From Methanospirillum hungatei JF-1 (GTDB taxonomy: Archaea; Halobacteriota; Methanomicrobia; Methanomicrobiales; Methanospirillaceae): a DNA stretch of 64,000 nucleotides. Below the pieces are notes generated by a model that ran no database searches, was not told the origin of the DNA, and saw only the letters and a list, made by a program, of their open reading frames with translations. Shown piece by piece: positions 1-64,000 of the stretch; position 1 is the first letter of the stretch, and the number at the start of each line of letters is the position of its first letter. The translations under genes and the position numbers were made by a program. The DNA lies in contig NC_007796.1 in the NCBI RefSeq assembly GCF_000013445.1, positions 1,710,936-1,774,935 of the forward strand. Direction: 5' to 3'.

Positions 1-1052
1 CTGCAGGCGGGAGGCTTGCAATCAGGGAGGCAATCACAACACTTGAGCATGCGCTTTCCTTCACAGGCAGGGAAATCCCTCCTCTCCCCGACATTCCGAA
101 AGATCCGGAAGGAGTCACCATCATCATCGCGGCATACCCGGTCAGCAGGATCATGGTCTCCTGCGCCCAGGATCGGATTTTCATCGACCGGCTGGTACGA
201 TACCAGGCATGGACTGTCTTTGCCTTTCTCCAGGATGAAGACCCGGAGGTGAAACGGTTCATCAGAAGATCCATCGGCCTTCCCGAGACCGGGAATGAGA
301 TCTCTGTAGTAGACTATATACCGGTTGCCTCACGGATGCCTCAAGAGAAGTGGAGACTTATCAACCGGGTAGTTGTCAAAGGGAATGTGCAGGTGGCTCC
401 TGACGAGTATGATGAGATTGTAAGAGAGCGCCTCAGATACATTATGGCCAGGAACCTGCCACTCAAAGTCCCGTCATCTGTCTGCGAACTGCTCAGGCCG
501 GCGGTTGAAAGGATTAAAGCGGAATGGCAGAAGAGGGCACTTGAAGAGTTCGGCCAGGTCGAGGAGTCGGCATTTCCCCCCTGTATGCAGGCGATACTGG
601 GGGCCATAGCCGGACAGGGACATCTGACCCATATGGCACGGTTTGCAATCTCCGCATTCCTTCATAATATCGGCATGGAAAATACCAGGATTATCGAACT
701 CTACGGGTCGGTTCCGAACTTTGATCTCCGAAAGACGCTCTACCAGGTTGAGCATATCACCGGACGGGGAGGGACAAGTACCGAGTATGTCTCCCCCCTC
801 TGTTCGACCATGAAGACGCACGGGATTTGTGTGCATCCGGACAATCTGTGCAAGAAAGTCACCCACCCGCTCACCTATTACAAACAGAAGAAACGTGACC
901 TGAACCGGAAAGGAAAGCCATCCGGTGAAAATGCGCCCAAACAGGCGGAAAAAAGGAAGAGCGAAAAACCAGAGGGGCAATCAGGCACTGACGCCTCTGA
1001 TAGCATACCCTCCCGCGCTGATAGTGATCACAAAGAGGAGCAGGGCACCTAG
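1..1052 (+). CDS. priL: DNA primase large subunit PriL, 5' end outside window
   Basis: The reading frame is open from base 3 and ends with TAG at 1052, so the start lies upstream of the window. The protein matches archaeal PriL, the non-catalytic subunit that binds PriS and helps primer initiation. Four cysteines expected to hold the [4Fe-4S] cluster are visible: one in PPCMQA, two in the segment SPLCSTMKTHGIC, and one in DNLC. After this cluster comes a Lys/Glu/Ser-rich tail of about 50 residues that looks disordered. The end overlaps a convergent small gene by about 70 bp. Family assignment is confident; the exact length is unknown because of truncation. Confidence 0.93.
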   Translation, partial: AGGRLAIREAITTLEHALSFTGREIPPLPDIPKDPEGVTIIIAAYPVSRIMVSCAQDRIFIDRLVRYQAWTVFAFLQDEDPEVKRFIRRSIGLPETGNEISVVDYIPVASRMPQEKWRLINRVVVKGNVQVAPDEYDEIVRERLRYIMARNLPLKVPSSVCELLRPAVERIKAEWQKRALEEFGQVEESAFPPCMQAILGAIAGQGHLTHMARFAISAFLHNIGMENTRIIELYGSVPNFDLRKTLYQVEHITGRGGTSTEYVSPLCSTMKTHGICVHPDNLCKKVTHPLTYYKQKKRDLNRKGKPSGENAPKQAEKRKSEKPEGQSGTDASDSIPSRADSDHKEEQGT

Positions 1053-1178
1053 ATATCCTATTTCACCAGGAAGGACTGCCGGGAGTAGAAGGATGAGTAC
1101 AAGAAAAACTATGAGACTTCCAACTCCAACTATGGCATCAAGCATCCATCGTTTCATAACTTCAGTACTTTGCGTCAT
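981..1178 (-). CDS. small two-helix membrane protein, function unknown
   Basis: I place the start at the internal Met of MTQSTEVMKRW (65 aa). A longer frame reaches 1301, but its first 41 residues are not membrane-like and would overlap the next plus-strand gene. GGGGAG sits directly before the chosen ATG, so spacing is poor, and Met8 of the 65-aa form is another possible start. Two hydrophobic stretches (about residues 12-35 and 40-60) predict two transmembrane helices. The 3' end overlaps the end of priL convergently. No family recognised. It could be a chance frame, but the clean membrane pattern argues for a real gene. Confidence 0.5.
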   Translation of the reverse strand: MTQSTEVMKRWMLDAIVGVGSLIVFLVLILLLPAVLPGEIGYLGALLLFVITISAGGYAIRGVSA

Positions 1179-1235
1179 CTCCCCGGTTAAGGGTTTGGGG
1201 GGCCGGGCATCCGATACACGAAACCCAGGGATCCA

Positions 1236-1784
1236 ATGAATGAAGCATTGAAAGAAAAAATCAGCAGAGAACTCCAGGAAGCTGCCGAGCGAATATCTCA
1301 TGAGGTCGCTTTGGAACTTTTACCAGATGAGGGTATGGAACTTGTCTATGCCCGTCACGGAGCCCGGACACCGGATGATGTCGGATCTTGCCTTCTCTTT
1401 CGGGAGGTTGAAGGAATATCCCGTCCTTCTATCAGGTTTGAGCACCCATCACTCATGGTTTCAGGAATCCTGACTGCGATCAGGTTCTCTCCGGAGATCC
1501 GATCGGCCTGCAGTATCAGGCATTCAGAAAAACTAAAGAGAATCGCTGAGGATATGCTGCTTGAGACCTGGACCTGTACTGCAGGAAGTATCCCCCCCGG
1601 AGTCTCCACCATGGACTGGGCGGTTGCATTCTGTAGCGAGCAGGATTCTGGAGTTCCCGATGTCCTGTTCATTGAAACAGACGGAAAAACCTTGGCACAG
1701 GCACGATTGTTTGGTGAGAGACCAGGATCGGTTGCAACAAATCTTATTAAGATATCACAGCGCATTATTGATGCAACTCACTGA
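1236..1784 (+). CDS. ThiN-like thiamine-phosphate synthase domain protein
   Basis: This 182-aa protein resembles the archaeal ThiN domain, which couples hydroxymethylpyrimidine-PP and thiazole phosphate to thiamine phosphate. ThiN is usually fused to ThiD or to a DNA-binding domain. Supporting segments are the pattern ILTAIRFSPEIRSACSIRHS near residues 75-95, the tryptophan-containing MDWAV, and the PDV...ARLFGERPGSVA tail. There is no ThiD or helix-turn-helix domain here, only a short helical N terminus. It lies 12 bp before rps17e and is probably cotranscribed with it. Catalytic activity is not shown by the sequence; it could be a regulatory or divergent ThiN. Confidence 0.65.
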   Translation: MNEALKEKISRELQEAAERISHEVALELLPDEGMELVYARHGARTPDDVGSCLLFREVEGISRPSIRFEHPSLMVSGILTAIRFSPEIRSACSIRHSEKLKRIAEDMLLETWTCTAGSIPPGVSTMDWAVAFCSEQDSGVPDVLFIETDGKTLAQARLFGERPGSVATNLIKISQRIIDATH

Positions 1785-1796
1785 GAGAGATATATC

Positions 1797-1991
1797 ATGG
1801 GAATTAAACCGACTTATATCAAAAAAATCGGGATTGAACTCCTGGAGTTCCACGAAGAAAAGTTTACGAACGACTTTGACGAGAATAAGAAAGCCGTTGC
1901 AAGCGCAACCAATGTTCCAAGCAAGCGGGTCAGAAACAGAGTTGCCGGATACATCACAAGAAAGATAAATACTGGGAAATTCAAAAAATAA
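1797..1991 (+). CDS. rps17e: 30S ribosomal protein S17e
   Basis: The 64-aa basic protein begins MGIKPTYIKKIG and contains the typical S17e segment NVPSKRVRNRVAGYITRK. S17e is an archaeal/eukaryotic small-subunit protein absent from bacteria, so it also fixes the domain of the host. A purine-rich GAGAG lies about 8 bases before the ATG. The gene ends 5 bp before dapA, suggesting cotranscription with the lysine-pathway genes. Confidence 0.96.
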   Translation: MGIKPTYIKKIGIELLEFHEEKFTNDFDENKKAVASATNVPSKRVRNRVAGYITRKINTGKFKK

Positions 1992-1996
1992 TCCTC

Positions 1997-2872
1997 ATGT
2001 TTGAGGGTGTTTTCCCCGCTTTGATTACTCCTTTTCAAAGAAATCACGGAAAGAATCTGGACCTTGATGGCCTTCGTTCCAACATAGCGCACCTCGTTGC
2101 CGCAGGGGTTCATGGTGTTGTTCCCTGTGGTTCAACCGGTGAATCTGCAACTCTTTCTTTTGCCGAACACGAACAGGTCGTCGAGGTTACTATGGATGAG
2201 GCAGGCGGAAAGGTTCCTGTCCTTGCCGGCACTGGATCCAACAACACTTCTGAAGCGCTCCGGTTTACACGGGCTGCAAAAGATGTCGGAGCAGATGGTG
2301 TCCTTGTCATCAGCCCGTATTATAATAAGCCAAACAGGTCAGGTCTTATTAAGCATTATACCGCTATTGCAGACCTGGATATTCCTGTGGTTGTCTATAA
2401 TGTCCCTGGCAGAACCGGGCAGAATATTACTCCGGATATTATAGCAGAGCTGGCAAAACACCCAAACATCGTAGGAGTCAAGGAGGCATCAGGAGACCTT
2501 GGTCAGATATCAACCATCATTGAACTGACGAGAGACGAAGATTTCGCCGTTATCTCCGGCGATGACAACCTGACGCTTCCAATCCTCTCCCTGGGCGGGA
2601 AAGGAGTCATATCCGTTGCAGCAAATATCTATCCCCGCCCCCTGATTGAGATGTATGAAGCAGCACAGAAGGGAGACTACGAGACTGCACGGGAGATCCA
2701 TTTCAAATATTCACCCCTCTTCCGGGCGATGTTTTATGAGTCAAATCCGATCCCGGTAAAGAAGGCCGCAGAAATTCTGGGAATGGCTGCAGGACCACTT
2801 CGTCTGCCCCTTGACGAGGCATCAGAGCAGACAACAGAAAGACTCAAAGAGGTTTTATCCAGATATGATTAA
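1997..2872 (+). CDS. dapA: 4-hydroxy-tetrahydrodipicolinate synthase DapA
   Basis: A full-length 291-aa class I aldolase that condenses pyruvate with aspartate semialdehyde, the first committed step of lysine/diaminopimelate synthesis. Visible signatures are GSTGESATLS (pyruvate and Thr-Thr region), YNVPGRTG containing the conserved Tyr, and VGVKEASGD with the Schiff-base Lys. The stop overlaps the start of dapB by 8 bp, so translation is likely coupled. In archaea, DapA-like aldolases may act on other 2-oxoacids, but the adjacent dapB makes the lysine assignment strong. Confidence 0.96.
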   Translation: MFEGVFPALITPFQRNHGKNLDLDGLRSNIAHLVAAGVHGVVPCGSTGESATLSFAEHEQVVEVTMDEAGGKVPVLAGTGSNNTSEALRFTRAAKDVGADGVLVISPYYNKPNRSGLIKHYTAIADLDIPVVVYNVPGRTGQNITPDIIAELAKHPNIVGVKEASGDLGQISTIIELTRDEDFAVISGDDNLTLPILSLGGKGVISVAANIYPRPLIEMYEAAQKGDYETAREIHFKYSPLFRAMFYESNPIPVKKAAEILGMAAGPLRLPLDEASEQTTERLKEVLSRYD

Positions 2873-3629
2873 AGTCGTTATTTGTGGAGCATTTGGCCGC
2901 ATGGGGACCATCATCGGGGAGATCATATCCAAAGAGCAGGATATGCAACTCGTCGGCGGGGTTGATATAAAAGAGGGGACGTTCTTTGGAGTTCCGGTCG
3001 TGACATCAGACAAGTTAGCAGACTTTCTCTCGTCAGTACAACCTGATGTGGTCATAGACTTTACGGTCGCACCGGCAGCAGCACAAAATGTTCCGGTTGC
3101 AGCCCGAGCCGGATGTGCAATAATTCTTGGAACGACCGGCCTTACTCAGGAACAGCGGAAAGGAATTGACGCCGCGATTAGAGAGGGAAAGGTCCCGGCG
3201 GTCATATCAACCAATTACTCAATAGGGATGAACATTCTCTGGACGCTTATCAGGGATGCTGCCAGAAAACTTTCAGATTATGATGTTGAAGTGATCGAGG
3301 CCCATCACCGGTATAAGAAAGATGCGCCAAGCGGGACGGCCCGGACCATCCTGCAGATCCTTCAGGAAGAGATCGGCCCACGTGAAGAGATATACGGGCG
3401 CGAAGGGATGACTGAACGAAGCTCGGAGATCGGAGTCCATGTTATCCGTGGAGGAGACATTGTCGGTGACCATGCCGTCATGTTTGCAAGCAATTTCGAG
3501 ACCGTCACTCTCTCTCACCGGGCATATGATCGCTCCGTGTTTGCTGAAGGCGCAGTCAGGGCTACCCGCTGGGTATTTGGAAAAGAACCGGGGATTTACG
3601 GCATGAAAGACGTTTTAAACCTTTCATGA
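2865..3629 (+). CDS. dapB: 4-hydroxy-tetrahydrodipicolinate reductase DapB
   Basis: The start is the ATG at 2865, giving MIKVVICGAFGRMG, a Rossmann nucleotide-binding start. The frame is open to 2811 but the earlier Met has no family support and lies inside dapA. The 254-aa protein carries the DapB active-site segment EAHHRYKKDAPSGTA. It reduces the DapA product using NAD(P)H. It is translationally coupled to dapA through the 8-bp overlap. Confidence 0.96.
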   Translation: MIKVVICGAFGRMGTIIGEIISKEQDMQLVGGVDIKEGTFFGVPVVTSDKLADFLSSVQPDVVIDFTVAPAAAQNVPVAARAGCAIILGTTGLTQEQRKGIDAAIREGKVPAVISTNYSIGMNILWTLIRDAARKLSDYDVEVIEAHHRYKKDAPSGTARTILQILQEEIGPREEIYGREGMTERSSEIGVHVIRGGDIVGDHAVMFASNFETVTLSHRAYDRSVFAEGAVRATRWVFGKEPGIYGMKDVLNLS

Positions 3630-3680
3630 CCTTTCGAAACCTATTTTTAAGTATTTCACCAAATTTTTGAGGAGATATCA

Positions 3681-3854
3681 ATGACCGCAATTATTGATAA
3701 AGATAAATGTACCGGTTGTGAAACCTGTGTTGATGAGTGTCCGGCTACTGCTATTACCATGGAAAATGAAAAAGCCGTAGTAAACAATGAACTGTGTGTC
3801 GACTGTGGCTCCTGTGTCGATGTCTGTCCGGCAGAAGCCATCACCATGGAATAA
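3681..3854 (+). CDS. 2[4Fe-4S] ferredoxin
   Basis: A 57-aa low-potential electron carrier. Two cluster-binding motifs of the form CxxCxxCxxxCP are visible: CTGCETCVDECP and CVDCGSCVDVCP. The protein is acidic, as expected for clostridial-type ferredoxins, which serve hydrogenase, formylmethanofuran dehydrogenase and similar enzymes in methanogens. A strong ribosome-binding site, GAGGAG, precedes the ATG, and an AT-rich stretch (CTATTTTTAAG) some 40 bases upstream could be its promoter. It stands alone, between dapB and asd. Confidence 0.95.
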   Translation: MTAIIDKDKCTGCETCVDECPATAITMENEKAVVNNELCVDCGSCVDVCPAEAITME

Positions 3855-3932
3855 ATCCCACTTTTTTCTCACTCATTCCCTTTGGATCATCCCCGGATAA
3901 TTGACACTTTTACACCTGCCCTGCACAGCATT

Positions 3933-3948
3933 CTTCGTCCGGACGAAG
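3933..3948. promoter_or_regulatory. 16-bp perfect palindrome upstream of asd
   Basis: CTTCGTCCGGACGAAG is a perfect inverted repeat without spacer, about 80 bases upstream of asd. There is no following T-run, so it looks more like an operator than a terminator, though it could be the terminator hairpin of the ferredoxin gene. A TATA-like ACTATAATTA follows at 3996-4005, consistent with an asd promoter. The regulator is unknown. Confidence 0.4.
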
Positions 3949-4029
3949 GTATATCGTTTGTTTCACTCTGATTATCCTAAAAACCAATGTAGTGCACTAT
4001 AATTACTGGTTCAGATATATATACGAGGT

Positions 4030-5046
4030 ATGGTTAGTGTTGGAGTCCTCGGCGCTACCGGCGCTGTGGGCCAGCGTTTTGTCCAGCTCCTGGCTGATCA
4101 CCCGTATTTCGACCTTACGGTTCTGACCGCCTCTGAGCGGAGTGCAGGAAAAAAGTATCGCGATGCAGTAAACTGGCGACTTGATCTTCCGCTTCCGGAA
4201 ACTGTCGGAGATATCACAGTCACTGATACCAGGGCCGACTGCCTGAAAAATGTAGACATTGTATTTTCAGCACTTCCTGCTGATCTTGCAACGAAGGTTG
4301 AGGCGGATTGTGCAAAAGCCGGTATTGGTGTGTGCAGCAATGCCAGTTCCCACCGGATGATGCCTGATGTACCCCTTGTCGTACCTGAAGTAAATGCTGA
4401 TCATCTGCGGATGATTGAATTACAGCGCGACGCGGGAACTGACGGATTCATTGTGACAAATCCGAATTGTTCAACCATCATGCTCACCGTCTCCCTGGCG
4501 CCTATCCGGAACTTTCATTTCACTGACCTCAGGGTCGCAACCATGCAGGCGATCTCAGGAGCAGGATTTGAAGGCATACCGGGAATGTCCATCTTTGACA
4601 ATGTCATCCCCTATATCGGAGGGGAAGAAGAGAAGATGGAACGCGAAACCCTCAAGATCATGGGAACATTTGACGGAAGCGAAGTTGTAAATGCCCCGTT
4701 CTCTGTCAGTGCAAGTTGTAACCGGGTCCCGGTCATTGACGGACATTCCATGGCAGTATGGCTTGATATCAAGGAACCGGTGGAGACAGTTGCAAAAGCA
4801 TTCCAGAACTGGAAGTGCCCGCTGAAGGACCTTCCCACCTTACCAGAGAAGTCAGTTGATTTTATGACCCAGCAGGATCGTCCCCAGCCACGTCTTGACC
4901 GTATGAAAGGGAGAGGGATGACCGTCTCTGTCGGAAGACTCAGACCTGGTATCCGGTACATTGCCATGGGACACAATACCATCAGGGGTGCTGCCGGAGC
5001 CTCAGTCCTGAATGCAGAACTGATCTGTGACCGCGGGTACCTGTAA
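4030..5046 (+). CDS. asd: aspartate-semialdehyde dehydrogenase
   Basis: A 338-aa archaeal/fungal-type ASADH that reduces aspartyl phosphate to aspartate semialdehyde, feeding DapA and the threonine/methionine branch. Visible features: the N-terminal nucleotide-binding [13 protein letters not shown], the catalytic Cys in TNPNCSTIM, and the C-terminal segment with [16 protein letters not shown]. The product is the substrate of the nearby dapA product. albA follows 5 bp downstream. Confidence 0.96.
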
Positions 5047-5051
5047 TACCT

Positions 5052-5336
5052 ATGGCCAGCATGGAGAACGACAATATCGTATTTGTGGGCAACAAACCGG
5101 TCATGAATTATGTTCTGGCTGTTGTCACACAATTTAACAACGGAGCAGGGGAAGTAATCATAAAAGCACGGGGAAAAGCAATTTCACGAGCCGTGGACAC
5201 CACTGAAATAGCGCTGAATCGGTTTTTGCAGGATGTGGAAAAAAAATCCATCCTCACTTCAACTGAAGTTGTCGACACCGAAAGTGGAAAAACCCAAGTA
5301 TCATCAATTGAAATAATCCTGATCTCCAGAAAATAA
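5052..5336 (+). CDS. albA: DNA/RNA-binding chromatin protein Alba
   Basis: A 94-aa Alba fold protein with [18 protein letters not shown] at the start and the conserved segment [22 protein letters not shown]. Alba is an abundant archaeal nucleoid protein. The conserved Lys in GNKPVMNY is the residue acetylated in Sulfolobus Alba (known for the family). An alternative start at Met4 (5061) would remove MAS. It lies 5 bp after asd, suggesting shared transcription. Confidence 0.92.
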
Positions 5337-5396
5337 ACAACGTCTCTTTTCTTTCTGACAAAAGAATTTAAGCAGCTATTGCTAAACCTTTTAAGA

Positions 5397-5834
5397 ATGA
5401 AGATCGGTCTGGTGATGCTGATCGGGTACTTCCTGATCCTGGTGTCCCAGTCATACGCCGCCACCCCTGATTCAGAAGGGTACCTTCGTATTGAGTCAGT
5501 TACGATATCATTGATGCCCGGGTATGCCGACGTTCACGTGGAATACGAGTTGGAAGATGCATTCAGGGTTCTTGCATTTATGTTTGGGGAAAATGATATC
5601 AAATCCAGGCTTCTGCAAAAACTTGCCTTCTCCAATGTAAGTGTACTCTCGATGAACTATACGGCAGCAGACCTGCAGGTGTATGATGTTCAGCCGGTTT
5701 ATGGCGACGGACTGTACTGGTTCCCGGCCCACAGTTTCGGATGTGAAATTCCGGAGGTCGTGATCAGCACCAATCTGTCAACTGAAAAGTATGAGAATAT
5801 CAGTGCCCTGGAAAACGGGATTGTATATTACTAA
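5397..5834 (+). CDS. secreted or membrane-anchored protein, function unknown
   Basis: The start at Met7 of the open frame (5397) gives MKIGLVMLIGYFLILVSQSYAA, a good signal peptide with likely cleavage after SYA. An upstream Met at 5379 is possible. The mature ~125 aa part is rich in beta-type residues, has a few N-glycosylation-type sites (NVS, NYT, NLS, NIS), and contains a single Cys. No family recognised. The next gene, marC-like, follows 18 bp later. Confidence 0.7.
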   Translation: MKIGLVMLIGYFLILVSQSYAATPDSEGYLRIESVTISLMPGYADVHVEYELEDAFRVLAFMFGENDIKSRLLQKLAFSNVSVLSMNYTAADLQVYDVQPVYGDGLYWFPAHSFGCEIPEVVISTNLSTEKYENISALENGIVYY

Positions 5835-5852
5835 TACATCCAAACAAGTACT

Positions 5853-6512
5853 ATGGCACCAGATCTCATCAGTTTCTCTCTTTTCGCCCTTTCATCCATC
5901 CTCATCGTGGTAAATCCTCTTGGTGCCCTGCTGGTATATAACTCCATTACCGAGTTCATGGATTCCAAAGACAAACGCAAGGTGGCAGCCTACGGGTGTC
6001 GTATTGCAGGAGCAGTACTGATATTTTTCACCCTGTTCGGCTCATCCCTCCTGTCACTCTTTGGGATAACCATCAGTGCCTTTACCGTCGCCGGCGGGGT
6101 TCTGCTGTTTGGTATTGGTATGGAGATGGTGTATGCACGGACCTCGCGGGCAAAGGTAACGGCAACGGAGAAATATGAAAGCATCGATGCTGAGGACATT
6201 TCATCAATGCCTCTTGCATTTCCGATGATATCAGGACCTGGAACCATCACAACAGTTATCGTCCTCTCTCAGGATACCCCGATATTTTCTGAACCGGTGG
6301 AACTTGGGATCATCCTGGGCTCAGTGATCGTGACCATTCTCATCACCTATATTGTACTGATATCCTCTGAACAGATAACAAAACGGATCGGCCAGCGTGA
6401 ATACCGGGTTGTCAACCGTCTGATGGGCATTATGCTCATGGCCATCGCAGTTCAGTTTATCATCAACGGAATCTCGCAGGCATTTCCGATGCTGACCGGT
6501 TCAGCAACCTGA
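5853..6512 (+). CDS. MarC-family integral membrane protein
   Basis: A 219-aa protein with about six hydrophobic segments and the MarC motifs IVVNPLGALLVYNSIT near the N terminus and PLAFPMISGPGTITTVIV in the middle (the PGTI signature). MarC proteins (once linked to multiple antibiotic resistance) have no settled function; transport is presumed. Length matches the family. The C-terminal helix contains RLMGIMLMAIAVQFIINGI, also typical. Confidence 0.9.
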   Translation: MAPDLISFSLFALSSILIVVNPLGALLVYNSITEFMDSKDKRKVAAYGCRIAGAVLIFFTLFGSSLLSLFGITISAFTVAGGVLLFGIGMEMVYARTSRAKVTATEKYESIDAEDISSMPLAFPMISGPGTITTVIVLSQDTPIFSEPVELGIILGSVIVTILITYIVLISSEQITKRIGQREYRVVNRLMGIMLMAIAVQFIINGISQAFPMLTGSAT

Positions 6513-6532
6513 ACCTTTTTTAAAAACGGGTT

Positions 6533-6760
6533 TTACGCTTCTTCCATTGCTGCATAGCACTGCCGGAAGAGTTCCCTGGTTTCAAGAGCCTCGTCCCGGT
6601 TCACCTTCTGGATGGCAAATCCCACATGAACAAGAACAAAATCTCCAACCGAAACGTCAACAAGGTCAATGCGGATATCCTGTCTCAGGCTTCCAAAATC
6701 GACAAGAGCAGTATTGTCATCACGAATCTCAAGAATTTCTGCAGGAATTGCAATACACAT
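6533..6760 (-). CDS. hypC: hydrogenase maturation chaperone HypC/HupF
   Basis: A 75-aa protein with the essential N-terminal MCIAIPAEI (Cys2 after Met removal binds the Fe(CN)2CO precursor), then a small beta-barrel with VDVSVGDFVLVHVGFAI. HypC works with HypD to build the NiFe-hydrogenase active site. It stands alone here; the other hyp genes are not in this window. Confidence 0.93.
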   Translation of the reverse strand: MCIAIPAEILEIRDDNTALVDFGSLRQDIRIDLVDVSVGDFVLVHVGFAIQKVNRDEALETRELFRQCYAAMEEA

Positions 6761-6858
6761 ATCGGTTAATCCTCTTCTCCGGGATTATCGTACCCGGTTT
6801 ATGATCATTTTGTATCCGTATCCTATATACCTGTGTAAAGGGTATGTATCTTTACGGT

Positions 6859-7845
6859 ATGCAGAAAAAAAGGACCTTTCAAAAGCCCGTGATTGTGATC
6901 AGCCGGTGTATCGAGCATGATCCGGTCAGGTATAACGGGGATATGATTTCAAGCACTGAAGTTGCCGCTATGAAACCATATGTCACCTTCATCCCGGTAT
7001 GTCCAGAGGTTGAGATAGGACTGGGGATTCCCCGGAGCAGTATCAGGATAGTCAGAACAAAGGCAGGAGACCGGCTTATCCAGCCCACCACAAATGAAGA
7101 CCTGACTGACCGCATGAACACATTTACTGAGGGATTTATAAGCAGTCTCCCATCCGTTGACGGGTTTATCCTGAAAAACAAATCCCCAACATCAGGTATC
7201 TCCAATGTGAACATCTACCCGTCAGTTGGAAAATCAGCTGCCATTGAAAAGGGACCAGGATTTTTCGGGGGAAGGATCCTTGAGACGTTCACTGATTATC
7301 CGATTGAGGATGAGGGGCGGATACGAAATCACAGAATCCGCGAACATTTCCTGACCAGAATATTCATGCTGGCAGATCTCCGGAACGTCGAGTCAGTCGG
7401 GACAATGGCAGAACTTGCAAGGTTTCACTCGGAAAATAAACTCCTTCTCATGGCATACAGCCAGAGCAGGCTCAGGGAACTTGGGGGGATAGTCGCAAAC
7501 TCTGACCGGAAAAGACCTGATGCGGTCCTGAAAGAGTACCGCCGCGCCCTCCTTACAGCAACCCGGCTCCCTCCCCGGTATACCTCACATATTAATGTAT
7601 TACATCACTCGTTTGGTTATATCAGTGAAAATCTGAATCCTGATGAGAAGGCATTCTTCATTGACCGGATTGAAGCATACCGGAAGGGAAGACTTCCCTT
7701 ATCTGCCGTCAGGATGATTCTGCAGACCTGGCTCCTCACATATACATCCGATTATTTGAAAAATCAGACCTGGTTTGCACCATATCCGGACGGGCTTGTG
7801 ATTCTGCCTGCCGAAGAACTGGAACGGGGACGGAATATGTATTGA
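6859..7845 (+). CDS. DUF523 and DUF1722 (YbgA-like) protein
   Basis: The preferred start is Met6 of the open frame (6859, MQKKRTFQKP). The N-terminal half is DUF523-like: VIVISRCIEHDPVRYNGDM carries the conserved Cys and RYNG, and KNKSPTSGI is the typical second motif. The C-terminal half (about residues 180-320) is DUF1722, including RFHSENKLLLMAYS and LPPRYTSHINVLHHSFGY. The two-domain fusion occurs in bacteria and methanogens, and its function is not established; a role in sulfur or nucleoside metabolism has been suggested for relatives. It is divergent from hypC. Confidence 0.85.
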   Translation: MQKKRTFQKPVIVISRCIEHDPVRYNGDMISSTEVAAMKPYVTFIPVCPEVEIGLGIPRSSIRIVRTKAGDRLIQPTTNEDLTDRMNTFTEGFISSLPSVDGFILKNKSPTSGISNVNIYPSVGKSAAIEKGPGFFGGRILETFTDYPIEDEGRIRNHRIREHFLTRIFMLADLRNVESVGTMAELARFHSENKLLLMAYSQSRLRELGGIVANSDRKRPDAVLKEYRRALLTATRLPPRYTSHINVLHHSFGYISENLNPDEKAFFIDRIEAYRKGRLPLSAVRMILQTWLLTYTSDYLKNQTWFAPYPDGLVILPAEELERGRNMY

Positions 7846-7856
7846 CGGAGAAGATT

Positions 7857-8357
7857 TTACATCGTCTGTACCATAAAGGTGCAGTTTGATGAGAACGAGA
7901 TGGAATCCCCGTCTTTTACCTCATACCATTTGTCTGGAGAGATCTTTTTTCCCTGTATATAGGTGCCGTTTGTCGAGTTTTCATCCCTGACCAGCCACTT
8001 CCCGTTAAAATATTTGAATGTTGCATGCTGACGGGATACGCCGTTATATTGCTGAAGAAGGGTCCTGCCTACTGCATCCCTGCCAACGGTATCCCCATGA
8101 TGAACAGTAATTGTGGCTCCTGGAGACATTGAAAGCGTGAGAGGAGTGACCTCCCTGATAGTCCTCCCCTCATCAAACCCGATATTGGCAAACCGTCTGT
8201 CAGGCGGTTTTTTTACAATACCTTTTCCTTCAATCTGCCGGATGGTCTTTCGTTCAACCGGCTTTTTCCCCGAGATGTCTGAAAAGCACCGCATACAGAT
8301 CATCTCAGTCGCAGGATTCGCCATCCCACATGTATCACAAATTTTTTGAAGCACCAT
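7857..8357 (-). CDS. zinc-ribbon FHA-domain protein
   Basis: I choose ATG at 8357 (MVLQKICDTCG); the frame is open to a GTG at 8411, which would overlap the upstream ATPase gene. The N terminus has a zinc ribbon (CDTCG...CMRCF, residues about 7-24). A linker follows, then an FHA phosphothreonine-binding domain (about residues 75-165) with GRDAVGR, GVSRQHATF and NSTNGTYIQGKKI, the conserved Gly-Arg, Ser-x-x-His and Asn-Gly residues. As the last gene of the kinase/phosphatase cassette it is the likely reader of phosphorylated partners. Its target is unknown. Confidence 0.88.
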   Translation of the reverse strand: MVLQKICDTCGMANPATEMICMRCFSDISGKKPVERKTIRQIEGKGIVKKPPDRRFANIGFDEGRTIREVTPLTLSMSPGATITVHHGDTVGRDAVGRTLLQQYNGVSRQHATFKYFNGKWLVRDENSTNGTYIQGKKISPDKWYEVKDGDSISFSSNCTFMVQTM

Positions 8358-8373
8358 AATTACATCCGGGCAT

Positions 8374-10176
8374 TCACACCCTGGAGAGGATGACCTCCCA
8401 TCCTGATTCACTATCTGAAATATGAGTTATTATTACTTTTTCTTCAGGAGTAAATGTTTCTTTAATAAGAACCCTGGAGAGGGGGTGAATGAGCATGACC
8501 TCAACCCGCTGACCGATACTGATACCTCCTCTGCTCAGGTCCTGACAGCAGTATTCTTCCACCATCTCCCTGACAGACGGGCTTATCATGAGGTTAATCG
8601 TGAACATCAGGGAGATCTTCTCAAATATCCTTGTGAGCATGGCATCGAGAATCTGTTTTGCTGCGTCAGGCTGGATACTGCGGAAGATGATGGTATTTCC
8701 CCTGATAAACCGTGAGAAATCAAGACTCTTCTTCTCTTCAAAGAAGAGAGTGATACTCTCACCCGCCGTCCGTTCACGGGCCAGATACTCCTTGTTGGTC
8801 TCTTCTTCACTGTGCGAGTGCTGGTATGCATTCGGACAACACCCGGAGAGACGGAGGGTGCAGATGATAAAACATCCGGAAAAACTGATGAGCATCCCCT
8901 CTTCGGTGATTATCTGTCCGTCCCGGATGATGGTAGATATGAGTTTTAATACATCAGAATGCGCTGATTCAATATTTTCAAAGAGCACAACTGAGTATGG
9001 TTTTTGTTTGATTTTTCCAAGAAAACTGCCATTATCCATTGAGGAGAATGCCAGCATCCGCATACATGCATCATCATCCGAGTAATCACTCATATTCAGC
9101 GAGATCATATCCCGGTCCGGCCCAAGGAGCAGGTCCTTTAATGCACATGCCAGAGTCGTCTTTCCTACTCCCTCATGCCCGGCCAGAAGGACAAATCCCC
9201 GTGGCTGGGAGAGCTCCGGAGGATACTGAGAATAGGAAAGACCAAGGTAGGCCTGGTTTAACAGATTGCATACCCGTTTTATGGCATGTTTCTGCCCGAA
9301 TACACGGGCGCCCAGAAAATTGGCAGCATCTTCTATCTGCTTTTTGTCAACCGTCTTCCAGAAATTATCAGCAATTCCGGATGAATACTGGACAACCGCC
9401 TCATGAAGATCAGATACAGACAATATCTCACGCCGCACCAGGGAGATCAGGGAGATTATCTCGTTCGCCTGGAGATCATGGGTTCTTTTCACCAACAACG
9501 AGAGCGATTCCTTCTTTTCAGACTCCTTTTGAGATTCAAACTGGGGAACATTTTTCGTCAGCGATTCAAGCAGGGCACGACGAGTGTTAAGATCCGGCCG
9601 TGGAACCACAATCTGCCTGACTCTGGTATTATCACGGGTATACCAGGTGGGCAAAGAGGCATCCCGGTCATGAATCCAAATAAGAAGGTTGAACCGGGGA
9701 TACGAGCTTCCGGCCAGGAGTCTAGGCTCTGCATTCTGACAAGTACAGAACAGATTAAAGAAGAATTTGTCAGAGGCGGCATAGCGTTCGTCATGCCGGG
9801 TAATCTGGTTCAGAATTATGGCAGAGTACGCGGTCCGGTTATCCACACTCTTTTGTAAGATTTCAACGGTCCTCTCAAGTGATGGAGGCCCGGTCTTCTC
9901 CACCGACAACACATCTCCCAGGATGGCATGAATAGTATCAGGATCCCCATGCAGATGCGAAAATCCTACAAATGGTTCCAGCCCCAGGATGATATCATAC
10001 CCCTCTTTGACCAGGATGGTGCGGATATAATCTTTAAGCCGTAATGTAGTGAGATTGCCATCTATCTCAACCGGATACACATCCAGGATGTTACCGGTAA
10101 ATGTAAACTGCGGGGTTACCGAGAGAAATCTGACAAATTCCGTAGTCCATTTCGGTAGGCTGAACATGTGGGTCAC
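8374..10176 (-). CDS. ClpA/B-like AAA+ ATPase with degenerate Walker B
   Basis: A 600-aa protein. The N-terminal part (1-270) resembles an AAA fold but shows no P-loop. The C-terminal part (about 290-600) matches the second AAA+ module of ClpA/ClpB: FGQKHAIKRVCNLL, Walker A GHEGVGKT near residue 333, then LFENIESAHSDV where Clp proteins have LFDEIEKAH, and a C-terminal small domain with LSRGGISIGQRVE. The usual Asp-Glu of Walker B is Glu-Asn, so hydrolysis may be slow or absent. No Clp N-domain or ClpP loop is seen. It sits between kinase and FHA genes, suggesting a phospho-controlled remodelling or scaffold ATPase. The function is inferred only. Confidence 0.8.
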   Translation of the reverse strand: MTHMFSLPKWTTEFVRFLSVTPQFTFTGNILDVYPVEIDGNLTTLRLKDYIRTILVKEGYDIILGLEPFVGFSHLHGDPDTIHAILGDVLSVEKTGPPSLERTVEILQKSVDNRTAYSAIILNQITRHDERYAASDKFFFNLFCTCQNAEPRLLAGSSYPRFNLLIWIHDRDASLPTWYTRDNTRVRQIVVPRPDLNTRRALLESLTKNVPQFESQKESEKKESLSLLVKRTHDLQANEIISLISLVRREILSVSDLHEAVVQYSSGIADNFWKTVDKKQIEDAANFLGARVFGQKHAIKRVCNLLNQAYLGLSYSQYPPELSQPRGFVLLAGHEGVGKTTLACALKDLLLGPDRDMISLNMSDYSDDDACMRMLAFSSMDNGSFLGKIKQKPYSVVLFENIESAHSDVLKLISTIIRDGQIITEEGMLISFSGCFIICTLRLSGCCPNAYQHSHSEEETNKEYLARERTAGESITLFFEEKKSLDFSRFIRGNTIIFRSIQPDAAKQILDAMLTRIFEKISLMFTINLMISPSVREMVEEYCCQDLSRGGISIGQRVEVMLIHPLSRVLIKETFTPEEKVIITHISDSESGWEVILSRV

Positions 10177-10256
10177 CTGAACATTTCCTGAGATATTTCA
10201 TGGCATGATACCAATTACCGGATGATGAAAAGAAATTCCCAGTACTGAAGATAGTA

Positions 10257-10312
10257 TCTCCCTGGCATTTGAAGCTTATTATACTCTATCCATTATCTTC
10301 ATACCAGGGAGA
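10257..10312. promoter_or_regulatory. inverted repeat between kinase and AAA+ genes
   Basis: TCTCCCTGG (10257-10265) and CCAGGGAGA (10304-10312) form 9-bp perfect arms 38 bases apart in the 176-bp gap between the kinase stop and the ATPase start. Between them lies an AT-rich TTATTATACTCTATCC. It could be a long-range hairpin in the message or an operator for an internal promoter. Confidence 0.3.
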
Positions 10313-10352
10313 CTTGGATCAGGGATAGAAAGAAGGTGTACAGAAAAAATCC

Positions 10353-12941
10353 TTACTTTATTGCCAGCATCCGTTGAGCCCATTCGTTCTCAGGGTCAAT
10401 AACCAGGATCTTATCAAGGTACAGCCTTGCCTCTGCTTTTGCTCCACGCTTTAACAGAATGAAAACTTTGATTCGCAAGGCCTCAATTATCGTCTCATCC
10501 TTTTCAATAACCCCGGTGATGTATTTGTCTGCTTCTGTATAATCCCCAAGTTTCAGATAGCATCGTGCCGCCTTGACACAACTTTGCAGATGGTCAGGAT
10601 GATTATTACAGATATCTAAAAATGACTGCAATGCTTCAGGGACTCGTTCGATTGCATACAAAGACTCCCCCTTGTAAAACAACGCTTTGGGAAGGCCGGG
10701 ATATGTAGCAAGGATCTTATCACATATCTCGATTGACTCCCAGTACCTCTTTTGTTTGAAATACAGCCGCGCAAGACCGATCTGAGGTACAGGCTGGGCG
10801 ATATGGACTATCGGAACCTGAAGATATTTCTGCTCAGCCAAGGCTGGGTTTCCAGTCTCCTCCAGATGTTCACCGGTAAGCCAGGTGATGAAGGGATCAT
10901 CAGATGTCTGAATGACTTTATGTGACAGGCAAAATCCGGCTTCATGACTCCGCTTTAGTTTAAAAAGACTCACTCCCCGCATTGCCCAACCCACAGCACC
11001 GGCCTTGTCCATCTCAATCAGACGCTCTGATATTGAGAGAGCAAGGGAGAAGTTGTCCTCAAGATAATACTGGACATACTTCTCTTTCCAAAAAGTTGCA
11101 GTTTCATTCCAGGGATCAGACGAGATGGAGATAAGGTTCTTTTCATACTCTCGGGTCAGGGCGGTGTAAAACCTGAACCTGGGCAGACCTTTTCTCTTAT
11201 TAAAAAGGAGCGTAAGAACCCTGATATCAAGGTTGTAAGCCTTCTTCAGAAGAAGTTTACCGGACTTTTCATCCTGCAGTTCTTCAAATGCAGAGGCAAG
11301 GGCAACAAGGAGATCAGGCTCAATCACCTGGGCGGCCAGGGCGTGTTTTGCCGCAGCTATCATGTCCTTCTTACATTCATCAGCATCTGATTTCGCAGAC
11401 AATTTGATGAAATTCTGATAAATGGAGACGATGGCAATTACTGACTTGGCACTCCATTCGGTAGGGATTCCGGCAAGCTCCCGCTCATGAAGAATTTTTG
11501 CATACTGAAACAGCCGTTTTCGTTCGTTAGTTCCCCGCGGGTTGCTCTTTATCCATGCAAAGAGCCGCATGAAGAAGATACTTTTCACTTCCTGCTTGGT
11601 TATCTCCAGGAATTTTGTGTACATCTCCTCAATCTCACCGGAGAAGAGCATGATGATAATCCGTTCCTCATTCTCATCCTGTTCTCTGTTCAGAGACCTG
11701 CCTAAAAACCAGACAATATTCGTGATATCAATGACTTTTCCAAACAGGGTAAAGGGAATGTCCCGGTTCAGTTCTGCTGCGATGTAGAGGAGCCGTTCAT
11801 CCTCGTTCGGATACGTTTCAATGTACTTGGAGATGGTGACCGCCTTATTGTACTGTTCGGTCGCCTCAAGCCATCTGAGCAGGTATCCCCGGCCGATATG
11901 CCGCTTTGCATCCTCCCAGGAGACCGGGTCACCGATAAAGGCATACATCAGGTCATGGAGGCTGTAGTAATTCTCATCATGAAACTCATATGGCTTTGAG
12001 ATGCCCATCCTGCCGGTATGCTCTTCCTCATAATAGACCGGGATATTCCGTTTCCCTGACAGCCAGAGCGAAACCTCCCGTTTCCCCCACCTCTTCTTGG
12101 GATTCCTGGTCAAAAGTCCTTTGAGCAGAATGAGGCGATCGGGATTTATCTGCTCAGAGAGAATAATGCCCCGCGAAGCCAGCGTTGAGAGGATGAGATT
12201 ATGATTTAGTCCGTCGAATGGATGCTTCTTTTCAGTCAGCTCAAGAGCGATGACACCAAGAGCCCAGTAATCCGACTCCCTCCCGACCACATTTCCAAGC
12301 TGCTCCGGGGCCCAGTACATGGGGGTTCCCTTCGTCGTAGTGATATGCCGGGACAGTTCGCTGTCGAGTAATGTTGAGATACCAAAATCGGTGAGGATAA
12401 GGTTAAGTGGTCTGAGCTCACGGATCAGAATATTTGATGGTTTTAAGTCCAGGTGCAGGACATTATTTTTATGCAGGGTGTCAAGGCCGAATGCTATCTC
12501 TTCAATGATGGCCTTAAAGGTGTTGTTATTGATGGACTGTTTCTGGACCAGATCGCGAAGTGATCCATACCTTGCATATTCCAGGATCTCATACCACCGT
12601 TCTGAATCCTCGTCAAAACCGTAATCGATGATCTTGATAAGATTCTTCGGGTTCCGTAATGAGATATGACTGACCTGATCCAGCACGTCAATTTTTGGTT
12701 CAATTCCGAGCCGGTAATGTTTCAAGATATAATAGACCCGATCTTTTTGGATAAGCCAGATATCAGCTTCCCCACCGGTTGCCGGAAACTGTTTCATGAT
12801 CCGGTATGTTCTGAAATACCGCTGGGATTCAGACCCGGCGATATCAGGTTCTGCCTGATGGGAAGGTTCAAACTGTGCTGACAGCCCGTCCCGTAAAGTT
12901 CTGCCCCTCTTCTCCGGACTGTCAACATCTTCCGGTATCAT
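10353..12941 (-). CDS. Ser/Thr protein kinase with C-terminal TPR array
   Basis: An 862-aa protein. The kinase domain (about 45-300) has a glycine-rich loop TGGEADIW, the ATP-binding Lys in YYILKHY, the catalytic loop HLDLKPSNIL (Leu where most Hanks kinases have Arg, so a non-RD form), DFG in LTDFGIS, and APE in YWAPEQLG. The rest is alpha-helical. From about 510 it shows tetratricopeptide-like repeats, clearest at 690-860 (for example ALFYKGESLYAIERVPEALQ). No transmembrane segment is seen, so it is cytoplasmic. Its neighbours are a PP2C phosphatase and an FHA protein, the expected opposing enzyme and reader. Substrates are unknown. Confidence 0.92.
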   Translation of the reverse strand: MIPEDVDSPEKRGRTLRDGLSAQFEPSHQAEPDIAGSESQRYFRTYRIMKQFPATGGEADIWLIQKDRVYYILKHYRLGIEPKIDVLDQVSHISLRNPKNLIKIIDYGFDEDSERWYEILEYARYGSLRDLVQKQSINNNTFKAIIEEIAFGLDTLHKNNVLHLDLKPSNILIRELRPLNLILTDFGISTLLDSELSRHITTTKGTPMYWAPEQLGNVVGRESDYWALGVIALELTEKKHPFDGLNHNLILSTLASRGIILSEQINPDRLILLKGLLTRNPKKRWGKREVSLWLSGKRNIPVYYEEEHTGRMGISKPYEFHDENYYSLHDLMYAFIGDPVSWEDAKRHIGRGYLLRWLEATEQYNKAVTISKYIETYPNEDERLLYIAAELNRDIPFTLFGKVIDITNIVWFLGRSLNREQDENEERIIIMLFSGEIEEMYTKFLEITKQEVKSIFFMRLFAWIKSNPRGTNERKRLFQYAKILHERELAGIPTEWSAKSVIAIVSIYQNFIKLSAKSDADECKKDMIAAAKHALAAQVIEPDLLVALASAFEELQDEKSGKLLLKKAYNLDIRVLTLLFNKRKGLPRFRFYTALTREYEKNLISISSDPWNETATFWKEKYVQYYLEDNFSLALSISERLIEMDKAGAVGWAMRGVSLFKLKRSHEAGFCLSHKVIQTSDDPFITWLTGEHLEETGNPALAEQKYLQVPIVHIAQPVPQIGLARLYFKQKRYWESIEICDKILATYPGLPKALFYKGESLYAIERVPEALQSFLDICNNHPDHLQSCVKAARCYLKLGDYTEADKYITGVIEKDETIIEALRIKVFILLKRGAKAEARLYLDKILVIDPENEWAQRMLAIK

Positions 12942-12979
12942 ACATGGCTCCGGATACCATGTATAGGGAGTTTATAGAA

Positions 12980-14590
12980 TTAAGATATATGCTCATCAGT
13001 CAGGATGTCAAACCGGGTAAGCTGCTGAATGGGCACTTCATCCGGATTTTTCTTTAAACGCTCAATAAAAAGGATATGTTCTTTTTTTAATTCATCCTGC
13101 AGGATTGCATAATCACGACTCCAGACCGCTGATGCATGTGCATCATCCTTCTGAATCTGGTCAGGGTCCAGTTCATCAATATCAAGACCATCGACAATCC
13201 TGACCAGTCTGAATACCAGTTCATCCAGCGGATTGATGGAGATCATGATCGAGTAATGAGATACCGGAGAAAAGACCTCAATACTCCCCCTCCGGAACGA
13301 ATCACGTAGGTTAGTCATCTTCCGTGACTTGACCCGGTATCCCCGTCCTTTCATAGCCTCAAGAATACTCTGAATGACCGTTCCCCACTGCTTGTCAGAG
13401 AGGGATTTGCTCTTTTTTTGAAGGTAATATGCATCATACTGCCTCCTGATAACCGACAGTTCACGAAGCTCAGGGAAGGGGTCATGATACAGGATCATGG
13501 CAGCGTCCAAAAGGGCCCCGGCATCAGGGTCCAGAGAGAGGGTCTGGATTATCTCTTCAAGGTCCTCCCTGATAACTGTCTTCTCAGGGATCTTCTCTTT
13601 TAAAAGTCCGTATTCCAGTTGCAGGTTCTCCCTTTGCAGGGCAAGCCGTTCAGGAGTTGTCTCTTTTGCAACCGGTTCGTAATCTGAACTCTCCGTCTCA
13701 TCATAATCAAAGAACCCAATGCGCCCGTGAAAAAATTCCGCTTCCATGGTCAGGAGTTCCAATGACACATCATGCGCAATCTTCGCCTTTACCTCCTCAC
13801 TATCAGGTTCCTCATGGGGAATCCCTCCAAGGGTGGTGTGTTCAATGCCAGACACCCGGTGGTCAAGGGCTGAAAGCTGTTCTTCAAGACTCTTCAGTTT
13901 CTCTTTTCGGGCCTCGATATCCGAAATTTCAGAAAGGGAAGAGATCTGGCCCTGTAATGAATGCAAGATCTCCAGATCCTGAAGAGATACATTCTTCAGT
14001 TCAAGAGATGAGGCCTCTTTTTTCAGCTCGGCAATCCGGTTATTGAGTGAGAGAAGAGTATATCTACAGGTATAATACCTGGTTGCAATATCAGATATGA
14101 GTGTCTTATACGAGTTTATCCGTTCAGACTGAACCGCGACATTGGAGAGATTCTCAACTGACCGTCTGTATTCCAGGTATGCAGGGTTTTCAGCACTGAT
14201 GAAGGATTCAGATACCAGTCGGTCGAGGAGGTTTTCTATCTTCTGTATATACACCTCTTCCAGAAGTCGCATCTCATTTTCTTCAAGAAGAAGCTGGATG
14301 AGCACAATTCTGAACCGGTCAGCTTTCCGGAAGAATAACTCCATCGTCTTTCTGGAGGATTCAGGAGATTTCCAAGCCGGATAATCTGGGGTCAGGATTT
14401 GCTCAGCAATTTCTGTGAGTTCTTCATGCAGTTTAATAACCCGCTCATTCTTGTTTGTCAGGGTATCAAACCGTCTTTCTGCACTAGATAAAAGAGAATG
14501 GATTCGCTTTTTTATCCATTCAATTGACTGGCCTGCAACGTCATCATCAGAACGTGCAAGAGCAATTTCTACAACGATCAGAGAACTCAT
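12980..14590 (-). CDS. coiled-coil protein of kinase/phosphatase cassette, unknown function
   Basis: A 536-aa protein, not matching a family I know. It is mostly charged helix with long predicted coiled coils (about residues 30-270 and 310-350). The compact C-terminal region (about 400-500) holds KQWGTVIQSILEAMKGRGY followed by a beta-rich stretch, SIEVFSPVSHYSIMISINP. No signal peptide or membrane segment. Its ATG overlaps the stop of the PP2C gene (TAATG), so the two are translationally coupled. It may be the scaffold or main substrate of the cassette, an inference from position only. Confidence 0.8.
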   Translation of the reverse strand: MSSLIVVEIALARSDDDVAGQSIEWIKKRIHSLLSSAERRFDTLTNKNERVIKLHEELTEIAEQILTPDYPAWKSPESSRKTMELFFRKADRFRIVLIQLLLEENEMRLLEEVYIQKIENLLDRLVSESFISAENPAYLEYRRSVENLSNVAVQSERINSYKTLISDIATRYYTCRYTLLSLNNRIAELKKEASSLELKNVSLQDLEILHSLQGQISSLSEISDIEARKEKLKSLEEQLSALDHRVSGIEHTTLGGIPHEEPDSEEVKAKIAHDVSLELLTMEAEFFHGRIGFFDYDETESSDYEPVAKETTPERLALQRENLQLEYGLLKEKIPEKTVIREDLEEIIQTLSLDPDAGALLDAAMILYHDPFPELRELSVIRRQYDAYYLQKKSKSLSDKQWGTVIQSILEAMKGRGYRVKSRKMTNLRDSFRRGSIEVFSPVSHYSIMISINPLDELVFRLVRIVDGLDIDELDPDQIQKDDAHASAVWSRDYAILQDELKKEHILFIERLKKNPDEVPIQQLTRFDILTDEHIS

Positions 14591-15378
14591 TATGACAGAC
14601 TGGTTGAGAGAAGAATTGCCGTTACATTATCCTGTGACTGACGTGCCAGGGACGCGACGAGCACTTTATCGAGGAAGGCATACCCCGGATGTTTCTGAAG
14701 GATCATCTCCAGTTCATCCTGTGAGAAACATTCCCAAATCCCATCAGAGCAGATGAAGAACTGATCCTGGTCACGAAGGCCGATGGTCTTGAACCAGATA
14801 TGAACTGAGTCCTTTATCCCGTCACCGGATATGGATGAGGTGACAATATTTTTCCGTGGGTGATACCTCATCTCATCCTCAGTGATTACTCCCTCTTCAA
14901 GAAGGTGCTGGACGACGGAGTGATCTTTGGTTATCCGTTCGAAGAATTTCCCGTTTATCCGGTAGACCCGGCAGTCTCCAATGTTGAATACATGGGCTTT
15001 TTCTTCCTGGATGATGACTCCGGCAAGGGTACAGCCGAGATTTGATGCTTCAGGATTTTTCTCAACATACGCCTCCAGCTGTTCTTTTGCAGCATAGACA
15101 ACCGAGTTAAAACTCTCTTCATCGGTTATCTCGGTAAAGTGATCCTGAAGGTAGGTTAAAACCAGCTGGGCTGCCACCTCTCCTTTCTGTTCTCCACCAA
15201 TCCCGTCTGCAACACAGAATAAGGCATTCATGACCTCTCCGCTGTAAGACTCGGGGATTTTCATGGAGAGATCTGATATCAGTGTTCCCGGAATGACCAG
15301 TCCGTCTTCGTTATTGGATCTGACCCCGCCTTTGTTGGTGAAAAAGAATGCTTCAACCCGTTGTTTCGTTTTATTCAT
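14590..15378 (-). CDS. PP2C-family Ser/Thr protein phosphatase
   Basis: A 262-aa metal-dependent phosphatase with the full PP2C motif series: SNNEDG near the start, CVADGIGGEQKGE, CTLAGVII, FNIGDCRVYRI, FICSDGIWE and DNVTAILL at the end. The Asp residues for the two metals are all present, so it should be active. Similar soluble PP2Cs reverse Hanks-type kinases. It is first in the minus-strand cassette, with a promoter expected in the 142-bp gap to the divergent gene at 15521. Confidence 0.93.
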   Translation of the reverse strand: MNKTKQRVEAFFFTNKGGVRSNNEDGLVIPGTLISDLSMKIPESYSGEVMNALFCVADGIGGEQKGEVAAQLVLTYLQDHFTEITDEESFNSVVYAAKEQLEAYVEKNPEASNLGCTLAGVIIQEEKAHVFNIGDCRVYRINGKFFERITKDHSVVQHLLEEGVITEDEMRYHPRKNIVTSSISGDGIKDSVHIWFKTIGLRDQDQFFICSDGIWECFSQDELEMILQKHPGYAFLDKVLVASLARQSQDNVTAILLSTSLS

Positions 15379-15520
15379 AACCTATATGACCATCGTGCTT
15401 GAAAGAGATATACCCTACTCTGATCTCCTGCGTATCATATACCGGAGAATGTGCAGGTTAAACGAGCATACCCACAAACCATTAATATAGGAGAAAGGAG
15501 CATGTTTTGTCGGTGAGGAT

Positions 15521-15820
15521 ATGGTCATCAAGGAAACTGTTATCAAGCGTCTTGGGGTGCTGAGTGTAGCAAAGTTCAGTGCAGTCATCGGAGTTATTTA
15601 TGGATTTCTCATGGGTATTGTTATGGCCCTTGGGATGGGAAGTGCCATGGGACTTGCCGGGGACGTCGGTATGGGAGTCGGTACCGGTATTGCGGCTCTT
15701 ATTGTGATGATCATCATCGGAGCAATCTTTGGGTTTATTGGCGGGGCAATCGTTGCTTTTGTCTATAATCTGGCCCTTGGAGTCATTGGCGGTATTGAAG
15801 TCGATCTTGAGATAGATTAA
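15521..15820 (+). CDS. small glycine-rich membrane protein (DUF3566-like)
   Basis: A 99-aa protein with two long hydrophobic Gly/Ala/Met-rich segments (about 18-42 and 55-90) separated by a short loop, and an acidic C-terminal VDLEID. The pattern and VLSVAKFSAVIG start recall small DUF3566-type membrane proteins found in many archaea. The function is not known. The start follows GGTGAGGAT, a reasonable ribosome-binding site. It is divergent from the PP2C gene. Confidence 0.75.
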   Translation: MVIKETVIKRLGVLSVAKFSAVIGVIYGFLMGIVMALGMGSAMGLAGDVGMGVGTGIAALIVMIIIGAIFGFIGGAIVAFVYNLALGVIGGIEVDLEID

Positions 15821-15921
15821 CCGATTTTTTCTTCCGGAGCCGTTAGATCACGGTCCCTGTCACTCCGGTTCTTGGCTTTTTTTCTTGCGGTTTGATATCG
15901 GTCAGATAGAAACCTATAGGT

Positions 15922-16476
15922 ATGGCTCATTCAGTGTGTCCGGCAGAACGTGCCTGGATGCTTGACAATCCACTGAGATCGCTTCTCATAAGACCGAACC
16001 GGCTGCTCAGGTCCCATGTCAGACCAGGGATGACGGTCCTTGATGTCGGATGTGGTCCGGGGTTTTTTACCGGTGTCATGGCCGGACTTGTTGGACCGGA
16101 GGGGACGGTCATTGCTGCAGATCTTCAACCTGAAATGCTGGATCTGACGAAGGAAAAGATGATTCGAAAGGGGCTTATTGACCGGGTGATCCTGCATAAG
16201 ACGGCATCAGAAACGCTTCATCTCAATGAGTCCGGATTCGTTGACTTTGCAATTGGCTTTCACATGGTCCACGAAGTCCCCTCTCCCCGAACATTGTTTG
16301 CAGAGGTGTTTGATTGTCTAAAACCGGGCGGTATCTTTCTGGTGAGTGAACCGAAAGGGCATGTCAAAACGGAGGAGTTCAGCCAGGAGATGATGGAGGC
16401 ACAGGCTGCCGGGTTTCTGATTATGAGAGAGCAACACAGCCTGTTTGAACATCAGGTTCTATTGAAAAAGCCATGA
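15922..16476 (+). CDS. class I SAM-dependent methyltransferase
   Basis: A 184-aa protein with motif I VLDVGCGPGFFTGV, motif II VIAADLQPEMLD and the post-motif segment LKPGGIFLVSEPKG, typical of UbiE/type-11 methyltransferases. The substrate cannot be told. It overlaps the next gene by 4 bp (ATGA), so the methyltransferase and the HD hydrolase are coupled. Confidence 0.9.
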   Translation: MAHSVCPAERAWMLDNPLRSLLIRPNRLLRSHVRPGMTVLDVGCGPGFFTGVMAGLVGPEGTVIAADLQPEMLDLTKEKMIRKGLIDRVILHKTASETLHLNESGFVDFAIGFHMVHEVPSPRTLFAEVFDCLKPGGIFLVSEPKGHVKTEEFSQEMMEAQAAGFLIMREQHSLFEHQVLLKKP

Positions 16477-17072
16477 TCGAACTATTTTGCGAGATGAAAA
16501 ATTTCGTTAAGCAAGCCCTTGATGAGCCGGGATCCCATGGGTTTGACCATACCCTCCGGGTGGTATCCCTGTGTCACATAATCGGAAAAGCGGAGCAGGC
16601 AGAGATGGATATCCTGATTCCCGCTGCGATATTTCATGACATTGCCCGGCCACTGGAGAAGAAAGGGATTCCCCATGAAGTGAAAGGGGCAGAGATGGCT
16701 GAGGAGTACCTGACCGGAATATCATATGGAGAGGAGCGGATCTCCCGAATTGTCCATGCTATCAAAGCCCACCGGTTCAGCACTGCTCCTGTTCCGGAGA
16801 CATTGGAGGCAAAGATCCTCTCTGACGCAGATAAACTGGATGCCATGGGGGCCGTGGGGATTGCCCGGACGTTTATTTCAGCCGGGGAACATGGTGGGGA
16901 TATAAGGGACGGGCTTGATCATATGCATGAGAAATTGCTCCGGTTGTCGGATGTGATCTACACCCGGACCGGGAAGGAGATGGCTGAACGGAGGCATAGA
17001 TTCTTAGTGGCATTTGTTCAGGCACTGGAAGACGAGAGGGAGATGGAGAAAAGGGTCGGGTTAGATTATTAA
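16473..17072 (+). CDS. HD-domain phosphohydrolase
   Basis: A 199-aa HD superfamily protein. The metal ligands appear as HGFDHTLRV, FHDIARP (the HD pair) and SDADKLDAMG. The layout matches the soluble YedJ/YpgQ-like HD hydrolases, which act on nucleotides or small phosphates. It is translationally coupled to the methyltransferase. Its last bases overlap an MntA remnant on the opposite strand. Confidence 0.9.
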   Translation: MIELFCEMKNFVKQALDEPGSHGFDHTLRVVSLCHIIGKAEQAEMDILIPAAIFHDIARPLEKKGIPHEVKGAEMAEEYLTGISYGEERISRIVHAIKAHRFSTAPVPETLEAKILSDADKLDAMGAVGIARTFISAGEHGGDIRDGLDHMHEKLLRLSDVIYTRTGKEMAERRHRFLVAFVQALEDEREMEKRVGLDY

Positions 17073-17189
17073 TTCCATCAGAATATCGATGTCACTCCCA
17101 GGATGTTCCTCACCCCGGGCATATGAACCAAAGAGACCTATCCTCTTTACCCCATATTTTCTTGGAATATCGATGAAAAGTAATTCGTT
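17061..17189 (-). pseudogene. remnant of MntA-type minimal nucleotidyltransferase
   Basis: Read on the minus strand this stretch gives KYGVKRIGLFGSYARGEEHP followed by GSDIDIL, the G-S-x(10)-D-x-D signature of MNT nucleotidyltransferases, the antitoxin partners of HepT. A TAA follows MELII at once, and an in-frame TGA lies just before NELLFIDIP, so only about 40 codons remain. The HepT partner is missing here. It overlaps the 3' end of the HD gene. A second MntA/HepT remnant lies at 37.1-37.5 kb. Confidence 0.75.
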
Positions 17190-17401
17190 TCAATTCAGAT
17201 TTGGGTAATATCGGATTATATAATCGAAAATTGTCGTTGTTCATAATGCTCAATTCACTCACAAGAGCATATTCAATTATTTTCCCGTCGACCTTTGTAT
17301 CATCCCCTGCACCGCTTCGATTCATTCACGTAGTGACTACTCACGAAAATCCCCCACTCAATCTCCAGGAATCGTGCAGGGGAGAGAACGGAGGATAAAC
17401 C

Positions 17402-18427
17402 ATGGAACAGGAAACACAGATACAACGAGGGATCCGGCTTGCCAGGGAAGGGAAGATGGAGGAGGCAAGAGCCGTGTTCAGAGATGTCATCGATGATGTA
17501 CCGGATGATGCATCGGTATGGTGTAACTATGCAACGACCTATCTCAATGAAGAAGATTATGTGGCAGCACTCCCGTATTTCGAGAAAGCGATAGAGCTGG
17601 ATCCGGCCTTTCATGGTCCGTACCTCTCCGCCGGGATCTGTCTTACTGCTCTTGGGTTTCATGAGGATGCACTCCGGTTATATGACCGGGCACTGCAGGT
17701 TATTCCGGATAATCATGAGATATGGTATAACAAGGCCTACACGCTGATGGAATTGGGGAGGGTTCCTGAAGCGATTGCCGGGTTTGATCATGTATTGAAA
17801 CTTCATCCCCTGGATGCCGGTGCGTATATCAATCGGCGTGAACTGCTGAAGTCATGTACGTTCAAAGGTCAGTGTGTTGTCTATACCTGTGAAGAAGGGC
17901 AGATGACCCGGGTGACGGCGTATGTGTATTCCCATGAGGGGCTGTGCTTTATGACGTTTGTCGTGGATGAGGTGGATGATGAGGACCTGGTGGAGTATGA
18001 TCCGGATGAGGTTGAGATGTATGACGGGCCGGATGATGATGGGGAGGTTGAGGGTATAGAGAAGGATGATCCCCGGTATGAGACCAGGAGTCTTGTGTAC
18101 TTTACCCCTGACGGGGTGATGGCCCATGGACAGCTCGAGCATTCACCGGAGTTTCCGGCCTATGCAGAGAATTATGAGGTGGGTGGATATGAGGTCCTTT
18201 GTCCGGATAATATCTGGTGTGAGGTTCTGTGCCGGAGTGGACATCGATATCTGCTTTGTCAGAGTATTGATTTCGTATATGCCCATGACCCGGATACTCT
18301 GGAGGTCCTGGATGTTTTCCGGTTTGGGGTGAAATGGGATGATCCGGCGTATGAGGATGGCTGGGATGACGGGGATAGGGAGGATTGCCAGAGGGCCTGG
18401 AGGTGGTGGGAGGGGAGATTGGGATAG
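17402..18427 (+). CDS. TPR protein with acidic C-terminal domain
   Basis: A 341-aa protein. Residues 1-150 form about four TPR repeats (for example AALPYFEKAIELDP and AIAGFDHVLKLHP). The C-terminal half is very acidic (about 180-225 has runs of Asp/Glu) and ends in a Trp-rich stretch RAWRWWEGRL. Cysteines occur in CVVYTCEEG, VLCPDNIWCEVLCRSG and LLCQS. No known domain is recognised there. It has no signal peptide, so it is probably cytoplasmic. Function unknown. Confidence 0.8.
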   Translation: MEQETQIQRGIRLAREGKMEEARAVFRDVIDDVPDDASVWCNYATTYLNEEDYVAALPYFEKAIELDPAFHGPYLSAGICLTALGFHEDALRLYDRALQVIPDNHEIWYNKAYTLMELGRVPEAIAGFDHVLKLHPLDAGAYINRRELLKSCTFKGQCVVYTCEEGQMTRVTAYVYSHEGLCFMTFVVDEVDDEDLVEYDPDEVEMYDGPDDDGEVEGIEKDDPRYETRSLVYFTPDGVMAHGQLEHSPEFPAYAENYEVGGYEVLCPDNIWCEVLCRSGHRYLLCQSIDFVYAHDPDTLEVLDVFRFGVKWDDPAYEDGWDDGDREDCQRAWRWWEGRLG

Positions 18428-18647
18428 TATTCGTGATATGGGTTGGATTGGATTAAATCGGCTTATTTTTGGAAAAATATTTTTCGTTGTAATTATTGCT
18501 TTTGAATGTAACTACAAAGAAACGGATCCAGAATGGTCCTCCGATGGATTGTGCGGATCCGGATCCATTTCCGGAAAAATTGATGTGGATCTGAAAATGA
18601 GTGAATTATGCGATTAATTAAAAATGAGCGGAAAATCAAAGATATCT

Positions 18648-20074
18648 TCACCCGTCGGTCTTTGGAAATTTCCGGAAATTTCCGGAAATGATCCGGAAAT
18701 GATCCGGAAGTGAATATTGTGTACGTTTACTCTCTCCAGTTCTTAGTAATACTCCCATTTCAATCATTTTCTTTAAATCGTTTCTGGCAGTTCTATCGGT
18801 ACATGTAAATAATGAAGCGTATTCGGTTGAATTCAGATGTGAATTTTCCTCCAGAAGATAATGGAATGCTGCTTTCTGGCGATTATTCAATAAAGATAAT
18901 ACCGCTGATATGGATGAATCATCACTTTTCCTGATTATCACCCTGAAATCAATGCCTGAATCGATAAATTCGGGTTCTTCAAGTCCATATTTCAAACACG
19001 TTGAAACCATGGTGGAAGTACCTGTTCCCCATTGCTCAATCATTTTCGCCAGGTATAATAACCGAGCGATATTTTTATTTTTTGGACGTGACAAATGTTC
19101 TCCTTTGAGTGATTCGACAGTAACTCCTGGAGGCAATGTGCCCGGATTCCAAATTTCAATCCGATCATCAAAAATACGGATTTGTACGTTAGCAGATGAA
19201 CTATAATCACGGTGACAAAGGGCATTCGTTACCGCTTCGCGAAGAGCTTCAAGAGGATAATCCCACTCTTCAACACGTTTAAAAGAATCAGGTCCGACTG
19301 TGACTTTCCTGTTGATATGCTTCCGGATAAAGTTTTCAGAGGCTGTTATCTGTTCAAGAAGTGTTCCCTGAATTGGTTCAGCCATGTCAAGGAACCCCTG
19401 ACTCATATCACATCCCTTAAATCGTCCTGCTCTGACCTCACTTTGTTGAATAAAACGCTGAGGGGTTTCACCAAACAGTAAAATTGCGGTATTGGTAGGT
19501 CTTCCCTGAGAGATAAGCTGTAATCGCTCCAATGCATTTTCAGAGGAAATTGTAGTGTCAATCGCTGTTCTTCTCCCCTCCTGTAAAACCTGAAGAAATC
19601 TGGAAACAGATTTGGGATCAATATCTGCGAAGGTCGCTCCTGAACAGGGCAGATTATCCCAGTGATATTCATCCTCCTGTCTGATGATGGTTTGAGTTCA
19701 TCAACAGGCATTCTGATGCTTTCCGTTCCTGAACGAACATATGGCTGTCCGTCAGCGAAATACGGCTTATTAGTTCCTTCAGGTACTGTCACTATAAGAA
19801 ATGATTTTCCATGATATGATTCTGAAGTAAGGGATAACGATATTTCTGGTTTTATTCTGGCACGAATTTTTTGGTTAACTTTTCTAAATGTGGTATCTGT
19901 GATAGTAAGACCAGCGATTTCACCATTCGGTCTGACTCCGAAGTATACTGCTCCCCCACGGTGGTTGAGTAAGGCACAAATGTCTATGATTGCATCTTCG
20001 AGTTCAGATAACCCGGTTTTTAGTTCAATGGTTTCTGACTCTTCTAAATTACTACTACATTGGGGTGATGTCAT
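18648..20074 (-). pseudogene. AlbA_2/ATP-binding putative transcriptional regulator, frameshifted
   Basis: Two overlapping frames encode one protein. The N-terminal part (from about 20074, MTSPQCSSNLEES) has the AlbA_2 (Schlafen-like) domain: ESETIELKTGLSELEDAI, ALLNHRGGAVYFGVRPNG and YVRSGTESI. Near 19680 the frame breaks; the next frame continues with QEDEYHWDNLPCSG and then a HATPase-like C domain (SGIDFRVII) and a winged helix with FTCTDRTARNDLKKM. One base change in a GACAGGAGG tract would restore about 475 aa. The C terminus is built on short direct repeats of TTTCCGGA. Intact relatives are RecG-like regulators. It could be a sequencing error rather than true decay. Confidence 0.8.
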
Positions 20075-20079
20075 AGGGG

Positions 20080-20232
20080 TCAGATATGATTGGTATGGAT
20101 CATTCCTCGAAGCAGACTGGCAATATGGGCTTCTGATATCCAATGCTCCATATTGCTGATATGTTCAAACGATTCAATATACTCTGGGAGTGATAGAATA
20201 TATGTTCTTTTATACCCGTACAGCGATCTCAT
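20080..20232 (-). CDS. possible 50-aa small protein upstream of AlbA_2 gene
   Basis: A minus-strand frame begins MRSLYGYKRTYILSLPEYIE and ends at TGA 20080-20082, 5 bases before the likely start of the AlbA_2 gene. Residue composition looks coding (well-spread hydrophobic and charged residues), and the frame is open a little further upstream (SYGSG). It could be a small partner gene or the tail of a lost gene. No family recognised; weak support. Confidence 0.3.
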   Translation of the reverse strand: MRSLYGYKRTYILSLPEYIESFEHISNMEHWISEAHIASLLRGMIHTNHI

Positions 20233-20399
20233 ACCTGAGCCATAGGACTTTTAGTATTAGCATTATGATCCAAAATACCCTGCAATCTGTCTGATTTATT
20301 CGTGATTTGTATGGGATTGAATTAGCTACATTTATCTTAAGATATTTTTATCAAAGGGGAAATCATCACTTATATACACAAATCTCACAGGGAGGAGAT

Positions 20400-20636
20400 A
20401 TGATCGCGATTGAAGAGGTTGAATCTACCCTTCGGAGACTACCGGAACCTGCCCAGAGGTAGATCATTTCATATATTGAAGCAATTGTGACCGCTGAAGA
20501 AGAGATGAAGGAAAAACCTCCATGCCGGTTCTCCTGGGTTGGGGCTTTGGAGAATGAAGATGTCGGGAGTAGTTCGGTAGATATTCAGCATAAAACAGTT
20601 ATCGCACTGGATTATTTTAATGGGCGAATAAAATAA
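20400..20636 (+). pseudogene. DUF2281-like antitoxin with in-frame amber stop
   Basis: The frame starts MIAIEEVESTLRRLPEPAQR after a strong GGAGGAGA ribosome-binding site, meets TAG at 20460-20462, then continues IISYIEAIVTAEEEMKEK, CRFSWVGALENE, and SVDIQHKTV to a TAA. The LPEPAQ..IISYIE core and the FSW...VDIQHK tail match small DUF2281-type antitoxins common in methanogens. TATA-like CTTATATACAC lies about 30 bases upstream. No matching toxin follows. Pyrrolysine read-through is unlikely because nothing here suggests it. Confidence 0.65.
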
Positions 20637-20935
20637 ATCGTGAACCCTCTCTTACTTGTTCCATCCACCATCCGGCAGCCTCATTCTTTCAGGGAGGACT
20701 TACTCACTTTATCTCATTATCATAATAAGAATGAAGGATTGTCGGTACCCTGGCAGTTACCAATGATACAGATCGATATGGAAAACCAAGGTGATATCGA
20801 TAGTTCCCGATAGGTAATGAGATATTGATTGTTATTCCGGTGACACTCTCTTGGATTCGGGCTATTTTGTGATTTAATTTTTGGTATCGGTACGCATTTA
20901 CCGGAATACAAGGTTTCGAGAGAAATGGGGTATCT
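20637..20935. other. intergenic stretch, no supported gene
   Basis: About 300 bases between the broken antitoxin and the helicase stop. A minus-strand frame extending into the helicase 3' end (ending YDNEIK at about 20704) contains LPIGNYRYHLGFPYRSVSLV, which loosely recalls the GNYR motif of RelE toxins, but it lacks the rest of the fold and its start lies inside the helicase gene. I see no convincing gene. Confidence 0.4.
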
Positions 20936-23900
20936 CTACACCCTTCCTCTATACACCGTGATCTCTGCCTTCTCTCCGCCTTCTGCAAACAGGGCCGGGA
21001 AGACTCTCTCATCCCCGTTCCGTTCACAAAACCGTCGGAGATTGAACATATGATTCAGCCCGGCCATTGCATACTTATTTTTCAGGAGTTCATATGACTG
21101 ATCCAGGAGTGGCCGTGAGATGAAGAGGATACATTTCGTCTTCGCCCTGGTCACGGTTACATTCAACCGGTTTAACGAGTAGATGAAGTTCGCTTCTGAC
21201 ATTGCGGTTTCGATATCCGACACTCCGTAACTTGCGATCACTGCCTGACTCTCCTGGCCCTGCATCTTATCCACGGTATCAACAAAGGGTGGATGATGCC
21301 AGGTCATTGATTTATTCAGGAGTTTTCTGATAAGCCGGATCTGTGCATGATGGGGACAGACGATAAAAAGCCCGCTTCCCCAGAACTGTTTATGCCCTTT
21401 TAACGTATCCGGGAAGGTCTCATTGGTTTTGTGATTAATCATGCACTTTTTCAAATAACAGGCGAGTCGTGCGGTGAGGTCTGCCTCGACCATGTTATCC
21501 ACCGTTGCACGGACATTATCAACGATGCAGAGGACGAGGGGATAGTCCGGGTCCAGGGCCCATTTCAGGAATTCTGATCCCTCATCATCCGCTGCGTCAC
21601 ATGGGTCGGTGATGAGTAACTTCCTCCCTGCAATCTTCGCGGTTGCCGGGATGTATCCATTTCCATAGAGGGTTTCAGCCGGGAAGCGGGAGAGGGTTGT
21701 GTTCATCCGGAAGTTTTCGAGGAGCTGGCAGGTATAGACATTCCCGCTATCCCGGTACCGGAGATAGGAGAAGACGGAGTCATACAGGCCGGGGAGTCCG
21801 TCATCCGGCTCGGGGTACTCACCCTGAATCAACGGGGGTAACTGCATATCGTCACCGGCAAGAACCAGCCTGCCATCGGTTTTGAGGATACCGATGACCA
21901 GTGAGAACTCACCGAACTTCATCTGACTTGTCTCATCGACGACCAGCATGTCAAACTGTCCAAGGTTGGTCTCATATTTCTTGATGGCATATACCGTACC
22001 TCCAAGGATGAGGTATGGCTCGGTGGAGCTTGATGCTGCAAGTCCCTGACTGTCGATGAGATCAAACCCGTCCTGACTCTGTTCAGTCAGCCGGTCCAGT
22101 TTCCCAAGGAGTACGTCATCGCTGAGGCCGGCATCGGTGAGGTTGTCGCGTATTTCCCAGAGCAGGTTTTCAATCGCGGTGTGGGTGAATGCGGTGACCA
22201 GGATCCGGAATCGTTTCCCGGCACTTTTGTATGCCTGAAGGAGAGCAACGACGGACTTTGCGAGGAAATGGGTCTTGCCGGTCCCAGGCGGTCCCCAGAT
22301 GAGGGTCATTCTCCGGGTGAGGACGGTGTCGAACGCCTTCTCCTTACTTGGCATGAAATCCGCTGATCTGATATATTCGAGGGCTTTTGATGTGATCTTC
22401 GCATCGGGGGATAGAGGGGATGAGAACCCGGCCGGGTCCCTGAGGAGCTGGAGAAAGAGTGAATCCTCCTTTTGATCTATCTCGATGAGTTGTTTGAAGA
22501 TCTTATCGGAGTTGTAATCCATGAACCGGGGATGGAGGATTGCTTTCTCCCCATCTTCAAAGGGCGTATGGCAGGATTTATACGCGATGTTCATGATTAT
22601 CTCACGGATATTTCCCTCATCATCGACGGTAAAGGGGGATACGTCGCTTGCTGACATGAGTGCCGGCAGATGGTTTGGGAGATAGGGGCGATTCCGGCTT
22701 TGGTAATCGTTCATCTTCATCTGTTGAATATTCCCTTCTTCACTGGTATCGGTGAGGATTGCCCGGAAGGAATAACTGTTGCTCTCGAATAATCCTTCAT
22801 CAAGGGGGGAGTCCAGTTCAAAGACATGTGCTCCGTCCATCGTCTCATACCGGTAGGTGAGCGGGATTGCACTCCCATGCTCGATCCGTTCACTCATGGG
22901 GAGGCACCGTTCTTCCCTGATGGCCATGGCTCCCATGAATGATTCATACCTGACGATGAACCCGATCTGTGAGAGTTCTGTGTTGCGGAAGTTTGCCTGT
23001 GACGGGAAACTGAATCGCTGTGGATAGGCAAAGAGCCGGTCTTTCACCTGGTCCCGGATCCCTCCCAGGATGGAACCCGTTCCGGTCAGTCTCCGGTTCA
23101 CTTCGTTGCGGATGGCGTCTCTATCCTTCTCATCCCCGGTCTTCCAGTATTTGAAGAGGGGATCGCTCTTCATGATGTTGCTGAGGTTGAACCAGAAGAA
23201 TTTACTTGGAGTGATTTGAAAGTCAAATCCGGGTGAGGGGAGATTTTTGAGGATGTCCGGGAGTCTGTAGGTGATATGGACCGGTACTGCCAGGAGTTCG
23301 CGGATGACCTTTGAGAGGACAATTATCGGGTATACCACCTCGTTGGCCGGTTGTTTATCTGCGGTGGATAATACGGTCTCCTGGAAATGGAAGAGGAGGT
23401 GTAATGCCAGTGGTGCGAGGTCAGGGACTTTCAGGCTGTCGAAGAGGAGCCGGTTAAAGAGGGTGAGTTCAAATCCGTCAAAGACATACACCTGCACACT
23501 GACCTGCCTGGCCCACTCTTTTCCGTAATTGTAATCCGCTACCTGTTTCAGGGTAGAGAATACATTCTGAAGGAACTCTGTCTGTGCATGGAGGCAGTCG
23601 TCTGCGTTCCTGGCGATACTGACGAAGGTTCCGACATTGTTTCCCAGGACCTCTTTATCATATGCCGTCCACCGGTATCCCAGCACGGCCAGCCTTCCCG
23701 ACACCGGGTCCTCCTGTAAGGTGAGGAAGAACCGGATCCCCTCACTGACCGGGAGAGCGATGGTCGATCCCCCATGGGATACGAGTGCTCCTTCTTCAAG
23801 TGACTTGACGGTATGCATGAGCCGCTTTCGGTTATTGCGAAGGGAGCCACAGCTGTTTAAGATGTCTTCCGATGCGGGGTCTTTCAGGAACTCCCGGAGT

Positions 23901-24763
23901 TCGGGGATGGTGTTGATGGGTTCTCCGCCCCATTCAGCCTCCCTGAGGTACATCCTGGCCGGGGTGGAGAGGTACGGGATGAGGGAGACGGAGTGTGTCC
24001 GTTCTGCTTCTTCCCGGCAGTTTTCGTAGAACTCACACCATTCACACCGGAAGTTGAGGTGCCAGAAGACGGATTCGATGTCATCGGTGAAGATTGTTTC
24101 AAGGTTAAACCGGAGAAATTCACGGACGATGCTGAGCGAGTGGGATAATTCAAAGATCTCCGGTGCATCGGTGTTGTAGAGCCAGACAAATCCCCGGGTG
24201 AGATCGACGGTGAAGGGGAGGTGCTCCTTTTCTGCGATGGCCTCAAGGATGAGGGCATAGAGGGCGATCTGGATCTGGTGGCTCTGTTTCAATGCATCGC
24301 TGGCCTTTACGTCAATGACCTGGAGGGTGGGTTTTCCGTCTATCTCTGCCATGAAGAGGAGATCGGGCCTGCATGGGGGGAATGCGAACTTCTCTGTATC
24401 GATGCCAAGTTCTTTGATGAGTGACTGTGGCATGACGATGGTCGGCTGGTAGAGATACTCTCCCGGTTTCATCGTTTTGAGAATTGACAGGGTTTCATCG
24501 AGGGTATGGGTCCGTTTATGGAGTGGTCCGTCCCGGTCTGCGATGTGGATCTTCCCGGTGATCCGGTTTGTGATGACCTCTTCTTCCCATTCAAATCCTG
24601 ACTGGAGTATGGCGGCAAGGGCAAGGCTTTGCTGGAATTTGGATTCGGGGATGTGTATCCGTGTTCGTTCTTCGACTGGTGAGGCGTTGTACCGGAGATG
24701 GCGATCACAGCCGAAGTAGTAGTATCGGGCGATGAGTGATGGGGATAAATTATACTTAGTCAT
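20936..24763 (-). CDS. Cas4/Dna2-like nuclease fused to SF1 helicase
   Basis: A 1275-aa protein. The N-terminal 270 residues are a PD-(D/E)XK nuclease of Cas4/Dna2 type: RPDLLFMAEIDG, LQVIDVKASD and, C-terminal to it, CEWCEFYENC, which with an N-terminal Cys (FGCDRHL) could hold a [4Fe-4S] cluster. A long middle region (300-790) has no recognised motif. The C-terminal third is a UPF1/Dna2-like SF1 helicase: Walker A WGPPGTGKTHFLAKS near 822, VDETSQMKFGE (DExx), GDDMQLPP, VDKMQGQES and LNVTVTRAKTK. Dna2-type enzymes process DNA ends. Host-like base composition contrasts with the AT-rich operon next to it; it may be a defence or repair gene of the same island. Not known to be cotranscribed. Confidence 0.88.
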   Translation of the reverse strand: MTKYNLSPSLIARYYYFGCDRHLRYNASPVEERTRIHIPESKFQQSLALAAILQSGFEWEEEVITNRITGKIHIADRDGPLHKRTHTLDETLSILKTMKPGEYLYQPTIVMPQSLIKELGIDTEKFAFPPCRPDLLFMAEIDGKPTLQVIDVKASDALKQSHQIQIALYALILEAIAEKEHLPFTVDLTRGFVWLYNTDAPEIFELSHSLSIVREFLRFNLETIFTDDIESVFWHLNFRCEWCEFYENCREEAERTHSVSLIPYLSTPARMYLREAEWGGEPINTIPELREFLKDPASEDILNSCGSLRNNRKRLMHTVKSLEEGALVSHGGSTIALPVSEGIRFFLTLQEDPVSGRLAVLGYRWTAYDKEVLGNNVGTFVSIARNADDCLHAQTEFLQNVFSTLKQVADYNYGKEWARQVSVQVYVFDGFELTLFNRLLFDSLKVPDLAPLALHLLFHFQETVLSTADKQPANEVVYPIIVLSKVIRELLAVPVHITYRLPDILKNLPSPGFDFQITPSKFFWFNLSNIMKSDPLFKYWKTGDEKDRDAIRNEVNRRLTGTGSILGGIRDQVKDRLFAYPQRFSFPSQANFRNTELSQIGFIVRYESFMGAMAIREERCLPMSERIEHGSAIPLTYRYETMDGAHVFELDSPLDEGLFESNSYSFRAILTDTSEEGNIQQMKMNDYQSRNRPYLPNHLPALMSASDVSPFTVDDEGNIREIIMNIAYKSCHTPFEDGEKAILHPRFMDYNSDKIFKQLIEIDQKEDSLFLQLLRDPAGFSSPLSPDAKITSKALEYIRSADFMPSKEKAFDTVLTRRMTLIWGPPGTGKTHFLAKSVVALLQAYKSAGKRFRILVTAFTHTAIENLLWEIRDNLTDAGLSDDVLLGKLDRLTEQSQDGFDLIDSQGLAASSSTEPYLILGGTVYAIKKYETNLGQFDMLVVDETSQMKFGEFSLVIGILKTDGRLVLAGDDMQLPPLIQGEYPEPDDGLPGLYDSVFSYLRYRDSGNVYTCQLLENFRMNTTLSRFPAETLYGNGYIPATAKIAGRKLLITDPCDAADDEGSEFLKWALDPDYPLVLCIVDNVRATVDNMVEADLTARLACYLKKCMINHKTNETFPDTLKGHKQFWGSGLFIVCPHHAQIRLIRKLLNKSMTWHHPPFVDTVDKMQGQESQAVIASYGVSDIETAMSEANFIYSLNRLNVTVTRAKTKCILFISRPLLDQSYELLKNKYAMAGLNHMFNLRRFCERNGDERVFPALFAEGGEKAEITVYRGRV

Positions 24764-24938
24764 TTGGGATAGGAGATAATCGGAGGGGGTGAGGGATATA
24801 TGTTATTATTTTATTATTCGGTTGGTCTTGAAGGGGGGAGGGAATGGGATGGAACGGTCTTATTGAGTGTCCTGGATTGTGGGAGAATGGGGTGATGGAT
24901 GAAGGTCAGTCCATATAGAAGTAAATTTCAGCCCTAAT

Positions 24939-27900
24939 TTAATTATTCATATTAATAACCGTTCCAAATCGTAATAGGTTTGAAATTTTTAAATCCATTT
25001 CGTTAAATAAATCAGGATTGCCTCGTGCTACTCGAGATATTGAATGGCCAATTATTACTAAAACTCGAGTTGCTTCTTTACCAATTTGATTTATTTCTTC
25101 ATAATTATCAATAATCTCCTGATGCCCTAATAATTGACCAATAACTTTCAAGTCTTCTGGATTTCGAAAATAATAATGCATATAATCTTTAGAGTAGTTG
25201 AATAACCCCTTAAAAGTTTCTTTTACTAAGGAAAAACCCATTAGTCGTGCAATTTCCCATAACTTTTCTTGACTTAAACCTATTTGCCCATGATTAAAAA
25301 TATTATTAAGATCTTGAGGATTGATTAAATCTCTCCAAATAAAAGAATCTGATTGTGAGTAATCAAGGAGAATATCTTCACCTGTCAAATCGTAATTCGT
25401 TAGTAAATATGCCAAACTAAATAATACATACCGTTCATCCTCATTTAGCCAATGTAACCGCCCCATATTCGACTTATTATATAAATATTCAGGATCTGAT
25501 TCAGTGTCAACAGGAATATTTGATATTACAGTATAAAAGGTGCTTAATGCTGTTAAGGGCTCTAAAATTCTCTCCAAGGAAGAATCCCTTTCGGAAAAAA
25601 AATCATTTAACAGGTAATTATCAACAGTTTCTTTTTCTTCCGTTCCAATATAAAATATTTGGTCTCCTGGAATGAGATCTTCGATAGGAACTAAATCCAA
25701 TTCATCATTCAATCCCTTTTTTCTAATGAGGGTTCTTTCTTTAAAGTAGATTTTTTCTATTACTCCATTTGAGAATTCAACATTTATGGATATTTTATTA
25801 ATTTCCTGATTGTGTCCGGATGAATTATTATGAATATATGTAGATTTTGTAGGTTGGACTGGTTTTTTCTCCAATTCTTTCCAAATATTGCTCAATGTTT
25901 TAAAATCTTCATTTTGAGTGTCAGAATCTGAACTCAATTTGCCATATTCGGCTTTGATGGCGCTATTTAATGGAGATATTTCCACATCAGAAATATTGTC
26001 GCTAATATCTGACTCAATGGCTGGAATTGGTATCCTATTAACGAATTTGTTGTATGTGATTGATCGTTTCAAATCAGAATTACTAATTGGTGAATTCGAT
26101 GATGACAACAAATCATTGCATACTTTGATCTGTGTTAATAGTAAATGCCCATTGAAACCAGGGTAACAGAAAAAAAGAATCTTTTTAAAAGGAAGTAAAA
26201 ATATATCGAAGTATTCACCTAGAACAAGTTGATCGCCCTCCATCTTAAAAAACGGTAAGGGTCCAGGGAAAAGAATATTTTTAGTCTTTGCCTTTTTTGG
26301 AGGTAGTTTTGAAAGATTTTCTAGCGATTGTATTTCAAATTTATAGGTTAATGTCTTGATCTTCTTTTGGTTATTTCCAACGAGAATTATTTCCACTTTG
26401 GTATCATTTTGTGTTCCAAAATTCGTATTGATCTTATGAACACTATTTATCTCCATTACACCATCTTTGTAAAATACAAGTCGTAATAGTTCAATCTTTA
26501 TTACGGATACATCATTGAAACATTCAAATCCAAGGGATCCAGAAATACAATTAAATCCACTGTTAATTGGAAGAAATATTTTTAAATAGACATTACCATC
26601 TTCAATATTCAAATCTGATTGTAAGAAAAAGGGAGAATATCTATTTAGTAGGTCATTTATTGTATTGGATGATTTTAAATTAATTTTTTTATTTTTTGCT
26701 AACAGAACGGGATTTTCATTAATTGTTAACCATACTTCTTCTTCGTTTTCTTCTATACTAATATTATGAATAAAAAAGACAATGGTTTCTAATGCCTCGA
26801 ATAACACTCGAATTGTATTTGCAATCGCCTTATTGGTTCCACATTTAGAATTAAAATTAGAAAGAATAAATTCCTCTGTGTTTGATTCTCTGAAATTTCC
26901 TCTAGAAATATCAAAATACTCCTTAATGTCCGTAGATATTAAATTTAATAGAAATGATTGGAGTAGAGTTTTTTTCCTTATTGATTTGCACGTTGGGAGA
27001 TTGAGTAATTCATTTTTTATATCACGGGCTTTATCAAGATCATAGATAATATCAAAAAATGATTGAATGATTGATGAATTTTGATTTGGTAATGATTCAA
27101 TTACTAAATTCAATGGTAAAAACCTATAATTATTAGATGTATGAGAAAATAGTAATGTTTCACTTGGAGATAGAAAAGAATCAATAATCGGGGGGAATTT
27201 AATAATATTTCTTAAATATGAAGTTTTAGCAATAAGATCTTCAGAAAAATTTCTTCTGATAATTCTTAGGGAATCATAAAATTGCATTGTGCCATTGTGT
27301 AAATAATCCAATTGATTCTCTAATTTCCGAGGATAAGTGTTATTAGGGAAAATTATCGATAAATTTTTTAAGAGATTATTTGATGGATAATATACATCAT
27401 CCCATAATTCTCCTTCAAATGATAAATTGACACAGTCATTACGGGGTTTTTGAATTTGATTAGATATTTTCTTACAAAATACTTTTCCAAAATGATATAC
27501 TGCAATATCTAATTCAGAAAATTCAGATATCTTATTAAGAAAACTTTGAAGTTTCGGAACATATGGCCATGAAAAATGTAAAACTAATTTTATATTTTGG
27601 TTTTTCGTTTGTTCTATTAAATAGAATAATGCGTCAGGGTCAAAAGGTCGTTCATTAATTGATTCAATAATTATGAGTCCTGGTGACAATTTTTCAATAT
27701 TATAAGCGCTTTGTTCAAATGTAATATTCGAATTATTTATAATTCCAGCTGGAATGGAATAAAAAGATGGAATAACTGCAATTTTTCTAGATGTATCTTT
27801 TCTACTTTTTAGTTTATTTTCAAGGTATTGCTTATATTCATTTTTAAAATTATTTTTACCATGAACCGGCGAAGTTTCAATTATAAATTCCTTAATATTA

Positions 27901-28301
27901 CTACCTTCAACATCTAACTCACCTTTACAAAAAAGGATATCTTGTTCAAATAAGAAGAAAGGGTGTGTTTCAATATTGTTGTTGATATATTTTGTAAATA
28001 GAAGCGAAAAAAATATTTTTTGATAATTTTTATATTGATCTTGGAAGGATAATGGAGGGATTAAAACTATTACATCTTTTTTTTCATTTATTGCATATAA
28101 TATAGAGACTAATGGAGTAATATTTAATGGACCTTGACCTACAATGATGTTTATTTGTTTTTGTAAAATAGATTCGATTATATCAAGAGATGTGTCAGAT
28201 AGTTGGTCATTCCTTCCAGATAATACCTTGATTTGATCCCTACCCTGTGTGATGTAATGCAAAGATGCAATATTTTCTGGAGATAGATTGAAAAATGCCA
28301 T
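24939..28301 (-). CDS. uncharacterised 1120-aa protein of DISARM-like operon (possibly DrmE-like)
   Basis: The last gene of an AT-rich defence operon, starting 4 bases after the drmB-like stop. I do not recognise a firm family. The N-terminal 250 residues resemble a helicase/NTPase-like fold: NIIVGQGPLNITPLVS stands where a P-loop would be but lacks GKT, KKDVIVLIPPLSF follows, and LIIIESINERPFDPDALF resembles a Walker B strand. Later, a small beta domain ends in LVPIEDLIPGDQIFYIG (about residue 855), a pattern also seen in DrmE-type proteins. The C terminus (900-1120) is helical. No transmembrane or PLD (HxK) motif. By position it may fill the DrmE role of class 2 DISARM; this is inference. 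Confidence 0.6.
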   Translation of the reverse strand: MAFFNLSPENIASLHYITQGRDQIKVLSGRNDQLSDTSLDIIESILQKQINIIVGQGPLNITPLVSILYAINEKKDVIVLIPPLSFQDQYKNYQKIFFSLLFTKYINNNIETHPFFLFEQDILFCKGELDVEGSNIKEFIIETSPVHGKNNFKNEYKQYLENKLKSRKDTSRKIAVIPSFYSIPAGIINNSNITFEQSAYNIEKLSPGLIIIESINERPFDPDALFYLIEQTKNQNIKLVLHFSWPYVPKLQSFLNKISEFSELDIAVYHFGKVFCKKISNQIQKPRNDCVNLSFEGELWDDVYYPSNNLLKNLSIIFPNNTYPRKLENQLDYLHNGTMQFYDSLRIIRRNFSEDLIAKTSYLRNIIKFPPIIDSFLSPSETLLFSHTSNNYRFLPLNLVIESLPNQNSSIIQSFFDIIYDLDKARDIKNELLNLPTCKSIRKKTLLQSFLLNLISTDIKEYFDISRGNFRESNTEEFILSNFNSKCGTNKAIANTIRVLFEALETIVFFIHNISIEENEEEVWLTINENPVLLAKNKKINLKSSNTINDLLNRYSPFFLQSDLNIEDGNVYLKIFLPINSGFNCISGSLGFECFNDVSVIKIELLRLVFYKDGVMEINSVHKINTNFGTQNDTKVEIILVGNNQKKIKTLTYKFEIQSLENLSKLPPKKAKTKNILFPGPLPFFKMEGDQLVLGEYFDIFLLPFKKILFFCYPGFNGHLLLTQIKVCNDLLSSSNSPISNSDLKRSITYNKFVNRIPIPAIESDISDNISDVEISPLNSAIKAEYGKLSSDSDTQNEDFKTLSNIWKELEKKPVQPTKSTYIHNNSSGHNQEINKISINVEFSNGVIEKIYFKERTLIRKKGLNDELDLVPIEDLIPGDQIFYIGTEEKETVDNYLLNDFFSERDSSLERILEPLTALSTFYTVISNIPVDTESDPEYLYNKSNMGRLHWLNEDERYVLFSLAYLLTNYDLTGEDILLDYSQSDSFIWRDLINPQDLNNIFNHGQIGLSQEKLWEIARLMGFSLVKETFKGLFNYSKDYMHYYFRNPEDLKVIGQLLGHQEIIDNYEEINQIGKEATRVLVIIGHSISRVARGNPDLFNEMDLKISNLLRFGTVINMNN

Positions 28302-28305
28302 ATAT

Positions 28306-30240
28306 TTACCTTATATATCCCTGATATGATGGCCACTTTGTTCCTTCTTTCCTACCTCTTAATGTTGCTCGGTCCAAGTTGTGATTAAATCTTTCGCATA
28401 CAAATTCGGGAAGGTATGAACATGCTATACAGGCACCTCCTTCATCGTACAAACATCCTGGATCTTGAGGGCAATCATATGCAAATTCGAACACTTTCGA
28501 AAACCAATCGGAGAGATAATTGTCGTAGGTAAATTCCAATCCACCAATATTTATCGCATTTGTAGAATAGATAAAAAATGAGCCTTGTATTGGATATATT
28601 ATCTCAGAAAGACTTTGATTGTCAAGTCCGGTAAAAATGGATGACTGTTGAATAAGTAAATGACAATATGTGTGTAGTAGTGTCTCGATGTGGATTCTTA
28701 CATGGGGGTCTTCTCGAACAAGTTTTCTATAAGTGATTTCATCTTTGTTTCGAATATTCGAAAGATTAATATTCGCTTTTATGGTACTTTGGTTATCTAA
28801 AATCCAATTAATGAGTTTTTCATGATCTAATTGGAACAAAATTCCCTCTGTTTGATATTGTCTTACATATACTGTCGGGGTTTTCCGTTTTCCTTCATAG
28901 ATAGGAGAAAATATAATAGGATCTCGACGAGTTGATCCTGCAACATTCCCAAGCATAGCTTGGACAAGATTAATATTTGATATATGTCGAATTCCGATTA
29001 AACCTTGGCTTTTAATCCAATCGTCATAATTTTCATTAAAAGATAATGGAGCATTTCGAATAACTGGAGATGATGAACCCGGAATTCTCGTAGGTGAAGA
29101 GCTATTTAAGAAATCTCCCTGCAAATCTTTTTCACTATAATCGATTGCTTTTACTGTCTCTAATACGTCTTGGATCTGGTATAATCCAAACCTAGTTTTA
29201 ATTTTATCCGGATTTGGACTTTCTTTAATATGATTATACCCAACCTTTAAAAGAGTTTTAATTATTTTTAAAAATTGTTCTTGAGACCAAGATAGGTAAT
29301 TGGTACAATCAAGGCCAAGCATTTCAGATAATTCATCAATTTTATCAAGAGCCCAAAATTGAGTATTATTCTCTAATGAACTTCTAAATTCAGGCAAATA
29401 TAATACCGATTCATCATATGAGGGTCCAAAAATTTCATTAATTGCTTCAGCTAATACCCTTGCATCGGTATTTCTTCTACCATTACGGTCTAATTCTCCT
29501 TCTTGCGGAATATCCGGAATGACAATAATATAGGGATGCAAGACGGCTCCAGCTTTTGCTGAAGTAATTCGATATTTTCGAGGAGGGTTTAAACTAAGTG
29601 GTATATCATCAGATTGGAATTTTTTATGATTACAAAAGTAGATGATCAGGTTTTCTACATGCCCACATTTGTGGCATTTTATAGAATATGTGGCAAAATC
29701 ATTTCTATCTCGCCAATTTAAAATTGATAATCCATTTTCCTCATTACAACCAGGACAATTAGAGAGTAAATTCGATGCACGATGCAATGGAACAAATAAT
29801 CCGCATTCATCACAAACTGCGATAAAAGTAACTTGTCTTGGTTTTTTAGATGAATCGTGACCGCATTTTTTCCCTTTACTTATGACAAAATAATGATTAC
29901 ATACTGGACACATAGCAGCATTGGGAAAAACGGTAAAAATGCCTGATTTTCCTTCAGAATTTTTATCGTCAATAAATTTTAAGGATTTAAAATTGAGGTC
30001 AAAGGGTTGAAGGAGCGGTAATGTACCGCCCGCTCCCTGATTTCGCCTTGAAATAAGTGTGTTAATGGTTTTTACAAATGTTCTTCGAAACTTTTCAATA
30101 TTTATTCCATTCAGAGCTTCATCGTCGTTCCATAATCTCTCGATAAGATAACTTCGTATTCCTTTTGAAAAGAATTGTTCTGGGTTTCCTTGAAAAAATG
30201 CACTATTTTCCTGAATTTGGTGGGTAATAATTGGAATCAT
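28306..30240 (-). CDS. drmB: DrmB-like DUF1998 protein
   Basis: A 644-aa protein. Zinc-binding pairs in the N-terminal half: CPVCNHYF, CDECGLF, CPGC and CHKCGH. The C-terminal DUF1998 core is clear: LLHTYCHLLIQQSS, FIYSTNAINIGGLEFT, CPQDPGCLYDEGG, CIACSYLPEFVCE and NHNLDRATLRG. DUF1998 proteins accompany DrmA helicases in DISARM, where the two form a DNA-binding complex. It starts 2 bases after the drmA stop, so the genes are coupled. The composition is very AT-rich compared with host genes. Family assignment is strong; anti-phage role is inferred from the pairing. Confidence 0.87.
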   Translation of the reverse strand: MIPIITHQIQENSAFFQGNPEQFFSKGIRSYLIERLWNDDEALNGINIEKFRRTFVKTINTLISRRNQGAGGTLPLLQPFDLNFKSLKFIDDKNSEGKSGIFTVFPNAAMCPVCNHYFVISKGKKCGHDSSKKPRQVTFIAVCDECGLFVPLHRASNLLSNCPGCNEENGLSILNWRDRNDFATYSIKCHKCGHVENLIIYFCNHKKFQSDDIPLSLNPPRKYRITSAKAGAVLHPYIIVIPDIPQEGELDRNGRRNTDARVLAEAINEIFGPSYDESVLYLPEFRSSLENNTQFWALDKIDELSEMLGLDCTNYLSWSQEQFLKIIKTLLKVGYNHIKESPNPDKIKTRFGLYQIQDVLETVKAIDYSEKDLQGDFLNSSSPTRIPGSSSPVIRNAPLSFNENYDDWIKSQGLIGIRHISNINLVQAMLGNVAGSTRRDPIIFSPIYEGKRKTPTVYVRQYQTEGILFQLDHEKLINWILDNQSTIKANINLSNIRNKDEITYRKLVREDPHVRIHIETLLHTYCHLLIQQSSIFTGLDNQSLSEIIYPIQGSFFIYSTNAINIGGLEFTYDNYLSDWFSKVFEFAYDCPQDPGCLYDEGGACIACSYLPEFVCERFNHNLDRATLRGRKEGTKWPSYQGYIR

Positions 30241-30242
30241 GA

Positions 30243-33200
30243 TTATTGAATTTGGTTAATGTATTGCTCATCGTCAGGCTTCAATTGCAAAATCAATTGT
30301 TTTTGAATACCTCTCATACCGGTTTGATTTCGATAATACGAATCGCCGCTATTATGTGAGAGAATATTAGGGAAAAAGGTATTATCTGAAAAAACAGTAT
30401 CTTCAACGATAAAACTGATTCTCTCTTTGACTTCCCTCTCGATGTCAATTTCATTTTGTCCTCCATAAATCTCTTGAATCCCATTAATAATTTCTTTAAT
30501 CTCTACTTCTTTTAAGGATTTAATATGTTTTTTTCTGTAAAGTGGTTCTCCTCGAATGTTCGAGATGTGATTGATTATTAGAGCACAAAAAATTGAATTC
30601 AAGGTTTGGTAATATCCTAGTCGGGCAGAACGAGTTATTGGGACCGGTTTGACCTGGTGGTCCAAGGTATCATGATATCGATAAAAATTCCGATAGAAAC
30701 TATCATCTCTCACTCGAGTTGGATAAAACCAAACAATTATTAGACCCAATTTTTTCCTACCAACTCGGGATAGGGCCTGGATGTATTCAGAGGTCGAATA
30801 GGGGATCCCTTGAAATACCATGAAATTGAGTTCCTCAAGATCCACTCCATGAGATATCACAGAAGTAGCATATAGGGGATCAATAGTTAAAGTTTCAGAA
30901 AGAACTTTTTCAGGATTGTAATTTTTAATATAATCACGAACCTCATTCATTGCGACTTTTAATTCTTCGAGTTTAGAGTCTCCAGTTAAAACTTTACCTA
31001 TGACTGAACCCGGGTACCTTTGCGAAAGCTCACCATTGATGATATAATCTCTAAATCGAGACATATCTTGAACATCCTGCTTTTTTAAATGATAGGTTAC
31101 TGGAACAATAAATTGGGTAATGATATCTTGAGCTTCTTGAGGTGTCTTACATCCATATTTTTTTGTGAATTCATCTGGGTTTTTAAGAAGAGTCAATTGT
31201 GCCTCAATGATAAATTCAGCATAATATAATAGAGTACGAAGGGTTGCAGTGTGGTTATCCTGCATATTTGGCTTTAATCCACAAATAATACGTTTTGGTC
31301 CATTTAATTTTTCAAAGAAGAAGTCTTTACTTGATCCTATTCCTTCTGGAGAAGTTCCTGGGATAATAATCGTGTTTTTATTGTATAATTCATGAATTTG
31401 AGTTTTAGTGCCGTTTAATGTAGCACTCATTGCAATATGCTTAATTTTATGGTTGGAAGTCTTATTCACAATATATTCAATAAGACTTTCAAAATGAGAT
31501 GAAATGGTCCCAAACCCTTCTTTTAATAAATGCATCTCATCTTGTATCGATAAAATTGGCCCGTCATGACCCTCCTCATCTCCCCCAATTTTTTTACACG
31601 AATAGGCTTCCTCTTTATTGTCTTCGCAGTAATCTCCTGAAGGTATGAATCCATGTTTATATGGGCATTGTGATCCAGATCCCCCAAGCAAATTTCTTGC
31701 CCTTCTTTGTGATGATAAACCTGCCCACTTATCCACTGTAGATACAATGACCGATGGACGCCATCTGAATATTTCTCTGTCTGAATAATAAATGAAAAAT
31801 TCACGATTACATGAATTACATCGATGGACTATTCTTTTATGAATTTCATCATCATGTAAAGATACAATTCCTTCTTCTTTCTCCCTACAAAAAGGACATT
31901 TTGGAAGGATGAGAGAAGATGGAGCAGGTTCAATGACTTTTCCCCTATGATACAATTGAGATCTAATTTCAGCATATTTAGAAGGAAACTCTTCTGAATT
32001 ACCAATGTAATAGCCTAATGAAAAAGGTTCTCCTTGAGGGAGCAAATTATTCTTTCGGATATCGTCAGCGTTAACTACAATTGTCGCAAGACGTTCTAAT
32101 TGTTGAATTGATAGCATCCTCAAAGGAAATTTGACGATTGAATGTACTCCTCTATTATATCCTTTCATCCTATTGTAAAATAGTGCGAAGGTTATTACAG
32201 CAAAATATGCTTCGGATTTTCCTCCCCCAGTATCCACATGAAGTACATGAACCGTATCTAAATTCTCTCGTTTTACTATTGAACTCAACAAAGAGATGAT
32301 GAAAACAATCTGAAATAGACGCCATTCACCATTGGGATTGTTTTGTTGTAGGTATGTCTGGTAAAAGGTTTCATTCATTAAATTGAAGGCAGATAAAACG
32401 TCCTGATTGTTTTCCAATAAATTTATCCCATTACTCAGTTCCTTTAACACCTGTTTAAATTGAATAATTTGGTCTCTTTTTTCAGATACTGAACGTTGTC
32501 TCTTCCCCTCTCTTATGAGAAATCCCTTCTGTGGTAGCGTATTTAGTTCTTCGTCAAAATCCGTTTCTAGTTTCCTGAATGCTATAAGTAACTTGTGCAA
32601 TTCTGTTATTGATTCAGTTTTACTTCTTAACTTGTTAAAACTGAGAATACTATTTTCCAATGAATTTTTTGGTCGAATATTTGGTTGCTCAAATAGTCCA
32701 TAATGAGTAGTTTTAAATGAAATACCTGGTTCTCTCCATTCAACCTGACAGTTTATTGGACGAAATGAATAGAAATACTTTTGATTATTCCCTTCATATT
32801 CATATTCATCAGAAAATTCCAAAACGTGAATATTTTCCAGAGAAACATTCATAACAAAATTGAATAATGTTCTTTCATAGGGTTGTTGGGGAATTGGATC
32901 AATACTATTATTTAATGCCTCGATGGAAATAAGAGAAGAAGTATCATCATATGATGATTGATATACCTCAATTGAAGCATTCCATAAATCAAGTGGTATC
33001 TTTTTTTCACATAAGGGATCTGAATTAATTTTCTCGACTACAGTATCAAATGGTATACAATATTTTCCCTTTAACGGATATTCAAGAGTAAATTCAAAAG
33101 AAAATGATTCCCTTTTCCAATTTCGTCCGATTAATTCATTATCAGAAGATTTAGGTTTATCTATTACTTCCTCATTCGTCGAAGAAGGCGATCTTAAATA

Positions 33201-33491
33201 ATAGACATATCCATTTCCATTGATCTTAATTGAAGATTTTTTTGATAAACTAGATGTTTCTACTGGGAAGACGATTTTATGCATCTGGGCACGTATGATG
33301 TTTTCTTTCTCAATTTTGACCTCATCAATGTCTTCTATTTGAGGTTTTTTGGGTGCTAGTGAGCCAATAAAAAAACGATTACTAGGCCTAACGTTAATTT
33401 CTGTGTCTAAATCATGTGAACCTGAGCAACGAGCGATGATATATTGTAGCAGATCGCTTACAAAGGCTTTTTGAGAATCAATTGTCGTCAT
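30243..33491 (-). CDS. drmA: DrmA-like SF2 helicase
   Basis: A 1082-aa protein. Motif I is VDTGGGKSEAYF (about residue 420), a form of the TGGGKTEAY motif of DrmA. Motif II is DEMHLLKEGFGTISSHFES (about 650), followed by SATLNG. The C-terminal RecA lobe has SHGVDLEELNFMVFQGIP and TSEYIQALSRVGRKKLG. Zinc-binding insertions are seen at CPFCREK...CNSCNREF and CPYKHGF...YSCKK. The N-terminal 400 residues are unique. DrmA helicases translocate on DNA and are part of DISARM. It is followed 2 bases later by the drmB-like gene. No methyltransferase gene is linked. Confidence 0.85.
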   Translation of the reverse strand: MTTIDSQKAFVSDLLQYIIARCSGSHDLDTEINVRPSNRFFIGSLAPKKPQIEDIDEVKIEKENIIRAQMHKIVFPVETSSLSKKSSIKINGNGYVYYLRSPSSTNEEVIDKPKSSDNELIGRNWKRESFSFEFTLEYPLKGKYCIPFDTVVEKINSDPLCEKKIPLDLWNASIEVYQSSYDDTSSLISIEALNNSIDPIPQQPYERTLFNFVMNVSLENIHVLEFSDEYEYEGNNQKYFYSFRPINCQVEWREPGISFKTTHYGLFEQPNIRPKNSLENSILSFNKLRSKTESITELHKLLIAFRKLETDFDEELNTLPQKGFLIREGKRQRSVSEKRDQIIQFKQVLKELSNGINLLENNQDVLSAFNLMNETFYQTYLQQNNPNGEWRLFQIVFIISLLSSIVKRENLDTVHVLHVDTGGGKSEAYFAVITFALFYNRMKGYNRGVHSIVKFPLRMLSIQQLERLATIVVNADDIRKNNLLPQGEPFSLGYYIGNSEEFPSKYAEIRSQLYHRGKVIEPAPSSLILPKCPFCREKEEGIVSLHDDEIHKRIVHRCNSCNREFFIYYSDREIFRWRPSVIVSTVDKWAGLSSQRRARNLLGGSGSQCPYKHGFIPSGDYCEDNKEEAYSCKKIGGDEEGHDGPILSIQDEMHLLKEGFGTISSHFESLIEYIVNKTSNHKIKHIAMSATLNGTKTQIHELYNKNTIIIPGTSPEGIGSSKDFFFEKLNGPKRIICGLKPNMQDNHTATLRTLLYYAEFIIEAQLTLLKNPDEFTKKYGCKTPQEAQDIITQFIVPVTYHLKKQDVQDMSRFRDYIINGELSQRYPGSVIGKVLTGDSKLEELKVAMNEVRDYIKNYNPEKVLSETLTIDPLYATSVISHGVDLEELNFMVFQGIPYSTSEYIQALSRVGRKKLGLIIVWFYPTRVRDDSFYRNFYRYHDTLDHQVKPVPITRSARLGYYQTLNSIFCALIINHISNIRGEPLYRKKHIKSLKEVEIKEIINGIQEIYGGQNEIDIEREVKERISFIVEDTVFSDNTFFPNILSHNSGDSYYRNQTGMRGIQKQLILQLKPDDEQYINQIQ

Positions 33492-33527
33492 TTTTCTCTC
33501 TAATTTTTTATTAAACGGATAAAAAGG

Positions 33528-33965
33528 TTATTTACTCTTATTCATGATTAATAAGAAATCCTCTTCCGGGATCTCACGCATTGCTACTCGCAAATGACCG
33601 GACCACATTGTTTTATTCGTGATAAACTTGAGGTCATTAATAAGAGGTTTGAATTCAACAGGTTCTTTAAAAATATTCACCGGTTTCAGTTGAAATCGAT
33701 ATGGAAAGATTTCATCACCCATCTGTGGAGGGGGGATGAAGAGCCTACTCTGATCTTCAAAACATTTCTCCACTTGGAATGCCCCTGTGATTGCAGAGGG
33801 GAGAAGTGTATTTCCATGCTGTTCTGCCCGAACGTAAATAAGGATTTTATCTCCTGGTGCTACCCGAGTTAGAAGACTTTTATTTCGCTTCGGCACACCC
33901 CAAATATCATTATTCCGAATGATTTCCCAATTTGGTCGGTTCGATGAAGCGATCCAATAGGACAT
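33528..33965 (-). CDS. EVE-domain (PUA-like, UPF0310) protein
   Basis: A 145-aa protein that is almost entirely one EVE domain: MSYWIASSNRPNWEII, WGVPKRNKSLLTRVAPGDKI, ILIYV and a terminal MWSGHLRVAMREIPEEDF. EVE domains bind modified bases such as 5-methylcytosine by base flipping and are often found beside restriction genes. It is the first gene of the drmA-drmB operon, 36 bases ahead of drmA. An IS1 element begins about 80 bases upstream of its start and may affect its promoter. Confidence 0.85.
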   Translation of the reverse strand: MSYWIASSNRPNWEIIRNNDIWGVPKRNKSLLTRVAPGDKILIYVRAEQHGNTLLPSAITGAFQVEKCFEDQSRLFIPPPQMGDEIFPYRFQLKPVNIFKEPVEFKPLINDLKFITNKTMWSGHLRVAMREIPEEDFLLIMNKSK

Positions 33966-34045
33966 ATACTATCCTTACACTTTGTTCATTAAATGATTAT
34001 CGAAATACGTTTACAATAATAGTACTATTAAACTATTGAGTAATT

Positions 34046-35142
34046 GGTACTGGCCTCCTTTAGAACTGAACATGGTAGTTTAAAAACTCACTCCAATTCC
34101 AAAGATGATCAGTAATACTTTCTAACATTGCTGGAGACTTGTGACTACTTTTTACTTCGATAAAATTATGCACAAATTGAAAGATATTTAGCGCTGAAAT
34201 GAATCTATTGAGTTTTTTTGAAAAAGAGGCAGTTTTCCTTCCAAAACGGCTCAATCGTTGTCTGATTTTATTATTGTAGCCCTCAATGACTGAGGTAGAG
34301 ATTGCTTTACTATCTGGATTTCCCATAATTTTCTCTCGAATGACATAAACAAGTTTATTCTTCTCTTTTACTTTGATCACCTGACCATAATCCAAGCATG
34401 GCTCACAATATAATTCAGGTAAACAAATGCTATATTGGACGTTTCCATCAGTAAAAATCGATATTTTGTTTTCTGGCGTTGGAAGTTCCATTCGGTTAAA
34501 AAATCGAACTAACATATCTGCACAAGTATCAATATTTCTTTTTCCAGATTCAAATGCTAAAAATAATCCAGAATCCCTTTTAAAACAAGTATAGGACCAA
34601 CAATCACCTAATTCTTCAGAGTCAGTTGTTAGGAGATTCTTGTTTTTTTTTGAACAAACTCCCAAATTTCATCCATCTCACAATCCCCCGCGGAAATGTC
34701 ATGAATAAAATAATCGTTGAGTTTTTCAGCATGTTCACCGATTAAGTGATAATATCGAGATATAGTGTCGCGATGGTGTCCGGTAACTCGAGATACTCCT
34801 CGAATTGAAGTTTTTTCAGTCGAGTGTTTCGCAATTATGAGAACAGCAGTTCGTGGTAAACGAGAATCATACAGAGGAGTATTTTTAGTTTCAATAAAAA
34901 AACGTCGACAGTGATGGCAATAGTACTGTTGATTGCCTGCAGAATTATGCCCATTTTTAGTAATATTCTTTCCATCTTCAATTTGAAAATAAGTACAATC
35001 CGGATTTTGACACGTAATCAATATAGGACCACGTTTTCCAACCATGAAAATAATTATATCTAAACTTATATTAATTTTTAGTACATAAAATTTAATACTT
35101 TATTTGCACTTAGTATTACCAGCTTGCTAACAGGGCACTACC
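34046..35142 (-). mobile_element. IS1-family insertion sequence, complete, 8-bp target duplication
   Basis: The element is 1097 bp. Its ends begin GGTACTGG (left, 34046) and, on the minus strand, GGTAGTGC (right, ending 35142), like the GGTA ends of IS1. It is flanked on both sides by GAGTAATT (34038-34045 and 35143-35150), a perfect 8-bp direct repeat, so this is a clean and probably recent insertion. It carries one transposase made by programmed frameshift. It lies just upstream of the EVE/drmA/drmB operon. Confidence 0.93.
34060..35045 (-). CDS. IS1-family transposase, made by -1 frameshift (InsAB')
   Basis: Two frames: the first (35045 to 34629) encodes an InsA-like zinc finger and helix-turn-helix (CQNPDC, YYCHHCRRFF, TSIRGVSRVTGHHRDTISRY). 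The second (entered near 34650, ending 34060) encodes the InsB-like DDE catalytic part with TSVIEGYNNKIRQRLSRFGRKT. They overlap at a run of nine A then C, which contains the slippery heptamer A AAA AAC used by IS1. A -1 slip joins the frames. Both are uninterrupted, so the transposase is probably functional. Confidence 0.88.
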
Positions 35143-35394
35143 GAGTAATTAGCAATGATTTAATTAAGAAAACCGATTATATCCTGAATTCCTTCTTTTT
35201 GGCCATTCTTCTTTATCATATACAGGTTTTATAAAAACCGTAACAATTCAGGTTTTAGAAAGTAATCAAAAATAGAGAAATCTACTTCTATAGGATTATT
35301 CCCCCATAATATATTTGTTTGTCATCTTTTTTCTGATAAAAAATCAAGGGAATTTAGTAAGTATTAAATACCATAGATATCTAATAGATATCTA
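35143..35394. other. AT-rich leader of IS66-type element, no gene
   Basis: This 250-bp stretch has no convincing frame. It contains short dyads (AGGTTTTATAAAAACC at about 35223) and a repeated ATAGATATCTAAT box just before the DUF2080 start, likely its promoter. The left limit of the IS66-type element is not established; a sequence weakly like the right end appears near 34022, outside the IS1 element, so the IS1 may have landed inside the IS66 leader. Confidence 0.35.
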
Positions 35395-35559
35395 ATGAGA
35401 ACTGTTCCATTCAATGTTGCTACAGAACTGAAGGTAAACAACATTTGTGGATTTTATAAACGAGAAGTCAAACCCTTTGGAACAAGTGCGAAAGTAGATT
35501 GTCCCAAGGAACATTTGGGTAAAACGGTTTATTTGGTTATTCTGGATAATGACGAATAA
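35395..35559 (+). CDS. DUF2080 transposon-encoded small protein
   Basis: A 54-aa protein with VKPFGTSAKVDCPKEHLGK, the hallmark of DUF2080 proteins that precede transposase genes in archaea. It overlaps the IS66 transposase start by 11 bp, consistent with coupled expression. It is thought to be a DNA-binding accessory or regulator; the role is not settled. Confidence 0.85.
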   Translation: MRTVPFNVATELKVNNICGFYKREVKPFGTSAKVDCPKEHLGKTVYLVILDNDE

Positions 35560-37069
35560 TAGGACTTCCGAAATCAGTGATGAATCTATAGACGATTTAC
35601 GGCGTAATATCCATCAATTAAAGAAAGAACTTAAAATTGAACGTAAACGCAGAATTTTAGCAGAAAACCAAAAAAATGAACTGAAAAAGGAAAATAAAAA
35701 ACTCAAAAAAGAAATTGCAAAAATATTGAGTTCTGCACCTTTTCTTTCAGCATCAAGTAAAACAGCTAAAGCAGGAGGAGTTCCGAGTTCAAAGACCTTT
35801 TATCGCCGGAAGAGGCAGTGTGAAGAAAATAGGAAAAGTGGAGGTCAACCAGGGCATGAAGGAAATGGAAGGAAAAGACCCGCTTCAAATTCACCATCGA
35901 TGAATATCCCCTTGGATTCATGTCCTGAATGTGGAACGCATTTGAATGAACCAGTCAACGGGGCGGAACAAACACGCACCATTACGGATATTCCATTTCC
36001 AAGGCACATCGTTTACGAAATCCATTATCCGAGGTATTGGTGTTCAACTTGCAAGAAATTAGTACGTGGAGAGTTGCCCTTACCGCCAAACCAGCAATTC
36101 GGACCTGCTGTAGCCTCTTGGATTGCTTATCATAGAATGTTAGGATTGACTATAAGGAAAATCCAATCCAGCCTCTTAGAAACATACGATATTCAAATGA
36201 GTGAAGCTACCATTCTGAAACTGGAAAGGTGGGTTGCAGATACTCTCAAAGAAGATTACGAAAAACTCAAAGAAAAGATAATTCAGGAGAACAATATCAA
36301 TGCAGATGAAACCAGTTTCAGAGTGAATGGAGAAAATGGATGGTTGTGGGTATTCACTTCGACAATTGGCTCATATTACAAAGTGGCATCAACTCGAGGA
36401 CATTCGGTTCCCGAAGAAGTTTTAAAAGGATTTAATGGCGTTTTAGGAAGAGATGCATGGAAACCATATGATGTCATAATGTGTTCAGGGCATCAGTTAG
36501 ATCTTCTTCATGTGAATCGATGGTTGGAAAGAGCAGAAATAAAGCACAAAATTGAACCGCGAAGTTTATTGACCTCTCAACCAGTCAAAATACTAAGAAA
36601 AGGCAGACCTCCAGAAAAATTTCTTGAATTTGTTGATGGAGTTCGTTCGATTCTAAAAAAAGCGGTAGAATATACTGAAAATGATCCTCCACCATCTTTG
36701 GATGAACGGAAAAATGCACGTGATAAATTTCAGGCTGAGCTTACGGGCTTGCTTGAACGAAAATGGGTAGATCCAGATGTTATTCGTATTTTCAAAGAAC
36801 TTCGAAAACGGCAAGATATGTTACTTACTTTCATGGTCCATGAGGATGTTCCAGGGCATAATAATGATGCGGAACGTGCCATACGTCAGGGGGTACTTCA
36901 TCGAAAAATTAGTGGGGGGAGAAGAACATGGCTCGGAGCTGAAGTATTTGGAGTCTTGCTTAGTATTTACGAAACTTCGAAGAAACAAAAGGAGAATTTC
37001 ATGCAATTGGTGGGAAGAAAGTTAGGATTTGAAGCACCTGTCGAGAATGGCAATTGTTCAACTTCCTAA
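35549..37069 (+). CDS. IS66-family transposase
   Basis: A full-length 506-aa TnpC-type transposase. Order: N-terminal leucine-rich coiled coil (15-65), zinc-finger domain (CPECGTHL and WCSTCKKLVRGELPLPP), then the DDE catalytic core with NADETSFRVNGENGWLWVF, GRDAWKPYDVI, and the closing NNDAERAIRQGVLHRKISGG. No internal stops. The 3' side ends at about 37080, where a truncated MntA gene begins, so the element probably inserted into an MntA/HepT locus. Confidence 0.93.
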   Translation: MTNNRTSEISDESIDDLRRNIHQLKKELKIERKRRILAENQKNELKKENKKLKKEIAKILSSAPFLSASSKTAKAGGVPSSKTFYRRKRQCEENRKSGGQPGHEGNGRKRPASNSPSMNIPLDSCPECGTHLNEPVNGAEQTRTITDIPFPRHIVYEIHYPRYWCSTCKKLVRGELPLPPNQQFGPAVASWIAYHRMLGLTIRKIQSSLLETYDIQMSEATILKLERWVADTLKEDYEKLKEKIIQENNINADETSFRVNGENGWLWVFTSTIGSYYKVASTRGHSVPEEVLKGFNGVLGRDAWKPYDVIMCSGHQLDLLHVNRWLERAEIKHKIEPRSLLTSQPVKILRKGRPPEKFLEFVDGVRSILKKAVEYTENDPPPSLDERKNARDKFQAELTGLLERKWVDPDVIRIFKELRKRQDMLLTFMVHEDVPGHNNDAERAIRQGVLHRKISGGRRTWLGAEVFGVLLSIYETSKKQKENFMQLVGRKLGFEAPVENGNCSTS

Positions 37070-37081
37070 AGTTGAGTAGTT

Positions 37082-37189
37082 ACATTTTATCTTGAGGACT
37101 CATTCAATAAAAAAGTGGATCTTGTCATTGAAGATAGCATAAAAACCCGGTTAAAAGATAGAATCATGCGGGAAACAGTATTTGCATGA
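37082..37189 (+). pseudogene. 3' remnant of MntA nucleotidyltransferase antitoxin
   Basis: The frame reads TFYLEDSFNKKVDLVIED and then IKTRLKDRIMRETVFA, ending at TGA 37187-37189. This is the C-terminal end of an MNT-domain antitoxin (the usual text is close to YLEDLLGRKVDLV). Its catalytic N-terminal half is missing, apparently removed by the IS66 element on its left. It overlaps the HepT start by ATGA, as intact MntA/HepT pairs do. Confidence 0.8.
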
Positions 37190-37532
37190 AAGACTGGATT
37201 CTTTTTGTGGAAGATATTTTTCATGCATGCGTTGATATCGAATCCTATGTAAAGGATCTCACGTATGAATCATTTCTTGATGATAAACGGACACGGGATG
37301 CAACAGTCATAATTTACTCATTATCGGTGAGTCAGTCAAACATATCCCTTCTGATATTCTAGACTCATATCCGGATATAGAATGGCGAAAGATCGCTGGT
37401 TTAAGGGATATTATTGCTCATTCATATTTTAATATAAAACCTTCAATCCTCTGGAATATTATCGTAAGCAAAATTCATCCCTTGAAAAATGTTGTTGAGT
37501 CCATTCTTACTGAACAAGCAGAAGAGGCATGA
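37186..37532 (+). pseudogene. HepT-family toxin, frameshifted
   Basis: It starts MKDWILFVEDIFHACVDIES, and after a one-base loss near 37305-37312 (after RTRDATVI) the frame continues NLLIIGESVKHIPSDIL and WRKIAGLRDIIAHSYF to TGA at 37530-37532. RDIIAHSY is the R-x4-H-x-Y RNase motif of HEPN/HepT toxins. The ORF as read stops after about 57 codons. With MntA also broken, the module is dead. One inserted base would restore about 115 aa. Confidence 0.82.
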
Positions 37533-37654
37533 ATACTGGCGGGTGAGTATTGGCGTCTTTACGTTCTGATGGAACTCATAAATATTACAATCTCATGTAT
37601 TAATGAGGCTTTGGTGAGAGGTATTAATCATATCTCTTCCGACGATACCTCACC

Positions 37655-37845
37655 CTGTTCTGCTACCGTCACCGAACCAAAAACCCGGGGGTTTCCAGCA
37701 CTCATGCAGCATGGAGATAATCCGGTCCGGAGCAGGTCCCTTCCCTTCAGCCCCTGCGGTCGCCATCTCAATGACTTGTAATGAGCCGTCCCTTCAAGAA
37801 TAATTGATTATCTATCGTCGGGATCCGGAGCACACACTGAAATCT
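37655..37845. repeat. direct repeat, copy 1 (about 191 bp)
   Basis: Starts CTGTTCTGCTACCGTCACCG and ends CACACTGAAATCT. It is nearly identical to 38831-39022 in the same orientation, with scattered substitutions and one or a few indels. Higher GC than the surrounding DNA. No conserved frame across both copies. It bounds the VapBC module on its left. Confidence 0.9.
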
Positions 37846-37960
37846 AAACCTGAGCGGACAGGACTCATAGGTGGGAAAATACGAAAATCGGTAACGAAGC
37901 GATACTATGGGAAGACCTATTATGATATAGATTATAACTATTTCTCACATAGGTAATCGT

Positions 37961-38188
37961 ATGCTTCATGCAGTCAGACAGCGAGTGACAATCGGGCAGG
38001 ATGGAACTATTTCACTTCATGTTCCTGATTTAAAACCGGGATCTCTTGCTGATGTAATTATTTTGGAGGCCCCTGATCAGAAACCAAAAAAAGGACTTAC
38101 ATCGTTTATTGGGAAAGGGAAGGGGTGTTATAAATCTGTCGATGAAGTGGATGATTTTATTCGAAATGAGCGAATTTTATGGGATTGA
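37961..38188 (+). CDS. VapB-type antitoxin
   Basis: A 75-aa protein. The N-terminal half (VTIGQDGTISLHVPDLKPG, with LADVIILEA) looks like a swapped-hairpin DNA-binding part. The C-terminal KGLTSFIGKGKGCYKSVDE and DFIRNERILWD is the typical toxin-binding tail (FIGxGKG...FIRxERxxWD) of antitoxins paired with PIN-domain toxins. It overlaps the next frame by 10 bp, consistent with a TA operon. TATA-like ATATAGATTATAAC lies about 35 bases upstream. Confidence 0.82.
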   Translation: MLHAVRQRVTIGQDGTISLHVPDLKPGSLADVIILEAPDQKPKKGLTSFIGKGKGCYKSVDEVDDFIRNERILWD

Positions 38189-38619
38189 GCAACACTATTT
38201 CTGGATCCCGGATTTATCTGGACACCAATATTTTTATTTACGCAATAGAAGGCTACCCGGAATACCAGTCAATACTCACCTCACTTTTTCGTCTTTTTGA
38301 TGAGGGTACATACAGTGCGGTAACAAGTGAACTAACCCTCGCAGAAGTTCTCATAAAACCAATGAAAGAAAATAAAAAAGAAATTCAACAGTTATATGAA
38401 GAACTATGAAGACCATCAGATGTTCTCACTATCTGCACTATTGATCGACAGATCCTTATTGATGCTGCAAAGATTCGGGCATCATCGGATACTATCCTTT
38501 TGCCTGATGCAATTCATCTTGCTTCTGCCCGAAACCAAAATTGTTCTTCTTTTATTACCAACGATAAACGGTTACGGAAGATTGATTCTTTTCAGGTAGT
38601 TATTTTATCTGAACTATGA
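38179..38619 (+). pseudogene. PIN-domain (VapC) toxin with in-frame TGA
   Basis: The frame encodes SRIYLDTNIFIYAIEGYPEY, then SELTLAEVLIKPM, reaches TGA at 38407-38409, and continues in the same frame RPSDVLTICTIDRQILIDAA, LLPDAIHLASA and FITNDKRLRKID to a second TGA at 38617-38619. The four acidic PIN positions (LDTN, ELTLAE, PDAIH, NDKRL) are all preserved on both sides of the stop, so one nonsense change (perhaps from CGA) inactivates the toxin. The antitoxin is intact. Selenocysteine use is not supported by any nearby signal. Confidence 0.85.
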
Positions 38620-38830
38620 AAGAAGCAACTCATCGAATTCTATGAAAAACCGGTTCATTTTAGGGAGTGAATCCTCAATGAGAATGGTATCCGGCTTTTC
38701 ACCGTTCATATCTTTCACTCCGGAATATCCGCCCGGAATGGAAACGACAGTTCATTTCCGAAAATTCTGTACTAGTTCTTCACCTTCCACATCGGGTGTT
38801 CCGAAATATTGCTTCGACTGAACCCTTACT

Positions 38831-39022
38831 CTGTTCTGCTACCGTCACCGAATCAAAAACCCGGGGGTTTCCAGCACTCATGTAGCATGGGAATAAGCCG
38901 GTCCGGAGCAGATCCCTTCCCTTCAGCCCCTGCGGTCGCCATCTCAATGCCTTGTGTTGAGCCGTTCCCTTCAAGAATAATTGATTATCTATCGTCGGGA
39001 TCCGGAGCACACACTGAAATCT
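38831..39022. repeat. direct repeat, copy 2 (about 192 bp)
   Basis: Same orientation and near-identical to 37655-37845. It lies to the right of the VapBC pair, so the toxin-antitoxin genes are bracketed by the two copies. The frame on the minus strand that spans it is disrupted in copy 1, so it is unlikely to be a gene. Nature of the repeat unknown. Confidence 0.9.
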
Positions 39023-39153
39023 GGTTTACACTGACTGATCTCATTGGTGGTAAGAGAACTGAGGGAAAACCCTCATGAAATTATGATCGGGGATCACCTG
39101 TAAATATCCCGATTAATTGCCTGGAGAAAAATGGAAAGGAGAAGAGTAATCAG

Positions 39154-39414
39154 TTATACGGATGGAATATGGAGGGTTGTTTTCAGTTTCTCGATATCCG
39201 ATTTATCAAAACCGGTAGCTTTTATCACGAACTCAGTATCCATACCCAGAGAAAGTAGGTTTTTAGCAACAGTTTCTCTCTCCTGTTCCCTCCCTTCTTC
39301 CATTCCTTCCTCTTTTTGCTTCCTGCATTCTTGTCACCTGATCAGGAAAAAACATCTCTCTTGCTTCATAGCCTGGATTCCCGAGGAGACATAACGATAA
39401 ATCCTCATATTTTC
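39154..39414 (-). pseudogene. C-terminal remnant of Rpn/PDDEXK_2-type protein
   Basis: On the minus strand, one frame reads RKYEDLSLCLLGNPGYEARE and VTRMQEAKRG, then shifts to KQKEEGMEEGREQERETVAK and ATGFDKSDIEKLKTTLH, ending at TAA 39154-39156. The EEGREE-type charged tail followed by a short helical D/KSDIEKL end is characteristic of Rpn recombination-promoting nuclease/transposase-like proteins. Its 5' part is cut off by the IS701-like element at 39415. The family assignment is by tail only, so moderate. Confidence 0.55.
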
Positions 39415-40499
39415 TAGGAGTTACGCAGAACAACCTCTAAAAAAATTTATAGCGCATATTTTGGGTTCTGAATATATTCTGAAATTCCAACTTTTATGAT
39501 TTGCCATTGAGCATCGTACGGAGTAACACTATTCAAAAATTTATTGACTTCGAATCGTAAATATGCCCGAAGTGAGCAATTAATATGATTTCGTTGGATA
39601 ATTCCCTTTCTAGCTTGGCATTTTTTGACACCACATAGTTCTTTGATAGCCCTATGATAATTCTCGATTGTCCAGCAAATAGATTGTAAAACCAGCCTAT
39701 CTTCATTATTCATCGGCAAAAAATTGGTTGCCCAATATCTACTTACACCTTTACGATTTAGTGAGTGAAAAAGACGAATAAATCCATATTTCTTTAAATG
39801 GACTTCTAATCCCTCCTCTGGTATATTTAATGATGACACTTGAACATTACCTTGGGCATCGGGATTGACCATACGATTTTTCTTAACTCGTGTGAAATAA
39901 AACCATCCAAGACGGTTAATCAACTTCAAATTTTCATTTCCGGAATACCAACTATCAAACATGACAAAGGCAGGAGTAAATCCTCTCTTGAAAGCTGTCA
40001 AGGCCATTTCTTGGAGATGATCATTTTTGGTCTTATCATCAACATCCTTATCATAAATTCGATAATCAATTGGAAATGAAGTGATTCCATCTGTCCAAAT
40101 TAAGGTAATCAATCCTATTCCTTTGATTACTTTGTGCTCTTTTCCACTCCACTGGTAATATGTACATTCGATTTTTTTGGAATGTTTTTTATCTAGAATA
40201 GTGTCATCCAGAACCAACCAGCCCCTTTTTCTGTCAACATATGCCTCAACTTCAGCCCACAACGTCTCAGGAGTTAGAGACTGTCTTGTTAGGAATCGAT
40301 TGAAGGTATCATGTGATTTCGAGAATTCAGACGTCGAATAACAATCAGTGACTTTTATACAAGAAACGTCGCATCGAGCTGCGATGAGGTAATTGATATA
40401 ATCTACATCTGAAGGCTGCTTCGTTATAGGCACGTATATTATAGGCGTCGTCAATATATATAGATCTTTCTATAATAAAATTTAACTGCGTAACTCCTA
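39415..40499 (-). mobile_element. IS701-like insertion sequence
   Basis: Terminal inverted repeats TAGGAGTTACGCAG at 39415-39428 and, inverted, 40486-40499 are 14-bp perfect. The outer bases are CTAG on the left and CTAT on the right, close to the 4-bp YTAR target pattern of IS701 elements but not an exact duplication. It holds one intact transposase. Confidence 0.85.
39447..40454 (-). CDS. IS701-like (DDE_5) transposase
   Basis: A 335-aa transposase with RKRGWLVLDDTILDKKHSKK (first Asp), YQWSGKEHKVIKGIGLITL, AFVMFDSWYSGNENLKLI (second Asp) and TIENYHRAIKELCGVKKC (the Glu region). Length and order fit IS4/IS701-superfamily transposases with the DDE_5 domain. No stops or frameshifts, so it may be active. 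Confidence 0.87.
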   Translation of the reverse strand: MTTPIIYVPITKQPSDVDYINYLIAARCDVSCIKVTDCYSTSEFSKSHDTFNRFLTRQSLTPETLWAEVEAYVDRKRGWLVLDDTILDKKHSKKIECTYYQWSGKEHKVIKGIGLITLIWTDGITSFPIDYRIYDKDVDDKTKNDHLQEMALTAFKRGFTPAFVMFDSWYSGNENLKLINRLGWFYFTRVKKNRMVNPDAQGNVQVSSLNIPEEGLEVHLKKYGFIRLFHSLNRKGVSRYWATNFLPMNNEDRLVLQSICWTIENYHRAIKELCGVKKCQARKGIIQRNHINCSLRAYLRFEVNKFLNSVTPYDAQWQIIKVGISEYIQNPKYAL

Positions 40500-40549
40500 T
40501 TTTCTTTGAATTCTAGAATTTTCTTTAAATTATCTAGCGACACCTTTAT

Positions 40550-40581
40550 CTCGTTATGCGTTTAATGCCATACATAACGAG
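40550..40581. repeat. hairpin at left end of IS1634-like element
   Basis: CTCGTTATG (40550-40558) and CATAACGAG (40573-40581) are inverted 9-bp arms with a 14-base loop. The right arm is the left terminal repeat of the IS1634-like element; the left arm looks like a second, outward-facing copy of the same end, perhaps left from an earlier adjacent insertion. Confidence 0.55.
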
Positions 40582-42203
40582 GCCAAGATCAGCATGGCGA
40601 CAATTGTATACCAAACGGATAAGCGATCCGGGATCACGTACGCATATCAATCGATATCATTCTGGGACAAGGAAAAGAAACAGTCACGTGCCCGACGTAC
40701 CTTAATAGGAAGATACGATAATGAAACAGGAAAAATCGTTCCAACAGACGGAAGAAACAAGAAAAAGGCAAAAGAAAAGGAAGCCGAAACACGCGGTAAA
40801 ACAGTTATCAATAGCGCACATCGTTCTTTTTATGGAGCAACATATCTGCTGGATGCAATTGGTGAAAAATTGGGGATTACACAAGACCTCAAACAGTGTT
40901 TCCCTGACGAATATAAGCAGATCTTGTCTCTTGCATATTATTTGATACTCGAAGATAGCACCCCATTATATCGCTTTGAGAAATGGGGATCGCTCCACAA
41001 ACATCCGTATGGCAATAATATTACTTCGCAGCGCAGCAGTGAGCTTTTCGCCAGCATTAATGAAGAAAGTAAACAGCGTTTTTTTACTCTTCAAGGAAAA
41101 AGAAGAATAGAGCAGGAATTCTGGGCGTATGACACCACGACCTTATCAAGTTACTCTGATATCCTAAGACAAGTACAATATGGACATAATAAAGAGCACG
41201 ATAAGCTCCCTCAATTGAAGTTAGCTCTTGTTTTCGGGAAAGATTCTAACCTACCTTTCTACTACCGAAAACTAGCGGGTAATATCCCAGACTCAAAAAC
41301 AATCCGGCGATTTCTGGAGGAACTGGATATTCTCGGTTATTCGAAGGTTAAACTGATCATGGATAGAGGTTTTTTTAGTGAATATAACATCAATTCCCTA
41401 TTCCAGAACCATATTAAGTTCCTTATGTCTGCTAAGATGTCGTTGAATTTTATTCAGAACGAATTGGATGAGGTTTACGATACCTTTCGCGATTTCGAAC
41501 ATTATAATGAGAATTATGCCATTTATTATCGAACCGTTCGAACTAATTGGAATTACACGCAAAATCGCCCTTATAAAGGAGATAAACTCAAGGAATCGCG
41601 TCGAATATACATTCATTTTTATTATAATATCGATCAGGCAGCTGATGACGAAAAAGACTTTGATCGTAGATTAATCGCATTAAAACAGGAATTAGAATCA
41701 GGTGAACGCATTCCACAACATGAAAAGTTATACCAGCAATATTTCACGTATAAGACAACACCAAAGAGAGGAACCCATGTCACGGTTATTGAAGAGAATG
41801 TTAACGCTGCAAAAAGAAATTATGGCTTCTTTGCCTTAATCACTAATGAAAAGATGGATGCTATTACTGCCCTTGAACTTTACCGCAATAAAGATGTTGT
41901 TGAGAAGGCCTTTGGTAATCTCAAGGAACGCTTGAATATGCGTCGAAATCTGGTTTCTTCAGAGCAGAGTCTTGACGGGAAGTTGTTTATCCAGTTCGTC
42001 GCCCTGATCTATCTTTCTTATATCAAAAAACAGATGCAGGAGAAAGCGCTTTTTAAATCCTACACAATCCCGGGTCTATTGGATAAATTGGATGTAATCG
42101 AATGTTTCGAACAGCCAGGTAGATCACTTAAAGTGGGAGAGATCGTTGAAAAGCAAGAACAGTTGTATTATGATCTAGGGGTGGCACCGCCTGCCTCGTT
42201 ATG
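40573..42203 (+). mobile_element. IS1634-family insertion sequence
   Basis: Ends are CATAACGAGGC (40573-40583) and its inverse GCCTCGTTATG (42193-42203), 11 bp perfect. The transposase stop lies inside the right terminal repeat. No clear target duplication is seen. It carries a single intact transposase. Confidence 0.85.
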
Positions 42204-42204
42204 A
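40594..42204 (+). CDS. IS1634-family transposase
   Basis: A 536-aa IS4-superfamily DDE transposase. N-terminal basic region with KKQSRARRTLIGRYDNETG (an IS1634 marker), catalytic segments FWAYDTTTLSSYS, VKLIMDRGFFSEYN and the C-terminal YRNKDVVEKAFGNLKERLNM (Y-(2)R-(3)E-(6)K type signature). No internal stop. The C-terminal PPASL is encoded by the terminal repeat. Confidence 0.9.
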   Translation: MATIVYQTDKRSGITYAYQSISFWDKEKKQSRARRTLIGRYDNETGKIVPTDGRNKKKAKEKEAETRGKTVINSAHRSFYGATYLLDAIGEKLGITQDLKQCFPDEYKQILSLAYYLILEDSTPLYRFEKWGSLHKHPYGNNITSQRSSELFASINEESKQRFFTLQGKRRIEQEFWAYDTTTLSSYSDILRQVQYGHNKEHDKLPQLKLALVFGKDSNLPFYYRKLAGNIPDSKTIRRFLEELDILGYSKVKLIMDRGFFSEYNINSLFQNHIKFLMSAKMSLNFIQNELDEVYDTFRDFEHYNENYAIYYRTVRTNWNYTQNRPYKGDKLKESRRIYIHFYYNIDQAADDEKDFDRRLIALKQELESGERIPQHEKLYQQYFTYKTTPKRGTHVTVIEENVNAAKRNYGFFALITNEKMDAITALELYRNKDVVEKAFGNLKERLNMRRNLVSSEQSLDGKLFIQFVALIYLSYIKKQMQEKALFKSYTIPGLLDKLDVIECFEQPGRSLKVGEIVEKQEQLYYDLGVAPPASL

Positions 42205-42311
42205 GTCGACGGGAATGTAGGTTCATAGAGTCGCCGGGTCTCTTCATCAAGACTCATCATCTGAAGAGAATGGAGTGTCTTTTGAACAGCGGGTTTGCCT
42301 TCAGTTACCAT
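42205..42311 (-). pseudogene. short Rpn-like fragment cut by IS1634
   Basis: The minus-strand frame MVTEGKPAVQKTLHSLQMMS then LDEETRRLYE follows a good ribosome-binding site (GGAGGAG). The PAVQKTL...DEETRRLYE pattern is the one that in Rpn/PDDEXK_2 proteins precedes the EGREEGRE tail. It is ended by the IS1634-like element after about 36 codons. Possibly part of the same lost gene as the remnant at 39.2-39.4 kb. Weak support. Confidence 0.35.
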
Positions 42312-42358
42312 ACTTATCTCCTCCTCCGCATGTGCATTTAAAAATATAAACCACGATA

Positions 42359-42728
42359 GAGGGTGTTGCACAACTCAGATCCCCCCATAATTTTTTAACT
42401 AAGGTCAATCAAAAGTACTTTACCTTAGTACGTCCAACATATACTCAATGTATAATACGATAGGTCGGGATTTTGAACAACTTTACCTTCTCCCTGAGGA
42501 TATTAGAGACTGGGTTCCGAGTGATGATTTCTGTCATATATTAGAGGGTGTTGCACAACTCAGATCCCCCCATAATTTTTTAACTAAGGTCAATCAAAAG
42601 TACTTTACCTTAGTACGTCCAACATATACTCAATGTATAATACGATAGGTCGGGATTTTGAACAACTTTACCTTCTCCCTGAGGATATTAGAGACTGGGT
42701 TCCGAGTGATGATTTCTGTCATATATTA
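42359..42728. repeat. exact 185-bp tandem duplication at IS1182 left end
   Basis: 42359-42543 and 42544-42728 appear identical, each starting GAGGGTGTTGCACAAC and ending CATATATTA. Each unit contains the terminal repeat, the promoter region and the first ~32 codons of the transposase. The first unit gives only a truncated N-terminal peptide that runs into the second unit. The junction has no spacer. Confidence 0.93.
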
Positions 42729-44270
42729 ATTGATTTAATCTCAATTCTCGACCTATCCCCATTATATAAGGAATACCGGGAAGACGGCCAAGGTGCGGCA
42801 TTTTATCATCCAGAAATAATGACTGGTTTGATCATTTACTCATATTTTAATGGAGTTCGTTCAAGCCGTCAAATAGAGAATAAATGCAGATACGATGTAG
42901 GATTTAGAATAGTAACCCGCAATTCTCTCCCAGACCATTCCACAATCTCGCGATTTATCAAGAAAAACAGTTCTTTTATTGGACAACTTTTCATTCCAGT
43001 ATTGACTCTCCTTAATGAAGCAGGATTAATCAATAACGTCCTTCTCGCCTTGGATGGAACAAAACTAAAGGCGAATGCTTCACTTGGATCGAACATGCCA
43101 TATGAAAAGATTGAGGGAGAAATTCAAAAATATCTAAAGGAAGTCCAAGAAAAAGATGATGTCGAGGATCGTCTTTATGGCCCGGATAAATCAGGTAACG
43201 AGGTTCCCGATGATTTTAAGACTCACTCAAAAAGGATAAAACGATTCATTCAAGCAAAAGAACGACTTGAGGCTGAACATAAGGAGAAATCCCAAAAAAA
43301 GGAAGAGAAGATTGCCCAAAGGGAGGAAGAGGAGAGAGAGTCTGGAAAAAGGAAACGAGGTAGAAAACCTAAAAAGCCTGCAAAAAACCCTGATGAACAA
43401 AGTCTTGCAAACACTACAGATCCTGATAGTTCAATAATGAAAAGTGGGCCTGGTTGTATTCAAGGATATAATGGCCAGATAATTGTAAACCAGGATGGCT
43501 ATATTCTGGTTCCGTTTTTAAGTAATTCACCCGTTGATTACAGATTACTTCAACCATGTTATGAAAGATTAGAGGAAATTGCTCAATTAACCGGCTTATC
43601 GCTTGAATATCTTAATTTACTTACTGATGCTGGTTATTGGAGCTATGAAAACTATCTGTATATGAAACAGCAGGATATTGGATTTCTCTGTTCTACATGC
43701 CATGAACCAGATATTTTCAGTATTAGAGGCCTCGAGAGAAGTTTACTTGAACTTGAACGAATTTCCGATCAACTTTTTGATGGCATTTGCAGTATTCCAA
43801 CGTTAGCATCTATTGGTGATTGGTGTACGAGAAATCTCATTCAAGATGATAATATTCCAACACCCGCTTCTATTGCTAAAGGGATTATGGAAGTGACAAT
43901 GACTCCGTATGGTGCCAAAAAGACATATTCACAACGAAAAACGATTGTTGAACCCGCATTTGGATGGATTAAAGAAAATCGCAATTTAAGAAAATTGCAG
44001 AGAAGGGGAATATCACATTGTCAGGATGAATGGAGTTTGATTTGTTTAACACAGAATCTTCGGAAGGTCTGTTCAAGAGGGGAGTTGAAGAAATTCAGAG
44101 AACTGATCCTGCAAAAGAAGCGGCATATTATCTGTAATAAGGGAGTGGGTATTAGAATACCTTATTCAATATTGTCCGATGCATTATCATCTTTGGGCAG
44201 AATGATCGGAGACAATTTTCTAAAGATGTTGATAAGAAAAAGTACTTACCAAAAATTTTCCAAATTTTAG
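42633..44270 (+). CDS. IS1182-family transposase
   Basis: A 545-aa transposase. Opening YNTIGRDFEQLYLLP and DDFCHILIDLISILDLSPLY, then the typical YHPEIMTGLIIYSYFNGVRS and NSLPDHSTISRF. Catalytic region: LALDGTKLKANASL, a charged linker, IQGYNGQIIV, LLTDAGYWSYENY (Asp) and KTIVEPAFGWIKENRNLR (Glu). No stops. About 17 bases separate its stop from the end of the element. Confidence 0.92.
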   Translation: MYNTIGRDFEQLYLLPEDIRDWVPSDDFCHILIDLISILDLSPLYKEYREDGQGAAFYHPEIMTGLIIYSYFNGVRSSRQIENKCRYDVGFRIVTRNSLPDHSTISRFIKKNSSFIGQLFIPVLTLLNEAGLINNVLLALDGTKLKANASLGSNMPYEKIEGEIQKYLKEVQEKDDVEDRLYGPDKSGNEVPDDFKTHSKRIKRFIQAKERLEAEHKEKSQKKEEKIAQREEEERESGKRKRGRKPKKPAKNPDEQSLANTTDPDSSIMKSGPGCIQGYNGQIIVNQDGYILVPFLSNSPVDYRLLQPCYERLEEIAQLTGLSLEYLNLLTDAGYWSYENYLYMKQQDIGFLCSTCHEPDIFSIRGLERSLLELERISDQLFDGICSIPTLASIGDWCTRNLIQDDNIPTPASIAKGIMEVTMTPYGAKKTYSQRKTIVEPAFGWIKENRNLRKLQRRGISHCQDEWSLICLTQNLRKVCSRGELKKFRELILQKKRHIICNKGVGIRIPYSILSDALSSLGRMIGDNFLKMLIRKSTYQKFSKF

Positions 44271-44294
44271 TCATGCAACACCCTCGATAGTAGA

Positions 44295-45987
44295 TCTAAA
44301 ATGTCAAGTTCGAAAAGACTCATTCCGATTTATATAGATTGATCTTTATATAAAGAAGAACAATATATTTACTGTGCTCAATCACGCTCAGACAAAGAGA
44401 TTGAAACCCTCAGTAAGGCCATAGAAAACCATATTGCCTTAATTGTACAGTTATTTGAATTAGCGTCCCTGCAAAACTGCTTTTCTACAAAAACTCATAA
44501 CAGATGGGCCACCGCCTTGGAGTATGTTAAAGGCCTTTTAATTAACCCATCAAGGTGTCATTTATCAGCAATTTCGGACAATTGTAGCATTGTAAATAAT
44601 CAATCCTTCAGTCATTTTCTCTCTCAATCTCCTTGGGATCATCAAAGACTCATAGATTGGATCATCACGAATGGGTGGCATCTCATTGGAAAAAATGGTG
44701 CATTGGCCATCGATGAATGTGCCACCCCAAAGGCTGGAGATTTTTCGGTTGGTGTTAATCGCCAATATTGTGGGAATTTGGGTAAGGTTGAGAATTGTCA
44801 GGTTGCTGTCTTTATGGCCTATGTAAAGAATGGCTTTCGATTGTTACTTGACTACCGTCTTTACCTTCCTGAAAGTTGGACATCCGACCGTAACCGTTGT
44901 GATGCAGCGGGCATACCTCCGGAATTTCAATGCTTTAAAACTAAAGCGGAGTTAGCATACGAACTGATTTGTCAAGCGATTGAAGCAAAGATCAAGTTTT
45001 CTTTTGTGGCAATGGATGGATTTTATGGAAAACACCCTTGGTTACTTACCAGAATTGAGAACATAGAAGTTACGTATGTTGCCAATATTGGTTCGAAAGA
45101 CCGCGTAATTATTGAGAAACCTCAGTATTGGATTCCTCTCAAAAAGGGTATTCGAGGAAGAAAGACATCACTCATAAAAATCCTTAACACGGTTCCAGTT
45201 CGTGTGGAAGAGATAAAAAAACAATAGATCGGTGGAGAGTAGTACGAATTAGAGAGTCGACTGATGGATTTCTCGAATTAAATTTTGCAGCCATCAGGGT
45301 TTGGAGGATTGATAAAGATGTAAATGAACCGATCCCCGTTTGGCTCCTTATACGTAAAGATCTCGATGATTCAAATGTCAAATATTCATTATGCAACGCT
45401 TCCTCTCTCTGTACCTTGAGTAAACTAGCAAGAATGCAGAGTGAGAGGTATTGATTGAACGATCATTTCAAGATGCGATTGATCTTGCTGGGATGGCCGA
45501 TTATCAGGTAAGAAACTGGGATGCATGGCATCATCACATGGCTCTGGTATTATTAGCAATGCTATGGATTACAAAAGAACAGAAACATTTTCTCAGCGTT
45601 AAGAAGAGCATAACACCTCATGATGCTGTGAAAATAATCCAGACCTTGATACCATTAAAGATTAAAACTTCTTTGAAAACGGCTAAAATAATTATCCGAA
45701 ATCATAGGAATAGAAAAAGTTCTCGCAGATCGAAAATGAAGAAAAAGAACGGACCTCTCATCTGTTAGTACATCGAAGCCAGGTGTGTGTGTGCTGATCA
45801 ACCAAACATAGCTCCCGGCTTCGCAATATTCTCTAATTTTCTAATCATTTAGCACTTCTGATCCATACTTCTTTTGTAATATCGGAAAATTCGGTAAATA
45901 AGATTCATTCAAATTGAAAGTTACCTCTAAATTTATCTCCTTACTCAAAAATCAACCTACTGCCGCGAGTGAACTTGACATTTTAGA
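44295..45987 (+). mobile_element. decayed IS701-family element
   Basis: Perfect 17-bp inverted repeats TCTAAAATGTCAAGTTC (44295-44311) and GAACTTGACATTTTAGA (45971-45987) mark the ends. The transposase inside has two frameshifts. It lies directly beside the IS1182 element. No target duplication could be matched. It truncates a further transposase fragment on its right. Confidence 0.85.
44343..45768 (+). pseudogene. IS701-family transposase, two frameshifts
   Basis: Frame 1 (open from 44343; first start codon TTG 44517) encodes EYVKGLLINPSRCHLSAISD, the first catalytic part NGALAIDECATPKAGDFSVG and VNRQYCGNLGKVENCQVAVF, and FVAMDGFYGKHPWLL. Near 45222, at an A-run, it ends; another frame carries DRWRVVRIRESTDGF to QSERY, then a second shift at about 45450 leads to IERSFQDAIDLAGMADYQVR and WHHHMALVLLAMLW. 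All three parts fit one IS701 transposase. It also lacks a clear ATG start. Confidence 0.85.
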
Positions 45988-46254
45988 GTTATTTATTGAG
46001 CGCCAAAATGGAACTGATAGAAATTGGAATTCTAGAGAAGTCAGAAAAACACTTTGTTTCTCTAAATAACGAGAAGAACATGATTCGATGACATTTTTTC
46101 ATTGTATAGCTACAACTTGTGCTGGCCTATTCGGACACTTCGAATTCAAGATAACTGGAGTGAAGTATCTTCACAGAGAACACCTGCTATGGCAGCTGGT
46201 CTAATTGATCATGTATGGTCAATAAGAGAATGGATTAGCTTTCCAGTTGTATAA
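45988..46254 (+). pseudogene. 3' fragment of an IS1-like transposase
   Basis: One frame gives LFIERQNGTDRNWNSREVRK and TLCFSK, then, after a stop and a frameshift, another gives SLYSYNLCWPIRTLRIQ and RTPAMAAGLIDHVWSIREW, ending FPVV and TAA at 46252-46254. ERQN...R.VRK...TPAMAAGL.DHVW is a common ending of IS1-type/ISNCY transposases of methanogens. The 5' part was removed by the decayed IS701-family element. Confidence 0.7.
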
Positions 46255-46456
46255 TGTTCTTAGATCACCACCATTCATTTCGAATTTAACAAAAAGGACA
46301 AATTACAGAGAGCCTCTTCCGGATGAAATTAGGAGGTGGTTAACCAGTTATTGGTACGAAGTTACCAATGATAATTTTTTCGGGATGCACTCCTTCCAAA
46401 TTCCCAGTTGTTTCCAAACCTTACCTCTCATCGCACGAGATAAAAGAACATCTCTG

Positions 46457-46858
46457 CTACTCACCACCTACCCCGACCAGAACATGCCGGTTTCGGGGGC
46501 CGTCAAACTCGCAAAAGTAAATACCCTGCCAGGTCCCCAGAGCCAACCGGCCATCTATCACCGGTATCGTGAGAGAAAAACCCATCAGGGAGGCCTTGAT
46601 ATGGGCATCGGAGTTCCCTTCTGCGTGACGGTAATCACCGACAGGCGGAACCAGCCGGGCAAGACCGGCAAGTATGTCACGAACAACGTCAGGATCTGCA
46701 TTCTCGTTGATGGTAAGACCTGCTGTCGTGTGCTGGGTAAATACAAAACAGGTTCCATTCTGCACTCCGGTTCTCCGGACTTCCTCTGAAATTCTATCGG
46801 TAATATCAATGAACTGTGTTCTTGAACCGGTACTGACGTCAATTTTTATCCACTTCAC
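46457..46858 (-). CDS. yjbQ: YjbQ/UPF0047 family protein
   Basis: A 133-aa complete UPF0047 protein: FVFTQHTTAGLTINENADP, the segment HAEGNSDAHIKASLMG, and the closing GTWQGIYFCEFDGPRNR. The conserved His and Glu/Asp residues form the presumed active site. E. coli YjbQ has a secondary thiamine-phosphate synthase activity; the true role is unsettled. The plus-strand 180-aa frame over the same DNA is a shadow. It is the first host-like gene after the IS cluster. Confidence 0.92.
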   Translation of the reverse strand: MKWIKIDVSTGSRTQFIDITDRISEEVRRTGVQNGTCFVFTQHTTAGLTINENADPDVVRDILAGLARLVPPVGDYRHAEGNSDAHIKASLMGFSLTIPVIDGRLALGTWQGIYFCEFDGPRNRHVLVGVGGE

Positions 46859-47204
46859 CCATATCGCCTCATCTGTCTTTCAGTGTCTGTGATGTATACT
46901 TCCATCGTATTATCTGATTCGATCAGGAATAAGACAGTATGTAATTACTCATCATCCTGTCATTTTACAAAATTTTCAAGAGAAAAGAAATAATAGCGTG
47001 TAATTACTCGAATAGCGTGGGTTTTCATGTTTCCATGATATCCTCATCATCCTTATGACTCTGAATTAACGTGCGATAACTACAACCACCAAGGGAAGAC
47101 ATTGACAAAATTCCAACCCGAAACACCCAATACGTATTCAGCTGATAAAAACCCATCAGTACATATAATGATTGAGTTAAATAAAAAAATCAAATACATT
47201 ATCT
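46859..47204. other. intergenic region with two TGTAATTACTC boxes
   Basis: About 345 bases without a gene. TGTAATTACTC occurs twice, near 46939 and 46999, about 60 bases apart, and may be a protein-binding repeat between the divergent yjbQ and the 47205 gene. AT-rich TTAAATAAAAAAATC just before 47205 could contain that gene's promoter. Confidence 0.4.
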
Positions 47205-47522
47205 ATGATTAAAGCAAACATTATATCTCTCATTTTGACTATGCAGGAAAAAAGACCAAACAAAGTTCTTGGATATCGGAATGATATTCATGGAGAACCA
47301 ACTCAAACTCTCATCGGATCGGACGATAATGAAAGATCTATTATATTCTGTCTGAAATCAGGAGATTCGACCATCATCACATCCCGGGATCTGAATATCA
47401 GCAATAACCCATTTACTCCATGTGATGAATCAGTACATCAAAAAATATTCAGGAATATGAAAAAACATCCGGATATCTATGTGAAATTTTTTACTCTCCT
47501 AAACGAAAAAATTCCCCGGTGA
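47205..47522 (+). CDS. hypothetical protein, 105 aa
   Basis: A small soluble basic protein (MIKANIISLILTMQEKRPNK...), with FCLKSGDSTIITSRDLNI in the middle. A start at Met13 is also possible. I recognise no family. Codon use looks acceptable for a gene and it has its own AT-rich upstream region. It could be a chance frame. Confidence 0.45.
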   Translation: MIKANIISLILTMQEKRPNKVLGYRNDIHGEPTQTLIGSDDNERSIIFCLKSGDSTIITSRDLNISNNPFTPCDESVHQKIFRNMKKHPDIYVKFFTLLNEKIPR

Positions 47523-47737
47523 ATTTTATTCTGATCTCCTTTTTTTTCAGATAATCAGAAATCAATGCAATAATATCAGTATTCATGAGACGATACCGAA
47601 TCTCGCATATCGTCTTGGAATATTCTCAATTGAATGGAGACGATTTCATTCCTCCTTCGAATACAATACATATTCATGAAAAACCGATTTTGGATAAATA
47701 AGAGAATATCCATGCCTTATCTGAAGAATGTACAAAT

Positions 47738-48487
47738 TTAGATAGAGATCTTTCTGAACAAATAAGCACCGATCACCGTCATAGCACAGGCAAATCCTCC
47801 GATAACGATAAAACACAGAACCGGATTTATCTGACTGACTCCCGTAAGGCCATACCGGATCCCCTCAACACCGTACGTCAGGGGATCGCATGTTGTTATT
47901 GGTAAAAGCCAGTTGGGTAGAGAACTAATTGGAAACAAGGCCCCGGACAGACCGAATATCGGAAAGATGACAAAGTTCATGATAAGCTGAAAACCAGTCA
48001 TATCCTCCATTCTGGAAGCTATTGCTATCCCAAAGGCGGTAAATGAGATCCCGATGAGCACCATAAACCCCAGTGCGATGAGAAAACCGGAGACACTCTG
48101 CACCTGTAACCCCAGAAAGAGTGAGATGACCATGATCATAATCCCCTGAATAACCGCTGTCGTTGCACCGCCAAACGTCTGCCCAAGCATGATCTCCATC
48201 CTGGTTACCGGGGCGATAAGGGTCTCTTTAAGAAAACCAAACTGTTTGTCCCAGATGATCTGAATCCCGGAAAAGACCGATGTGAAGAGGACACTCATGG
48301 CAACCATACCGGGGATGAGAAACTGGATATAATTCTCCCCAAACCCGGGAATACTCACAACTGAATTCAGGCCAAATCCAAGGAAGAGCAGGAAGAAGAG
48401 GGGCATGCTGATACTCCCGATAATCCGGCTTTTTGACCGGATATACCGTTTCATGCTCCGGAGCCAGATAGTATAGATGATATCCAT
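47738..48487 (-). CDS. ABC-2 type exporter permease
   Basis: A 249-aa membrane protein with six predicted helices, the ABC-2 signature FPIFGLSGALFPISSLPNWL and the C-terminal YGVEGIRYGLTG. DrrB-like permeases pair with DrrA-like ATPases to export drugs or lipids. It lies 1 base after the ATPase gene, so the two form one exporter. Confidence 0.92.
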   Translation of the reverse strand: MDIIYTIWLRSMKRYIRSKSRIIGSISMPLFFLLFLGFGLNSVVSIPGFGENYIQFLIPGMVAMSVLFTSVFSGIQIIWDKQFGFLKETLIAPVTRMEIMLGQTFGGATTAVIQGIMIMVISLFLGLQVQSVSGFLIALGFMVLIGISFTAFGIAIASRMEDMTGFQLIMNFVIFPIFGLSGALFPISSLPNWLLPITTCDPLTYGVEGIRYGLTGVSQINPVLCFIVIGGFACAMTVIGAYLFRKISI

Positions 48488-48488
48488 A

Positions 48489-49475
48489 TTAGTGCCTCCT
48501 CATTTTGAACTGTCGTCGCATCATCTCTTTCTTGTCACTCTCCTGCTCCCGTATCGTCTTCCCGGTAAAGGCGAGGAACACATCCTCAAGCGTTGGTTTG
48601 TGAACCGATACAGAGTGAATCGGGATCTGATGCTGACTGAGAAGAGTGATGATATCGCTGATATGCTGCTCGGCATTGTGCAGATGTATCCGGACTTCAT
48701 CATTATGCAGTTCTACCTGATCTATCCAGGATCCGGTCAGGACCTGTGCGACCGTGTCATAATCAGGAGTCTGAATGGTGATAATATCTCCGCCGATTCC
48801 ATCTTTCAGGTTTTGCGGACTATCAAGTGCAATGATAGTCCCATGATCGATGATTGCAATCCGGTCGCAGAGCCGGTCTGCCTCTTCCATATAATGGGTG
48901 GTAAGAATGATCGTGATGTTCTTTTCTTTACTTAATGTCGCGATATACTTCCAGAGATGGTTCCTGGTCTGGGGATCGAGGCCCAGCGTTGGTTCATCAA
49001 GGAAGAGAACAGACGGATGATGGAGCAGACCCCGGGCTATCTCAAGCCTTCTCCGCATTCCACCGGAGAATGTCTTCACAAGATCATCCTTCCGGTCATG
49101 AAGTTCTACCAGCTGGAGCAGTTCATCTATCCGCTGTCTCCTGATCTCAGGAGGGAGGCGATAGAGCCGGCCATGGAAATCCATGTTCTCCCTTGCGGTG
49201 AGTTCCTCATCCAGGCTCTGATCCTGAAATACTATCCCGATGGCTTTTCTGACACCATCTTCATCCTTTTGAATATCCCTTCCCTGAACGGCTGCAAAGC
49301 CGGATGTCGGTTTCTGCATGGTTGAAAGCATGGAGAGCGTCGTTGTTTTTCCTGCTCCGTTCGGTCCAAGAAGGCCGAATATCTCTCCCTGCGTTATCTC
49401 GAAGGAGATATGATTTACCGCAGTAAGATCAGAGAATGTTTTTGTCAGGTCGGTTACCTGAATGGCAATGGTCAT
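48489..49475 (-). CDS. ABC transporter ATP-binding protein (DrrA-like)
   Basis: A 328-aa ATPase: Walker A GLLGPNGAGKTTTLSML, signature TFSGGMRRRLEIARGL, Walker B VLFLDEPTLGLDPQ, then H-loop LTTHYMEEADRL and a C-terminal ~90-residue DrrA-like extension. With the permease it forms an exporter. A PadR regulator is encoded just upstream on the same strand, with a perfect 20-bp palindrome in the gap. Confidence 0.93.
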   Translation of the reverse strand: MTIAIQVTDLTKTFSDLTAVNHISFEITQGEIFGLLGPNGAGKTTTLSMLSTMQKPTSGFAAVQGRDIQKDEDGVRKAIGIVFQDQSLDEELTARENMDFHGRLYRLPPEIRRQRIDELLQLVELHDRKDDLVKTFSGGMRRRLEIARGLLHHPSVLFLDEPTLGLDPQTRNHLWKYIATLSKEKNITIILTTHYMEEADRLCDRIAIIDHGTIIALDSPQNLKDGIGGDIITIQTPDYDTVAQVLTGSWIDQVELHNDEVRIHLHNAEQHISDIITLLSQHQIPIHSVSVHKPTLEDVFLAFTGKTIREQESDKKEMMRRQFKMRRH

Positions 49476-49530
49476 GATATGGTATCCTGATGTTAACAGT
49501 TTATAGCAATATTTCAGGTTTTAAGACTTG

Positions 49531-49550
49531 ATTGATTATTCATAATCAAT
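49531..49550. promoter_or_regulatory. 20-bp perfect palindrome between padR and ABC genes
   Basis: ATTGATTATTCATAATCAAT lies in the 85-bp gap after the PadR stop and about 55 bases before the ABC ATPase start. A TATA-like TATAAACTG (minus strand, about 49498-49506) follows it. It is probably an operator for the exporter, though a role as a terminator-like hairpin for padR cannot be excluded (no T-run). Confidence 0.55.
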
Positions 49551-49560
49551 ACATAGAGAT

Positions 49561-50040
49561 TTAGGCCTCTTTCATCGAATTTTTAATCGTTTCATTAATT
49601 CGGTTGATTTTCACTCCGATTCTCTCAAGTATCCGGACATATGGGGCCAGTTTTTCTTCTGCAAGGTCCTCCAGGTAGGAAAGATTACTGTCTATCTCGG
49701 TCAGAATACTTTCAATTGAACCTGCTTTATCCCATCCCTCTGCTTTAAACATGCTGATCTCTTCAAATCCTGCATCTGTCAGTTCGTATTTTCGATCTAC
49801 TCTCTTTACTATCAGATTATCATCCACGGCCTTACTGAGGAGTGGGTAGATTGAACCGGGTGACGGTTTCCAGTGACCATGACTCATCATGTCTATCGTA
49901 TCCATGAGTTCAGCTCCGTTCTTTGGCCCTTCACTTAATATATAGAGGACGAGTAATTTGAGCCCCCCATATCCCCTGAAGTGCCCAAGACGGTGAAATT
50001 TCCTCATGAATGCCCTCATATCTTCACGATTGTCTCGCAT
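49561..50040 (-). CDS. PadR-family transcriptional regulator
   Basis: The start at 50040 (MRDNREDMRAFMRKFHRLG) is preferred: GGGAG precedes it, and the frame further upstream (to 50226) encodes a hydrophobic stretch running through the palindromic promoter. The protein has the PadR winged helix LKLLVLYILSEGPKNGAELM and HWKPSPGSIYPLLSKAVDDN, and a C-terminal coiled helix for dimerisation. PadR proteins usually repress drug exporters and themselves; the ABC exporter downstream is the likely target. Confidence 0.9.
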   Translation of the reverse strand: MRDNREDMRAFMRKFHRLGHFRGYGGLKLLVLYILSEGPKNGAELMDTIDMMSHGHWKPSPGSIYPLLSKAVDDNLIVKRVDRKYELTDAGFEEISMFKAEGWDKAGSIESILTEIDSNLSYLEDLAEEKLAPYVRILERIGVKINRINETIKNSMKEA

Positions 50041-50089
50041 ACGTGTTACCAGCTCCCGGAATAACAGATATCGGTTAGTCGATATCGAC

Positions 50090-50130
50090 AATACGATATA
50101 TGATGTTACACTATAAAAATATATCGTATT
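50090..50130. promoter_or_regulatory. 12-bp inverted repeat in padR promoter
   Basis: AATACGATATAT (50090-50101) and ATATATCGTATT (50119-50130) are perfect inverted arms separated by 17 bases. On the minus strand this falls about 50-90 bases upstream of the PadR start and overlaps the likely TATA element, so it is a good candidate operator for autoregulation. Confidence 0.6.
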
Positions 50131-50207
50131 CAGAAACAAAGGGAGAAAAAAAAGCGGAAGGAGAAATGAAATCTCTTCTTTGATTACAAAAAAAAGAAAC
50201 GAAATTA

Positions 50208-50678
50208 TTAGGTTATTGACTGACAATTACAGCCTTCGGTAGTATACCAACGATAGACCATTTCAAACCCATTGATGATCTCATCAGTCCCTTCAAGTCC
50301 CACCGGACCGAAAAAGATAACCGGCGTATTCATCATGCTTCGATTGTGTTGAATGTATAGTTCACTCATCATTACCTCCGATTCTGGTCCGGCTGAAAGA
50401 TTTACCATTTCAACCTTAACAACAGGATGGTCGGATATGTATTTCTCAAGATATTCATGAACAGGAATGCAGGGACCACATTCGGGATCATAAAAGAAAA
50501 CTACCGGTGCTGAATTATTTGCAGGCTTTGTTGTGTTTACCATTTCATACAGATCATCGATAGTGAGTTCTGATCCATCTTCAGCAAAAATGGTTGCATT
50601 CACCGGCAGTATCAATATACTCATTACCATGAACAGAATTGCAAATATCTTTTGATTGGGGCCGAAATATTTCTTCAT
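50208..50678 (-). CDS. secreted thioredoxin-fold protein
   Basis: The start at Met3 of the frame (50678, MKKYFGPNQK) gives a signal peptide (hydrophobic IFAILFMVMSILILPVNA). The mature part has the redox motif CGPC in FFYDPECGPCIPVHEYL and a later TPVIFFGPVGLEG containing the cis-Pro of thioredoxin folds. A further CNC near the C terminus may take part in disulfide exchange. Probably an extracytoplasmic disulfide carrier. The stop is before the padR operator, so the two are separate units. Confidence 0.85.
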   Translation of the reverse strand: MKKYFGPNQKIFAILFMVMSILILPVNATIFAEDGSELTIDDLYEMVNTTKPANNSAPVVFFYDPECGPCIPVHEYLEKYISDHPVVKVEMVNLSAGPESEVMMSELYIQHNRSMMNTPVIFFGPVGLEGTDEIINGFEMVYRWYTTEGCNCQSIT

Positions 50679-50684
50679 AAACAA

Positions 50685-51081
50685 ATCACAGTCCCTATGA
50701 CATATAAAAATAGTTATGTACTGATTCCATTATTTTCCTTCTGTAAATATCCTGAATTGATCAGTATTCATAACCGTGCAATCCACATAGATGTTATGGA
50801 AGAGAAGATATTTCATATTATGAGAGAGTTGTTATACCTAATACAGAGGAAAGCAGGTAAAATTTTGAATTAGGGTCAGCTCACACAAAAAACTTACAAT
50901 ATGAGCAATTATTAAATTGTATCCGGGACCTATACCTCGGTCGGAAAAAAGAGACAGATCCAGAAGGATCTCCTGTAAAAGCTCACAGATCCTGCGGAGT
51001 GAGAAGAGCGGTGTCATCGAACCACATCTCCATGCACTCCTTCAGATGGCAAACCAAAATAATGAAACGGTCCGCTGGTGT
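50685..51081. other. intergenic region, no supported gene
   Basis: About 400 bases between the thioredoxin-fold gene and the lon stop. Several short frames exist in 50900-51130, but none has a recognisable domain or ribosome-binding site. No stable repeat or RNA gene was seen. It could hold the promoter of the thioredoxin-fold gene on its left. Confidence 0.5.
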
Positions 51082-53475
51082 TCATACCAACGGAGCAACT
51101 GGCTGATCCCCGGACATCTGAAATACCGGTGATGGCAGAGAGATATCAAGGGCCTCGTGTAACACCTCATCAACCGTCCCAACCAGGATAAAGGTCAGTT
51201 CATCCCTCACATCCGCAGGAATATCAGCCAGATCACGCTCATTCTCCTTTGGAAGAATAATTCTCGTTATCCCGGCACGATGAGCAGCAAGCACCTTCTC
51301 CCGAATCCCTCCTACCGGTAAGACTGACCCGCTCAAAGTCACCTCACCGGTCATGGCAAGGCGGGAATCCACCGTCTTCCCGGTGAAAAGAGAGACGAGA
51401 GCAGTAAACAGGGTGACACCCGCCGAAGGGCCGTCTTTCGGAGTTGCACCGGAGGGGACATGAATGTGGACATCACTTGCCATGAAATCGATATGGAGAG
51501 GACTATGGGCAAACCTGGAGCGGATAAGGCTCATCGAGATGTTTGCCGACTCTTTCATCACATCCCCCAGTTGTCCGGTGAGCGTAAGTTTTCCGGTGCC
51601 GGGCATGAACGTCCCTTCAATAAAGAGGATATCTCCCCCGACTGGAGTCCAGGCAAGACCGGTTGCGACTCCAGGAGCCAGAGCCTTCTTTGCAACCTCA
51701 TGCCGGTGCACCTCCTTCCCCAGGATCTTCGGAATCTGATCAGATGATATCACAACCGGAGGGGTCCATGTTTCAGAGACAATCTTCTCTGATACATACC
51801 TGGATATACGGTCTATCTGTTTTTTCAGACCACGGACACCTGCTTCATGGGTATACTTGTCTATGACCAGGCGGAGTGCATCATCATCCACCGTTAAAAC
51901 CTCGGCGCTGAGCCCGTGTTCACCCAAAGATTTCGGAATGAGGTGCTCTTTTCCGATGGAGAACATCTCCAGTTTTGTATACCCCGGAATCTCAATAAGT
52001 TCCATCCGGTCAAGAAGCGGACCGGGTATGGTAGCCAGGGTATTTGCCGTTGCTATGAAGAATACGTCAGATAAATCATACGGGACTTCAAGATAATGGT
52101 CGGAGAATGTACTGTTCTGTTCAGGATCTAAAACCTCAAGAAGAGCACTTGCCGGGTCTCCTGAGTATGAAGATGACAATTTATCTATCTCATCAAGGAC
52201 AAAGACTGGATTTTTCGCCCCTGCTCTCCTGATACCCTGAATTATCCGACCGGGAAGGGCACCGACATACGTTCGCCGATGTCCCCGGATCTCTGCCTCA
52301 TCCTTCACACCGCCCAGGCTTATTCGGACATATTTTCTACCAAGAGCATCGGCAATACTCTTTCCAAGACTTGTCTTGCCGGTCCCCGGTGGTCCTGCGA
52401 GGAGGAGGATGGAGCCCTGCTTGTCATGCTTGAGTTTCATAACTGCAAGGTGCTCAATAATACGGTCTTTGACCTTTTCGAGTCCGTAATGGTTCCTCTC
52501 CAATATGCGCCTGGTTTCTCTGATGTCAATACCCGTGGGTTTTGTTGTTACCCAGGGAAGATCGAGCAGGAGATCCAGGTAATTTCGGATAACCGGACTC
52601 TCATGCCCCTGATTTCCGCTGGACTCAAGTTTTTTCACTTCTGCTAGGGCTTTTTTCTTTACCTCATCAGGCATTGATGACTGCATGACCCGGTCACGGT
52701 ACCCGGCATCTTCCGGTGAAGAGCCATTCAGATCTCCCAATTCTTCCTGCATCGCCCGAATCTGTTCACGAAGCATAGCCTCACGATTACTTCTTGCAGA
52801 CTTCTCTGATACCTTCTTCGTCATCTCAATCCGGAGACTGATATTCTCCTTGCAATCAATAAGAATTCCAAGGAACATGAGATACCTGGTACGGAGCGAG
52901 TCAGCCTCAAGGATCTTTTGCTTCTTTTCTACCGGGACTGGTAAGAATGGCATGATGAACCCCATGAGCTGATCTATAGACTCCATCTGACCGGCCGGTC
53001 CGATTATATGGTCCGAACCCTGGAAGACATGCCCAATATCAAAGATCGTCTTCTTGATCTCATCGAGTAGTTCCCTCTGCCCCTGTTCATCAATATCCTG
53101 AATGTTCGGAATCACCGTACAGGTAGCATACAACCGGTCACCGTTGGGAATGACCGTATCTATCCGTACCCGGTCAAGGGCATGAACCCCAAGGAGGTAC
53201 CCCTCACCTGTTTTATGGATAAATGAGACTTCAAGAAGGTTTCCAATTGAATACAGATTTTCTTCAGTGAGATTGGAAGGATCAGTCTCACTATGCACCG
53301 ACACTCCGATCAGATGAACAGTATCAGGACGGCTTAACTCATTGATAAGTACTGTTCCGGTCTCTTCATCCACCAGAATTTTCGTCCTCGTATGGGGGAA
53401 AATTACTGTGTTGATGAGAGGGAGGAGATAATTCTCATGCTGATTTTGTGAAATTTTAGAATCTTGTGTAGTCAT
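51082..53475 (-). CDS. lon: ATP-dependent protease Lon, bacterial (LonA) type
   Basis: A 797-aa LonA-type protease: N-terminal LAN substrate domain (LLPLINTVIFPHTRTKILVD), AAA+ module with GPPGTGKTSLGKSIA and VFVLDEIDKLS, and the protease domain with catalytic Ser in KDGPSAGVTLF and Lys in GGIREKVLAAHRAG. No membrane segments, unlike the LonB form normal in archaea, so this was probably gained from bacteria. A 21-bp operator-like site just upstream of the start matches one ahead of the preceding marR gene. Confidence 0.95.
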   Translation of the reverse strand: MTTQDSKISQNQHENYLLPLINTVIFPHTRTKILVDEETGTVLINELSRPDTVHLIGVSVHSETDPSNLTEENLYSIGNLLEVSFIHKTGEGYLLGVHALDRVRIDTVIPNGDRLYATCTVIPNIQDIDEQGQRELLDEIKKTIFDIGHVFQGSDHIIGPAGQMESIDQLMGFIMPFLPVPVEKKQKILEADSLRTRYLMFLGILIDCKENISLRIEMTKKVSEKSARSNREAMLREQIRAMQEELGDLNGSSPEDAGYRDRVMQSSMPDEVKKKALAEVKKLESSGNQGHESPVIRNYLDLLLDLPWVTTKPTGIDIRETRRILERNHYGLEKVKDRIIEHLAVMKLKHDKQGSILLLAGPPGTGKTSLGKSIADALGRKYVRISLGGVKDEAEIRGHRRTYVGALPGRIIQGIRRAGAKNPVFVLDEIDKLSSSYSGDPASALLEVLDPEQNSTFSDHYLEVPYDLSDVFFIATANTLATIPGPLLDRMELIEIPGYTKLEMFSIGKEHLIPKSLGEHGLSAEVLTVDDDALRLVIDKYTHEAGVRGLKKQIDRISRYVSEKIVSETWTPPVVISSDQIPKILGKEVHRHEVAKKALAPGVATGLAWTPVGGDILFIEGTFMPGTGKLTLTGQLGDVMKESANISMSLIRSRFAHSPLHIDFMASDVHIHVPSGATPKDGPSAGVTLFTALVSLFTGKTVDSRLAMTGEVTLSGSVLPVGGIREKVLAAHRAGITRIILPKENERDLADIPADVRDELTFILVGTVDEVLHEALDISLPSPVFQMSGDQPVAPLV

Positions 53476-53484
53476 GGTTTTGTT

Positions 53485-53505
53485 TAGTTTGTTTTTGCCT
53501 AACTA
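53485..53505. promoter_or_regulatory. MarR-type operator upstream of lon
   Basis: TAGTTTG...CCTAACTA with a central T-run forms a 21-bp imperfect dyad 10 bases before the lon ATG. It matches the site at 53959-53979 at 17 of 21 positions. The close position suggests that a bound regulator would block transcription or initiation. Confidence 0.65.
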
Positions 53506-53524
53506 TTCAGTCTGATAAAAAAAT

Positions 53525-53944
53525 TTACCTGACTTTTTTCAGGAGTGTGATAAGGAGCTCAATCTCCTGATCATCCAGTGAAGCAATGACCCGGTCAATA
53601 ACCTTCTGCAGGGCTTTTTCTTCAGCACGGGCAATCATTGCTCCTTTGTCGGTAAGCCGGATATACTGAATCCTCCCGTCATAAGGACAGGATTCCCGGT
53701 ACACACAATCCATCCGGCTCAGTTTATGGATCATGCCGGTGATCGTTGGTTTGGAGTTTTGTGTAATTTCAGCAAGTTCTGAAAAGGTTACATCCTTATG
53801 TTCGTCAATGAGCTTCAGATAGGCGATCTGCTTTATCGTGATATCTGAAAGACAGCATTCAGAGAAGATCCCACAGGAGCATTCAGCTTTCAGCCTGATC
53901 AGGTGATCAAATATCCGGAAGAGGTGCTCATGAGGATCATCCAT
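53525..53944 (-). CDS. MarR-family transcriptional regulator
   Basis: A 139-aa winged-helix regulator. DNA-binding part: FSELAEITQNSKPTITGMIH, then the wing YDGRIQYIRLTDKG. Several cysteines (CSCGIFSECC, near residue 18-28, and CVYRESC) could sense redox state or bind metal. It precedes lon on the same strand. Identical-pattern operators lie before both genes, so it probably represses itself and lon. Confidence 0.9.
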   Translation of the reverse strand: MDDPHEHLFRIFDHLIRLKAECSCGIFSECCLSDITIKQIAYLKLIDEHKDVTFSELAEITQNSKPTITGMIHKLSRMDCVYRESCPYDGRIQYIRLTDKGAMIARAEEKALQKVIDRVIASLDDQEIELLITLLKKVR

Positions 53945-53958
53945 AGTGCAGTACCAGT

Positions 53959-53979
53959 TAGTTAGGTTTTACCAAACTA
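53959..53979. promoter_or_regulatory. MarR-type operator upstream of marR gene
   Basis: TAGTTAGG and CCAAACTA flank a TTTTA centre, a 21-bp near-perfect dyad, 15 bases before the marR start. It matches the site before lon in length, spacing and most bases. Confidence 0.65.
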
Positions 53980-54089
53980 TAAAATTTGTGCACTACCATT
54001 CTATCAGACAGCAATGAACTCCGCTCCCTATGATCAACAAACCAAAACTTTTTGATTACTCTGGACATTTATCCCCCTGGTAGAGAATT

Positions 54090-54764
54090 ATGAAGGTAGG
54101 AATAAGTCGAGTAAAATTACTCTTCATTCTGGTTATCGGATGCTTGTGTGTAATCGGATGTTGTGCGCAACCAATGGAAGAACCTCAACCAGGTATGATG
54201 AATCCCATACCTGGAGAGGAGAGAATAGATCCGGAACTTATGAACCTCCAGATGATACCCGGACAGATAATCAATGAAAATCCTGAAGGAAAGCCACAGG
54301 GAGAGTTTCAGGAGCAGCCCCAGGATTCCATGTATGGCAAAGGAGGGAGCATTCTGGGAGGATCTCCGGGAACATACATCCTTATTACCGGAGTAAAGGG
54401 TACCTGCACCGCTGCGAGTCATAAAAACTGGAATGATGTCATGAGTTATGCCTTCCATGCTGGTGAGAACCCTGAAGATGAAAAGATATTCGGGGAGGAA
54501 CACCTGACAATAACCAAACAAGTCGACTCGGCAACTCCAGCGATCTTCAACACATTCAAGAGCGGGGGGCAGATTAGTACCGTTTGGATGGAAATTGCCG
54601 GGACCAATAACATTCTTGCAGCAGTAGTCATGAAAAATGCACGGATTACCGGGTATTCATCCACCGGTGATGCAGCTCAGATTCCAATCGAGACTATCAC
54701 CTTCACCAGTGGCGATGTAACATGGAATGTTCCCCAGATAAGCAGTGAAGGAATTCAAAAATAA
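54090..54764 (+). CDS. secreted lipoprotein-like protein with Hcp (T6SS tube) fold domain
   Basis: A 224-aa protein with a signal peptide ending in VIGCC, so a lipoprotein-like anchor is possible, followed by a Pro/Gln/Met-rich linker (25-90). The C-terminal 130 residues match the Hcp family: GTYILITGVKGTCTAASHKN, WNDVMSYAFHAG, HLTITKQVDSATPAIFNTF and NARITGYSSTGD. Bacterial Hcp proteins form T6SS tubes and are not made with signal peptides; here a secreted, surface-bound Hcp-like domain is suggested. No T6SS core genes are present nearby. Confidence 0.78.
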   Translation: MKVGISRVKLLFILVIGCLCVIGCCAQPMEEPQPGMMNPIPGEERIDPELMNLQMIPGQIINENPEGKPQGEFQEQPQDSMYGKGGSILGGSPGTYILITGVKGTCTAASHKNWNDVMSYAFHAGENPEDEKIFGEEHLTITKQVDSATPAIFNTFKSGGQISTVWMEIAGTNNILAAVVMKNARITGYSSTGDAAQIPIETITFTSGDVTWNVPQISSEGIQK

Positions 54765-54768
54765 TATT

Positions 54769-55752
54769 TTATTCTAATTTTATCGGAACATCGAAGCTGG
54801 CCGATCCAAGTGGATTCACCCCATGCATCGGTGCGTTCGTTTTCACCGGTCCCGGATCATCGATCTGCTGTCCATCACCCAGCCAGTCACCGTCAATATC
54901 CTCTTCTGCCATGGATGCCCAGGGCCACTGGGTACCTGTGTTGTCTTCACTCATCGGATCCGAATACAGCAGATGGCAATGATACTCACCTTCTTCCAGC
55001 GAACCATCGAATGCATTACAGACATAACAGCTCCAATATGAAGCCCTGAACCGCCTGCCATTATCAAATGAATACCCGGTAAACCCAACATTCCATGATT
55101 TACACCGGTTCTCATCCGGATTTGAAATCTCTCCCCTGATAAGATGGATATACCCGTTATCATCAATGACCTTACTCTGGAGCATCATTCTGGCCAGTTC
55201 TGTCTCCCTTCCAGCCTCCTTGAACAACTTTTCCTGCGTTGAGGGATCAGCAATATCTTTAAGGTTTAAGGCAATCTGATCAACAGTTGTCCCAAGATAT
55301 CTCCTCTTCTCCCGGATGGTAATCGTGAAAGGAACACCGGCAGCATTGATATAGCTTCCCTGCAGGTTACAATCCGAATTTCTGGTCAATTCAATATACG
55401 GGGGCCAGTCGATCCGGTACTTGTCAGTATTCCCAAACAACCAGTCTCCTTCCTTCATACTGCCGTTAAGAGCTTTTCCCCCATAGACCTGCCCTTGTGA
55501 ATCAGAGTAGGTATCACAGGCTTCAGAGTAACTATCCGGTACATACTCCCCGTACTGGTCCATGACACCGCCCATGGGATCTACATACTGACCGTACTGA
55601 TCAAAAAATCCTCCGAAAGTATCATAATCCCGTCCGGTCACCGGATCATAGGATGGAGATGCCCCATATACCGGTAAAATAAGCAGGGATATAATCAGAA
55701 TGAGGATCACGACGGATGGAAAAATCCAATATCTTCTCATGATAATCATCTG
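54769..55752 (-). CDS. secreted protein with DQYG-type repeats, function unknown
   Basis: I choose ATG at 55752 (MIIMRRYWIF; Met at 55740 is also possible) since upstream residues to 55836 are not signal-like. A signal peptide (IFPSVVILILIISLLILPVYGA) is followed by repeats DQYGQYVDPMG and DQYGEYVPDSY (about residues 45-75). The rest includes several cysteines and a DIDGDWLGDGQ segment resembling a calcium-binding loop. No known family. It is convergent with the Hcp-like gene 5 bp away and may share surface location. Confidence 0.7.
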   Translation of the reverse strand, partial: QMIIMRRYWIFPSVVILILIISLLILPVYGASPSYDPVTGRDYDTFGGFFDQYGQYVDPMGGVMDQYGEYVPDSYSEACDTYSDSQGQVYGGKALNGSMKEGDWLFGNTDKYRIDWPPYIELTRNSDCNLQGSYINAAGVPFTITIREKRRYLGTTVDQIALNLKDIADPSTQEKLFKEAGRETELARMMLQSKVIDDNGYIHLIRGEISNPDENRCKSWNVGFTGYSFDNGRRFRASYWSCYVCNAFDGSLEEGEYHCHLLYSDPMSEDNTGTQWPWASMAEEDIDGDWLGDGQQIDDPGPVKTNAPMHGVNPLGSASFDVPIKLE

Positions 55753-55942
55753 ATACTCGTAAGGCTTAGGGGAAAATATTTGTCCTATCCTGATCGGTAT
55801 GAGCATGGAGATGTAAATGGAATATCGGTACCTCATTCAGGGAATAATCGCAACATGTGTCGGAATTCTTCTTTGGCTGCTGTCTGATAGCATATCATTC
55901 CTTGCGCCGTTTCCTCTCTATGCAGGAGTATTACTGACGATA

Positions 55943-57702
55943 GAGGCTGTTGCACAAACACAAAAAAAGCTTAATATAAATTATTAAAGCTTAATTATAT
56001 ATATTATTAAGATCAATATATTATATGTCTCATCGCTATAACATGATTAGAGGATATGGTAATGAACAACAATTTTTACTCCCTGTCAATGCGATGGACT
56101 GGCTATCTGAAAATGATATTACTTATGGCATATTAGAAATTCTTTCGATTCTCGATATTAGTCCATTTATTAATAAATATCGTGACGATGGTCGCGGTTC
56201 TGCCTTTTTTGATCCTCGTTCAATGCTTGGAATAATAATTTATTCAATGATTCGTGGAGAAAAATCTAGCAGAAAAATTGAGATGTGCTGCCATTATGAT
56301 ATTGGATATCGGATCGTCGCCAATAATCTTACACCTGACCATACAACGATCTATCGTTTCAAGAAGAATAATTCAAAAGAAATCAAATCCCTTTTTAAAC
56401 AATTATCTCAAATTATCGTAGAATCCGGGATAGCAAGAATCGGTGTCCTAGCCCTCGATGGATCAAAATTTGGCTGTAATGCCTCTTTATCAGCCAATAA
56501 AAAATTAAAATACCTTGAAGCAGAGCTAGGTCGGCTTTTTGATGAATCACAGGAAATTGATGAGTTAGAAAACGATGATATAAATATTCAGGATATGGAG
56601 ATTAACCGACTACCTGAGCATCTTTCAACAAAAGAAAAACGAAAGGAAGTTCTTAATCGGGCTAAAGAGAAATTAATTGAACGACATGATATCGAATCTA
56701 AAAAACAAGAAGAAAAGATTCTGGACCGCGAAAAAGAAGAATTAGAATCGGGTAAAAAGAAACGAGGTAGAAAGCCTTTAGAGCCTAAAAAAGAGCCATC
56801 TTCAGATTCAAAAGTAAATCTCACTGATCCTGAAAGTCAGATAATGTCAACCACCAATGGCTGGATTCAAGGGTATAATGGGCAGATTATCGTTTCTGAA
56901 AATCAATTTATCCTCGCTGCAATGATATCAGATGAGCAAAACGATAAAAAATTATTAATACCTATGCTAAATGAACTCGAAGACCTTTTTACGGGTATTC
57001 ATCCATCAATTTCGCCTAATATACTACTATCTGATGCAGGTTATTTCTCATACCCGAATTCTTTAGCAGAATTGGATTATGGCATTCAACTCATCATCCC
57101 TCCTTCTAAAGAAAGAAAAATTCCAGAATATTCAGATAATGATGGGTATATCTCACGAATGGAAATGATATGTCGGGCGATTTGTATGGGAGAAATAATC
57201 ACATTTCCGGAATTGCAAAGTATCGGGACGTTTGTTTGGCAATCTTTTATGAACAGAGAGAAACAAGCAACAACTCAGGAAATTTGTAAACGAGTTATGG
57301 AAGTACGTGTGAAATCCCCCACTGGTAGAGAGTTATATCGAAAACGAAAATACATGGTCGAACCAGTTTTTGGTAATATGAAACATAATATGAGGTTTAG
57401 GAGTTTCTCTCAAAAAGGGAAAGAGAATTGCGAGGGAGAATTCTTTTTAGCTGCATTAGTGCATAATATAAAAAAACTTATCAGATTTGAGGGTATAGTT
57501 AAAATTAAAGAATTTGCTACGAATATTATAAAACCGTCAAGAGGTTCAGGTTTTTCCTATATTTTTGCAAACACAGTATGTAAAGTGGGAATTGATACAT
57601 GCAGGTTCATACATCAATTAGTCTATTTTGGTTGATAGCTTAAGGGGTAGAGATCGATCATTTGTGATCCTGCATGATATTGATCATTGGTGCAACACCC
57701 TC
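55943..57702 (+). mobile_element. IS1182-family insertion sequence with GATA target duplication
   Basis: Ends are GAGGCTGTTGCA (55943) and TGCAACACCCTC (57691-57702), matching at 11 of 12 bases and to the element at 42359-44285. GATA lies on both sides (55939-55942 and 57703-57706). Inside is one intact transposase. It splits a small membrane-protein gene. Confidence 0.92.
56025..57635 (+). CDS. IS1182-family transposase
   Basis: A 536-aa protein clearly related to but not identical with the 42.6-kb transposase. It has IRGYGNEQQFLLPVNAMDWL, FFDPRSMLGIIIYSMIRGEK, LTPDHTTIYRF, LALDGSKFGCNAS, IQGYNGQIIV and LLSDAGYFSYPNS with the terminal KYMVEPVFGNMKHNMRFRSF. No stops. The shared ends and GATA target make it a close subgroup of the same family. 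Confidence 0.9.
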   Translation: MSHRYNMIRGYGNEQQFLLPVNAMDWLSENDITYGILEILSILDISPFINKYRDDGRGSAFFDPRSMLGIIIYSMIRGEKSSRKIEMCCHYDIGYRIVANNLTPDHTTIYRFKKNNSKEIKSLFKQLSQIIVESGIARIGVLALDGSKFGCNASLSANKKLKYLEAELGRLFDESQEIDELENDDINIQDMEINRLPEHLSTKEKRKEVLNRAKEKLIERHDIESKKQEEKILDREKEELESGKKKRGRKPLEPKKEPSSDSKVNLTDPESQIMSTTNGWIQGYNGQIIVSENQFILAAMISDEQNDKKLLIPMLNELEDLFTGIHPSISPNILLSDAGYFSYPNSLAELDYGIQLIIPPSKERKIPEYSDNDGYISRMEMICRAICMGEIITFPELQSIGTFVWQSFMNREKQATTQEICKRVMEVRVKSPTGRELYRKRKYMVEPVFGNMKHNMRFRSFSQKGKENCEGEFFLAALVHNIKKLIRFEGIVKIKEFATNIIKPSRGSGFSYIFANTVCKVGIDTCRFIHQLVYFG

Positions 57703-57776
57703 GATAGCCGGCATAATTACCATCATAGTCGGGACGGCTGTTCAGTTGCTCAAAAAATAGAGACAGGGGGTTCTTT

Positions 57777-59171
57777 TCAGACAGGATTCAGACACGCACG
57801 AATCATCTTTTCGAGATCATCGAGATCATAGAAAATAATCGTCTCATCCTCCTGGTAGGGGACGCATGAACGGCCGATAACACAATAGATCTCCTTTCGA
57901 TATGAAGTACCCCATTTTACGAGAACAGCTTTCTTTTTCAAACTCTGGACTATTTTTTCAACATGAACATTATCCTGCCATTTACACTCACAGAAGAGGA
58001 TTGTATCTGATTTTGGATCAACGGCTACGAGATCGATCTCCTGCTCCTTATACCACCATCGCCCGATATCTGAAAACCTGACTGGAAAAAGACCCTGTGA
58101 GTTGAAAAGATAAAATACATCCAGAATGATCTCCTCAAATCTGCGCCCGATATACTGTGATAATTGAGGGGCAATATTCTCACGATATACATATTTTGAT
58201 TCGCCCATTTCTATCTCTTTTCGATATGGGTATACAAACCGGAACCAGAAAGAAAACAGATTGTCGTTAAGGAGATAAACCCCCTTTCGACTCACAGATC
58301 CGGACAATACGGGAGTTTCTCTTCGTATTAACTGTAAGTCTGCAAGGGTTGCAAGATACTTGGAAACCAGGCCCTTTTCAAGACCACAATCATTGGCAAT
58401 GAGCCCTATTGTCGTATTGCCACTTGCTATTGAGAGGAGGATTGAATAATAATATCTGGGCTCTTTCAGTTCCATACGAAGAACAAACTCTACATCCCGA
58501 TAGAGGAATGCATCTTCCATAAGCAGGTTCTCACATACGATCTCTTCAAGATCCAGGAAGGGTTCATCAATGAGACAATACGCGGGCGTTCCTCCAAAAA
58601 TTGCATAGAGTATTATCGCGGTTCGCAGATCATTCACATACGGATAAAAATCAATGAACCGAAATGGTTTGAGTAATATCTGCCCGGTCCTTCTCCCATA
58701 AAGCGGGCTTTTGTACTGCATGAGTTGAGACTCAACAAGCCCGATACTTGAACCTGATAATATCAGATAGAGGTGAGTCTTTCCAAGAGCGGTATCCCAG
58801 TAGTACTGTAGAAGAGAAGGAAGTGACGAATCCTCCTGAACAAGGTATGGAAATTCATCAATTGCAATAACAACACGCTTATCGCCACGTTTTGTAAGAT
58901 ATACAAAAAATGCATCCCAGTCAGGAAATGGTGCATGGAGGAGATAATCATCCTGAAAAAAACCTGCCAATTCGGAGGAGATCCGTTTTAACTGCAGATG
59001 TTTTGACTCCTCCCTGGCCAGGAGCCGAATTCCCCCTACCTGACTGATGAACTGATCAGTAAGTTCGCTCTTTCCAACCCGCCGTCTTCCATACAAGATT
59101 ACAAGTTCTGCCTTCTCACTATGAAACCTCCGGATGAGAGCTGATAATTCTGTTTTCCGATCTATGAACAT
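57777..59171 (-). CDS. archaeal ATPase with DUF234 domain
   Basis: A 464-aa protein: Walker A YGRRRVGKSELTDQF, Walker B VVIAIDEFPYL, arginine-containing LSGSSIGLV, then a winged-helix region IANDCGLEKGLVSKYLATLA and the C-terminal DUF234 nuclease-like domain with the segment EIDLVAVDPKSDTILFCECKW (PD-(D/E)XK-like D...ExK). This family is common in archaea and has no fixed role; DNA-related or defence functions are suspected. A 25-bp near-palindrome lies directly before the start. Confidence 0.9.
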   Translation of the reverse strand: MFIDRKTELSALIRRFHSEKAELVILYGRRRVGKSELTDQFISQVGGIRLLAREESKHLQLKRISSELAGFFQDDYLLHAPFPDWDAFFVYLTKRGDKRVVIAIDEFPYLVQEDSSLPSLLQYYWDTALGKTHLYLILSGSSIGLVESQLMQYKSPLYGRRTGQILLKPFRFIDFYPYVNDLRTAIILYAIFGGTPAYCLIDEPFLDLEEIVCENLLMEDAFLYRDVEFVLRMELKEPRYYYSILLSIASGNTTIGLIANDCGLEKGLVSKYLATLADLQLIRRETPVLSGSVSRKGVYLLNDNLFSFWFRFVYPYRKEIEMGESKYVYRENIAPQLSQYIGRRFEEIILDVFYLFNSQGLFPVRFSDIGRWWYKEQEIDLVAVDPKSDTILFCECKWQDNVHVEKIVQSLKKKAVLVKWGTSYRKEIYCVIGRSCVPYQEDETIIFYDLDDLEKMIRACLNPV

Positions 59172-59196
59172 ACTTTAAAGTAGTCTACTTGAAAGT
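59172..59196. promoter_or_regulatory. near-perfect 25-bp palindrome at the ATPase gene start
   Basis: AAGTAGTCTACTT (59178-59190) is a perfect dyad around a central T; including the outer ACTTT and GAAAGT, the arms extend to 12 bp with one mismatch. It abuts the ATPase start codon, so a dimeric protein, perhaps the product itself, could bind here. Confidence 0.5.
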
Positions 59197-59241
59197 ATAA
59201 TAATATCGATAGTTCCTAAATCGCAATAAAAAAGATTAAGG

Positions 59242-60573
59242 TTATGATTCAACTGTAAATGCTATTGCTTTCTTGTATACCGATGAAACCCCGTCATTGT
59301 TAATAACACAGAGATCCAGTTTCCCTGATTTGACTTCATCTGATAGTGGAGCATCGATCTTCACCCGGATCTTTATAGTATTGTGGGTCAAGACCGGTTT
59401 TGGCTGATATGAGAACCAGGTCAGACTATCGCCGGCAAGAAGGACCTCACATGGCTCCATGAACTCCCTTCCGGTTATGGTCACATCGCTGGCTTTGTCA
59501 GGAGTAAGGACCGGAGCCTCTACCGATATGATAACAGGTGGAATCTGCTTTCCCGTGATCTCGAATGGAACAGTTGCCTTTCCGGTCTTCGTGGTAATGA
59601 CAAGGTTCCAGGTTCCCTGCTCTGCATCTGACGGAATGTCAATCATTACGACGCCATACTTCTGGTTTTCGGTAAAGCAGTAATTGTACGCCTCAATACC
59701 GACGTTGTCTTTCACCAGCGTGACATATACCGGGGATGAAAAATGATCACCATAGATCTTAATTCCCATGGTATTGCCAGCCCCGCCGGAATATGGGTAG
59801 ATGCTGGTGACATGAATCCCCCGCTCATTGACGATCTTCTCACTCATGCCGGCAAACCGGGGATCTGATACCGGTTCTTCCGGGGTTTGCTTAGGAGGGA
59901 CCTCCGGAGTCGGCGTGATTTCAGGGGTGAGGGGAATATCAACGGATGCATTCAGGTCATCTTCCGGGAACGGCTTTGACCCGTTCAGGACTGTAATATT
60001 GACCACACCGGTTCGCATATCAGACCCTGCACCGGCCCTGATTGAGTACACACCAGGCTGCACGGTTTCAGGGATGGGGACCATTACGGATCTCCTGGTG
60101 CTTCTGAGGATAAGACCAGGAACCTGTGAACCGACGCCGATTCCAAGCAGTTCAGAATCAGGGATTACCGTAAAATTTATCCGTTCACCTAAGAGTTTGA
60201 CTGTATCAAGGGACCAGAGCCGATCCTGAGTGTTCTTTAAAACTGCACCATCTTTCCCGGCTATGGTCATTGCCGAGACATCCAGGTTCAGGGTAAATTC
60301 AACCTCATCGCCGGGAGCCACCTCATCAGGGAAGGCAGACAGACTTCCCTTAAGGAGCATGGTGCCGCTTGGTGGAGCAGAATCACCGGTCCAGTTGGTA
60401 AATCCATGTCCAAAATTTTCAAAAAATGGCCCGTTGAAGATAATCTGCTCTTCAGAGACTGCTGCATGGGCAGAAGAGGAGAACAGAATGAGGAACAGAA
60501 TCGTCAGAAAATACCGGTATACTCCATCGAATGCAGATCTCTGTGCATGAATACCCATAATTCCATCGAACAT
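59242..60573 (-). CDS. secreted protein with IPT/TIG-like domains
   Basis: A 443-aa protein. The signal peptide is YFLTILFLILFSSSAHA. The N-terminal mature part (50-190) resembles archaeal surface beta domains (FPDEVAPGDEVEFTLNL). A Pro/Thr-rich linker (PLTPEITPTPEVPPK) follows, then two Ig-like TIG domains (VTSIYPYSGGAGNTMGIKIY and VTITGREFMEPCEVLLAG). The C terminus shows no membrane anchor. Probably a cell-surface protein. The start may be Met6 (60558). Confidence 0.8.
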   Translation of the reverse strand: MFDGIMGIHAQRSAFDGVYRYFLTILFLILFSSSAHAAVSEEQIIFNGPFFENFGHGFTNWTGDSAPPSGTMLLKGSLSAFPDEVAPGDEVEFTLNLDVSAMTIAGKDGAVLKNTQDRLWSLDTVKLLGERINFTVIPDSELLGIGVGSQVPGLILRSTRRSVMVPIPETVQPGVYSIRAGAGSDMRTGVVNITVLNGSKPFPEDDLNASVDIPLTPEITPTPEVPPKQTPEEPVSDPRFAGMSEKIVNERGIHVTSIYPYSGGAGNTMGIKIYGDHFSSPVYVTLVKDNVGIEAYNYCFTENQKYGVVMIDIPSDAEQGTWNLVITTKTGKATVPFEITGKQIPPVIISVEAPVLTPDKASDVTITGREFMEPCEVLLAGDSLTWFSYQPKPVLTHNTIKIRVKIDAPLSDEVKSGKLDLCVINNDGVSSVYKKAIAFTVES

Positions 60574-60685
60574 TAAAAAGGAGATTGCAAGTTCCTGAAT
60601 TTATTTGTTCCTGAAAAACCGGCATATGAGTTTGGCACTAATGGCAGGCAATAGTGATCAGCCTGAATGAATACGCATTTTCCAG

Positions 60686-61120
60686 CTACACGCCGGATTT
60701 TGATTCATATTTCCGCTCGTACAAATCGATGGCCTGCATCCTGCCATTTGCATCGTTCGGACTCATGACAATATCATCTGCTGAAAGACCAAAATAATCA
60801 AGCGTTTCCCTGATAAGCGGGATATCCATAAACCCCTCCATATTGCCGGATGAAAGCGACACGATGATCTGGTGTAATGACTTTTCTACCATGGAGAATA
60901 TCGTTTCACCGTCGTCACCATAGGAGATATCAACCCCTGATTCCTGGAGCAGGTGAATCATCGCATCCATATCGCGATCTGCCGGAGTCTTGTTGTCCAG
61001 AGCAGACTGATCTGCCATCCCTGGAGAAGAAGGAGTATCAGCGGGATCACTGTCAAGAGCAGATACCGGAACAGCGGATGCACAAAGCAGTATGATCAGG
61101 ATACGTATGATAAATTTCAT
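60686..61120 (-). CDS. small secreted protein, function unknown
   Basis: A 144-aa protein with a clear signal peptide (FIIRILIILLCASAVPVSA) and a mainly helical, acidic mature part (DMDAMIHLLQESGVDISYGD, VEKSLHQIIVSL). No cysteines after processing. No family recognised. It follows the TIG-domain gene's promoter side on the same strand by 112 bases. Confidence 0.7.
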   Translation of the reverse strand: MKFIIRILIILLCASAVPVSALDSDPADTPSSPGMADQSALDNKTPADRDMDAMIHLLQESGVDISYGDDGETIFSMVEKSLHQIIVSLSSGNMEGFMDIPLIRETLDYFGLSADDIVMSPNDANGRMQAIDLYERKYESKSGV

Positions 61121-61315
61121 GTTTTGCTATATGAGAGGGAACATTTTTTACCCAATTTTTTAGTTAACCTAGTATATTAATTAATAAATAATCACGATAA
61201 GCAAAAAACCTCTTGATAATTTTGGGTCTCCAAACTGTAAACCAGGGAATTATTTTACAAACAGAACAGATCATTCATTATCTCAAGAACCCAATACCCA
61301 TTCCGGAGAAGAGAG

Positions 61316-61780
61316 ATGAAAAAAACCTATACCCTACTGCTGCCCGGAATCCTTATAGCAGCCATATTTCTCTGCGGATGCAGTGCTCTTTTTCAAGAGC
61401 CGACAGTAACCGTTGGATCTGTTGACCTTGCATACATCAATGCCACGGACCTTGGTCTTGACGTTACGCTTGATATAAAGAACCCGAATATATTCGGGGT
61501 GACGTTTCAAAAAATCACCGCCGATGTCACATATCTCAAAGATGGAAACTGGGAACCGCTCAGTCATGTTGAGACAGGAACTATTAACATCGGCACTGGT
61601 GAAAGTACGGTTCTGCTCCCGGTGTCTGCAAAGAATGCAGACCTTATTAAAGCAGGATTTCATATCCTCATTCAAGGGGAGATAACAATCCAGGTTGAGG
61701 GTATTGCACAGCCGTCCTTCTTTGGATTTGCTCCGGAGATCCCGTTCAGTAAAACGAAAACTATCCCCATCTCACTCTGA
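61316..61780 (+). CDS. LEA type 2 (LEA14-like) lipoprotein
   Basis: A 154-aa protein. The signal peptide ends at a lipobox-like LCGCSALF. The rest is one LEA14/WHy domain: DLGLDVTLDIKNPNIFGVTF, LPVSAKNADLIKAGFHIL and a final PFSKTKTIPISL. Such domains are found in surface proteins of methanogens and in desiccation-related proteins; here probably structural. Purine-rich GGAGAAGAG precedes the start. Confidence 0.88.
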   Translation: MKKTYTLLLPGILIAAIFLCGCSALFQEPTVTVGSVDLAYINATDLGLDVTLDIKNPNIFGVTFQKITADVTYLKDGNWEPLSHVETGTINIGTGESTVLLPVSAKNADLIKAGFHILIQGEITIQVEGIAQPSFFGFAPEIPFSKTKTIPISL

Positions 61781-61793
61781 TAGAGATGAGGAA

Positions 61794-62159
61794 TCAGGTG
61801 GAAGACTCACCCTGACAATTTTTTTCCGGCAGGGGGCATCCGTTATGAAGCAGGTATTCTGATCCCCAGGCACAGAGCGACTCGAGCACAGGAATAACCG
61901 AGGTCCCAAGGGCTGTGAGGGAATATTCTACCCGTGGGGGGACTTCAGGATAGATTTTCCTGCTGATAACCCCGTCGTCCTCCAGTTCACGCAGTTGTTT
62001 TGTCAGCATCCGGGGTGATACCATCGGCAACCGCTCGGTCAGCTGGGTAAACCGAAGAGTCCCTCCTTTGAGCTGCCAGATGATGAGGGCCTTCCATTTT
62101 CCGCCAATAACGGCCAGGGCGGCCTCAACCGGACAATGATACGGACCTTTTTCATTCAT
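61794..62159 (-). CDS. HxlR-family transcriptional regulator
   Basis: The start is the ATG at 62159 ([15 protein letters not shown]); the upstream extension to 62459 is a non-coding continuation. The 121-aa protein has [40 protein letters not shown] and the wing [14 protein letters not shown], all HxlR features. The N-terminal Cys (YHCPV) is the conserved redox-sensing position in this family. It diverges from the tautomerase/nitroreductase genes, its likely targets. Confidence 0.92.
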
Positions 62160-62204
62160 GTATGGTGTTTTACTATTAATTAGAATGCAATTATTTATAA
62201 TATA

Positions 62205-62227
62205 ATTACTACCAATAGTATAGTAAT
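62205..62227. promoter_or_regulatory. inverted repeat in HxlR/tautomerase intergenic region
   Basis: ATTACTA (62205-62211) and TAGTAAT (62221-62227) are perfect inverted 7-bp arms with a 9-base spacer. Position between the divergent genes makes it a good candidate HxlR operator, with AT-rich promoter-like DNA around it. Confidence 0.55.
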
Positions 62228-62310
62228 GATACGTTAGGAACAATCGTGGGAACGAATAGAAAAGGTTCTTTCTTACCCCTGATGTATCCTTGTATCCAAT
62301 GGAGAAAAGA

Positions 62311-62499
62311 ATGCCAGTAATATCAATTGAAATGGGGCCGACCGCTCTGGAAAAGAAGCAGGAACTCATACAGGCACTCACCACTGCTGCTGCAAAGATC
62401 CTAACCCTCCCTGAGCAGTCATTCGTTGTTCTGATTAAGGAATATCCCCTTGATGCCATCGGTGTCGGTGGACAGTCATTGTCACACAGAATCTTATAA
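62311..62499 (+). CDS. 4-oxalocrotonate tautomerase-family protein
   Basis: The true start is the ATG at 62311, which puts Pro directly after Met (MPVISIEMG), the catalytic N-terminal Pro of this superfamily. The 62-aa protein continues [19 protein letters not shown] and [19 protein letters not shown], as in small TautX/4-OT proteins. The substrate is unknown. The nitroreductase gene follows 65 bp later. Confidence 0.88.
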
Positions 62500-62563
62500 T
62501 CGGAAGATCAGTACCAGGAAAAATCAAAACTAGATATTCACACGTCGAAAGAGTACGATTACC

Positions 62564-63388
62564 ATGACTACAATCACCATCGATCCGTCAAAATGTAACG
62601 GATGTAAAATCTGTATGTCCCTCTGCCCCTATTGTATCCTTGAGATGAAAGAAGGAGAAAATGTCGCTTCTCCCAACCCGGATATGATACCGTTCTGCAG
62701 CAAATGCGGCCATTGCAGTGCAGTCTGCCCACAGGGAGCAATTGATGTGGATTATGAAGGGGCCGGACCAATTCCCGACTGTGCTTCTGATTCGATTCCA
62801 TCATTTGGGGATCTGAGCAGACTGATGATGGTCAGGCGTTCGGTTAGGAGTTATAAAGAAAAACCAGTGCCCCGGGAGATCCTGCAAAAAATCCTCGATG
62901 TGGTCAGATATGCACCAACCGGCATGAATGGACAGTTGGTTCGCTGGCTCGTCGTTGAAAACCCTGATGAAGTTAAAAAGATTGTTGCCGGCACGGTTGA
63001 ATGGGCCTGCAAACTGATGCAGACAGATATCGAACACCCGCTCAAACCGATCCTTCCGATGATCATCGATGCATGGGAACGGGGAGAGGATCATGTTTGT
63101 CATGGTGCTCCTCACCTGGTGGTTGCCTATACCCACAAACAGAATCCGATCGGGTTTATTGATGCAATTATCGCCCTTACCCACGTTGACCTTGCAGCAC
63201 CGGCTCTTGGCCTTGGAACCTGCTGGGCAGGAATTGTACAGATTGCATGGAATGAATCACCAGACCTTGTTGCACGGCTCGGACTGCCGGCAGATCATAT
63301 TCCGATGTATGCCATGATGATCGGATATCCACGGTACAAATTTTCCCAGATACCAAAACGGAATGCTCTGCAGGTCATCTGGAAATAA
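62564..63388 (+). CDS. ferredoxin-nitroreductase fusion protein
   Basis: A 274-aa protein. Residues 1-60 carry two [4Fe-4S] motifs (CNGCKICMSLCPYC and CSKCGHCSAVCPQG). From about 85 it is an FMN nitroreductase: MMVRRSVRSYKEKPVP, VVRYAPTGMNGQLVRW and LGLGTCWAGIVQIA. The fused ferredoxin likely feeds electrons to the FMN. It may reduce quinones or nitro compounds; this fusion is common in anaerobes. Regulated together with the tautomerase by HxlR is inferred. Confidence 0.92.
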   Translation: MTTITIDPSKCNGCKICMSLCPYCILEMKEGENVASPNPDMIPFCSKCGHCSAVCPQGAIDVDYEGAGPIPDCASDSIPSFGDLSRLMMVRRSVRSYKEKPVPREILQKILDVVRYAPTGMNGQLVRWLVVENPDEVKKIVAGTVEWACKLMQTDIEHPLKPILPMIIDAWERGEDHVCHGAPHLVVAYTHKQNPIGFIDAIIALTHVDLAAPALGLGTCWAGIVQIAWNESPDLVARLGLPADHIPMYAMMIGYPRYKFSQIPKRNALQVIWK

Positions 63389-63390
63389 AA

Positions 63391-64000
63391 TCAGGGATGT
63401 AACTGGTCATCAAGCCAGTCTAATTTTTCCTGATATGAAATGCCGGATGCCCCCAGCTGACAATGTTCACCGGCGCAAAACTCGTCGGTAAAGACTAGGT
63501 ATGTCTTTGGGCATTTCAGAGCCTCATAAAATGACTGTGCCTGACCGCCAATCTTTGAGTCACTTATCCCGTCACAAACAAGGGTTGCTGCTGTGATGTT
63601 CTCAATGACACCTTCAAGTGTGTAGGGCTCATAGGTGAGCATCACATCAGCCGGAGTAGGGACATCAAACACATACATTCCCTGAGTCATGGCCCAGTCC
63701 AGACTGGTCGAATTCTTCATCCTGGCATACATATCCTCGTTGACATAGTCCTTGTTTTCCCTGATGAAGTCAAACACATCTTCACGTGTTACATTCTGGG
63801 GGTCCGGGAATCCCATTCTGAACTGACTGATCTGTTCATTCGCCATGTCATAGATAGCACTGTCGGCTATGATTGCATGAATCCGGTTATCAAACGCAGC
63901 AGCCCGGGGGACGAAATATCCCCCCATACTGATCCCCCACATACCTATCCGTTCAGAATCAACATCTGGTCTGCTCGTTGCATAATCAAGAACCGGGCCT
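63391..64000 (-). CDS. alpha/beta hydrolase, 5' end outside window
   Basis: The minus-strand frame is open to the window edge, reading VLDYATSRPDVDSERIGMWG near 63990, so the start is beyond 64000. It has the nucleophile elbow GISMGGYF (Ser), the acid in LVCDGISDSKIGGQAQ and the C-terminal His in FCAGEHCQLGASG, giving a plausible Ser-Asp-His triad. It resembles dienelactone hydrolase/acetyl xylan esterase-like peptidases. It converges with the nitroreductase gene (2 bp gap). Confidence 0.85.
   Translation of the reverse strand, partial: GPVLDYATSRPDVDSERIGMWGISMGGYFVPRAAAFDNRIHAIIADSAIYDMANEQISQFRMGFPDPQNVTREDVFDFIRENKDYVNEDMYARMKNSTSLDWAMTQGMYVFDVPTPADVMLTYEPYTLEGVIENITAATLVCDGISDSKIGGQAQSFYEALKCPKTYLVFTDEFCAGEHCQLGASGISYQEKLDWLDDQLHP

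What the first reader, a model, noticed from the sequence alone, without database searches (positions are those of the whole stretch)
24939..33965. DISARM-like operon with no methyltransferase and no DrmC
Four tightly spaced minus-strand genes (gaps 36, 2 and 4 bases) encode an EVE-domain protein, a DrmA-like helicase (TGGGKSEAY, DEMH), a DrmB-like DUF1998 protein and a 1120-aa unknown. Known DISARM systems (classes 1 and 2) carry drmA and drmB with drmC and a DNA methylase. Here no methylase, no PLD gene and no SNF2 DrmD are present within the operon or the flanking 10 kb. This combination may be a distinct DISARM branch.
Basis: partly seen in the sequence, partly recalled or inferred. Interest (0 to 1): 0.88.

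Follow-up and report, generated by a model that had tools for sequence, protein, structure and literature searches.

The report
Stripped archaeal DISARM lacking its methylase
This is an archaeal anti-virus gene cluster of the DISARM kind, from a branch whose members carry a radical-SAM enzyme gene where other DISARM systems carry a DNA methylase; the copy read here has lost even that gene, and the branch suggests cells may mark their own DNA with a chemistry not yet described.

Summary
Four tightly packed minus-strand genes at 24939-33965 encode EVE, DrmA-like, DrmB-like and 1120-aa proteins. No DNA methylase, DrmC or DrmD was found nearby, and the genome has no C5 methylase. In 16 homologous loci, mostly archaeal, the core is drmA-drmB-(drmC)-drmE-like. 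A radical-SAM gene (B12-binding-like N-terminus) is adjacent in all 16 and a DNA methylase in none; 11 conventional archaeal DISARM loci have no such radical-SAM gene and 7 have a methylase. On the DrmA tree the radical-SAM loci are separated by a 100/100 branch, and the window copy lies inside them. The 1120-aa protein is most likely a very divergent DrmE. The missing drmC and radical-SAM genes are losses in the window lineage. EVE and the downstream nuclease-helicase are unrelated neighbours. In three other methanogens the same radical-SAM gene, twice paired with a DpdB/DndB-like DGQHR gene, sits beside PbeA/PbeC with no DndC seen. So it looks like an exchangeable modification module replacing methylation or phosphorothioation. 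What it modifies is untested. The window copy is either a reduced system relying on DrmAB alone or a remnant.

The parts
30243..33491 (-). drmA-like SF2 (YprA-family) helicase, 1082 aa
   Evidence: PADLOC DrmA 2.2e-93, NCBIfam DrmAS 287 bits (below its cut-off of 950); 7s9v DrmA E 1e-111; 48-53% identical to the radical-SAM branch
28306..30240 (-). drmB-like protein with C-terminal MZB/DUF1998-type Zn domain, 644 aa
   Evidence: PADLOC DrmB 2e-18, NCBIfam DrmB_fam 60 bits; 41-44% identical to homologues, C-terminal cysteines invariant
24939..28301 (-). 1120-aa protein, probable divergent DrmE
   Evidence: 31% identical to ~1110-aa proteins in the same operon position; weak Pfam DrmE_C in homologues; profile-profile match to DrmE E 2.9e-5 against 0.18-0.74 for controls
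33528..33965 (-). stand-alone EVE-domain protein, 145 aa; probably a separately acquired neighbour
   Evidence: Pfam EVE 82.6 bits, NCBIfam PRK00809; multi-copy in relatives, absent from homologous operons; GC3 38% against 21-26% for drmA/B/E
20936..24763 (-). neighbour, not part of the system: 1275-aa TM0106/RecB-like nuclease + SF1 helicase
   Evidence: orthologue in 41 of 199 relatives, away from the DISARM operon in G121 and G151; GC 52%
34060..37069 (.). IS1-like transposase in two overlapping frames (34060-35045, minus) and IS66 transposase (35549-37069, plus) bordering the operon upstream

Best explanation
The operon is a reduced member of an archaeal DISARM branch whose core is DrmA-DrmB-(DrmC)-DrmE-like and whose DNA methylase is replaced by a radical-SAM enzyme with a B12-binding-like N-terminal domain, in Methanomicrobiales paired with a DpdB/DndB-like DGQHR protein. 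In complete members DrmA/DrmB would load on foreign DNA, translocate, and block it or expose it to DrmC, while the radical-SAM (+DGQHR) pair would put a non-canonical mark on host DNA, as DrmM methylation or Dnd phosphorothioation does elsewhere. In the window copy drmC and the radical-SAM gene have been lost. What remains could act only as a DrmAB(E) translocase that tells self from non-self by DNA structure (5' single-stranded ends), borrowing another nuclease or acting by blockage. Shown by sequence: gene content, family membership, phylogenetic place, adjacency of the radical-SAM gene. Inferred: DNA as its substrate, self-marking, and any activity of the window copy.
For: 16 homologous loci carry an adjacent radical-SAM gene and none a DNA methylase; 11 conventional archaeal DISARM loci carry no such radical-SAM gene and 7 carry a methylase. 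DrmA tree: the radical-SAM loci plus the window are one side of a 100/100 branch of length 1.28; the window lies in a 100/100 sub-clade with 12 radical-SAM loci; one change between radical-SAM and methylase states. CxxxCxxC cluster motif invariant; model pLDDT 86.6, best solved matches MtaB, MiaB with RNA, CysS and TokK. The same radical-SAM gene sits beside PbeA/PbeC, with no DndC seen, in three other methanogens, twice with DGQHR. Pbe is known to depend on DNA modification (PMC6459918). DpdB is described as driving dPreQ0 insertion into DNA (PMC12839542). DrmC was reported dispensable and DrmAB senses DNA ends (PMC9142583). Window DrmA keeps its catalytic motifs and is not on an accelerated branch.
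Against: No experiment or methylome shows DNA modification by this radical-SAM family. The states are phylogenetically clustered (one transition), so the methylase/radical-SAM swap is one evolutionary event, not 16. Most viral homologues of the enzyme have no DGQHR partner. Four of 11 conventional loci also lack a methylase within the stretch read. The window genome itself has neither enzyme.
Confidence: 0.6

Rival explanations
1. The window copy is a decaying remnant: drmC and the modification module were deleted, IS elements flank the operon, and it no longer defends.
For: Only member of the clade without the radical-SAM gene; IS1-like and IS66 genes upstream; in the sister genome G008 the one gene seen has a 1-base deletion in a T8 run and no drmA was found.
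Against: All ORFs in the window are full length; DrmA and DrmB keep the invariant residues; the branch is not longer than its neighbours. Over 212 codons of the 1120-aa gene dN/dS against G008 is about 0.28, from only 19 changes. G008 is a fragmented assembly and the deletion lies near a contig end.
Confidence: 0.3
2. EVE-DrmA-DrmB-DrmE-like is a working system of its own in which the EVE protein reads modified bases in place of a self-mark.
For: EVE gene 36 bases upstream and co-directional; class 1 DrmA is reported to carry an N-terminal EVE-like domain (PMC12458937).
Against: No homologous operon has the EVE gene; EVE is multi-copy (55 of 199 relatives) and elsewhere lies beside other genes, in this genome beside an HsdM-like gene; its GC3 differs from the operon.
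Confidence: 0.12
3. The radical-SAM enzyme modifies a protein or RNA, or serves another purpose, and the branch discriminates self only by DNA structure.
For: Nearest solved folds are MiaB/MtaB (tRNA methylthiotransferases) and B12 enzymes acting on small molecules. DISARM was reported to act on phages lacking methylation sites (PMC9142583). Viral copies mostly stand alone.
Against: It occupies the place of a DNA-modification component next to two unrelated effector sets (DISARM and Pbe) and travels with a DndB/DpdB-like protein.
Confidence: 0.3
4. The downstream 1275-aa RecB-like nuclease/helicase has replaced DrmC as the system's nuclease.
For: Co-directional, 175 bases downstream, has a predicted nuclease domain; also adjacent in G008.
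Against: Orthologue in 41 of 199 relatives, most of them without the 1110-aa protein; on another contig than the DISARM operon in G121 and G151. GC 52% against 29-34% for the operon. Between the window and G008 its dS is 0.28 against 0.07 for the neighbouring DISARM gene, so the two have different histories.
Confidence: 0.08

Closest known systems
DISARM class 2 (drmA, drmB, drmC, drmE + C5 methylase drmMII)
   Same: DrmA/DrmB split helicase and DUF1998-type protein, DrmC in relatives, probable DrmE
   Different: No methylase in any of 16 loci; radical-SAM gene instead; DrmE-like gene downstream of drmC rather than upstream of drmA; DrmA separated by a 100/100 branch; window copy also lacks drmC
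DISARM class 1 (drmD, drmMI, drmA, drmB, drmC)
   Same: drmA and drmB; an EVE-like domain is part of class 1 DrmA per PMC12458937 and a separate EVE gene lies upstream here
   Different: No DrmD, no DrmMI; a DrmE-like gene is present, which the PADLOC definition of type I prohibits (PMC9252829)
ARMADA / BRIGADE / TALON (YprA-helicase systems, PMC12458937)
   Same: YprA-family helicase defence operons; BRIGADE combines such helicases with base modification
   Different: Helicase and DUF1998 part are in separate genes here as in DISARM; no PglX methylase, BrxHII helicase or deazaguanine genes seen; that paper's text does not mention radical SAM or DrmE
DndCDEA-PbeABCD (PMC6459918)
   Same: Modification-dependent archaeal defence; in three loci here PbeA/PbeC sit beside the same radical-SAM gene
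   Different: Modification by DndCDEA phosphorothioation; no DndC seen at the radical-SAM loci
Dpd (7-deazaguanine in DNA)
   Same: The DGQHR partner matches DpdB/DndB families
   Different: No DpdA, DpdC or DpdJ orthologue identified in the operons

Membership tests
DISARM (core) | DrmA helicase | tested here: met
   PADLOC DrmA 312 bits, 7s9v E 1e-111; NCBIfam equivalog cut-off of 950 not reached (287)
DISARM (core) | DrmB DUF1998-type partner next to drmA | tested here: met
   PADLOC DrmB 64 bits; NCBIfam DrmB_fam 60 bits, below its cut-off of 240
DISARM class 2 | DrmC PLD protein | tested here: not met
   Absent in the window; present in relatives except G387 and G433
DISARM class 2 | DrmE | tested here: inconclusive
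   1120-aa protein aligns to DrmE over the C-terminal ~180 columns, E 2.9e-5, prob 74; Pfam DrmE_C only E 0.07-0.12 in its homologues; N-terminal part not matched; model too weak
DISARM class 2 | C5 methylase DrmMII | tested here: not met
   None in the window or in the whole genome
DISARM class 1 | DrmD SNF2 helicase and DrmMI methylase | tested here: not met
   Neither in the operon or adjoining genes by PADLOC/Pfam; no N6 methylase ORF in the window
radical-SAM DISARM branch (this report) | DrmA inside the branch | tested here: met
   100/100 sub-clade with 12 radical-SAM loci
radical-SAM DISARM branch (this report) | adjacent B12-binding-like radical-SAM gene | tested here: not met
   Absent from window and genome; present in all 16 other loci
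DISARM (any) | protects against viruses or foreign DNA | not testable with these tools
   needs expression in a host

The most novel reading that the evidence does not exclude
A radical-SAM enzyme, with or without a DGQHR/DpdB-like partner, lays down a so far undescribed DNA modification (for example C-methylation or methylthiolation of a base) that serves as the self-mark for at least two unrelated effector sets in archaea, a DISARM branch and Pbe, and is also carried by viruses as protection.
Probability: 0.45. Interest if true: 0.92.

Novelty: new variant of a known kind. Interest (0 to 1): 0.72.

Why it matters
DISARM is defined by its link to DNA methylation. A branch that has no methylase but consistently carries a radical-SAM gene, which also stands next to Pbe effectors without DndC, points to a modification chemistry that methylation-centred screens and standard system definitions would miss. 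It may explain some of the solitary PbeAC loci that PMC6459918 left without a modification partner. It makes a direct test possible in culturable methanogens by sequencing native DNA.

Tried and rejected
1120-aa protein in plasmids and viral contigs: no homologue. Downstream nuclease-helicase as a system part: rejected on distribution, GC and dS. EVE as a conserved component: rejected. Methylase elsewhere: no C5 methylase in the genome; N6/N4 methylases elsewhere in the genome were not counted. If the organism is Methanospirillum hungatei JF-1 (its genome length, 3,544,738 bp, matches from memory only), six methylation motifs are known for it (PMC10689673). Structure of the 1120-aa protein: model too weak (pLDDT 70, pTM 0.55), no significant PDB match, the best listed include SF2 helicases. 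Literature: DISARM with radical SAM gave only papers that, by title and abstract, do not describe such a system, and radical SAM with DGQHR gave one methods paper; the original DISARM paper is not held. Searching the phylum of the Omnitrophota locus failed because a genome handle was needed.

Full report
Observation. The four ORFs exist at the stated coordinates with the stated spacing. EVE: Pfam 82.6 bits. DrmA: PADLOC 312 bits; solved DrmA 7s9v matches the family profile at E 1e-111. DrmB: PADLOC 64 bits. The 1120-aa protein alone hits nothing. The window is one stretch of a 3,544,738-base single-contig archaeal genome; from memory this is the length of Methanospirillum hungatei JF-1, which I could not verify with the tools.

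Homologues. A search of 199 related genomes found four full-length relatives of the 1120-aa protein at about 31% identity, and a scan of 84,980 species added loci in Methanoculleus, Methanoregula, Methanoperedens, Methanococcoides and a few MAGs. All carry drmA and drmB in the same order, except one contig (L023) that begins inside the 1110-aa gene. Between drmB and the 1110-aa gene they have a ~268-aa PLD protein that matches DrmC. Next to the block, upstream or downstream, every one with enough flank has a 356-493 aa radical-SAM protein with a B12-binding-like N-terminus. In Methanomicrobiales it is paired with a ~475-aa DGQHR protein related to DndB and DpdB.

Survey. DrmA was sought in 394 genomes of the phylum; 20 have a full-length or nearly full-length match. 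Their loci, with those above, fall into two sets. Radical-SAM set: 16 loci, order drmA-drmB-drmC-drmE-like (drmC missing in G387 and G433), radical-SAM adjacent in 16 of 16, C5 or N6 DNA methylase in none. Conventional set: 11 loci, usually drmE-drmA-drmB-drmC, radical-SAM in none, DNA methylase in 7; in the other four none was found in the stretch read. The methylase test used a C5 profile built from the conventional set, one N6 methylase as query and a motif scan, so an unusual methylase could be missed. One MAG contig (L030) ends inside the operon and was not counted. The Omnitrophota and Clostridiales MAG loci may be binning errors.

Phylogeny. On the DrmA tree the radical-SAM loci and the window are one side of a 100/100 branch of length 1.28; the window is in a 100/100 sub-clade with 12 radical-SAM loci, and radical-SAM versus methylase needs one change. 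The place of the window as first branch of that sub-clade is weakly supported (82/76). Since the outer members (G273, G387, G433) and the next branch (G328) have the radical-SAM gene, its absence in the window is most simply a loss. The states are clustered, so the 16 loci are not independent events.

The 1120-aa protein. In G273 and G387 the same position holds 825- and 862-aa proteins over the Pfam DrmE_C cut-off, and the G387 one hits a profile of the 1110-aa family at 8.6e-8. Profile against profile, the 1110-aa family matches DrmE at E 2.9e-5 over the C-terminal ~180 columns, against 0.74, 0.18 and 0.22 for DrmA, DrmB and the radical-SAM family. I take it as a divergent DrmE; the N-terminal two thirds are not matched.

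Neighbours. The 1275-aa nuclease-helicase is found in 41 of 199 relatives; it has GC 52% against 29-34% for the DISARM genes. Against G008, dS is 0.28 for it and 0.07 for the adjacent DISARM gene, which suggests the DISARM block moved between species separately. In eight relatives tested the operon is lower in GC than its flanks. EVE is multi-copy, with a paralogue beside an HsdM-like gene in the same genome (HsdM-like by eye).

What the radical-SAM enzyme may do. The cluster motif CxxxCxxC is invariant. The model (pLDDT 86.6) is closest to MtaB, MiaB, CysS and TokK. A search of the same phylum sample with the radical-SAM profile found three loci (L164, L166, L169) where it stands beside PbeA and PbeC, in two of them with DGQHR, and no DndC was seen in the stretches read; L166 has a DndA-like cysteine desulfurase with an IscU-like gene about 4 kb away, probably housekeeping. 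Pbe defence depends on DNA phosphorothioation (PMC6459918). Relatives occur in phages and beside DGQHR genes on alphaproteobacterial plasmids. This supports, but does not prove, a DNA-modification module.

Mechanism. DrmAB is reported to load on 5' single-stranded ends, with DrmC dispensable and ATPase reduced by methylated DNA (PMC9142583). I infer that complete members pair this translocase with a radical-SAM mark. The window copy has neither mark nor DrmC; it may still act through DrmAB(E), or be a remnant. The tools cannot separate these.

Novelty. No paper found in the held library describes a radical-SAM DISARM, but most subscription papers are not held.

Noticed in passing
L164:8000-15449, L166:9371-16682, L169:9420-17145: PbeA-PbeC plus a ~139-164 aa small gene beside the radical-SAM gene (with DGQHR in L164 and L166), no DndC seen; in L169 an HSP90-type ATPase gene lies between.
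   Followed up: partly
L059-L132; L133:6995-8077; L134:5968-6999: Relatives of the radical-SAM enzyme in 74 viral contigs and 16 phage records, closest Marinitoga camini virus 1 (45% identity); most stand without a DGQHR gene.
   Followed up: partly
L061:7803-9098: Viral radical-SAM ORF with an N-terminal cysteine-rich stretch that by eye resembles the N-terminus of the DGQHR proteins, suggesting a fusion of the two partners.
   Followed up: no
L136:4383-11200, L137:6988-11128: Rhizobium and Novosphingobium plasmids with DGQHR, radical-SAM and ATP-binding genes in a row, with PIN-like genes nearby: another possible effector partner.
   Followed up: no
L162:9359-14701: Radical-SAM gene next to an SNF2-type helicase and two genes that look ParB-like by eye; no DrmA.
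   Followed up: no
window 18648-20143: Schlafen AlbA_2 and RecG-C-type HATPase domains in two overlapping frames, probably one gene broken by a frameshift.
   Followed up: no
window 34060-35045: IS1-like transposase in two overlapping frames (with IS66 following at 35549-37069) directly upstream of the EVE gene.
   Followed up: no
L018:1-714 against window 24939-28301: G008 carries a near-identical tail of the 1120-aa gene with a 1-base deletion in a T8 run near the contig end; dS four times lower than for the next gene.
   Followed up: yes
L057:4812-7277 and 9930-12371: Two DrmE-like genes with an 810-aa ORF between them upstream of a conventional drmA.
   Followed up: no
L053:566-4198: SNF2 helicase with a PLD-like N-terminal domain beside a drmE-drmA-drmB set that has no separate drmC.
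   Followed up: no
L156:4987-7096: Second EVE paralogue (66% identical) of this genome, divergent from an HsdM-like gene.
   Followed up: partly
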